DNA of 34,405 bases from Candidatus Wirthbacteria bacterium (lineage in GTDB: Bacteria; Patescibacteriota; CG2-30-54-11): the NCBI GenBank assembly GCA_903889905.1, contig CAISZI010000032.1, positions 1-34,405 on the forward strand. The letters run 5' to 3'. Positions within the stretch are counted from its first letter, which is position 1. Every line of letters begins with the position of its first letter. Position numbers and translations under genes: made by a program. A model generated the notes under the pieces. That model had not been told where the DNA came from, did not search any database, and worked only from the letters and a program-made list of their open reading frames with translations. Positions 1 through 34,405 of the stretch are shown here, in pieces.

Positions 1-35
1 AATCAAATCAATTTTAAAATAAAGACGGAGGCAAA

Positions 36-2378
36 ATGGCACCAATTCCCGCGCAAGGTGACGGCATGGATTTCAATTCAGAAGAGGCAATGCATCATGC
101 CAAACCAGCGCATCGCACCACTTCGGCGGCGTTGCGTAGTGCGTTACCAAACTGGGATTTCCTGAAATCTCTCTCGGGCAGTATCAATGGGCTGATTGTC
201 TGGATCATCGCCATCATGGTTTTCCTCACGCCTTTTGTTTTCGCGAGCTGGACTGTTGAGTACATGCGTTACAATAAAATGATGTTCGTTGCCTTTGGCA
301 CCGGCCTGGTCGTGATTCTGTGGGCCATCAAAATTATCCTCGACAAAGAACTTCGGCTGAAAAAAACTGTGCTCGACCTTCCTATCCTGGTCATGGTCGG
401 AGCCGGTGCTTTGGCCTTGCTGCTTTCCAAAGTGACCAGCCAGAGTTTGTGGGGCGACTTCCCCAACTTTGAAGACAGCTTTTTGTACTTTGTTGCCATT
501 ATCATTAACTTCTACGCGTTGATCAATGCCCTGCGTGGTGGTAAAGACTGGCTGCTGATGGTGGTCATGGTAATTGCCTCGAGCGCACTGCTCGCGGTGG
601 TGACCTTGCTCCAGTATTTCAAGATTTATCTGTTACCGTTTTCATCACTTTCGCATAGCCAGCTGTTTAGCCCGTTTGGAACCGTGTTTCAGGTCGGGTT
701 TTACCTCGCCGTGCTCGTACCCTTCGCCAGTGGTTTCCTGATTGGCAGCCTGAGCAACAAACGCTGGGTGCTTTCCGCCCTGGTTGCGGTCTTCATGGTG
801 GCCAGCTTTTTTGTCTTTGGTGTGATTGATTACTGGCCCGTGTGGCTAATTGCTTCCTTTGGCGTCCTGGTTTCGACCTTGATCAGCATTCCGGTGCTGG
901 GTAAAGCGAGTCGCAAATGGGCATTTTTGCCACTGATTTTGTTTGTGCTGACATTGTTTGTCTTCAAAGTTAACACCATTCGCGCCAAAATCGGTGTGAC
1001 TACCAATCCCGACAAACCTGTGGTGCTTGATGTTTCCGAATCCATGTCGATTGCTCAGCAGAGTCTGAACAAGTACGCATTTACCGGTGTTGGTCAGGGG
1101 AACTACGGTTACGCCTTCAAGCTTTTGCGTCCCGTGGAATTCAACCAACTCGCCGACTGGATTTTGAACTACAATCGCCCCTTCAACCAGTTCTTTATGG
1201 TGCTCACAACCATGGGGTTGGTGGGTGTGGCGGCGCTGTTGTTTTTCCTGGGAAAATTACTTTTGCTGGTGGTCAAGGCCGTGCTTAGCTACTCGTTGCA
1301 AAAGGATGCTGATCCTGCTGTGATTGGCCTGTTTGTCAGCCTCGCCAGCTATGTGCTGGTGCTGGTGCTGAGTTGGGAAACCATGCCACTGCAGCTCTTG
1401 TTCTGGATATTGCTGGTGCTGGCTGTTTATATCGGATTTGAACCTGATGTTTCTGGCATCACTGGTGACAAGGTTTTTGCTGTCAACATGGCAACTGATG
1501 GTGGCACCAAACAGCGTGATTTGCTTTCGATTGCCGTTGCCATCGGTTCCATCGCATTGGTCGCTTTTGTCTGCTTCAAATTGACGACGGTTTATCTGGT
1601 GGATATCAATTTGCGTCGCGCCATTGACTCTGGCAACGCCGGTGATACGAATGGTTCTCTCGCTTCCCAGAACAAGGTCGTCACCGACAATAATGCCACT
1701 GATTATGATTATCGTGGTGTTGCAATTCTGCTCCATAACCAGGGGATTGCCGCCGCGATTAGTCAGGACAATCAAGCGCAGCAACAGACCGATATCGAAC
1801 GCAAACGTGCCTACTTTACCGAGGCCGTCCGTTTTGCCCGTATCGCAGCCCAAAAGGGTGGGCTCGATTCAGAAAACTGGGAAGTGTTACTTGGCATCTA
1901 TTCAACCTTGTCTGACTATGGCATCACCAAAATCGACAATGTGCCGCTCAGCAATTTGATGGCTGATATCAATACACAGCTTTCCAACCTGACACCCACC
2001 GAAGTTGCCTGGCGCATCCGCATGGCTAACTACTATGTCAATCTGGGTGACACCGAAACCGGTGCTGCCGATACAGCGCTGACGCTTTTGCAGGCTGCCA
2101 ATTACCTCAAGAGCAACCTCGTCGACATCCATTACCTGGCCGCCAAAGACTTTGGTATCAAGAAAGACTACACCAATGCCCTGGTTGAAGCCAATACCGC
2201 ATTACGTTCACTCGCTGCGGACAATGCCTGGACGACGGAACTCAATAAGTTGATTACAGATTGGAAGGCGGCTCAAGCCAAGGCTGGTACCGCGACGACT
2301 CCAGCTACGACTACGCCACCCACCACGCCTGCCGCGTCAACGACGACCACCACGCCTGGATTGACCACGACGAAGTAG
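36..2378 (+). CDS. O-antigen ligase (Wzy_C)-like membrane protein with C-terminal TPR region
   Basis: Polytopic inner-membrane protein of 780 residues. I count about 13 hydrophobic segments between residues ~50 and ~525. The loop after segment 9 carries a GVGQGNY motif followed by a Tyr/Asn-rich stretch and a 'GLVG' helix, as in the Wzy_C/WaaL ligase family. Residues ~555-740 are alpha-helical and TPR-like (Ala/Tyr/Leu spacing), and the last ~35 residues are a Thr/Pro-rich low-complexity tail. Family knowledge: such proteins transfer lipid-linked glycans to acceptors at the outer face of the membrane. In CPR genomes the ligase-plus-TPR form is common, and a role in surface protein or pilin glycosylation is inferred. 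The start is supported by GGAGG at 27-31, five bases before ATG. The upstream context is cut off by the window edge. The exact acceptor cannot be told from sequence. Confidence 0.8.
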   Translation: MAPIPAQGDGMDFNSEEAMHHAKPAHRTTSAALRSALPNWDFLKSLSGSINGLIVWIIAIMVFLTPFVFASWTVEYMRYNKMMFVAFGTGLVVILWAIKIILDKELRLKKTVLDLPILVMVGAGALALLLSKVTSQSLWGDFPNFEDSFLYFVAIIINFYALINALRGGKDWLLMVVMVIASSALLAVVTLLQYFKIYLLPFSSLSHSQLFSPFGTVFQVGFYLAVLVPFASGFLIGSLSNKRWVLSALVAVFMVASFFVFGVIDYWPVWLIASFGVLVSTLISIPVLGKASRKWAFLPLILFVLTLFVFKVNTIRAKIGVTTNPDKPVVLDVSESMSIAQQSLNKYAFTGVGQGNYGYAFKLLRPVEFNQLADWILNYNRPFNQFFMVLTTMGLVGVAALLFFLGKLLLLVVKAVLSYSLQKDADPAVIGLFVSLASYVLVLVLSWETMPLQLLFWILLVLAVYIGFEPDVSGITGDKVFAVNMATDGGTKQRDLLSIAVAIGSIALVAFVCFKLTTVYLVDINLRRAIDSGNAGDTNGSLASQNKVVTDNNATDYDYRGVAILLHNQGIAAAISQDNQAQQQTDIERKRAYFTEAVRFARIAAQKGGLDSENWEVLLGIYSTLSDYGITKIDNVPLSNLMADINTQLSNLTPTEVAWRIRMANYYVNLGDTETGAADTALTLLQAANYLKSNLVDIHYLAAKDFGIKKDYTNALVEANTALRSLAADNAWTTELNKLITDWKAAQAKAGTATTPATTTPPTTPAASTTTTTPGLTTTK

Positions 2379-2420
2379 CTTGAATAACTGTTGAGCATGA
2401 GACGCCATTTGTGCGATATT

Positions 2421-2452
2421 AAGAGCTGAATGAATTTCATTCAGCTCTTTTT
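2421..2452 (+). terminator. Rho-independent terminator after the ligase gene
   Basis: A perfect 13-bp stem (2421-2433 with 2437-2449) closes a 3-nt loop and runs into a short T tract (2448-2452). It lies 43 bp after the ligase stop and ends just before the Shine-Dalgarno sequence of the hexokinase gene. It should separate the two transcripts, or act as an attenuator if a promoter lies in 2380-2420. Confidence 0.8.
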
Positions 2453-2467
2453 ATACAAAGGAAGCCC

Positions 2468-3964
2468 ATGGGTTTATCCTCGGTGCTGAAGCAGGTGATC
2501 AAGGATGGGGTACTGCTCAATCTGGAGGTGCCGGAGCACTGCTCACGCGTGCGGGCGGAAGTGCAACGCTTTGCACAGGAGATGCGCACGAGCCGAGGTT
2601 CTCCGATCGATATTCCGCCGATGATTTATTCGGCGGTGCCGCTCGCTCCATCCACGCAGCGATCCTGTGCGAGCAATTTCAGCGTACTGATTTTGTCCAT
2701 TGGTGGCACCAACACCAATTTGCGCTGGATCACATCCCACGCTGGCGAGTTGCATTTGGAGGCACTTCCACTTGGACTGACGCCAGCCGACGCTCACTTT
2801 AACTCGCCCTGCAATGACAACCTGTCGCATGGTGCGCTGGAATTTGTGGAACCGATCGCCCAAAAAGTCCTGCGCTGGTTGACACAAATTCCACTGGCTC
2901 AATTTCCCCAGCATCTGGTGATCAGCTGGGGGTTTCCACAGCTCAATTATGCTCTGCCTAAAGCCAGCGGCATCACCGGGGCGATAGCTTGTGGCATGTC
3001 CAAAGGCCAGTCAGGTGTTGCAATTACCGACGCCCATATCGAAGAACTTTTTCGACAATTGCTTGCCGACCTTGCGAGTGGAAACGCCTGCATGGCTTTG
3101 CGTAAACCGTTGCAGCAACTGCGTATTTCCGTTCAGAACGACACGATCATGGCTGTACACCGCTATCTGGAAGCCGAAAATCGACAGAAGTTTCACAAAA
3201 TTGGTTTGATGATTTTGGGTACTGGCGTCAATGTTACGACTGCCGAACCGTTTGTGCTCGATCAGCGGGGTCGCGTACTTGAAGACAGTGAAGGGTTTGC
3301 CATGCATGCGGTACAACCGGAAGCGCGCAAACAGTCGGTCCAGGATTTCTGGATCTGTTACGAAGCAGGGCGTTTACAGGTCAGTGAAACCAGGGCCAAA
3401 TGTGACCGGCTGCACCCGGTGCGGGACAAGGGTATTGTCGCCGATATCGAAGAATTGGGACTGGGGGGCATTGGTTTTCCTCGTATTTTTGCCAACTTGA
3501 TTCGGGATTATATGCCGGCGGGAGAGCGCGTGCTGGAATTTGTACGGGAGGAAGTCGGGGAACTCAACGCACATCGGGTCTGTGACATCGCCAAAGCTAA
3601 GTTGATGCTGCAAAGCGACAGAATCACACCGGTACTTGCCGCCGAATTGCAGGAGTTGGCGCAGGTGACACTGTATCGTGGCATACTGCGAGCGGCGGAA
3701 GTGCTCTCTGCGGTCAGTTTGTATAGTGGACTTGGCCTGCACCAGGGAGAGCAAGCAGATGCCCTGGCGCTGGAGGGGAGCTTGTGGACAATCCCGGATT
3801 TCCAGACCGAGGTAGTACGGTTGTGGAACAAATTGCTGCAGAACGAGCTGGGTGAAGCCGGTCTGGAAAAATTAAATCTGGTGCTGCTCCATGAGGACGA
3901 TTATAATGCGAGCCTGATGGGACCAGCGTATTTTATCCGTCAATTTGATGCTGCGCGCCGTTGA
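2468..3964 (+). CDS. Eukaryotic-type hexokinase family protein
   Basis: Predicted ATP-dependent sugar kinase of the hexokinase family (Pfam Hexokinase_1/Hexokinase_2), phosphorylating a hexose such as glucose at C6. The order of motifs matches the family. A PMIYSAVP stretch (~51-58) corresponds to the 'MLPT' region. The phosphate loop LSIGGTNTN is at 76-84. WGFPQ (~154-158) corresponds to SFP. QNDT at 223-226 holds the expected catalytic base Asp225, and the second phosphate motif LGTGVN is at 250-255. A final LEGSLW matches the DGS-containing adenosine motif. At 498 residues it is near the size of a single eukaryotic hexokinase unit (~450-500) and larger than bacterial ROK glucokinases (~300). 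The Ser of SFP is Gly here. AAAGGAAG at 2457-2464 supports the ATG. The stop overlaps the next gene by 4 nt, so the two are probably co-transcribed. Confidence 0.78.
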   Translation: MGLSSVLKQVIKDGVLLNLEVPEHCSRVRAEVQRFAQEMRTSRGSPIDIPPMIYSAVPLAPSTQRSCASNFSVLILSIGGTNTNLRWITSHAGELHLEALPLGLTPADAHFNSPCNDNLSHGALEFVEPIAQKVLRWLTQIPLAQFPQHLVISWGFPQLNYALPKASGITGAIACGMSKGQSGVAITDAHIEELFRQLLADLASGNACMALRKPLQQLRISVQNDTIMAVHRYLEAENRQKFHKIGLMILGTGVNVTTAEPFVLDQRGRVLEDSEGFAMHAVQPEARKQSVQDFWICYEAGRLQVSETRAKCDRLHPVRDKGIVADIEELGLGGIGFPRIFANLIRDYMPAGERVLEFVREEVGELNAHRVCDIAKAKLMLQSDRITPVLAAELQELAQVTLYRGILRAAEVLSAVSLYSGLGLHQGEQADALALEGSLWTIPDFQTEVVRLWNKLLQNELGEAGLEKLNLVLLHEDDYNASLMGPAYFIRQFDAARR

Positions 3965-5466
3965 ATCCACACACCCGCTTTTTGACCCTGACGGCATTCA
4001 TCAGTGGCATGTCGATCATGGCCATTGAAATGTCTGCGTCCCGGCTGATGGCTCCGTATTTTGGCGCATCCGTTTTTGTTTGGACCAACCTGCTGGGCGT
4101 GATCATGATGGCACTTGCGTTAGGCTACTGGTGGGGCGGGAAGCTGGCGGACAAGCATCCAACGCCGACATTTCTCTATCGCCTGTTGCTGTTGGCAGCA
4201 CTGTTATTGCTTGGCTTACCGCTGGTGGCACCGTGGTTCATGAATTTCATGAGCAACGGTGTCCAGCAAGGTCAATATTCACTCGTGATCATGTCATTTG
4301 TGTCGAGTCTGGTCATCTTTGGAGTGCCATTTACAGTGCTGGGCATGGTAAGTCCGACGATCATCCGGCTGCTTTCGTCGGCTGTGAATGTTGCGGGCCA
4401 CACGGCGGGCAATGTTTACGCAGCATCCACGGTGGGCAGTATCCTGGGAACTTTTTTGCCAACGCTGGTGCTGGTGCCGTGGATTGGGACCAAACGCACG
4501 ATCATTTTGTTTGCCGTGATTTTGTTAATCCTCAGCTTGATTGGGTTGGGACGCAAAAAATGGTGGGTGGCACTGGGGCTGTTTGGCGTGATTTTTTGGC
4601 TCACTCCACCACAATACTTTGCCAGTGCCGACATTTTGTACCAAACCGAGACGCCGTATGCCTATGTCAAAGTGGTGAAGGATGATGCCGGTACCGTTTC
4701 ATTGCAGCAGGATGAGGGCTATGGCCTGCATTCGCTTTATCATCCCGATCAAGTCTGGACCGGCGGGTATTGGGACTACATGGCGCTGATGCCGTATCTG
4801 CAACCAGACAAGGTCAATCAGCGCGTGGCCGTGATCGGAGCGGCGGGTGGAACCGCTTATCGCATCCTGGCCAAGGAAGACGGCGAGGCTTTCAAGTTTA
4901 CGTTTACTGGTGCGGAGCTGGATCCGCAGGTTATCAAATTGTCGAAGCAGTACTTTGGGATGAATGAAATTCAACCGAATGTCGCCGCGCAGGACGGGCG
5001 AATTTGGATGAAGCAGACCGTTGGTGACTACGATATCATCTTTTTGGATGCTTACCACCAGATGTACATCCCACCGCAATTGTCGAGTCAGGAGTTTTTT
5101 GGCTTGGCTCGATCCAAGATGAGCGCAGGTGGCATATTTGTCATGAATATCAATTCACTGTTTGACGGGTCGGAAATATATCGCCGCATTGTGACGACGA
5201 TTCAGGCAGTTTGGCCCAAGGTTTGGGTACTCAAGGTGGGGAATGACAGTTACAACTTCTTGGTGCTGGCCACATCCAACACCGCTCTGGACTTTGGGCA
5301 AGCCATGGCGACGGTTCCAACCAAACTGCAGGATCTGGCCCGGAACGCCACCCAACAAACAACTCAGCCTCCACTTTTGAAGGCTGAGCTGATTACGGAC
5401 GACAAACCCCTTTCCGAAGTCCTGTTCGACAAGATGGTGGGGGAATGGCTGCTCAAGATTCTTTAG
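3961..5466 (+). CDS. Membrane-fused spermidine synthase-like protein
   Basis: Residues 1-~215 form about seven membrane helices with the motif EMSASRLMAPYFG near the N-terminus, typical of bacterial 'fused MFS/spermidine synthase' proteins. Residues ~225-501 form a Rossmann methyltransferase-like polyamine synthase domain. It has a glycine motif VIGAAGGTAYR (SAM/dcSAM site), the acidic residues GAELD, and FLDAYH followed by IPPQL, where the Asp is the family's catalytic residue. Soluble spermidine synthases usually have a second acidic residue after this Asp; here it is AYH, so the true reaction may not be spermidine synthesis. The start is TTG at 3961, overlapping the hexokinase TGA in a TTGA junction, which suggests translational coupling. 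An internal ATG (codon 17) is less likely because it would cut the first helix. Confidence 0.78.
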   Translation: MNPHTRFLTLTAFISGMSIMAIEMSASRLMAPYFGASVFVWTNLLGVIMMALALGYWWGGKLADKHPTPTFLYRLLLLAALLLLGLPLVAPWFMNFMSNGVQQGQYSLVIMSFVSSLVIFGVPFTVLGMVSPTIIRLLSSAVNVAGHTAGNVYAASTVGSILGTFLPTLVLVPWIGTKRTIILFAVILLILSLIGLGRKKWWVALGLFGVIFWLTPPQYFASADILYQTETPYAYVKVVKDDAGTVSLQQDEGYGLHSLYHPDQVWTGGYWDYMALMPYLQPDKVNQRVAVIGAAGGTAYRILAKEDGEAFKFTFTGAELDPQVIKLSKQYFGMNEIQPNVAAQDGRIWMKQTVGDYDIIFLDAYHQMYIPPQLSSQEFFGLARSKMSAGGIFVMNINSLFDGSEIYRRIVTTIQAVWPKVWVLKVGNDSYNFLVLATSNTALDFGQAMATVPTKLQDLARNATQQTTQPPLLKAELITDDKPLSEVLFDKMVGEWLLKIL

Positions 5467-5520
5467 CGAAATCAAATTGGTGACGGCGGGAACTGCTGTC
5501 TGCCACATGGTGTGGTCACG

Positions 5521-5643
5521 CTCAGCCGGTAGCCCTGGCAATCCTTATAAATGCTTGGCTTGTTTGATTTGTATGTTTACTAGGTTACTGTTTGTCAGTT
5601 GTTTGTTCCCGCGTTATTGCGGTTGCCAGGGCCACCGTCTGAG
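5521..5643. repeat. Imperfect 21-bp inverted repeat between convergent genes
   Basis: The arm at 5521-5541 is complementary to 5623-5643 at 19 of 21 positions, enclosing an ~81-nt T/G-rich segment. It lies in the 216-bp gap between the 3' ends of the spermidine-synthase-like gene and pgk. No T tract follows either arm, so it is not a standard terminator. It could be a two-way transcript end, a small miniature element or part of a structured RNA. Its core (CCGGTAGC...GGCAA) recalls the element inside lysS. No reading frame in this gap looks real. Confidence 0.6.
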
Positions 5644-5682
5644 CCGTTTGATAGCCCGTGGGTAAGCTTGCTTTTGGGAGTC

Positions 5683-6921
5683 TTACTTTTTGAATTTGGC
5701 GTAGCTGGCTTTGAGCATTTCGGTGGTAATCAGTTTTTTGCCAGCCAGCATTTTGAGGGTGGCGCCACCGGCAAGGCCAACGTGGGAGAACTGGTCGAGT
5801 TTGGCAAATTGCTTTGCCACGGTGACACTATCGCCGCCGCCAATCAACGAATAACCTTTGGAATTGGCGATGGCCTGGACGACGATTTTGGAACCCAGGG
5901 AGAATTCGGGATTTTCGTACATGCCGACCGGACCTTTGAGGTAAATGGTGGCGGCTTTGTTGATGACATCGGCATAATGTTTGGCCGACTCGGAACCAAT
6001 GTCGTAGATCATGTGCTGCGTCGGCAGTTCGCTTACTTTGATCTCCTGGCGTTTGCCATCGACTTCGATCGCAACATCAGTCGGGATGACGAATTTGTTC
6101 GGGTATTTGGTCAGGTATTCCTTGACCTGGGGTACCAGATCGAGTAGTTTTTGTTTGGCCAGAGAATCGGTTTCCTGCAGAAATTTCATCTTGGCACCCA
6201 AGTCATAGCCCTGGGCGACGAGGCAGACGTCGACAAACATGCCACCGACGAGGATGGAATCAACGCTGTCTTCCTGGAGTACTTTGTCGAGCAGGGAGAA
6301 ATAATCAAAGATTTTGGCTCCACCCAGGATCATGACATAGGGCCGTGCGGCCTCCTGGGCGGCTTTGGTGATACCTTCGACTTCGAGTAGATAGCGGCGG
6401 CCAATGATGTTGGGAATGCCCTGGAAACCGACCAAGCTGATGTGCTGGCGATGGGCGACGGTAAAGCAATTTTGGATAAAGTAATCAAACAGGGGTTGCA
6501 GCTCGCGCACCATGAGTGTATTTGAGTACTGGTCCAGATCGATTTCGAGCGTTTCTTCGGCCGAAAGGCGAACGTTGTCAAGCAGCATTATTTCACCATC
6601 CTTGAGGTTCTTGATTGCGCCCTGGACGCGACTATCGTGGACGCCGTCGACGTACATGACGGGCTTGCCAATGTAGGCACTGAGGAATTCGGCATGCTTG
6701 GCCATGTGCGTAAAGCTGGCTTTGCCGGGGCGGGCCTGGTGGCCAAAAGTGACGACACGGGCGCCTTTGTCGCTCAATTCTTTGAGTGTTTTGGCCGCTT
6801 CGAGCAGGCGTTGGTTGTCCATGAGTTGTTTGGTTTTTTTGTCATAGGGACTGTCGAGGTCAGAGCGCACCAGTACGGTTTTGCCCTTGAACTCGTAGTC
6901 GTCCATCGTGAGGTATGGCAT
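5683..6921 (-). CDS. pgk: Phosphoglycerate kinase, archaeal-like subtype
   Basis: Glycolytic phosphoglycerate kinase (1,3-bisphosphoglycerate + ADP to 3-phosphoglycerate + ATP), 412 residues, the usual length. Substrate-site landmarks are VRSDLDSP (18-25, for RVDxN), DNQRLL with Arg38, GHQARPG (60-66) and LLDNVRL (113-119). Later come LGGAKI, the GPVG motif, GGGDSVTVA (ATP site) and an AGGAT loop. The wording of several motifs (SHQxRPG-like, 'VDGV', AHRQxxSLVGF, the DIGxES stretch) resembles archaeal rather than canonical bacterial enzymes; this is from memory of the family. The start at 6921 is preferred over a longer reading to 7071, because AAAGGAG (6927-6933) sits 5 nt upstream and the longer form would run 140 bp into nadK. 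It is the last gene of the gap-nadK-pgk operon. Confidence 0.92.
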   Translation of the reverse strand: MPYLTMDDYEFKGKTVLVRSDLDSPYDKKTKQLMDNQRLLEAAKTLKELSDKGARVVTFGHQARPGKASFTHMAKHAEFLSAYIGKPVMYVDGVHDSRVQGAIKNLKDGEIMLLDNVRLSAEETLEIDLDQYSNTLMVRELQPLFDYFIQNCFTVAHRQHISLVGFQGIPNIIGRRYLLEVEGITKAAQEAARPYVMILGGAKIFDYFSLLDKVLQEDSVDSILVGGMFVDVCLVAQGYDLGAKMKFLQETDSLAKQKLLDLVPQVKEYLTKYPNKFVIPTDVAIEVDGKRQEIKVSELPTQHMIYDIGSESAKHYADVINKAATIYLKGPVGMYENPEFSLGSKIVVQAIANSKGYSLIGGGDSVTVAKQFAKLDQFSHVGLAGGATLKMLAGKKLITTEMLKASYAKFKK

Positions 6922-6931
6922 GGGAACTCCT

Positions 6932-7789
6932 TTAGTTGAGAAAATTGAGTTTGGATTTAATCTGGGTATAGAAATCATCGTCAAATTTGGTGGACGCCAG
7001 CCGTAGTTTGACTTTGGCGGCCTGGATATCCAGCACTTCGTGGGCTTCCAGATCTTCGGTAAACTGGCCATCAGCGATCACCATGAGGCGTTCGGACTTG
7101 ATGCCGGTTTTGATCGTGATTTTGGCAGTAGAGGGCAGGACCATGGACCGGTTGAACAACGAATGCGGACAAACGGGTGTGATGATGATGCTATCGAGTT
7201 TGGGATGCACCAATGGACCGCCGGCCGAGAGCGAATACGCAGTGGATCCGGTAGAGGTCGCAATAATCAAGCCGTCCGTACTGAAGGTTTTGAGCGGCTC
7301 TCCATCCACCAGCATTTCGATTGACGTCAGCCGTGCCCGACGCACCGACGTGATGACAATTTCGTTGAGCGCACTCAGATTGCCTGGGCGTTTTTGAATT
7401 ATGGCATCCAGCATCAGGCGAGAGTCTACGGCAATGGTTTGGGTGGTTTTGAAATGTTGCAAAGCCGCACAGACATTGGCGGGTTTGAGGTGCATCATAA
7501 ACGACACGCGACCAGCCGAGACAGGCAGCAGCGGAAGTTTGAGCTTGGCAAAAAGCCGGGCAGCCCGGAGCAGTGTGCCGTCACCGCCAACGACCACGAT
7601 CAGATCCACTTGGGCCGCGGCAATTTGAGTGGCATGGGTATCGCCGCGGTCGTCGTTTTCCTTGTCTTTGGATTCGTAGCAGCAGGTGACGGTCTTGATC
7701 TGGTGAGTAGCACACCAGGCAAGAATTTCAGCTGCGGTTTTGGTCGATTGCGGCTTGGTCTGGTTATAAAAAACGGCGATTTTGAGCAT
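6932..7789 (-). CDS. nadK: NAD kinase
   Basis: Phosphorylates NAD+ to NADP+ in the cytoplasm. It has the family's GGDGT motif at 68-72, the NE pair at 142-143 (ALNEIVI), and the DGLIIATSTGSTAYSLSAGG block that binds NAD. The usual NxGxLGFL segment is SAGRVSFM here, a mild divergence. Length (285) is normal. The stop lies 10 bp before the pgk start and overlaps its ribosome-binding site region; the start is 5 bp after the upstream gene's stop with only a weak Shine-Dalgarno, consistent with translational coupling in one operon. Its position between gap and pgk ties NADP supply to glycolysis. Confidence 0.93.
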   Translation of the reverse strand: MLKIAVFYNQTKPQSTKTAAEILAWCATHQIKTVTCCYESKDKENDDRGDTHATQIAAAQVDLIVVVGGDGTLLRAARLFAKLKLPLLPVSAGRVSFMMHLKPANVCAALQHFKTTQTIAVDSRLMLDAIIQKRPGNLSALNEIVITSVRRARLTSIEMLVDGEPLKTFSTDGLIIATSTGSTAYSLSAGGPLVHPKLDSIIITPVCPHSLFNRSMVLPSTAKITIKTGIKSERLMVIADGQFTEDLEAHEVLDIQAAKVKLRLASTKFDDDFYTQIKSKLNFLN

Positions 7790-7794
7790 GGCAG

Positions 7795-8925
7795 TTATTC
7801 CGTAACCTGATAAGGCTGGCCGCTGCTGAGCGTGGCGGTCAGAAGAAAGCTCTTGCCGGTGAGCGAAGTGTAAATATACGGGGTGGCAGTGTTGGAATCG
7901 AGTGGCAATTTGGCGAGATAAAGCGGTGTTAACTTCTGGGTCAGCATGTCGTCTTTGCCATTAAGCTCGAGGCGGCTCGCGATCGGGTATTGCTGATTAT
8001 TGGAATTATAAAATTTGTGCAGCGCGGTTTGGATGGCGTTTAAATCCCGCTGGCGCTGCTGATCCGTCGAGGGCAGGCTGGTGTTGATATAGGCAGGTGG
8101 TTGTTTGTGAAAAATAAGCAGCATGGACAGGCCGCCCGCGGCACAGACAATCAGGATCAGGCAAAACGTGATCCAGGCGGCTTTGGGCACTTTTTTGTAC
8201 TGGCCTTTGACTTGTTTGATGCGCGTGCTCAATCCCGGCCCAGTGGTGACCAGGCGGCGCGCTTTGGGCAGGCGGAAAAATTTAAATTTGCGCTGTGGTT
8301 TGGCGCGTGCGACTGGCTTTTGGGGGCCGAAACGGGCAGCGTATTCACTGTCGATAAAGCCGAGTGGCTGGGGTGCAGGCAGAGGATTGGGTGCAATCGG
8401 GGCGGGTGGAGGCGGTGGTTGGGGATAATAATAACCGGCTGGCGGGTTTTGTGGCTGCGGCATGGGTTGTGGCTGTTGCGGATAGCTGGTGGGTTGGCCT
8501 TGTGGTGGTGGTTGAGGATAGTAGTAACCCGGCGGTGGTGGCGGACGCTGCTGATTGGGATTGGGGATATAATATTGCGGCGGAGCTGGTTGCTGCACGG
8601 GCTGCGGGCTGGCCGGTGGCCGATAGTATTGCAGCTGGGGTTGAGGTTGAGCATGTTGTGGCTGACTGGCTTGCTGCTGTGGATATTGCTGTCCAGGTTG
8701 CGGCTGCCGCGGTGGCAGTGAACCAATCGCCGGAGGTACGCCATGCTGACGGATGAAACTCAAGGGCGGCCGACTGGGCGGTTGCTGTCCGGGCTGATGC
8801 GATGGCGGATGCCCTTGTCCACGGTTGTAGACAACTCCAGAAGGAGGCACCCCATGGCTGGGATGCCTCGCTTGATCTGGAACGGCTGGAGTTGGATTTA
8901 CGTTTTGTTTGGGATCGTCGGACAC
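7795..8925 (-). CDS. Pro/Gln-rich single-pass protein with pseudopilin-like C-terminus
   Basis: 376 residues. Residues 1-~200 are extremely rich in Pro, Gln and Tyr, with a repeated GYYYPQPPP unit occurring twice and several YYxP blocks. A basic stretch follows (~205-245, KPQRKFKFF...), then one membrane helix at ~251-272. The last ~95 residues resemble the periplasmic part of GspG-type pseudopilins (RDLNAIQTAL...FYNSNNQQYP). No standard prepilin cleavage site is seen. With the positive-inside rule, the Pro-rich half would be cytoplasmic and the pilin-like half outside. The start is GTG, 6 bp after the gap stop, without a clear Shine-Dalgarno. The function is unknown; a scaffold or surface-assembly role is a guess. 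It is co-transcribed with gap, nadK and pgk. Confidence 0.75.
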   Translation of the reverse strand: MSDDPKQNVNPTPAVPDQARHPSHGVPPSGVVYNRGQGHPPSHQPGQQPPSRPPLSFIRQHGVPPAIGSLPPRQPQPGQQYPQQQASQPQHAQPQPQLQYYRPPASPQPVQQPAPPQYYIPNPNQQRPPPPPGYYYPQPPPQGQPTSYPQQPQPMPQPQNPPAGYYYPQPPPPPAPIAPNPLPAPQPLGFIDSEYAARFGPQKPVARAKPQRKFKFFRLPKARRLVTTGPGLSTRIKQVKGQYKKVPKAAWITFCLILIVCAAGGLSMLLIFHKQPPAYINTSLPSTDQQRQRDLNAIQTALHKFYNSNNQQYPIASRLELNGKDDMLTQKLTPLYLAKLPLDSNTATPYIYTSLTGKSFLLTATLSSGQPYQVTE

Positions 8926-8931
8926 GAGGTG

Positions 8932-9942
8932 TTACTTGCTATGGATATATTCGACTAAGTCGACGAGGCGGTTGGAGTAGCCCCATTCATTGTCGTACCA
9001 GGAGATGACTTTGACCAGATTGCCTTGAACCACAAAGGTGGACATGAGGTCGGCGATGCTGGAGAGTTTGTTGCCTTTCATGTCGATGCTCACGAGTGGT
9101 TCGTCGGTATAGCCGAGAATGCCTTTGAGCTCGCCATCAGCGGCTTTGCGGATGACGGCGTTAACTTCTTCGACGGTGGTGTCTTTGCTTACCAGCGCGA
9201 CCAAATCAACCACCGAGACGGTGGGCGTGGGGACACGGATGGAGAAGCCATCGATTTTGCCTTTGAGCTCGGGCAGCACTTTTCCCACAGCCACGGCAGC
9301 GCCGGTGGTGGTGGGGATCATGGACAAGGCAGCGGCACGGGCGCGGCGCAGATCTTTGTGTGGTGCGTCCTGGAGTACCTGATCCATAGTGTAGGCGTGC
9401 ACGGTGGTCATGGTGGCTTTTTGGATACCAAAGGCTTCGTGGATGACCTTGGCGATCGGAGCCAGGCAGTTGGTGGTACAGGAGGCGTTGGAGAGGATGT
9501 TGTGTTTGGCGCTGTCGTATTCCTTTTCGTTGACGCCGAGCACGATCGTCAGGTCTTCACCTTTGGCCGGAGCCGAGATGATGACTTTCTTGGCGCCTGC
9601 GGTGCGGTGCATTTCGGCTTTGTCTTTGTCGGTGAATCTACCCGTGGATTCGATCACATAATCGATGTTCATGTCTTTCCAAGGCAGCAGTGTCGGGTCT
9701 TTCTGGGCGGTGATTTTGAGTTCATGGCCATCGATAACTATCACATCGGTGCCCTTGGTGGTGACGGTGCCGGGATAAGTGCCGAAACTGGAATCGTATT
9801 TAAACAAATGGGCGAGGGTTTTGACATCCATCAGGTCATTGGCAGCCACGAGGTCGATGTCGCGCTTGTTTTCGAGGATGATGCGTGCCACCTGGCGGCC
9901 GATGCGTCCGAAACCATTAATGGCGATACGGGGTTTAGCCAT
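8932..9942 (-). CDS. gap: Glyceraldehyde-3-phosphate dehydrogenase
   Basis: NAD-linked glycolytic enzyme converting glyceraldehyde-3-phosphate to 1,3-bisphosphoglycerate, the substrate of the pgk product three genes downstream. The N-terminal Rossmann motif INGFGRIGR is at residues 8-16. The catalytic SNASCTTNC motif puts the nucleophile at Cys155, with the paired His at ~182 (TVHAYT). A conserved [11 protein letters not shown] lies near the C-terminus. At 336 residues it has the normal length. The start at 9942 is chosen over an upstream in-frame ATG at 9987, because AAAGGAG at 9950-9956 is 7 nt upstream and [10 protein letters not shown] is the expected N-terminus. It is the first gene of a four-gene operon. 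Confidence 0.96.
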
Positions 9943-9972
9943 GACTGAGCTCCTTTGCTGTTGATATAAATA

Positions 9973-10001
9973 ACTAAAATTGACCAAATCATTGTAGTCA
10001 A
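9973..10001 (-). promoter_or_regulatory. Candidate sigma70-type promoter for the gap operon
   Basis: On the minus strand TTGACT (rc of 9996-10001) is followed after 17 bp by TTTAGT (rc of 9973-9978), about 30 bp before the gap start codon. The -35 is good and the -10 weak. Confidence 0.45.
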
Positions 10002-10037
10002 GTTGACTGCTGCTGTAAAGCGGGAAGGGCCGGCAAA

Positions 10038-10349
10038 CTAGCCGCGGGCAGCCATGTAATGCTGCACATACTGGACGATTTTGCCAATGAAATTGCCGAT
10101 CAGCGGCAGTCCGCCCAAAAAAGTCAGGATTGACAGCACCAGCGCGATCAATACCGTGGAGCCGATGACAAACCCAAAGCCCTGCGAGAGTCCAGCCAGA
10201 AAGTAATTAATGATCAGGGGATGCTTGTGATCGCGGCTGCGGACATAGCGGTCAAAGTTAATGCGCTCGAGCCAGGCCGCAAAGCGGCTGATCTGCTCGA
10301 CATCGGTGTGGGTGAGTTCTGGTGCGGGCTTGGTTTTGGTGTTGGGCAA
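10038..10349 (-). CDS. Small DUF5665-like membrane protein
   Basis: 103 residues. A charged N-terminal half ([19 protein letters not shown]...) is followed by a hydrophobic region (~50-90) holding one long or two short membrane helices rich in Gly, Val and Leu. It resembles the uncharacterised DUF5665 family, recalled rather than searched. The start is TTG at 10349; an in-frame TGA lies a few codons upstream, so no longer form exists. A consensus-like promoter precedes it at 10383-10411. It is followed by gap on the same strand with a separate promoter. No function can be assigned. Confidence 0.65.
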
Positions 10350-10382
10350 GGGTGATCTTTTGGCTCAAAATAAGACACCGCG

Positions 10383-10411
10383 AGCATAACACGGGGGCCT
10401 ATTGGCGGCAA
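10383..10411 (-). promoter_or_regulatory. Promoter for the DUF5665-like gene
   Basis: Minus-strand TTGCCG (rc of 10406-10411), 17-bp spacer, TATGCT (rc of 10383-10388). It is placed ~35 bp before the TTG start of the small membrane protein gene. Confidence 0.5.
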
Positions 10412-10492
10412 GGAGACAGAACCGCACTTTCAGTATAGAACTAGGCTATGGAGAACAGGTGAAGGAGGCGAATTGCGGACGTTGTGACACTA

Positions 10493-10521
10493 TTGGTCGG
10501 AAAGCAAACTGGCGGTATAAT
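10493..10521 (+). promoter_or_regulatory. Promoter driving the structured leader RNA
   Basis: TTGGTC at 10493-10498, 17-bp spacer, perfect TATAAT at 10516-10521. Transcription would start near 10528, directly before the first hairpin of the structured region. It is one of the best promoters in the window. Confidence 0.65.
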
Positions 10522-10529
10522 TAAACATA

Positions 10530-10716
10530 CCACAGCAATGTGGTTGAATTCGGCACCTTTACAAGTGCACATCGCAAGTCACATGCCAGCCATTGCGGCT
10601 AGTGCATGGGATGGGCGGTGTTGTTATATAAGCACCACTTAATGCGGCGGGGGGCTACGGGTTTGTCAGTTTGGCAAGTCCGTCGCCCCCCGTCGGAAAC
10701 AGAAGAACTCGGGGGG
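10530..10716 (+). ncRNA. Hairpin-dense leader or small RNA with two mutually exclusive GC stems
   Basis: This fills most of the 382-bp gap 10350-10731. Successive stem-loops on the + strand are: 10530-10543 (5 bp, GCAA tetraloop); 10553-10568 (GCAC/GTGC); 10582-10608 (CATGC/GCATG plus AGCC/GGCT); 10617-10636 (6 bp with one G-U). Next is a long stem at 10649-10691: seven G-C-rich pairs, one mismatch, then nine pairs including two G-U, with a 9-nt loop. The C run of this stem (10686-10692) can instead pair perfectly with 10710-10716. That pairing would form a stem ending 6 nt before the Shine-Dalgarno of the small gene at 10732. This is the layout of a riboswitch or attenuator. It does not match tmRNA, RNase P, SRP or 6S signatures that I know. 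The remaining bases 10412-10492 show nothing clear. Confidence 0.5.
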
Positions 10717-10731
10717 GTAAGCAGGAGAAAA

Positions 10732-10899
10732 ATGAAGAATCGGAGAGGATGGGCACTGGTGGCAGTGCTCATGGCCACCGTGTTCCTGGCCTGTGTACTC
10801 TGGGCCACGAACACGGTGGGTGACCACACCATTCCATCCTTAGCGGGTGGAGTGGCATTTCTGGGTTGCGTAATTGCAACTCAGAAAATATTTTCCTGA
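10732..10899 (+). CDS. Putative 55-residue two-TM peptide
   Basis: Short frame beginning MKNRRGW, with AGGAG (10723-10727) 4 nt upstream of the ATG. Two hydrophobic segments (~7-25 and ~34-52) are joined by a short polar turn (NTVGDHT), giving a small hairpin membrane protein. A longer in-frame reading from 10606 is possible, but it would translate the structured leader and looks unlike protein. The gene sits behind its own promoter and leader and ahead of a terminator-like hairpin. It is not a family I recognise; a false small ORF remains possible. Confidence 0.45.
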   Translation: MKNRRGWALVAVLMATVFLACVLWATNTVGDHTIPSLAGGVAFLGCVIATQKIFS

Positions 10900-10911
10900 G
10901 CAATCCGCGAG

Positions 10912-10935
10912 AAAAGCATCTGAAATGGTGCTTTT
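10912..10935 (+). terminator. Terminator-like hairpin after the small membrane peptide
   Basis: AAAAGCATC (10912-10920) pairs with GGTGCTTTT (10927-10935) over nine pairs with one G-U and a 6-nt loop. The T run is inside the stem, so termination may be weak. Confidence 0.45.
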
Positions 10936-10970
10936 CATTGTCCAAATTTAGCCGGTTTGCGCAGGTTGGC

Positions 10971-10998
10971 TTTACATCGAAGGCAGATTTGGTAAACT
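10971..10998 (+). promoter_or_regulatory. Promoter for the carbonic-anhydrase-like gene
   Basis: TTTACA at 10971-10976, 16-bp spacer, TAAACT at 10993-10998 with a TG extension before the -10. The ATG of the downstream gene lies 34 bp after the -10. Confidence 0.5.
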
Positions 10999-11031
10999 CT
11001 GAGGCGGTTAGGAATTATTTAAGGACAAGCT

Positions 11032-12165
11032 ATGACAGAAACGGAAGGGAGCAGCATGCATACTGTTGATAATCAAGAAATTCACGATGCAATGATTTTT
11101 GACCAAGGCTCGCAGCGCGAGATTGAGGCGATTGCCTATGACGATATTGGTGGCAAGGTTCGCGAGTTGCTGGATGTGCACTTTAGGGGTGCCCACCAGT
11201 TTCATTTGGCGCACCAACTGGAACTGGCTCAGGAGTTGATTAAAACCGAAAAAGACCAGCGGCCGAACCGGATGATTTTCCTTAAATTTGCCTGCGCCGA
11301 TTCGCGGGACGTGCCGTACACACTTAATACCGGCGATAACCTGGTGATTACCATTCCCTTTGCCGGGCAATGCCTTGATGAAAGTTTTGATTTTGGTGAA
11401 ATCAAGGCGCTGCTACCCAAAATCAATGGCATCATCATGGAAGGGCATGAGGATTGCGGTGCCTGCAATGCCGCTGCGGCTGCTGCAAAACAGGGCGGCC
11501 ACCAACCCGCGGGGTCGCTGGCCGAACTGGTACACAATGTTGAGACAAAGCCGGTTCCTAACGTCCTGCTTCAATTGGAAACTATTCGGAAGGCATTGGG
11601 TCCCGACGCATTACATGAAAATGGCGTTGCTCTGATACCGGCGATGAACTACATCTACCATGATGAGCACCCGCGTGAATTGATGCCGGATTTTGCTGAT
11701 GTGAACGATTTATCCGATGAACGGGTGATCAAGGCAATTGAAACCTACAAACGGATGATCGCAGCCGGGCCTGATGACAATGCGGCCGCCGAGCATGGGC
11801 AGCACCCACCGGTATTATTTATGGATGGGCTTAGCGTATCCGAGCAACTCGAACGTGGTATTGGCAGTGTGCATGAATTACTGGGACTGTTGGAAAAAGG
11901 CCAGGTATTCAAGGACAAATGGAACCCCGAAGACCCGGCTTCAGTGGCTTCTGCGGTCTACATCTTGTCACCGCATGGCGAACATCCTTCCAGCATCCGC
12001 CAGATCGTTGCTTCAGCTGCAAGTGAAGAAGCCTTGCGTGTCAAAATGGCCGCTTTTTACCAAAATTCTGAAATCAGTACCTTGATTGCCGGGATGGAAA
12101 TCCTTGGCGTCGTGGTCAAAGACGATGCGACAATTGACCAGGAACATCTGTTGCAGGCTGTCTAA
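11032..12165 (+). CDS. Beta-carbonic-anhydrase-like zinc protein with long C-terminal extension
   Basis: Residues ~80-150 carry the zinc-site pattern of beta-class carbonic anhydrases. ACADSR gives Cys88 with the Asp90-Arg92 dyad, and GHEDCGAC gives His139 and Cys142. The family reaction is reversible hydration of CO2 to bicarbonate. The protein is 377 residues against ~200-230 for ordinary members. It has a long helical C-terminal region (~200-377), with an acidic linker containing PDFADVNDLSDE, and no signal peptide. Core spacing is also unusual, so it may have another substrate or a regulatory role. AAGG at 11021-11024 lies 7 nt before the ATG. The stop overlaps the stop of the convergent metallopeptidase gene by 4 nt. 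The zinc motif is clear; the activity is not. Confidence 0.65.
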   Translation: MTETEGSSMHTVDNQEIHDAMIFDQGSQREIEAIAYDDIGGKVRELLDVHFRGAHQFHLAHQLELAQELIKTEKDQRPNRMIFLKFACADSRDVPYTLNTGDNLVITIPFAGQCLDESFDFGEIKALLPKINGIIMEGHEDCGACNAAAAAAKQGGHQPAGSLAELVHNVETKPVPNVLLQLETIRKALGPDALHENGVALIPAMNYIYHDEHPRELMPDFADVNDLSDERVIKAIETYKRMIAAGPDDNAAAEHGQHPPVLFMDGLSVSEQLERGIGSVHELLGLLEKGQVFKDKWNPEDPASVASAVYILSPHGEHPSSIRQIVASAASEEALRVKMAAFYQNSEISTLIAGMEILGVVVKDDATIDQEHLLQAV

Positions 12166-12908
12166 TACTGGTGCAATTGCTTCCTGAACTTGTCGAACTC
12201 CGGCATGAACTTGCGGACCAATGCCCAAAATCGTTTGCCGTGGTTCATGTGCTGCAGGTGGCAGAGTTCGTGGATACAGACGTAGGCAAGCAGTTCGGTG
12301 GGCAGGAATAACAGTCTGGAAGATATATTGATATTGCCGTTTGCGGCACACGAGCCCCAGCGGCTTTTTTGTTCGCGAAAAGTAACACGATTAAGTTTGC
12401 CCGAACGCAGCGTGGCACGATTGAGGCCCAGCATGAATTCCTCCAACACTGGCTGGTAAACTTGGGCAAGCTCGCGGCGGACGGTTTGCTGGATTTGGGT
12501 GGTGAGCCTGGCGGTGGGACTAGCGGGCGCGGAGACAGTGATGGCCTGATCTTTGATGCGAATACTGGGTGTCGGTTTGGTCGACGCCTTGACGTGCAGC
12601 ATATAACGTCTGCCCCAGGTGTTGAGCACTGCGCCATCTTCCAGGGCAAATTCCCACGGTTTGGGCTGTTGCTCTTCAATCCTTTTGCTGATGCGGTCCA
12701 CCAGGCTGCGAATGTGCTCTTCGCGTTGCTTGCTGGTCAGGAATTGCGACAGCCGTAGTATAACTTTGCCATCTTTGATCACGGCAGAGGAGTTTTTTTT
12801 GGGTAACAAATAGACTTCGACCGGATACGTATTGCCGGCGCGCTGCACCGTGGTCGTGAGGTAGAGGATTGGTTTGGCCCGTGAAGACGCCTTTTTGGTC
12901 CGAAACAT
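12162..12908 (-). CDS. YgjP-like (DUF45/M48-type) metallopeptidase
   Basis: 248 residues. The C-terminal part holds KSRWGSC, then HELCH at 213-217 and a third His at ~223 (MNHGKRFW), a gluzincin-type zinc site as in YgjP/WLM-SprT-like proteins. Residues 1-~110 form a predicted beta-rich N-terminal part typical of the family (ILYLTTTVQRAG..., later the INxWGxR-type NTWGRRYML). The start at 12908 is preferred over a longer frame to 12998, which would only overlap lysS. The ATG follows the lysS stop by one base, so the gene is probably translated by coupling from lysS. YgjP substrates are poorly known; proteolysis is inferred from the motif. Confidence 0.8.
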   Translation of the reverse strand: MFRTKKASSRAKPILYLTTTVQRAGNTYPVEVYLLPKKNSSAVIKDGKVILRLSQFLTSKQREEHIRSLVDRISKRIEEQQPKPWEFALEDGAVLNTWGRRYMLHVKASTKPTPSIRIKDQAITVSAPASPTARLTTQIQQTVRRELAQVYQPVLEEFMLGLNRATLRSGKLNRVTFREQKSRWGSCAANGNINISSRLLFLPTELLAYVCIHELCHLQHMNHGKRFWALVRKFMPEFDKFRKQLHQY

Positions 12909-12909
12909 T

Positions 12910-15099
12910 TTATAACCCCAGTTCTCCGGCGTTCTGTTGCATGGCGGTGAGGACATTCTGGACATGCTGCTCGAGTGTGATGCCCAGCATGGCAGCACCG
13001 GTGGTGATGTCTTCGCGGTTCACGTTGCGGGCAAAGGCTTTGTCTTTCATCTTTTTGAGCACGGATTTGACTTCCACCGAGGCCACTTTTTTGTCCGGTC
13101 TGACGTAGGTGACAGCAGTGATGAAGCCGCAGAGCTCGTCCGAGGCAAAGAGCGCCTTGTCCATCTGGCTGAGTTGTGGGATGCCAAAGACGGAGCCGTG
13201 ACAGGCAATGGCCTGCGGAATGGCGGGATCGACGTTCATGTCTTGCAATTTTTTGACAATCACCTTGGGATGCTCGGCGGGGTAAGCCTCGTAGTCGGCA
13301 TCATGCAGGAGGCCAGCAATCGTCCAGGTGGCTTCGTCGCCACCCAGTTGCTTGGCATAGAATTTCATGGCGGTTTCGACAGTGCGCGCGTGTTTGATCA
13401 GGGCGGGATTTTTGGTCAGAGAGTTGAGCAGGGCCAATGCATCGGGGCGAGAGATGACGGTGAAGGGGCCGGTGGGGGGAGGTGAATTATCTGGTTGGTT
13501 GGCATCTGCCGTAGCGGCAACCCTCGCGGTTGCCTCAGCGGGGATGGCAGGGGCAAGCCTTGCCACTACGGGATTAGGATCGGGTTCTGCTTTACCATGT
13601 GCGGGATTGGGATCGAATTCGGTTTTATTCACCACTGGTTTCATGATTGGAAACAAGATCACCTCGCGGATGTTGTCGGTGTTGGTAAAGGTCATGACCA
13701 GACGGTCAATACCAATGCCGATGCCACCCAAAGGCGGAAGTCCATATTCCATGGCTTCCAAAAAGTCTTCGTCCGTGGGTTGCGCTTCGTCGTCACCAGA
13801 CTGCATGTTGCGTTGTTCGTTTTCGAACCGTTCGCGTTGTTCAATGGCCGAGACGATCTCGCTCCAGCCATCACCGATTTCGCGGCCGCCGATGTAGCAT
13901 TCGAAACGTTCCACCAGTTCGGGATTGTCGCGATGTTCCTTGGAAAGCGGGCTCACGTCGCGAGGATAGTCGATGATCCAGATCGGATTGATCAGCTGAT
14001 GCGCGACCAGTTTGTCGAACAATGCAAAGACCTTTTGGCCAAGAGAACCTTGGCCTTTGACAGTAATTTTACGATTGTTTAATTCTGCGTTGATCTGATC
14101 ATCGGTCATTTTGTCCACATCGAGCTGGGTATATTGCAAGATGGCTTGTTTGAGCGGGAGCCGTTGCCACTTAGCGGAGAGGTCGATGACGCCATCCTGG
14201 TAGGGGATTTCTTCCTTGCCGTAGAGATCGCGGGCAATAAACTTGTACATGGCTTCGGCCGTGTCCATCATGATGTGGTAGTCGGCATAGGCTTCGTACC
14301 ATTCGATCATCGTAAATTCGGGGTTATGCGACAGGTCTACGCCTTCGTTGCGGAAGTTGCGGGCAATTTCAAAAACGCGTTCGATGCCGCCGACCACCAG
14401 CCGTTTGAGGTAGAGTTCGGGCGCTATGCGCAGGTACATGTCCATGTCAAAGGCGTTGATGTGGGTTTGAAATGGCTTAGCATTGGTGCCACCATAGAGG
14501 ACTTGCAGGACGGGTGTCTCCACTTCGACAAAGTTCTTGCGCGTGAGGAAGTCACGGACGAGTTGAATGATGCGAGCGCGTTGGATAAATGTCTTTTTGA
14601 CTTCGGGGTTGAGCAGCAGGTCGATATAACGTTTGCGATGGCGCAGTTCCGTGTCCTTGAGGCCGTACCATTCGGACGGCAGTGCCCGCAGTGCCTTGGC
14701 CAAAATACGAAAATCGTGCACCTTGAGCGTCGGTTCGCCGGTATGTGTTGTAAAAACGTGACCCGTGACTTCAATAAAGTCGCCCAGATCGTACAGGGTT
14801 AAACTCTTAAACCGGTCTTCACCGATTTCGTCTTTTTTGAAATACACTTGGAGCCGCGTACTCATATCTTCGATTTGCATAAAACAGGATCCACCATGCG
14901 GTCGGATAGCACGAATGCGGCCGGCGACTACCAGCGTTTTGGAATCAGCCAGAAATTGATCAAATTGGTCTTTGACCGTTTGCAAGTCGCAGGTACGGTC
15001 GCTACGGTAAGCGTAAGGATTCTGGCCCATGTCCTTGAATTGCTGCACTTTGAGCTTGCGATTGTGGAGCAGTTCGGTTTCGGGGGAGGTTTCGCTCAT
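12910..15099 (-). CDS. lysS: Lysyl-tRNA synthetase (class II) fused to an HD-domain
   Basis: Charges tRNA-Lys. The N-terminal anticodon-binding OB fold includes VVAGRIRAIRPHG. Class II motif 2 is FEIARNFRNEGVD and motif 3 is GIGIGIDRLVM, near residue ~475. The normal synthetase ends at ~490 of 729. A linker (~491-545), Pro/Ala-rich and partly encoded by a palindromic repeat, leads to an HD-superfamily domain (~546-729). Its metal-binding residues are His570, His599-Asp600 (LLHDAD), His634 and Asp654. HD domains are metal-dependent phosphohydrolases acting on nucleotides. Fusion to a tRNA synthetase suggests hydrolysis of a nucleotide made or sensed by LysRS, such as Ap4A or (p)ppGpp, but that is inference. 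AAGGAAA lies before the ATG at 15099, and promoter elements are at 15130-15157. Confidence 0.93.
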   Translation of the reverse strand: MSETSPETELLHNRKLKVQQFKDMGQNPYAYRSDRTCDLQTVKDQFDQFLADSKTLVVAGRIRAIRPHGGSCFMQIEDMSTRLQVYFKKDEIGEDRFKSLTLYDLGDFIEVTGHVFTTHTGEPTLKVHDFRILAKALRALPSEWYGLKDTELRHRKRYIDLLLNPEVKKTFIQRARIIQLVRDFLTRKNFVEVETPVLQVLYGGTNAKPFQTHINAFDMDMYLRIAPELYLKRLVVGGIERVFEIARNFRNEGVDLSHNPEFTMIEWYEAYADYHIMMDTAEAMYKFIARDLYGKEEIPYQDGVIDLSAKWQRLPLKQAILQYTQLDVDKMTDDQINAELNNRKITVKGQGSLGQKVFALFDKLVAHQLINPIWIIDYPRDVSPLSKEHRDNPELVERFECYIGGREIGDGWSEIVSAIEQRERFENEQRNMQSGDDEAQPTDEDFLEAMEYGLPPLGGIGIGIDRLVMTFTNTDNIREVILFPIMKPVVNKTEFDPNPAHGKAEPDPNPVVARLAPAIPAEATARVAATADANQPDNSPPPTGPFTVISRPDALALLNSLTKNPALIKHARTVETAMKFYAKQLGGDEATWTIAGLLHDADYEAYPAEHPKVIVKKLQDMNVDPAIPQAIACHGSVFGIPQLSQMDKALFASDELCGFITAVTYVRPDKKVASVEVKSVLKKMKDKAFARNVNREDITTGAAMLGITLEQHVQNVLTAMQQNAGELGL
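13509..13571. repeat. Palindromic repeat element inside the lysS coding sequence
   Basis: Outer arms at 13509-13520 and 13560-13571 are complementary at 11 of 12 bases. Inside, 13516-13522 and 13528-13534 form a perfect 7-bp stem with a 5-nt loop, and 13552-13564 holds a smaller one. The element keeps the reading frame and encodes about residues 510-531 of LysS, an Ala/Arg/Pro-rich part of the linker. It looks like a REP-type element that landed in a tolerant linker. Confidence 0.65.
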
Positions 15100-15129
15100 T
15101 GATGTTTCCTTGTGATGGAATGTGCCACT

Positions 15130-15157
15130 ATTATAATGATTCTCGCAAAGATGTCAT
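15130..15157 (-). promoter_or_regulatory. Promoter for lysS
   Basis: Minus-strand ATGACA (rc of 15152-15157), 16-bp spacer, perfect TATAAT (rc of 15130-15135). The lysS ATG lies ~30 bp downstream. Confidence 0.6.
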
Positions 15158-15189
15158 TAGAAGTTGTTTTTTTGCAAATAATTTTTACC

Positions 15190-15274
15190 GATGTCATGCC
15201 GAGCTTAACTCGGCATCTCGTATCGTCAAAGCCTTTATATAAAGAAGATGCCGAGTTAAGCTCGGCATGACATC
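15190..15274. repeat. Perfect 29-bp inverted repeat, each arm itself a palindrome
   Basis: 15190-15218 is the exact reverse complement of 15246-15274, separated by 27 bp. Each arm also contains an 8-bp hairpin (ATGCCGAG / CTCGGCAT around a CTTAA or TTAAG centre). The element fills the 209-bp space between the 3' end of greA and the lysS promoter, and has the layout of a REP/BIME pair. When read from greA the first hairpin is followed by a T-rich stretch, so it may also end greA transcripts. Nothing else except the lysS promoter is visible in this gap. Confidence 0.85.
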
Positions 15275-15308
15275 TTCATATGGCATCTATATGTAGAACA
15301 AGGAAAGT

Positions 15309-15785
15309 TTACGAGATTTTAAGTACGTCAACTTCTTTGACGCCACCGGGAGTGGGTACTTTAACTTTGTCGCCTTCTTTGTGCCCCAGAAGAGCGTTGC
15401 CCAATGGGGAAGCGTTAGAAATTTTGCCCTTGAGCGGATCACTTTCGGCGGTACCGACGATGGTGTAGGTTTGTTCTTTGAGTTTGGGATCCATGATTTC
15501 AACGGTGGAACCAATCTGCACGATTTTTTTGCCGGCGATCGATTTGTGGCTATCGATAATGACGGCGTTGGCGATCATTTTTTCAAGTTGCGAGATGCGG
15601 CCTTCGATAAAGGCCTGTTGATTTTTGGCATTTTCGTACTCGGCGTTTTCACTGAGGTCGCCGTATTCGCGGGCCTTTTGGATGGCATCGGCGATTTCGA
15701 GGCGTTTCACGGTGGTCATGTGTTCATATTCTTTTTTGAGGTCTTCGAGGCCTTTGTGCGTCAGGTACACTTGTTCTTCGGCCAT
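15309..15785 (-). CDS. greA: Transcription elongation factor GreA
   Basis: Rescues backtracked RNA polymerase by stimulating cleavage of the transcript's 3' end through the secondary channel. 158 residues, the normal length. The N-terminal coiled coil (~1-75) carries the acidic tip YGDLSENAEY with Asp43 and Glu46, which hold the second catalytic Mg2+. The C-terminal FKBP-like domain has the ending typical of the family (SPLGNALLGHKEGDKV). CTGGAG precedes the ATG. It has its own strong promoter at 15849-15877 and is separated from lysS by a palindromic repeat. Confidence 0.97.
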   Translation of the reverse strand: MAEEQVYLTHKGLEDLKKEYEHMTTVKRLEIADAIQKAREYGDLSENAEYENAKNQQAFIEGRISQLEKMIANAVIIDSHKSIAGKKIVQIGSTVEIMDPKLKEQTYTIVGTAESDPLKGKISNASPLGNALLGHKEGDKVKVPTPGGVKEVDVLKIS

Positions 15786-15848
15786 TGCTAACTCCAGTTT
15801 AAAGTAGACAAATTAAATCAGCCGTAAAGGCTGGATTTCAATGCCGCT

Positions 15849-15877
15849 ATTTTAGAGAAACGTCTGCACACTGTCAA
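15849..15877 (-). promoter_or_regulatory. Strong sigma70-type promoter for greA
   Basis: Minus-strand consensus TTGACA (rc of 15872-15877), 17-bp spacer, TAAAAT (rc of 15849-15854). The ~60-nt leader holds a small hairpin (15819-15823 with 15829-15833) before the Shine-Dalgarno, with flanking AAATC/GATTT bases that extend the stem. Confidence 0.75.
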
Positions 15878-15934
15878 GAAAGTGTTTTAGGCTGTGTTTT
15901 AGGCTGTCTGATGAGCTTTTGGGCTACCCATGGC

Positions 15935-15964
15935 TTGCGTCAAGTCTGCGGGCAATGCTAAAGT
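15935..15964 (+). promoter_or_regulatory. Weak candidate promoter for rsmI operon
   Basis: TTGCGT at 15935-15940, 18-bp spacer, TAAAGT at 15959-15964 with an upstream TG extension. It lies just before the rsmI ribosome-binding site, so the leader would be short. Confidence 0.35.
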
Positions 15965-15990
15965 AAGCAAAGACATTTATGGAGGCGAGC

Positions 15991-16725
15991 ATGCCCGGCA
16001 CGTTGTATCTGGTGGGAGTGGATATTGGGAACCGTGAAGACGTCACGCTGCGGGCGCGACGGATTTTGGGCGAAGTTGATGTCGTGGCTGTAGAAGAAAT
16101 GGCGCCGTGTGACAGAATCCTTAACCAGCTCAAAATTGTGCCCAAAGCCGTGGTGTTGTTTAATGAACACAATCATGAGTCGCAAGTGCCGCTGATCTTG
16201 TCCTGGCTCCAATCCGGCCAGTCCGTGGCGCTGATGTCCGATACCGGCATGCCGGTGATGGCTGATCCGGGGCAGGATCTGGTGCGGCTTGCCGCCATGC
16301 AGAACATCCCGATTGTCCCGATTCCCGGGGTTGCTTCGATGGTCGCGGCGCTTACGGTGGCGGGTTTTCGCATGCATCATTTTTATTATATGGGTTTTTT
16401 GCCACGCCAGAGCGAGCAACGACAGCAGGCTTTCCGCGCACTGGTCGACGAGCAACTGACGACACTGGTGATGGAAACCCCCTATCGGTTGAGTGCGATC
16501 ATGGATGATTTGGAAGCCATTCTGCCCAGTCGCCGCATGGCCCTGGCCTGGAATTTGACCATGCAAGATGAAATGATCCTGCGCGGCACACCGCCCGAAA
16601 TCAAGGCACAGATCGTTGCCCTGGGGTTGAAAAAAGGTGAGTTTGTCCTGGTTATCGAAGGTATTGAACCCAAACCAAAAGTATCCAAAAAGGATCGCTA
16701 TGGCCTTTTACGATCAGACGACTGA
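15991..16725 (+). CDS. rsmI: 16S rRNA 2'-O-ribose methyltransferase RsmI
   Basis: SAM-dependent tetrapyrrole-methylase-fold enzyme that in known bacteria methylates the 2'-OH of C1402 in 16S rRNA. Family signs are LYLVGVDIGNREDVTLRA at the N-terminus (for ATPIGNLxD), SDTGMP at 83-88, the DPG turn, PIPGVAS and a GFLP segment. METPYRL is the equivalent of the family's YESPHRL. At 244 residues it is a little shorter than E. coli RsmI (~286), lacking much of the C-terminal tail. The start at 15991 is preferred over the ATG at 15979, because GGAGG (15981-15985) is correctly spaced only for 15991. The 3' end overlaps the ATPase gene by 26 nt. Confidence 0.85.
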   Translation: MPGTLYLVGVDIGNREDVTLRARRILGEVDVVAVEEMAPCDRILNQLKIVPKAVVLFNEHNHESQVPLILSWLQSGQSVALMSDTGMPVMADPGQDLVRLAAMQNIPIVPIPGVASMVAALTVAGFRMHHFYYMGFLPRQSEQRQQAFRALVDEQLTTLVMETPYRLSAIMDDLEAILPSRRMALAWNLTMQDEMILRGTPPEIKAQIVALGLKKGEFVLVIEGIEPKPKVSKKDRYGLLRSDD

Positions 16726-19303
16726 TGTTGTCCTCTCAGCTTTGCATGCCACGGCGGCGGGGCTTGATGCAGCTCACGTTGCCCAACGTCAACAGGAACA
16801 TGGGTTCAATGAACTCAAGGCCAAACAGACGGTTTCGGCCTGGAAACTGCTATTTGGGCAATTTCAGGATTTTTTGATCTGGATTTTGCTCGTCGCAGCG
16901 GTAGTGTCCTTTGTCATGGGCGAACGCATTGATGCCATCGCCATTTTTGCCATCGTGGTGATCAACGCCGTGCTGGGATTTGTACAGGAAATGCAGGCGG
17001 AAAAGTCGATCGCCGCGCTCAAAAACATGCAATCGCCCGAAGCCACGGTTCGCCGCGGTGGTGCGAAATTCAGGATTGCGGCACGCGAACTGGTGGTGGG
17101 TGACATTATTGAACTCGGCGAAGGCGATAAAATTCCTGCCGATGCCAGACTGCTTGAAGTGCACCAACTCCAGGTGGACGAATCGATCCTGACGGGTGAA
17201 TCCGTGCCCGTCGAGAAGGTGAGCACCGCCATTGCAGGCAAACAGGGGATTGGTGACCAGAAAAATTGCGTCTTTGGCAGTACGATCGTGACGCGTGGCA
17301 AAGGTTTGGCCGTGGTGATCAGGATTGGAATGCAAACCGAAGTTGGGCAGATTGCCGCCTCGGTCCAGGAAGACGACGACAAAGTGACGCCGATGCAAAA
17401 AAGTTTGGATAAACTCGGCAAGCAGCTCGGGATCTTGTGCCTTGTCCTGGTTGTTCCGGGCGCTGTGATTGGTATTATCGAAGGCAAAGATCCACTCTCG
17501 ATGTTCATGACAGCGGTTTCGCTCGCTGTCGCTGCGATCCCGGAGGGTTTGCCGATTGTGGTGACGCTGGCGCTGGCTTTTGGGACGAAACGTATGCTTA
17601 AGGTGGGCGCGCTGATTCGCCGCTTACCCGTTGTCGAAACGTTGGGATCGACAGATGTGATTTGTACCGATAAAACAGGTACGTTAACCCAGAACAAGAT
17701 GTCGGCCGAGCAGATCGCGGTGTTTGATGCTCAGGGTAAGTTAATGCCCCTGCCAACAACGGATTGGTTGCAGCAACATGGCGCAGCACAACAGGAATTT
17801 CTGACCAATGTCGTGCTTTGTAATGACGCAACCGCCCTGACCGGTGATCCCACCGAAATGGCGCTGGTCAAACTGGGAGAAATAGCAAATTTGGAGATTG
17901 GCAGATTGAGCCAAGTGCAGCCGCGTCTTGACGAAATTCCGTTTAATTCCACGGACAAATTCATGGGCACGTTGCATCGCTATGGCAGCCAGTATCGCGC
18001 TTATTTCAAAGGGGCGCTGGAAGTGGTTTTGCTGCACTGTACGCACGTCAGCACCGCTGCTAACAAATTGCTCCTGACCAGTGAGGATCGCCAGCAGATT
18101 ACCCTTACCGCCTCTGGCATGGCGGAGCAAGGGCTGCGGGTATTGGCTTTTGCCTATTACGACCAGCAGGATGACAAGCTTGGTACACCCCATGACTGGG
18201 TCTTTGGCGGCCTGGTCGCGTTACAGGATCCACCGCGGGCTGAAGTGCCGGCGGCTTTAGCAGAGTGTGCAGCAGCCGGCGTGCGTGTCGTGATGATCAC
18301 AGGCGACCATGCGGTGACGGCAGCCGCCATTGGTGCACAAATTGGTCTGCCCAAAAGCAAGACGCTGGTTGGTGCGGAGATTGACGCCCTCAGCGACGAA
18401 ATGTTTTTGGCAGCGATTGAAGAGCACAGTATTTATGCCCGCGTGTCGCCACAGAACAAATTACGCATCCTGCAGGCGCATCAATCCAAAGGTCGGATCG
18501 TCGCCATGACCGGGGATGGGGTGAATGATGCTGCGGCGATCAAAAAAGCGGATATCGGGATTGCCGTGGGCAGCGGCACCGACCTGGCCAAAGATGTTGC
18601 TGACATGATTTTGCTGGACGATAATTTTGCCACCATTGCCAAAGCGATACGCGAAGGCCGTAATATTTTTAATAACATCAAAAAATTTCTGCGTTACTTG
18701 ATTGGTGCCAACCTGGGCGAGGTGATGGTGGTGTTCTTGTCCATTTTGCTGGGCATGCCGCTGGTCCTGTATCCAATTCAGATTCTTTTTATCAATCTGG
18801 TCACGGATAGCTTGCCGGCTTTGGCTTTGACAGTGGATCAGGACGACCCGAGTGTGATGAACCGCCCGCCGATCAATCCCCAAAAAGAAATTTTAAGTGG
18901 CCTTTTGTCTTTTGCTTTGATCATTGGCACCCTCTGCACCGTCAGTGTTCTGGGCGTATTTATCTTAATCTGGAAGACAGGGGGTGGGTTGGAGCAGGCG
19001 CGGACTGCGGCGTTCGCGACGATGGTCATTTATGAATTTTTTGTGGTGTTTTCGGCCCGATCCGATCGCAGCGCCTTTGACCTGGGAATTTTCAGCAACA
19101 AGTATTTGTGGGGAGCGGTTGGTTTGGGTACTGCATTGCAACTGCTGGTCATTTATTTACCTTTTTTTCAGACAATTTTCAGAACAGTTGCATTGCCTAT
19201 GCAAAGTTGGGTGCCAATTCTCATCTCCGCATCATCGGGATTTGTCATTTTGGAATTTTTTCGATATCTTAGTAAACGATTTAGTGTCAGTCATAATCGT
19301 TAA
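16700..19303 (+). CDS. P-type Ca2+-transporting ATPase (P2A-like)
   Basis: Polytopic cation pump of 867 residues. It has the actuator motif TGES (165-168), the PEGLP signature in membrane helix 4 (281-285) and the phosphorylation site ICTDKTGTLT with Asp324. The hinge TGDGVNDAAAIKKADIG is near residue 600. The C-terminal membrane helices include an NLVTDSLPALAL segment like that of SERCA/PMR1-type pumps. The PEGLP form and this segment favour Ca2+ (or Mn2+) export over heavy-metal pumping. The ATG at 16700 has AAAAAGGA just upstream and overlaps rsmI; a longer frame from 16637 would only add residues inside rsmI. The next gene starts 9 bp after the stop, so the two likely share a transcript. 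Confidence 0.92.
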   Translation: MAFYDQTTDVVLSALHATAAGLDAAHVAQRQQEHGFNELKAKQTVSAWKLLFGQFQDFLIWILLVAAVVSFVMGERIDAIAIFAIVVINAVLGFVQEMQAEKSIAALKNMQSPEATVRRGGAKFRIAARELVVGDIIELGEGDKIPADARLLEVHQLQVDESILTGESVPVEKVSTAIAGKQGIGDQKNCVFGSTIVTRGKGLAVVIRIGMQTEVGQIAASVQEDDDKVTPMQKSLDKLGKQLGILCLVLVVPGAVIGIIEGKDPLSMFMTAVSLAVAAIPEGLPIVVTLALAFGTKRMLKVGALIRRLPVVETLGSTDVICTDKTGTLTQNKMSAEQIAVFDAQGKLMPLPTTDWLQQHGAAQQEFLTNVVLCNDATALTGDPTEMALVKLGEIANLEIGRLSQVQPRLDEIPFNSTDKFMGTLHRYGSQYRAYFKGALEVVLLHCTHVSTAANKLLLTSEDRQQITLTASGMAEQGLRVLAFAYYDQQDDKLGTPHDWVFGGLVALQDPPRAEVPAALAECAAAGVRVVMITGDHAVTAAAIGAQIGLPKSKTLVGAEIDALSDEMFLAAIEEHSIYARVSPQNKLRILQAHQSKGRIVAMTGDGVNDAAAIKKADIGIAVGSGTDLAKDVADMILLDDNFATIAKAIREGRNIFNNIKKFLRYLIGANLGEVMVVFLSILLGMPLVLYPIQILFINLVTDSLPALALTVDQDDPSVMNRPPINPQKEILSGLLSFALIIGTLCTVSVLGVFILIWKTGGGLEQARTAAFATMVIYEFFVVFSARSDRSAFDLGIFSNKYLWGAVGLGTALQLLVIYLPFFQTIFRTVALPMQSWVPILISASSGFVILEFFRYLSKRFSVSHNR

Positions 19304-19312
19304 AGGGGAATT

Positions 19313-20569
19313 GTGGTTAAAAGTATCTTCACCAAACTGTTGATCTTGCTTGCTGTTTTGCTTGTTTTTTCTCCAGTCATTTTTATCCTGATGAACAACC
19401 AGAAAATGGCCGAAGGATTCAATGGTTTTCTGGTACATTTTTTCCCCGGGTTCAAGCAGGGGCACGACAAGGAGCTCAACAATCTGGCTTTGAATCAGGT
19501 AGAAGTCAAAATCCAGGACAATGACCGGGGTAATTTCTTTTTGCCCGGACGTCAGTATTTTCTTCAACTACCCGCAGGATTTTCGATCTCGGCCTTTGCC
19601 ACCAATCTGGGCAATGTAGGTGCAATGGCACTCACTGATGACAAGCAATTGCTGGTCAGCATCCGCAAACCCGGCCAGATTCTCAAGCTCAAAGACAAAG
19701 GCGACGGTTTTGCGGAATCCTCCGTTTTGCTTGATAACATTGCCGATTTTGCTGCATTTACGTATGCCAAAGGCTATGTCTATGTGTTGTCAGATACTGG
19801 CCTGACGCGTTATCCGTATCAAGGTGGAACGCTGGACCAGACCAAAGGAGAAATGATCATTTCCGGTTATGTTCATGCCGGCGCGGCGGTCGCCAGCCTG
19901 TTTGTGTCGGAAGACAAAATCTTTCTTTCCTATCCTTCCAGTTGCCTGCTTTGCACCACTGATGAGGGCAAACGCGCCCGTATTTACAGCTATTCGCTGG
20001 ATGGCAAAAACGAGACACTGGTCGCTTCCGGCATACGTGAAGTTGGCGGAATTGCAGCAGCGGATGATGCTAAAATTTACTTCAATGACAACAAGCACGC
20101 CGGTCCCTTTGGTGCAACCGGATACGCGGAATTCAATGCTTTGACCGCTGGTAAGAATTATGGCTGGCCGTACTGCCATGACAATCAGATGGCCTATACA
20201 ACAGTCAAGTTGCCGAGTGACAATTACTGCACCACGACAGAACCGGCTTTTTTTAGTTATCCTGCTGATGCCCAGGTGCTTGCCCTGCGCTATGTCAACG
20301 ATGCCAAACTGCCTGATTATCTGCATGGCAGTTTTCTGTCAGTCCAAAATGGTTCCAGCGATACCGGTACTCCAGCTGGATACAAAGTCGTGCTGGTCAA
20401 TCCCAAAGCCACACGCGATATCGAAAAAATTCAGGACTTTGTTTATGGCTGGCTGTTAAGTCTCGACACCTGGGGCCGTCCAGTTGATGTGCTATCGGCT
20501 GGTAATGGTACCATGTATATTGACGAAGATTTGGCAGGGACTGTTTACCAGCTTAAGTACAAACCCTAA
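19313..20569 (+). CDS. Membrane-anchored sorbosone/glucose dehydrogenase-like beta-propeller
   Basis: 418 residues. An N-terminal hydrophobic segment (~6-26) should act as an uncleaved anchor or signal. The rest shows repeated beta-blade wording and the motif GKNYGWPYC (~280-288), typical of the GSDH/L-sorbosone dehydrogenase family of six-bladed propellers that use PQQ. Related proteins oxidise aldose sugars outside the membrane; no electron acceptor or PQQ biosynthesis gene is visible here, so catalysis is not certain. The start is GTG at 19313 with AAAGGGGAA upstream. It follows the Ca2+ ATPase by 9 bp; these propellers bind Ca2+, a possible but unproven link. The 3' end overlaps that of mnmA by 4 nt. 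Confidence 0.7.
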   Translation: MVKSIFTKLLILLAVLLVFSPVIFILMNNQKMAEGFNGFLVHFFPGFKQGHDKELNNLALNQVEVKIQDNDRGNFFLPGRQYFLQLPAGFSISAFATNLGNVGAMALTDDKQLLVSIRKPGQILKLKDKGDGFAESSVLLDNIADFAAFTYAKGYVYVLSDTGLTRYPYQGGTLDQTKGEMIISGYVHAGAAVASLFVSEDKIFLSYPSSCLLCTTDEGKRARIYSYSLDGKNETLVASGIREVGGIAAADDAKIYFNDNKHAGPFGATGYAEFNALTAGKNYGWPYCHDNQMAYTTVKLPSDNYCTTTEPAFFSYPADAQVLALRYVNDAKLPDYLHGSFLSVQNGSSDTGTPAGYKVVLVNPKATRDIEKIQDFVYGWLLSLDTWGRPVDVLSAGNGTMYIDEDLAGTVYQLKYKP

Positions 20570-21633
20570 GTGTCCGTGTCGTCAGTAATTGTGCCGCCGC
20601 CAAGACAGTATTGGCCATCATAAAAAACTGCGAATTGACCTGGGGCAATACCGGCATCCGGTTGCTGCAATTTGACTGTTGCCGCGGAGGCAGAGCGCAG
20701 CGTTATCGTTGCGGCTGTTTGCTGGGGGCCATGCCGCAGTTTGATCATCAGTTCTGAGGTTGTTGGTGTTTGCCCCGCAATCCAGTTGATGTTGTCCACG
20801 ACAAATTCGGAGCGAGCGCGAGTCAGCCTGTCGTATTGTTTACTGACTAATATTGTGTTTTGGACCACGTTTTTCTGGACGACATACCAGGGCCCGCCGC
20901 TGAGGCGAATGCCATGACGCTGGCCGATGGTATAAAAATAAAAGCCAGGGTGTTCGCCTATCGTTTTCCCGGTTTCGAACTCGACGATCGCGCCTGGTTT
21001 TTCACCCAGGTAAAATTTGAGGAATTCGTCGTAGGGGATTTTACCGAGGAAGCAAATGCCCTGACTGTCTTTGCGTTCTGCCGCAGGCAGGTTGAAGTCT
21101 TTGGCGAGCTGCCGGATTTGGGTTTTGGTGTAGGGTTGCAACGGGAACTGGGCACGGTGGATTTGCTGCTGGCTGAGCTGCGCCAGGAAGTAGGTCTGGT
21201 CTTTGATCGGGTCGGGAGTGGTGGTGAGCCAGGTGCTGCCATTTCTGCTTTCGGTACCGGCATAATGCCCTGTGGCGACGCGTTCAAACGAGGGATCAAT
21301 CCGATCATAAAAAACGCCAAATTTGATGCGTTCGTTGCACATCATGTCGGGATTGGGCGTGTGGCCGCGTTTTACCTCAGCAATGGTGTAAGCCACGACC
21401 CGGTCAAAGTATTCCTTTTGCAGGTTCAGGATGACAAGCGGAACATGCAGTTGCTCGCAAGTGGCATAGACATAGTCAAGGTCATCTTCCCATGGGCAAC
21501 TCCCAAGGTACTGGAGTTCGTCCTCGAGCCAGATTTTGAGATAGTATGCAGTCACGTCGTGGCCTTGCTGCTGCAGGAGCGCCAGCGCAACAGAACTATC
21601 CACACCACCAGAGACGAGCACTGCAATTTTCAT
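20566..21633 (-). CDS. mnmA: tRNA-specific 2-thiouridylase MnmA
   Basis: Installs 2-thiouridine at position 34 of tRNA-Lys/Glu/Gln using ATP and a sulfur donor. The PP-loop SGGVDSS is at 8-14. The catalytic cysteines are Cys99 (in DMMCNERIKFG) and Cys194 (in KDSQGICFLGK). GHY follows the ATP domain, and the C-terminal beta-barrel has YDGQYCLGGG. At 355 residues the length is normal. The ATG at 21633 has only a poor Shine-Dalgarno. A strong terminator for the upstream rpmA lies 29 bp before it, so mnmA likely has its own promoter or lives on readthrough. Confidence 0.95.
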   Translation of the reverse strand: MKIAVLVSGGVDSSVALALLQQQGHDVTAYYLKIWLEDELQYLGSCPWEDDLDYVYATCEQLHVPLVILNLQKEYFDRVVAYTIAEVKRGHTPNPDMMCNERIKFGVFYDRIDPSFERVATGHYAGTESRNGSTWLTTTPDPIKDQTYFLAQLSQQQIHRAQFPLQPYTKTQIRQLAKDFNLPAAERKDSQGICFLGKIPYDEFLKFYLGEKPGAIVEFETGKTIGEHPGFYFYTIGQRHGIRLSGGPWYVVQKNVVQNTILVSKQYDRLTRARSEFVVDNINWIAGQTPTTSELMIKLRHGPQQTAATITLRSASAATVKLQQPDAGIAPGQFAVFYDGQYCLGGGTITDDTDT

Positions 21634-21661
21634 GGGAAATCAGCTTGGGATTAAAATAGTC

Positions 21662-21689
21662 AAAAAAAGGACATGCGTGTGGCATGTCC
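21662..21689 (-). terminator. Rho-independent terminator after rpmA
   Basis: A perfect 8-bp stem (21669-21676 with 21682-21689) has a 5-nt loop, followed on the minus strand by seven T residues (21662-21668). It lies ~30 bp after the rpmA stop and just before mnmA. Confidence 0.9.
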
Positions 21690-21718
21690 CTGCAGAAATT
21701 GCAAATGTCAGGCCAGTG

Positions 21719-21997
21719 TTATTTGGCGACGACGGAAACAAAGGTGCGTTCGCGCAGTTTGCCGCTGAAATCGCGGACTTTTTTTTCGTTAAATTTAACC
21801 ACACCATCAGCCATGGCATAGATGCTGCTGTTGCGGGCAACTTTGACGTTTTTGCCAGGATGCCATTTGGTGCCATTCTGGCGGACGATAATGTCACCAG
21901 GACCAACAGGTTGACCAGCATAAATTTTAACACCCAGGCGTTGTCCGGGGCTGTTCCGGCCGTTTTTGGTTTTACCACCCGATTTAATATGCGCCAT
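21719..21997 (-). CDS. rpmA: 50S ribosomal protein L27
   Basis: Part of the peptidyl-transferase side of the large subunit. 92 residues beginning MAHIKSGGKTKNGRNSPGQRLGVK, the standard L27 N-terminus with no Firmicute-type cleaved leader. It continues with GDIIVRQNGTKWHPGKNV and a basic C-terminal part, as in the family. AAGGAC precedes the ATG at 21997. Usually rpmA follows rplU; here it instead follows the Trm11-like gene with 14 bp between, and no rplU is nearby. Confidence 0.97.
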   Translation of the reverse strand: MAHIKSGGKTKNGRNSPGQRLGVKIYAGQPVGPGDIIVRQNGTKWHPGKNVKVARNSSIYAMADGVVKFNEKKVRDFSGKLRERTFVSVVAK

Positions 21998-22011
21998 TTG
22001 ACTGTCCTTAA

Positions 22012-23256
22012 CTAAGTTTTGCTTAAAATGATGATCTCGCGACCAATGATTTGCCGGGGGCGGGAATAAATGTAGGAACCGTAGGCAGTGGGTTGCTGAA
22101 TCGCAAGCACACTGAGTCTTGCCGACAGATCTTCCTCAAACCAGCTCTCGAGATTGTATCCAATTTGCTTGATATCGTCAAGAATCAGCTCCAGGAGTGA
22201 TACTTTACTCTGCAGATAATACGGTAATGACATGACGATCAGCGCCTCGGGCCGCAGCACTTTCCGCAGAGCGACAAAGACTTCGTGGTAGAGTTTGATC
22301 AACTGCTGGTTCTGATGGTGGATCTGTTCCAGGGCGGGCGGCCGCAAAAAAAGTTCACCCAGAAAACCTTCGGAGACAATCGCACTGACCGCTTCCATGC
22401 CCAGCGCCTGGTGAATTTTTTGCGCCGGCTGGGTGAGCAGAGCATAGTTTGCCTGAAGCGGAATCCACTTTTGGAATTTTTTGGCAAACCAAATGAGGTT
22501 GGCTTGCGCGGTATTGATCGCGTCTTTGCTGATGTCGCTGCCAACGGTCTGGTAACCCATGAGCATCGCTTCCTGCAAAATCGTGCCGCTGCCACAAAAA
22601 GGGTCCAGCACAAGCGGCGCGCTAACGGTGATCGGATTTTTGCCATGCAGGGCAAGGTTGAGCAGGATCTGGCAGAGTTTGAGCGGCATCATGCCTTCAT
22701 CGCTGGGCCGAAGTGGCCGGCCTTCGTCACGATCGTGGTAAAAATCCACATTCTGCACGGCCAGCGTCGAACATAGGGCATAACCGGTGGGTGTTTCGAT
22801 AATGTTGAGGTCAAAGCCTTTTTCATTATCCAGCTGGTTGTGGGTGATCTGGGCAGCGCTCAGGTGAACTCCTCCAACAGGTAGCACGTAGCGTAGTTTG
22901 ACCAGCGCTTTGGCCAGGTGCGCGATTTCGTTCAAATCGAGTGGATGAGGTCCCAAGTAGTTAAAACCCACACTTAATTTGCCCGTATTATCAATCGTCT
23001 GCAGCCAGCTGACGATCACGTGCACCAGATTTTCCTTGTCCTGGTCGGGGACACTCGGGAGCGGTGTACAGATTTTGGTGGTACCTCCCAAGCCTGGCAG
23101 ATGGGCAAGCACTTCGTTTTTGGTTAGTGACAATTTGAGGGTCACGGCTGTCGGGTACAGGCTGACGACTTCCCCGGGGCCAACCGCAAATACCCGGCAC
23201 AGCTCAGCCAGGCTGAGCACAGGGTGATTACCAAAAATAAAGGTGTATTGAGGCAT
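22012..23256 (-). CDS. Trm11/TrmG10-like RNA methyltransferase
   Basis: 414 residues. The C-terminal Rossmann domain has the SAM motif LDPFCGSGTILQEA (217-230), preceded by DRDEGRPLRPSDEGMMPLKL, a pattern seen in the archaeal/eukaryotic tRNA guanine-10 N2-methyltransferases. Residues 1-~180 look like the N-terminal RNA-binding part (THUMP-like, weak). The catalytic (D/N)PPY motif expected ~70 residues after the SAM motif is replaced by SEGFLG, which may change the target atom or reflect a lineage subtype. The ATG at 23256 has no Shine-Dalgarno. A TATAAT lies 26 bp upstream, so the leader is short. It heads a rpmA-containing operon. A DNA methyltransferase label is possible but less likely. 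Confidence 0.72.
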   Translation of the reverse strand: MPQYTFIFGNHPVLSLAELCRVFAVGPGEVVSLYPTAVTLKLSLTKNEVLAHLPGLGGTTKICTPLPSVPDQDKENLVHVIVSWLQTIDNTGKLSVGFNYLGPHPLDLNEIAHLAKALVKLRYVLPVGGVHLSAAQITHNQLDNEKGFDLNIIETPTGYALCSTLAVQNVDFYHDRDEGRPLRPSDEGMMPLKLCQILLNLALHGKNPITVSAPLVLDPFCGSGTILQEAMLMGYQTVGSDISKDAINTAQANLIWFAKKFQKWIPLQANYALLTQPAQKIHQALGMEAVSAIVSEGFLGELFLRPPALEQIHHQNQQLIKLYHEVFVALRKVLRPEALIVMSLPYYLQSKVSLLELILDDIKQIGYNLESWFEEDLSARLSVLAIQQPTAYGSYIYSRPRQIIGREIIILSKT

Positions 23257-23260
23257 TAAA

Positions 23261-23289
23261 TTGACAAAGAATTAGGGGCTAATTATACT
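23261..23289 (+). promoter_or_regulatory. Strong promoter for secDF and the downstream cluster
   Basis: Consensus TTGACA at 23261-23266, 17-bp spacer, TATACT at 23284-23289. It is located 50-75 bp before secD, with the -10 overlapping the divergent -10 of the Trm11-like gene. Confidence 0.75.
23282..23287 (-). promoter_or_regulatory. Divergent -10 element for the Trm11-like gene
   Basis: Minus-strand TATAAT (rc of 23282-23287) lies 25 bp before the ATG. The -35 is poor. It shares bases with the secD -10, so the two directions may compete. Confidence 0.45.
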
Positions 23290-23337
23290 CAGGTTTGTGG
23301 AAATTTTAGGAATTACTTTTTACCGAGACCAAAACCA

Positions 23338-24765
23338 ATGAAACGACGCCGGACGCTCACGTATCTTGGATTAGCGCTACTTACGGTGGTGGCGATATTG
23401 ATCGCGTTCCCGACCGTCAAATTCAATTTTAACCTATTTGGCAAAAACATCAAAGGCACGATTGCGGGTCCTGACCTGAATTTTACTGTTCCACTGACCA
23501 ATATCAAGGTCAATAAACAGATCAAAATCTGGGAAGGGTTGGATCTCAAGGGCGGCATCCGCCTCGTTTATCAGGCAGACATGACGCCTATCAAGGCCGC
23601 TGACCGAGCCACCAAGCTGAATGAAGTCGTCGCCAAAATTGAAAATCGTATCAACAAACTGGGTGTCACCGAGCCGATTGTGCAAAGCAGCATATCGGGT
23701 GACAATTATCGTGTCCAGGTGGAAATACCGGGCATCAACAATGTCGATGAAGCGAAGAAACTGATTGGCACCACGGCACAGCTGGATTTTCGCGAATTGC
23801 AGTCCGTGCCCGCCAATCTGCAGGCCACGGATGCCAATGGCAATCCGGTTAGTGCGACACAGCAAATGGCCTATGTTCCAGTTGGCCTAACCGGCAATGA
23901 TTTTTATCGTGCCTATGCAGATATTGACCGTGACCAGAACAGTAAAGATTATAATAAGCCGATTGTACGATTTGAATTTAATGACAGTGCTGTTCAGAAA
24001 TTCAGTGATCTGACGCAAAGGCTAAGCACCAGCGGCGGATACCTGGCGGTGTTTTTGGATAACCAGTTGATTTTTGGGCCAGCTACGACCACGCACATTG
24101 CCGATGGTAAAGGTCAGATTACCGGTATGACCGATGCCAATGCCGTCAAGACGCTCTCCATTGAACTCAACGAAGGCGCTTTGCCCGTGCAGATCACGAC
24201 AGTGAGCGAGGAAGTGATCAGCCCCACGCTGGGCAGTGATTCCATCCGCAAAAGTCTGATCGCCGGTGTTATCGGTATGCTGGCTGTCTGCATCATGATG
24301 ATCTGGTATTACCATTTGCCGGGTGCGGTAGCCGTGGTGGCGCTGTTTTTGTACACCTTGTTTTCCATCAGCATCTTTAAACTTGTTCCGGTGACCATGA
24401 CGTTGTCGGGGATTGCGGCGTTTATCCTGTCTGTGGGTATGGCGGTGGACGCCAACATCCTGATTTTTGAACGGTTCAAAGAAGAGCTGCGTCTGGGTAA
24501 AACCCTGCACACGGCGCTGGACGTTGGGTTTAAACGTGCCTGGACTTCGGTGCGGGATTCCAACGTTTCGAGCCTGATCACCTGTTTTATTCTTTACTAT
24601 TTTGGTAGCGGTACGATCCGTGGCTTTGCCTTTACGCTGGCGCTGGGTATACTGATCAGTCTGTTTACCGCCATTACCGTGACCCGTAACTTGCTGGATT
24701 TAGTCCTGAGCCAGAAGGTGTTTCATGACCTAAGCTGGTATGGTATCAACAAGAAGGAAAATTAA
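23338..24765 (+). CDS. secD: Protein translocase subunit SecD
   Basis: Membrane partner of SecYEG that helps pull exported proteins through using the proton gradient. 475 residues. There is an N-terminal helix (~9-25), the signature GLDLKGGIRLVYQ (67-79), periplasmic domains (~80-300), then five C-terminal helices (~310-465). The latter include GMAVDANILIFERFKEELR, which contains the conserved Asp/Asn needed for proton coupling. Shorter than E. coli SecD (615), as in many Gram-positives. No clear Shine-Dalgarno precedes the ATG. It overlaps no neighbour; secF begins 3 bp after its stop. Confidence 0.95.
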   Translation: MKRRRTLTYLGLALLTVVAILIAFPTVKFNFNLFGKNIKGTIAGPDLNFTVPLTNIKVNKQIKIWEGLDLKGGIRLVYQADMTPIKAADRATKLNEVVAKIENRINKLGVTEPIVQSSISGDNYRVQVEIPGINNVDEAKKLIGTTAQLDFRELQSVPANLQATDANGNPVSATQQMAYVPVGLTGNDFYRAYADIDRDQNSKDYNKPIVRFEFNDSAVQKFSDLTQRLSTSGGYLAVFLDNQLIFGPATTTHIADGKGQITGMTDANAVKTLSIELNEGALPVQITTVSEEVISPTLGSDSIRKSLIAGVIGMLAVCIMMIWYYHLPGAVAVVALFLYTLFSISIFKLVPVTMTLSGIAAFILSVGMAVDANILIFERFKEELRLGKTLHTALDVGFKRAWTSVRDSNVSSLITCFILYYFGSGTIRGFAFTLALGILISLFTAITVTRNLLDLVLSQKVFHDLSWYGINKKEN

Positions 24766-24767
24766 CC

Positions 24768-25745
24768 ATGAACCAACTTAATATTATCGGCCATCGTAAA
24801 TGGTATTACCTTTTTTCTGGCGTGCTGATCGTACCTGGCACAATCGCCTTGCTGCTTTGGGGTCTGAATCTGGGGATTGATTTCAAAGGTGGGTCGCAGC
24901 TGGAGGTTCAGTTCAAAAAGCCGGTTGCTGCCGCCGAGGTCAAATCCGTGCTCGACGCGTTGGGCTTGCATGACAATTCCATCCAGACTTCGAGCAATAA
25001 TACCGTCACCATGAGCACCCGCAGCCTGAATGTGCCGGTAGCAACGGGTGACAATCCTGTTTCTGCACCCATCACTTCACCCGTCGCCCAGGGCTCGACC
25101 GGCGTCAATGAAAAACTGCTGATCGAGGACAGATTGACGGCCAAATTTGGCACGCTCACTGAAGTCAGTTTTGATTCTGTCGGACCGGTGATCGGGCAGG
25201 AACTGACCCGCAACGCGATTTATGCTGTACTGGTGGCGTCACTGGCGATTGTTCTATACATCGGATGGGCTTTTCGTGCAGTACCGAAACCGGCGTCCTC
25301 GTTGCGATTTGGGGTTTGTGCGATTATTGCACTGCTGCATGATATGTTGTTTTTGCTCGGATCTTTTGCATTGCTGGGTAAATTTTTCAATGTCCAGGCC
25401 AATGCGATGTTCGTCGTGGCGGCGCTTACTGTGATGGGCTTTTCGGTGCATGACAGCATCGTCGTCTTTGACCGCATCCGTGAATCCCTGCGCAAGGAAC
25501 GGAATGTGTCATTCGAAGAGATCGTCAATCGCAGCATCCTGGAAACCCTGGGCCGCTCGATCAACACTACCGTGACAGTCCTGTTTACCCTGCTTGCTTT
25601 ATTCCTCTTTGGTGGCGACAGCATACGCATCTTCACCCTCGCCTTACTGCTTGGGATCACGAGCGGATCCTATTCGTCCATTTTCAACGCCTCACCGCTG
25701 CTGGTTGACTGGCAGAACTTTGCCACGAGAAAACGCAAAGCCTAG
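24768..25745 (+). CDS. secF: Protein translocase subunit SecF
   Basis: Second half of the SecDF export motor. 325 residues with an N-terminal helix (~13-33), the family motif GIDFKGGSQLEVQF (~36-49), a periplasmic domain with a Ser/Thr/Val-rich insertion (~85-120), then five helices (~150-310). The latter include the conserved GFSVHDSIVVFDRIRE. It begins 3 bp after the secD stop, and AAGGAAAA lies inside the end of secD. MraY follows 38 bp later on the same strand. Confidence 0.95.
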   Translation: MNQLNIIGHRKWYYLFSGVLIVPGTIALLLWGLNLGIDFKGGSQLEVQFKKPVAAAEVKSVLDALGLHDNSIQTSSNNTVTMSTRSLNVPVATGDNPVSAPITSPVAQGSTGVNEKLLIEDRLTAKFGTLTEVSFDSVGPVIGQELTRNAIYAVLVASLAIVLYIGWAFRAVPKPASSLRFGVCAIIALLHDMLFLLGSFALLGKFFNVQANAMFVVAALTVMGFSVHDSIVVFDRIRESLRKERNVSFEEIVNRSILETLGRSINTTVTVLFTLLALFLFGGDSIRIFTLALLLGITSGSYSSIFNASPLLVDWQNFATRKRKA

Positions 25746-25783
25746 GGCTCAATTACCAACTTATGCCGTGAAATCAGCTGTCT

Positions 25784-26824
25784 ATGCCAAATGCGTTAAA
25801 ATTGGTGGGGGTTGAACAGGAATTTGTCGTTCGTCTGACTTTTCTGAACATTTCCTCACCCGTTGTCTGGGTGTTGTTGCTGTTGTTGTTGTCATTTGTG
25901 CTGGCCATGCTCTGGGCACCGTTACTGATCGGACCACTTCGGACAATCACCCGTAAAAAAATTGACCAAAAAGGCCGTCCGATTCTGTATTCGATGCACA
26001 ATGGCAAACAGGGAACGCCCTCCATGGGTGGGCTGCTGTTTGTCGTCAACACTCTGGTCTTGTGTTTGTTTTTTCTGACCAAGGCAGATTACTTCTGGCT
26101 TACGCTGCTGGGCATTGTGACAATTGGGCTGGTGGGAGTGACCGATGATTATCTGGTCACCTGGAGTACCCGTTTCACAGGACTGCGCGCCTGGCAGAAA
26201 TTCGGTCTGCAGGCAATCGTTGCCTTGATCCTGGCGGTTAATCTTTATCAGCGTTATGGCTACAGCCAATTGCAAATACCATTGGTGGGCATTCTCAGTC
26301 TGGGTGTGTGGATGGTGCCACTTTTGATTTTGATCATGCTGGCATCGATCAATGCCGTCAATCTGACCGATGGACTGGACGGCCTGGCTGCCGGTGTTTC
26401 GTTGTTTGCCTTTAGTGGGTATCTGGTGATTGCGCTGGTGCAGCAGCAGTTCCATGTCGCCACTCTGATCGCGGTGCTGATGGGTTCATTGCTGGCTTTT
26501 CTGTGGTTTAATATTTACCCGGCACGGTTTTTTATGGGGGATGTCGGGGCGCTGACGCTGGGGCTGTCGCTGGCTCTGATGGCCACGCTCACTGGTCAAT
26601 TGGCACTGCTGCCAATTTTTGGACTGGTTTTTGTGCTGGAAACGCTGTCGGTGATCTTGCAGGTTTTCTGGCGCAAGGTTTTTAAACGTAAATTGTTTAC
26701 CATTGCTCCCTATCATCATCACCTCGAACGTCTGGGCTGGCCAGAGACGAAAGTTTCGCAGCGGTTTTGGATGCTGGGGGCTGTCAGCATGATTTTGGGT
26801 TTGCTGCTATACTTTGCGCACTAG
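25784..26824 (+). CDS. mraY: Phospho-N-acetylmuramoyl-pentapeptide transferase MraY
   Basis: Integral-membrane enzyme transferring phospho-MurNAc-pentapeptide from UDP to undecaprenyl phosphate, giving lipid I. About ten hydrophobic segments. The active-site residues appear in order: GTPSMGG, VGVTDDYLV (Asp pair), NLTDGLDGLAAG and APYHHHLERLGWPE (the His loop). Length 346 is normal. No strong Shine-Dalgarno is seen before ATG 25784, and an ATG 20 bp upstream ends at once in TGA. It is the first committed membrane step of the peptidoglycan cluster that continues to murG. Confidence 0.96.
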   Translation: MPNALKLVGVEQEFVVRLTFLNISSPVVWVLLLLLLSFVLAMLWAPLLIGPLRTITRKKIDQKGRPILYSMHNGKQGTPSMGGLLFVVNTLVLCLFFLTKADYFWLTLLGIVTIGLVGVTDDYLVTWSTRFTGLRAWQKFGLQAIVALILAVNLYQRYGYSQLQIPLVGILSLGVWMVPLLILIMLASINAVNLTDGLDGLAAGVSLFAFSGYLVIALVQQQFHVATLIAVLMGSLLAFLWFNIYPARFFMGDVGALTLGLSLALMATLTGQLALLPIFGLVFVLETLSVILQVFWRKVFKRKLFTIAPYHHHLERLGWPETKVSQRFWMLGAVSMILGLLLYFAH

Positions 26825-26845
26825 TTATTGAGTAGAAAGCGTTTA

Positions 26846-27709
26846 ATGCTATCAGCTTTGGCGACAACCCAGTCCGTACTGCAGACGCTTCGCGCAGACT
26901 GGAAGACGCGTTTTGGCTTTGTCTATTTGAAGCTAAAGCCGCAGCTGTTGTCAGATGGTCGCATTGACTTGACCGGCCAGGTGCTGTTTGCCAACCAGAA
27001 GAAAAAAATACTCAGTGAACTGGCTAAATACAGTATTGACGTTGTCGATCACGTGGAAATTGCTATCGAACAGCTCAAGTGGACCTGGGTCAAAGCTGCG
27101 ACCGAGGTCGTGGCGTTGCGCGAGGGTTGCATTGCCACGAGCCGTTTGTGGTCCGAAGCCAGGGCGGGGGAATGGCTGAAACTGTATTTGAAGCACGCCA
27201 ACTTTGCGCTGGTGGAAAGTGACGACAAAACTTTTGGCTGGGTACAATGCTGCGACCTGGTCCGCGCTAAACCGGCGGAGGAACCTTGGACACGACCCTG
27301 GTTTGCCCTGTCCGAACACATTCCGCTGACCGCCAAAGCTTCACTGCAGCAAACCACTCGTCAATATCTGGAGACGCCGTACCTTTTGGGTGGCAAAACG
27401 ACGGTGGGTTGGGATTGTTCAGCCTTTGTCCAACAGGTGATGTGGGAAGTTTATGGCCATTTACTGCCGCGGCATTCGTGGGATCAGAAAAATTACGGGC
27501 AGGCCATCAGTGAAGCAGAAATTCGTCCTGGGGACCTGGTGTTTGCGCTTAGCCTCACCAAGCATACCAAGCATGTAGGGATTTATCTGGGGAACGAGGA
27601 TATCGTGCATGCCAGTCGCCGTGCCGGGAAGACAGTGATCTGGAAATTACCTTTGTTTGAAATGATTTATCAGGTCGTGGTGGTGCGCCGCCTCACAGAC
27701 CGCAATTAG
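26846..27709 (+). CDS. NlpC/P60 (C40) peptidase with SH3-like and BON-like N-terminal regions
   Basis: 287 residues. The C-terminal C40 domain has Cys191 in WDCSAFVQ, His243 in KHVGIYLG and His255 as the third polar residue; these enzymes cut gamma-D-Glu-diaminoacid bonds in wall peptides. The middle (~80-140) looks like a bacterial SH3 module, as in YkfC-type dipeptidyl peptidases. Residues ~25-75 (DGRIDLTGQV...) resemble a BON domain. No signal peptide or membrane helix is seen, so a cytoplasmic muropeptide-recycling role is favoured over wall remodelling. An upstream TTG at 26828 is an alternative start; I chose the ATG, without strong Shine-Dalgarno evidence. It lies between mraY and murD, with its stop next to the murD ribosome-binding site. 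Confidence 0.8.
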   Translation: MLSALATTQSVLQTLRADWKTRFGFVYLKLKPQLLSDGRIDLTGQVLFANQKKKILSELAKYSIDVVDHVEIAIEQLKWTWVKAATEVVALREGCIATSRLWSEARAGEWLKLYLKHANFALVESDDKTFGWVQCCDLVRAKPAEEPWTRPWFALSEHIPLTAKASLQQTTRQYLETPYLLGGKTTVGWDCSAFVQQVMWEVYGHLLPRHSWDQKNYGQAISEAEIRPGDLVFALSLTKHTKHVGIYLGNEDIVHASRRAGKTVIWKLPLFEMIYQVVVVRRLTDRN

Positions 27710-27719
27710 GAGTTTGGGC

Positions 27720-29138
27720 ATGGCTTTTGCTTTGACGGAATGGTCGCAGCAGGAAATACATATTGTGGGATTGTCGGGCATTGAAGGCTTCACGGTCGCC
27801 AAATTTTTGTTTGACCGCGGCGTGCGAAATCTGGTGCTGCACGATTTTGAAAATCTGGCTGACTTCAAACGTACTTTTTTGTTATTACACCTTTATCTGT
27901 CTCGTCCCGAGCGTAAACGGGCATTGGACGACTTGCTGGAGTGGCCGGTGAAATTTTGCTTTGGTACAGAATACTTGGCGGGGATTGCCGCTGCGGACCG
28001 GATTTTTTTGGGTCAGAACTGGTTTGCCTATCCGGCCAACCAGGCCTTGGAACCAATCAAGGCGAGTGCTCCAGCGAAATTCTATCAGATGCTTGATCTG
28101 TATTTACAGACTTTCCCCGGCAAAGTGATTGGGGTAACTGGCACCAATGGCAAATCCACGACCGTGGACCTGATCGCCAAAATGCTGCATGCGGCTGGCA
28201 AAACTGTCTGGTATGGCGGCAATGAACGCAGCAAAGAGCAATCTCTGCTGCGCCTTGAACAAGCGCAAAAAGATGATTATCTGGTCCTGGAAGTCAGCAA
28301 TCGTCATCTCAAATTCGGCCTGAAGCAGTCGCCGCAGATCGCGGTGATTACCAACGTGACGCCGAATCATATCCCGGACCACGGTTCATTCGAGGCTTAT
28401 GCGGCTGCCAAACAGCGCATCCTGGAACATCAGGATGCTGATGATTATCTGGTTTTGAATGCCGATGACTCCGTCAGTTCAGCCTGGGCAACGCAAGCCA
28501 AAGCCTCGATCCATTGGTTTGCGACCGCCACTGACGTGCATGGCGGGCATGTGAGAAATGGTCAACTCAGCGTGGGCAACGAAGCGATTTTGCCACTCGG
28601 TTGTTTGTGTAACTGTTCTGTTCAGTTTATTGCCAACGCCGCCGCAGCAGTGACAGTGGCCCATCTCTGCGGTATCGCGTCGCCGGTCATTGCCACGGTG
28701 TTACGCGAGTATCAGATGTTGCCAGGCCGTTGTGAGCAGGTGGCGGTCAAGCATGGCGTTAAATATATTTATGACATCAAAAGTACCGTGCCGCAGGCGA
28801 CAGTGGCGGCCTTGCAGAGTTTTACGGAACCGGTGGTGCTGATTGCCGGTGGTGAGGACAAAGGCGTGGATTATGCGTTGATGGCCGGGGAAATCCAGGC
28901 CAAAGTGAAATGGCTGATCCTGCTTCCAGGCACGGCCACAGCCAAACTGCTTGTTTGTTTGAGGGCGCTGCAGTGGGATCGATTGGAAATGGTCGAAGGT
29001 CTACCCTTGGCTTTTATTCAGGCGGCTGCCAAGGCAGAAGCGGCCGATGTGGTGCTGTTGTCGCCAGGCGCGGCCGGATTTTATTCGGCGTTCATCGAAG
29101 GCAAAACAGGGTTTCGCAAACTTGTTGATGCCATTTGA
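27720..29138 (+). CDS. murD: UDP-N-acetylmuramoyl-L-alanine--D-glutamate ligase MurD (divergent)
   Basis: Mur ligase adding D-Glu to UDP-MurNAc-L-Ala in the cytoplasm. 472 residues. The N-terminal Rossmann-like part contains IVGLSGIEGFTVAKFL, the ATP loop is GVTGTNGKSTT (138-148), then come TNVTPNHIPDHGSF and a C-terminal domain with VVLIAGGEDKGVDYALM. The last motif is diagnostic for MurD among Mur ligases. Two usual motifs are altered: TPDH is TPNH, and the D-Glu-binding NDSKATNP is YDIKSTVP. The acceptor amino acid might therefore differ. AGGAG at 27708-27712 is 7 nt before ATG 27720; a TTG at 27714 is less likely. Confidence 0.9.
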   Translation: MAFALTEWSQQEIHIVGLSGIEGFTVAKFLFDRGVRNLVLHDFENLADFKRTFLLLHLYLSRPERKRALDDLLEWPVKFCFGTEYLAGIAAADRIFLGQNWFAYPANQALEPIKASAPAKFYQMLDLYLQTFPGKVIGVTGTNGKSTTVDLIAKMLHAAGKTVWYGGNERSKEQSLLRLEQAQKDDYLVLEVSNRHLKFGLKQSPQIAVITNVTPNHIPDHGSFEAYAAAKQRILEHQDADDYLVLNADDSVSSAWATQAKASIHWFATATDVHGGHVRNGQLSVGNEAILPLGCLCNCSVQFIANAAAAVTVAHLCGIASPVIATVLREYQMLPGRCEQVAVKHGVKYIYDIKSTVPQATVAALQSFTEPVVLIAGGEDKGVDYALMAGEIQAKVKWLILLPGTATAKLLVCLRALQWDRLEMVEGLPLAFIQAAAKAEAADVVLLSPGAAGFYSAFIEGKTGFRKLVDAI

Positions 29139-29147
29139 TCCCATGCG

Positions 29148-29327
29148 TTATTTTTCTTCTTCGACCGTTTCGTAGCTGATGGCAATGGCGGTTAGGCGGA
29201 TTTCAGCTCCACAGGAGTCGCAGATGATGATATCATCCACCTGAGGTTGTCTGGCGATCAGGACAGGCGCATGGCAGTCAGGACAAAGCAGTGTCAGGTT
29301 TTGGATTTGGTCAGAAGTTTTTGGCAT
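29148..29327 (-). CDS. LysW-like zinc-ribbon small protein
   Basis: 59 residues with Cys15, Cys18, Cys36 and Cys39 forming two CxxC knuckles (CPDCHAP and CDSCGAE), and an acidic tail VEEEK. Size, cysteine spacing and the CGAE segment match LysW, the amino-group carrier protein on which lysine or arginine precursors are built. True LysW ends EDWGE and attaches its substrate to the terminal Glu; here the last residue is Lys, so carrier function is uncertain. The start at 29327 is preferred because AAGGAAAA lies upstream; a longer frame to 29384 adds only a hydrophobic stretch. It is convergent with murD (9 bp apart) and divergent from the PLP enzyme. Confidence 0.65.
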   Translation of the reverse strand: MPKTSDQIQNLTLLCPDCHAPVLIARQPQVDDIIICDSCGAEIRLTAIAISYETVEEEK

Positions 29328-29376
29328 AATTTTTCCTTGCTTCAGAAGTAAAAACAACAATGAGGTTACCAATAAA

Positions 29377-30444
29377 GTGAGCACAGCTCAAGTCTCAACC
29401 GTCGCTCAAGCCCAAGCTCAGCACCTTGGCATCTGGCAAGATGCTGCCTCGCTCTTGCCGAATGTTGGGCGAGAGTACCAGCTCAGCCTTGGCGAAGGCC
29501 AGACGCGCGCTGTTCCGTTGCAGCTTGGGGCGCAGACGATTTGGCTCAAACACGAAGATGAGAACCCGCATGGCAGCCACAAAGACCGTGCTTTTGCCTA
29601 TCGTCTGTCTTTGGCGAAGCAGGCGGGAACTCAAGCCGTTGTCCTGTCATCGTCGGGCAATGCGGCGATCAGTTGTGCGGCTTATGCCCGGCAAGCGTCA
29701 ATCAAGTGTGTGCTGTTTGTCTCACCAGAGACGGAACCCGGTAAGCTGCAGGCCTTGGAAGACTTTACCCAAGCCAGGGTTTTGGTGTCGACACGTGCCA
29801 TGAGAATGGCCAATTATGTGGCAGCCAGGTACCTGATTCCCAATTTGCGGCCGTCGCTGGACGAGTTCGCCACCATTGGTTACAAAACCATTGCTTTTGA
29901 ATTACGGCGGCAATTGGAGCATGTTGATCATGTGTTTACCTTTGTCACGTCGGCCAGTTCTCTGGTTGGCATGGCCATGGGTTTTCAAGAATTATTAAAG
30001 GCCAAAAAGATCATGAAACTGCCAGCTTTGCATGTGGTTCAGTCGACTGGCAAAGATGCGTTGGTTAAAGCAAGCAGTGGTAGTCTTTTAGCAACTGATG
30101 CTGGCGCGGTGCGGAATCTTGGCGTCGCACATTCGGCCAGGGAAAAGGAAGCTCTCCGTTTACTGAGATCAACCGGCGGGTCGGGTTGGAGTGTTGGCAG
30201 GGAGCAGATGGAAACCGCCAACCAGATTTTGTTGTCAAAAGGTATCGCGTCATCGTGGGAAGGGCAGTGTACCGTGGCGGCGATCAAGCAGGCGTTGCAT
30301 TCTGGCCAGGTGCAGGGCAAGGTGGTTGGGTTATTAACCGGCAAAAACTATCCGTTTATACCAGATTTTCAAAGTCATTTCCCGCTGGTCAATACTTTTG
30401 TCGATGTTGATGCTCAGGTTGAGTCTTATCTGTATGGAGTTTAA
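29377..30444 (+). CDS. Threonine synthase-fold (type II) PLP enzyme
   Basis: 355 residues of the tryptophan-synthase-beta/threonine-synthase family. The PLP-binding Lys is Lys69 in NPHGSHKDRAF, and the substrate/cofactor loop SSSGNAA is at 91-97. The family does beta- or gamma-replacement or elimination on Ser, phosphohomoserine and similar substrates. The glycine loop that normally holds the PLP phosphate (GxGxxG-like) reads TSASSLVG, which is unusual. No thrB, hom or other threonine genes are close. The GTG start has only a distant GAGG. The stop precedes the ATP-grasp gene by 3 bp, so the pair is co-expressed. It may make a special amino acid for the wall or for the adjacent carrier; that is inference. 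Confidence 0.72.
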   Translation: MSTAQVSTVAQAQAQHLGIWQDAASLLPNVGREYQLSLGEGQTRAVPLQLGAQTIWLKHEDENPHGSHKDRAFAYRLSLAKQAGTQAVVLSSSGNAAISCAAYARQASIKCVLFVSPETEPGKLQALEDFTQARVLVSTRAMRMANYVAARYLIPNLRPSLDEFATIGYKTIAFELRRQLEHVDHVFTFVTSASSLVGMAMGFQELLKAKKIMKLPALHVVQSTGKDALVKASSGSLLATDAGAVRNLGVAHSAREKEALRLLRSTGGSGWSVGREQMETANQILLSKGIASSWEGQCTVAAIKQALHSGQVQGKVVGLLTGKNYPFIPDFQSHFPLVNTFVDVDAQVESYLYGV

Positions 30445-30447
30445 GCC

Positions 30448-31812
30448 TTGGTCACTGAAAGCGAACTGATTGATCTAGCCAAAAAGTATCTGGACGTTCC
30501 TATTTTTTATGTGGTACCGGATGCCAGTTGGGCGTTGGGACTGGAGTGGATATTACCGCAGTACCATATTATCTGCGTTGATGACACGGATGTGGTAGAT
30601 TATCTGAAACGTGATGGTTTTTCGGTATTCTGCGCTGAGACCGATACTGACGCCACGCTGGTCACGCGTTCGGCGAGCGGGTTGCTTAAATTGGCGGCTG
30701 TGGAGCGTTTTATCCAAGACAAAGCGGCTGGCCGTGAGCCGCATCTGTTGATTTTTAAACCCTCCCCGGCCATTGCCAAAATCTGTACCGAACGTGGGTA
30801 CCGCTTGCTGGCCAATTCCGCCGAGCTTAACCGCTCGTACGAAGACAAACTGCGATTTGGTGAGACTCTGGACATGCTGGGTATCAGGCAGCCAACCCAT
30901 CGTATCCTGCCAGTGGCGGAACTCGATTATGACAATCTGTCGGCAATGTGGTCCAAGCAATTTGTGTTGCAAAAAGCGCGTGGGTTTGCCGGTTCCAGCA
31001 GCTGGCTGATCCGTTCGGCCGCTGACCTGGCTGCTTTCAGGCAACAGGAGCCCCAGGGCCGAGTAAAATTATCCAAATGGATCACCGGTATACCCGTCAC
31101 GCTAAATGCCTGTGTGCTGGATACTGGCGTGCTGCAGGGGCGGTATTTCTACCAGATCACGGGTCACCGTGAATTCAACCGGTATGATCTTGGCACCTGT
31201 GGCAATGACTATGCTTATCCGTTTAATTTTGGACCAGAGATTGAATCCCAGATTGCTCATGTGACGCAGACAATTGGGAAACAGATGCGAACCGCTGGTT
31301 ACCGTGGCATTTTTGGCCTGGATTTGATCGTTTCTGGCGATGCCCGTGTTTATGTCATCGAAAACAATGCCCGTCTGGTGGCTTCGATTCCGGTTTTTAC
31401 CAAACTGCAGCTGCAAGCCCGTCAATTACCTTTACTGCTGCTGCATTTGCTGCAATTTGCTGGTGCGTCGTTTGCGCCAGAGTTGAAGAAGTTGCAGGGC
31501 GAGTTGTCGCAGATTTTTGAGGGCAGTCAGTTGATATTGCGCAATACAACGGACGAGCCTTTGCAGCTACATCAGCCATGGCATACCGGCGTCTATGATT
31601 TGGGGTTGCAGTGGCAGCAGTCTGGCTGGCACATTGGTATGCTGGGAGCTGAGCAATTATTGCTTAACATCGTCAAACAAAATCGTTGGGTGAATCCCAA
31701 TATGGAATATGCTAATATGCAGTTCGCGACCGGTATCGTGCAGAAAAACGGCGACCTTAAACCTGCACTGTTGCCGGCAGTCAAGGCTATTTGTTACAAG
31801 CCGTCAGTCTAA
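30448..31812 (+). CDS. ATP-grasp ligase of unknown substrate
   Basis: 454 residues. The central part is an ATP-grasp domain. The Lys-containing strand and glycine loop FVLQKARGFAGSSSWLI (~170-186) is followed by a second strand with KWITGIPV. The metal site GIFGLDLIVSG...YVIENNAR (~285-312) contains the Glu and Asn that bind Mg2+. Such enzymes activate a carboxylate as acyl-phosphate and join it to an amine. An N-terminal Rossmann-like pre-domain (~1-120) and a C-terminal ~110-residue domain flank it. The TTG start has GGAG at 30436-30439. Its place between murD and ftsW makes a peptidoglycan peptide or cross-bridge role (compare the D-Asp ligase Aslfm) one option. Ligation to the LysW-like protein (compare LysX) is another. 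Confidence 0.75.
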   Translation: MVTESELIDLAKKYLDVPIFYVVPDASWALGLEWILPQYHIICVDDTDVVDYLKRDGFSVFCAETDTDATLVTRSASGLLKLAAVERFIQDKAAGREPHLLIFKPSPAIAKICTERGYRLLANSAELNRSYEDKLRFGETLDMLGIRQPTHRILPVAELDYDNLSAMWSKQFVLQKARGFAGSSSWLIRSAADLAAFRQQEPQGRVKLSKWITGIPVTLNACVLDTGVLQGRYFYQITGHREFNRYDLGTCGNDYAYPFNFGPEIESQIAHVTQTIGKQMRTAGYRGIFGLDLIVSGDARVYVIENNARLVASIPVFTKLQLQARQLPLLLLHLLQFAGASFAPELKKLQGELSQIFEGSQLILRNTTDEPLQLHQPWHTGVYDLGLQWQQSGWHIGMLGAEQLLLNIVKQNRWVNPNMEYANMQFATGIVQKNGDLKPALLPAVKAICYKPSV

Positions 31813-31842
31813 ATTCAACCCAACGACGACGAAGGAGTGGGT

Positions 31843-33051
31843 GTGCCAAAGCGCAGTGTCAAGACCAAACCCAAAAAAATGGATCACAGTGTATTGCTGA
31901 TGTGGCTGGTTTTGGTAGTATTTGGTTTGATCATGGTGGCGTCCGCCAGTTCGATCAAGGCACACACGGAATTCGTCAATGCAGCAGGGCAATCGAACGA
32001 TTACTGGTACCTGATCCAGCAATTTAAATGGGTGGTTTTTTCGCTGGTGGCTGTTTTCTTTTTTTCGCGACTGGATTATCGGCGTCTTCGCTATTTTGCT
32101 TTTCCGGCGCTGCTGATCGTGATCGGGTTACTGGCGGCGGTGTTTTTGCCTATTATTGGTGGGCGCACGATCCTGGGCGCCAAGCGTTGGCTGGATTTTG
32201 GGTTTATCGGCATGCAACCATCCGAACTGACCAAAATTTCACTGGTTGTTTACCTCGCTACCTGGCTGGAACGCAAAGGCAAGGAAGTGAAGGATTTTAA
32301 ATACGGGTTTATTCCGTTTGCTGCGATTTTGGGATTGATCATTTTTTTGCTGTTCATGCAAAAGGACCTGGGCACGACGATCATCATTTGTATCATCGCT
32401 GTCACCATTTTTTTTGTCTCGGGCGCCAACGTCTTTCAACTGTTTTTTGGTGGTGTAATTGTAATCGGCCTGGTTGTGGGGTTAATTTCAGTGTCCACTT
32501 TCCGTCAGGCACGGATCAAAGCCTGGCTGAATCCGGGGTCAGACACCAAAACGACCGCCTATCATGTGACGCAATCGAGAATAACCATTGGGTCGGGTGG
32601 GATTTGGGGGGTGGGTTATGGCCACAGCCTGCAAAAGTATAACTATATACCGCACGCTCCGACGGATTCGATCTTTGCCATTATTGCCGAAGAACTGGGG
32701 CTGGTGGGTTCAGTAGCACTGGTGGCTTTATACCTGTTTTTTCTGTATCGCATTTTTATTGTGGCCAAGTCGGCGCCTGACCCTTTTGGACGGCTGCTGT
32801 CGGTTGGGATCGGGGTCTGGATCGGGATCCAGGCATTTATCAACATTGGCGGATTGATGCGTATTATTCCGCTTACCGGTGTGCCTCTGCCGTTTATCAG
32901 CTATGGCGGGTCGTCGTTGCTGATGTCATCGATCGGGGTGGGCATGGTGCTTTCGGTATCGCGTGAAATTGAAATAAGGACCAAGCATGAAAATAGTCAT
33001 GACGGGCGGGGGAACGGGCGGTCACGTCGTCCCTCTGCTGGCGCTGCTTGA
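31843..33051 (+). CDS. ftsW: SEDS peptidoglycan polymerase FtsW/RodA/SpoVE
   Basis: Polytopic glycosyltransferase that polymerises lipid II during division or elongation. 402 residues. After a basic N-terminal tail (~1-15) come about ten helices, with the family signatures GAKRWLDFGFIGMQPSELTK and, near the end, PLPFISYGGSSLL. The SEDS catalytic Asp is expected in the large loop between helices 7 and 8. AAGGAG (31832-31837) fits the GTG at 31843 better than the GTG at 31837. The last 65 bp overlap murG, giving an Arg/Gly-rich cytoplasmic end. FtsW rather than RodA is inferred from the murG neighbour. Confidence 0.9.
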   Translation: MPKRSVKTKPKKMDHSVLLMWLVLVVFGLIMVASASSIKAHTEFVNAAGQSNDYWYLIQQFKWVVFSLVAVFFFSRLDYRRLRYFAFPALLIVIGLLAAVFLPIIGGRTILGAKRWLDFGFIGMQPSELTKISLVVYLATWLERKGKEVKDFKYGFIPFAAILGLIIFLLFMQKDLGTTIIICIIAVTIFFVSGANVFQLFFGGVIVIGLVVGLISVSTFRQARIKAWLNPGSDTKTTAYHVTQSRITIGSGGIWGVGYGHSLQKYNYIPHAPTDSIFAIIAEELGLVGSVALVALYLFFLYRIFIVAKSAPDPFGRLLSVGIGVWIGIQAFINIGGLMRIIPLTGVPLPFISYGGSSLLMSSIGVGMVLSVSREIEIRTKHENSHDGRGNGRSRRPSAGAA

Positions 33052-34084
33052 GTATGCCCAGGGGCAATCGGATTTGCCACCACTTCAGTTGTACTATCTG
33101 GCAACCGGTCGTGGCATGGAAGCCGAGCTTGCCGCACAGGTGTCGTTTACCCGCATTCACAGCGGTAAGCTGCGGCGTTATTTCAGTTGGAGCAATTTGC
33201 TTTCGCCCTTGGCGATTGTGCTTGGCATGGTTGAATCCTGGTCGGCTTTGCGCCGAATTCAGCCACAGGTGGTGTTCAGCACAGGGGGTTACGTTTCTGT
33301 CCCAGTTGTCTGCGCCGCCAAAGTGCTTGGCATTCCGGTGATACTGCATGAGCAAACGACACAGTTCGGGCTGGCCAACCGCCTCATGGCACCGCTTGCG
33401 ACCAAAGTGCTGGTGTCGTGGCAATCGACACTGGAACAGTACCCGCATCTACAGGCCAAGTGGGTTGGCAATCCAGTGCGTTTTATTTCCTCAACACAGA
33501 CCATGGCCCAAGCCAAACACACGCTGGGCTTGCGGGTTGACTTACCCCTTGTCTTTGTCGGTGGCGGTGCACAGGGGAGTCACGTCATCAATCAGACGGT
33601 ACTGGAGAAACTGCCACAGTGGCTGGAGCAGACACAAATGGTTATTTCGACTGGCCCAAATGCAGATTTCACGGCGTTGCAAGCAGCGGCTCATAAACTC
33701 CCTGCTTCACTTCAGACACGCATCCTGGTGGAAGAATTTGTGGGCCAACAACTGGCGACTGTTTATGCTGCTGCGGATCTGTTTGTCGGGCGGTCTGGAG
33801 CGGGCACGGTAAGTGAACTGATCGTCTTGCAAAAACCATCGCTCCTGGTACCATTACTCAAAAGTGCCGGTGGAGAACAGCAGCACAACGCGCAATTGCT
33901 CGTCGTGGCGGGAGGGGCGGTAGTGATTCCTCAGCATGATTTGAATCCGACGCATTTGTTGGCAACCGTTTCCACCCTTCTCCGCGATATGTCAAAGCTC
34001 CAGCGTATGTCGACGCAACTCAAAGTGCTCCAAAAACCGGATGCCAGCGCAGCCATCTGGGCTGAAATAGTGGTTTTTGCCTGA
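32987..34084 (+). CDS. murG: UDP-GlcNAc--lipid I GlcNAc transferase MurG
   Basis: Peripheral membrane GT-B glycosyltransferase turning lipid I to lipid II, the substrate of the upstream ftsW product. 365 residues. The N-terminal loop is TGGGTGGHVVP (6-16), with a second glycine-rich loop GGGAQGSHVIN in the C-terminal domain. The donor site is GRSGAGTVSELI, with the Glu that contacts ribose, followed by EQQHNAQLL. AAGGA (32976-32980) sits 6 nt before the ATG, inside ftsW. It is the last recognisable gene of the wall cluster; murC, ddl and ftsQ, which often follow, are not seen in the remaining 320 bp. Confidence 0.95.
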   Translation: MKIVMTGGGTGGHVVPLLALLEYAQGQSDLPPLQLYYLATGRGMEAELAAQVSFTRIHSGKLRRYFSWSNLLSPLAIVLGMVESWSALRRIQPQVVFSTGGYVSVPVVCAAKVLGIPVILHEQTTQFGLANRLMAPLATKVLVSWQSTLEQYPHLQAKWVGNPVRFISSTQTMAQAKHTLGLRVDLPLVFVGGGAQGSHVINQTVLEKLPQWLEQTQMVISTGPNADFTALQAAAHKLPASLQTRILVEEFVGQQLATVYAAADLFVGRSGAGTVSELIVLQKPSLLVPLLKSAGGEQQHNAQLLVVAGGAVVIPQHDLNPTHLLATVSTLLRDMSKLQRMSTQLKVLQKPDASAAIWAEIVVFA

Positions 34085-34095
34085 ATTTTGTCTGG

Positions 34096-34124
34096 TTGTT
34101 TTGGCTTTACGACTAGCGTAAAAT
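34096..34124 (+). promoter_or_regulatory. Promoter after murG
   Basis: TTGTTT at 34096-34101, 17-bp spacer, TAAAAT at 34119-34124. The next reading frame opens within ~25 bp of the -10, so the leader would be very short, or up to ~80 nt if the ATG at 34209 is used. Confidence 0.5.
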
Positions 34125-34145
34125 GCGGATGTATTATTGTTGATT

Positions 34146-34405
34146 TTGTATGGGCTGAAACAGCCAACGGTATATCAATCGGAATACGAAGTTTTCTACA
34201 ATGAAACTATGCGTGAATTTGTAGATGAAGCTAACGTTCCTTTCGTCAAATCAGATTTCGACAAAAATTATTGGCTTCGGGCAATGGTGTCTGACGAACT
34301 TCTGGAAATGACCCTCAAGAACTCCGGTCTTACTTACAATAAGGAAGATTTTAAGAAAATGATTGAAGTTGGAGTAATGGACAAGAAAAAGGAAGATAGA
34401 ATTCC
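34146..34405 (+). CDS. Unrecognised gene, 5' part, cut by the window end
   Basis: An open frame runs from 34122 to the window edge with no stop. In-frame starts are TTG at 34137, 34140 and 34146 and ATG at 34209; none has a clear Shine-Dalgarno, so the start is uncertain. A small hairpin (34153-34165) suggests that the upstream part may be leader. The visible product is acidic, then Lys-rich (KEDFKKMIEVGVMDKKKED), with no membrane segment. The codons are more A/T-rich and favour AAG, AAC, TAC, GAC and TTC, unlike the genes before it, as in a highly expressed gene. I do not recognise the family. Confidence 0.45.
   Translation, partial: MYGLKQPTVYQSEYEVFYNETMREFVDEANVPFVKSDFDKNYWLRAMVSDELLEMTLKNSGLTYNKEDFKKMIEVGVMDKKKEDRI

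Follow-up and report, generated by a model that had tools for sequence, protein, structure and literature searches.

We studied a 34,405-nt contig (hereafter the window, i.e., the whole stretch of DNA that was analysed) from a Wirthbacteria-like genome within Patescibacteria (1.99 Mb, 97% complete) and found, inside its peptidoglycan cluster, a conserved gene module composed of a LysW-like zinc ribbon, a fold-type II PLP enzyme and an ATP-grasp enzyme. The link of this module to wall synthesis was strong. Judging from sequence comparisons, we propose with a probability of roughly 0.4 that in a subset of Patescibacteria the module supplies the peptidoglycan precursor with one of its amino-acid parts, which it would either synthesize or attach, the LysW-like protein acting as a carrier. 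The results suggest an undescribed carrier-protein route to a peptidoglycan building block in many ultra-small Patescibacteria (CPR); the literature covered, which left aside preprints and most subscription journals, contained no LysW-like protein tied to a wall cluster, nor one with lysine as its last residue. Such a route, should it be real, would provide a testable handle on the largely unknown wall chemistry of Patescibacteria and on the building of the stem peptide in lineages that lack MurD and, in many cases, also Ddl or MurI, as well as a new carrier chemistry for protein-tethered biosynthesis.

Gene organization of the locus

The trio lies between murD and ftsW as the initial annotation had described it, with the same coordinates, strands and order, and with the same 3-bp gap between the stop codon of the PLP gene and the TTG start of the ATP-grasp gene at 30448 (Table 1). 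The PLP gene starts with GTG at 29377 and has GAGG upstream. In the list of open reading frames the LysW-like gene begins with a GTG at 29384. The ATG at 29327 is its more likely start, since AAGGA lies upstream of this codon, and the resulting protein of 59 aa reads MPKTS...VEEEK. A promoter scan of the divergent region (29328..29376) gave no convincing candidate.

Table 1 Features of the module and of the surrounding wall genes in the window
Feature	Coordinates	Strand	Remarks
mraY (context)	25784..26824	+	TIGR00445, 226 bits (cut-off 192)
NlpC/P60 cysteine peptidase with SH3-like part, probable partner	26828..27709	+	NLPC_P60, 1.2e-22
murD (context)	27714..29138	+	TIGR01087, 235.6 bits (cut-off 211.95)
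LysW-like C4 zinc ribbon, 59 aa (CPDC...CDSCGAEI), C-terminus VEEEK	29148..29327	-	Divergent to the PLP gene; putative ATG start with AAGGA upstream
Intergenic region, 49 bp, separating the LysW-like gene from the divergent PLP gene	29328..29376		Contains both ribosome-binding sites
Fold-type II PLP enzyme, threonine-synthase-like; Schiff-base Lys69 in GSHKDR, SSSGN loop	29377..30444	+	PALP, 3.8e-43
ATP-grasp carboxylate-amine ligase-like enzyme (PRK06524 branch); metal site E305/N307 kept	30448..31812	+	
ftsW (context), 24 bp past the ATP-grasp gene	31837..33051	+	TIGR02614, 351.5 bits (cut-off 337.5)
murG (context)	32987..34084	+	TIGR01133, 255.2 bits (cut-off 250.25)

Conservation and linkage in Patescibacteria

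A single-sequence scan of the genome contigs found no relatives, and a 22-row alignment was too divergent to yield search patterns; a 3-row alignment retrieved two relatives, one of them Candidatus Wirthbacteria CG2_30_54_11, the nearest named relative. Profiles of the ATP-grasp and PLP enzymes were used to search 380 genomes of the phylum, and all the relatives searched belonged to this single phylum, taken as Patescibacteria/CPR. The two genes were found in one region in 30 of the 380 genomes, distributed over 14 families. As the gene set recurred at identities of only 24-46% in so many families, it is more than a chance arrangement. Two of the contigs end within the module, that of the sister genome G002 inside the PLP gene and that of G021 inside the ATP-grasp gene.

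The LysW-like gene ending in lysine was present in 32 of 34 genomes bearing the PLP gene. It was lacking in all 46 controls, in which two weak LysW-like matches both fell inside long unrelated frames. The two exceptions were G124, where the gene was missing, and G002, whose contig is truncated as mentioned. In most cases the LysW-like gene was divergent from the PLP gene and immediately adjoined it. Three genomes (G201, G304 and G005) showed this pair without an adjacent ATP-grasp gene, whose place was occupied by an NlpC-like gene in G201 and G304; the PLP/LysW-like pair is therefore the tightest unit of the module.

With regard to the wall genes, mraY was located in 23 of the 29 module regions fetched, and the module adjoined mraY, MurC-like or MurD ligase genes, together with ftsW and murG in the family of the window and in family f30. 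The tree distances of PLP enzyme, ATP-grasp enzyme and MraY agreed with each other (Spearman 0.62-0.75, Mantel p 0.0005), as would be expected from long co-inheritance. Thus, the supposition that the three genes stay together and next to wall genes across the phylum was borne out; their homologues were not scattered, nor did the PLP enzyme group with genuine threonine synthases (see below).

The LysW-like protein

The protein of the window scored 25.5 bits with the Pfam model Zn_ribbon_LysW, just below the cut-off of 27, and 19.4 bits with the LysW equivalog TIGR01206, whose cut-off of 53.2 bits was not reached. All the 19 aligned members of the family matched the Pfam model at E<=1e-3 (best, 1.2e-13), and the top PDB match of the family profile (A7, built from 19 members) was LysW itself (3wwl, E 8.6e-11). 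The sole invariant columns among these 19 members were the four cysteines, one glycine and the C-terminal lysine. Lysine was the terminal residue in 32 of 32 members, at the end of tails such as EEEK, DEGK, EDEK, VEK, VQK, RGK and VDK, and was kept even though the domain was just 24-41% identical to the window copy.

None of the 32 members carried the EDWGE or EDWGQ tail of true LysW, in which the amino acid is held on the gamma-carboxyl of the glutamate that ends EDWGE (PMC10433800). The sister genome G002, of the same family as the window, encodes a canonical LysW ending in EDWGQ at a place apart from the module, adjoining LysX-, LysJ-, LysY- and LysZ-like genes that were identified by visual inspection of their N-termini and not by a model. 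This lineage hence possesses two kinds of LysW, which differ in their end group, one of them being linked to the wall. Lysine, arginine and a few natural products are the compounds for which LysW-type carriers are known; the wall-linked protein would be a variant of such carriers in which the terminal lysine replaces the glutamate.

The PLP enzyme

The PLP enzyme has a clear PALP domain with its Schiff-base lysine and SxGN loop, and K69, S92, S93 and G94 were invariant in 22 relatives. It stayed below every NCBIfam cut-off (best, PRK08329 with 122 of 358 bits) and obtained 60 of the 167 bits required by the ThrC model TIGR00260. The host genome encodes two genuine ThrC over the cut-off elsewhere (G000:C40 and C53), as well as TrpB and a CysK/CBS-like enzyme. 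A role as the threonine synthase of this genome was accordingly ruled out, in line with the initial annotation, to which a housekeeping role was not evident. With ThrC and other fold-type II PLP enzymes it shares fold, Schiff-base lysine and SxGN loop, but its partner genes are different.

These data also bear on the idea that the module is a diverged housekeeping route to lysine, arginine or threonine that lies beside wall genes by accident. The homology with LysW and the threonine-synthase fold would fit such a route, but the genome already has its two ThrC, none of LysZ, LysY, LysJ and LysK appeared among the annotated neighbors of the module, and the linkage to wall genes is conserved in 14 families; we consider this explanation very improbable.

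The ATP-grasp enzyme

The ATP-grasp protein of the window scored 26.1 bits with Pfam ATP-grasp_3 (cut-off 23.2), and its AlphaFold model (pLDDT 93) presented an ATP-grasp fold with conserved Mg/ATP residues: E305 and N307 were invariant among the relatives, and the metal and nucleotide residues were kept. The PDB matches of the model were PurK and, with TM of about 0.6, biotin carboxylase and GAR synthetase (GARS); the fold is generic. In 22 of 22 cassette enzymes the top NCBIfam model was PRK06524, a model without known reaction. Some members were weakly similar to LdmS, MfnD, BesA and PylC, enzymes that couple an amino acid to an amine; of these, MfnD and PylC acylate the amine. A second ATP-grasp clade of ~490 aa (L027, L028, L029 and L032) was an unlinked paralogue.

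The motif GSWGR, by which LysX recognises EDWGE, was found in none of the 22 cassette enzymes. The module shares with the LysW/ArgW and LysX/ArgX pairs (AAA lysine and arginine routes, vazabitide/DADH variants) a C4 zinc ribbon, an acidic tail, a conserved last residue and an ATP-grasp partner. The known systems differ in that the last residue is the glutamate of EDWGE and that LysZ/Y/J/K take part, whereas the module has lysine, an ATP-grasp enzyme of another branch lacking GSWGR, and a location among peptidoglycan genes, accompanied by a PLP enzyme of lyase/synthase type and a cysteine amidase. It was therefore placed outside the LysW/LysX system, as the three defining features inspected (EDWGE, GSWGR and LysZ/Y/J/K) were lacking. 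Carriage on an amino-group carrier protein, as with LysW and LysX, had been one of two options offered in the initial annotation: the part that stands is the homology with LysW, and the part that falls is a plain LysW/LysX pair, PRK06524, rather than LysX or Ddl, being the nearest named model of the ligase. The module may work by a variant of the LysW/LysX principle. The other option was a non-standard residue or cross-bridge of the wall peptide; the data favour a mixture of both, a carrier protein that serves the synthesis of wall precursors.

Peptidoglycan genes of the module genomes

MurD was absent from 24 of the 30 module genomes compared with 82 of the 350 others (present in 6/30 and 268/350, respectively); the p value of 8e-10 counts genomes that are related to each other, and by family 9 of the 14 module families were without MurD. 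The host genome of the window retains MurC, MurD and MurE over the cut-offs and a MurF-like ligase under its cut-off, so that the module is not simply a replacement of MurD. Ddl, MurI and the D-amino-acid-transaminase fold were often missing in module genomes, yet this was not specific to them. A D-Glu-making role of the module was examined in this context: MurI and the transaminase fold were mostly absent in module genomes, but 9 of 18 MurD-bearing controls also had neither MurI nor Aminotran_4, so that the pattern speaks neither for nor against such a role. The ATP-grasp enzyme was rejected as a substitute of Ddl. The window protein had no Ddl match in Pfam or NCBIfam, and Ddl, absent from 22 of 30 module genomes, was also absent from 183 of 350 others (Fisher p 0.035), an unspecific pattern.

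The frequent loss of MurD implies that the stem peptide may be altered, and this would also fit a simpler arrangement, in which the PLP enzyme makes a non-standard or branch residue and the ATP-grasp enzyme adds it directly to UDP-MurNAc-peptide or lipid II, the zinc ribbon being merely a subunit or specificity factor. The position beside mraY, ftsW and murG is in agreement with such an arrangement, and the joining of amino acids is a common activity among ATP-grasp enzymes. On the other hand, it leaves the invariant C-terminal lysine and the descent from LysW unexplained. The NCBIfam matches pointed to PRK06524 and included no Aslfm-type model; the D-Asp ligase Aslfm and other cross-bridge ligases, which share with the module an ATP-grasp enzyme in a wall context, have no carrier protein, and no specific similarity to them appeared among these matches. 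Direct ligation to the precursor is, in our judgement, unlikely.

Cysteine amidases and further partners

A cysteine amidase-like gene (u256/u262) was present in most module regions, where its immediate neighbor was the gene for the ATP-grasp enzyme, the PLP enzyme, the MurC-like ligase or MraY; in one family its domain was fused to the MurC-like ligase (L026). Cys94 and His178, candidates for the catalytic Cys (DCSG/ECSG) and His of NlpC/P60 or CHAP enzymes, were invariant in the 17 members, 14 of which matched NLPC_P60 weakly (best, 1.2e-5). A Foldseek search with the u256 model gave no match with E below 1e-3; the best PDB match was the E. coli glutathionylspermidine amidase (E 2e-3, prob 0.99). 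The NlpC/P60 protein encoded between mraY and murD in the window is a clear member of NLPC_P60, and an NlpC-like gene recurred beside the module. A small aminoacyl-tRNA-protein-transferase-like gene was found in many module regions. The PLP and ATP-grasp enzymes had been regarded at first as a complete minimal unit, a description that proved too narrow: the cysteine amidase, and often the MurC-like ligase and the aminoacyl-tRNA transferase, also belong to the neighborhood.

The NlpC/P60 protein of the window had no obvious signal peptide and matched, over residues 105/130-265, the SH3b-NlpC peptidases 2evr and 2hbw, both cytosolic recycling endopeptidases. This resemblance raises the alternative of a salvage module, in which imported muropeptides would be cut back in the cytosol by an NlpC/P60 enzyme, with the amino acids set free passing to the PLP and ATP-grasp enzymes for reworking. 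In line with salvage, members of the lineage are presumed to live on hosts, racemases for D-Glu and D-Ala are missing for the most part, and the module-linked MurC-like ligase also scored with Mpl, although always lower than with MurC. Recycling, however, can do without a LysW-type carrier and without a PLP synthase, and the absence of racemases is as unspecific as the controls above indicate; salvage seems to us a distinctly poor candidate.

A carrier model and its parallels

In the carrier model the LysW-like protein would be a small covalent carrier that ends in lysine where true LysW has its C-terminal glutamate. The ATP-grasp enzyme would activate the carboxylate of an amino acid and join it to the terminal lysine, preferably to the epsilon amine, leaving the alpha-amine of the amino acid free. 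The PLP enzyme might next use this free amine to racemise the amino acid or to exchange its side chain. A cysteine amidase of NlpC/P60 or CHAP type would hydrolyse or transfer the product off the carrier, and Mur ligases would place it on UDP-MurNAc. Gene content, linkage, co-occurrence, catalytic residues and the invariant terminal lysine were observed, whereas the covalent bond to the carrier, the direction in which it is loaded, the succession of steps and the nature of the product are inferred. In favour of the model we count the linkage to wall genes in 14 families, the distribution of the LysW-like gene, its lysine end and its homology with LysW, the separate canonical LysW of G002, the fusion of amidase and MurC-like ligase, the match to glutathionylspermidine amidase, the weak similarity to MfnD and PylC, and the agreement of the trees. 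A lysine side chain holding a carboxylate is favoured because the PLP enzyme needs a free alpha-amine, which a carrier ending in glutamate does not give. The terminal lysine could also be a recognition element rather than the attachment site. The generic fold of the ATP-grasp enzyme, the weak match of the amidase, the genomes in which the ATP-grasp gene is not adjacent and the retention of MurC, MurD, MurE and a MurF-like ligase in the genome of the window were counted against the model.

In its most specific form, i.e., a carrier of reverse polarity, descended from LysW by exchange of glutamate for lysine, that holds amino acids by the carboxylate and builds a non-standard or carrier-made residue of the stem peptide in Patescibacteria, many of which lack MurD, the model is a tentative proposal and would more probably fail than hold.

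A different use of the same terminus can be conceived from PEARL pathways, which lengthen the C-terminus of a carrier and then cut the product off (PMC9303977). In this parallel, the ATP-grasp enzyme would activate the alpha-carboxylate of the terminal lysine and extend the chain by an amino acid that the PLP enzyme has made, and the cysteine peptidase would supply the Mur ligases with the freed residue or with a Lys-X dipeptide. The invariance of the terminal residue agrees with this chemistry, as may the resemblance of the tails E-E-K or E-G-K to the Glu-Lys segment that NlpC/P60 enzymes cut. Pearlins (TglA/TmoA carriers with PEARL ligases) and the module would have in common a small, genetically encoded carrier, with the amino acid under modification possibly bound at its C-terminus, followed by proteolytic release. 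PEARLs, however, use aminoacyl-tRNA and lanthipeptide-dehydratase-like enzymes, which are absent here; no PEARL is encoded, tRNA-dependent loading is not evident in the trio, and the carrier is a LysW-type zinc ribbon. Moreover, extension uses up the amine, so that the PLP enzyme could act only before loading. We therefore regard extension of the terminus as improbable.

Returning to the carrier model, in which the lysine side chain would be acylated, the loading and unloading steps have a precedent by analogy in the glutathionylspermidine synthetase/amidase of E. coli, where ATP-grasp-type ligation of a carboxylate to the alkyl amine of a polyamine is undone by a CHAP-type cysteine amidase. 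This enzyme differs from the module in that the acceptor is a small molecule, both activities reside in a single bifunctional protein and the ATP-grasp domain is of another subfamily. For acylation of the epsilon amine the precedent would be PylC, whose acceptor is the epsilon amine of lysine.

Genes around the wall clusters

Among 18 MurD-bearing control genomes, considered alongside 380 genomes of the phylum, nine lacked both a MurI and an Aminotran_4 (Dat-type) gene as a source of D-glutamate. In genomes bearing the module (LysW-like protein, PLP enzyme and ATP-grasp ligase), the flanks of a MurF-like ligase repeatedly held a DegT-type aminotransferase gene, or one whose product had a similar length and start, together with an alpha/beta hydrolase; in one family (f30) a FemAB-like gene was an additional neighbour. 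An NlpC/P60-like cysteine amidase domain was found fused to a MurC-like ligase, which locates this amidase domain in the cytosol. The mraY cluster of several families included a small arginyl/leucyl-tRNA-protein-transferase-like gene. At the left end of the window, two large ORFs had no match in Pfam.

Features located in the window and in other genome stretches
Feature	Stretch	Positions	Remarks
Protein with spermidine-synthase-like domain	window	3961-5466	after ORFs 36-2378 and 2468-3964
MurF-like ligase with flanking genes	L154 (G000, the window's genome)	350-4283	also L157, L158, L171, L161
MurC-like ligase/NlpC/P60-like amidase fusion	L026	12386-14473	
Arginyl/leucyl-tRNA-protein-transferase-like gene	L034	11980-12630	and homologues
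Double ATP-grasp protein (824 aa) and neighbours	L172 (G000:C53:1-7000)	240-5390	
Apparent canonical LysW lysine cluster	L213 (G002:C63, Wirthbacteria)	3423-8648	

Other ATP-grasp and LysW genes

The double ATP-grasp protein consists of an L-amino-acid-ligase-like half and a Ddl-like half, and its neighbours are a LysA-like decarboxylase and an ATP-grasp enzyme of 454 aa that is PRK06524-like; these genes may form another unusual system, for an amino acid or a dipeptide. Frames of 803-829 aa resembling it occur in three other genomes (G001, G002 and G272). ATP-grasp proteins of ~490 aa, relatives of the module enzyme, formed a separate clade (stretches L027, L028, L029 and L032), with no PLP or LysW-like genes in their neighbourhoods. 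The LysW of the apparent lysine cluster in the sister genome G002 ends in EDWGQ, not EDWGE.
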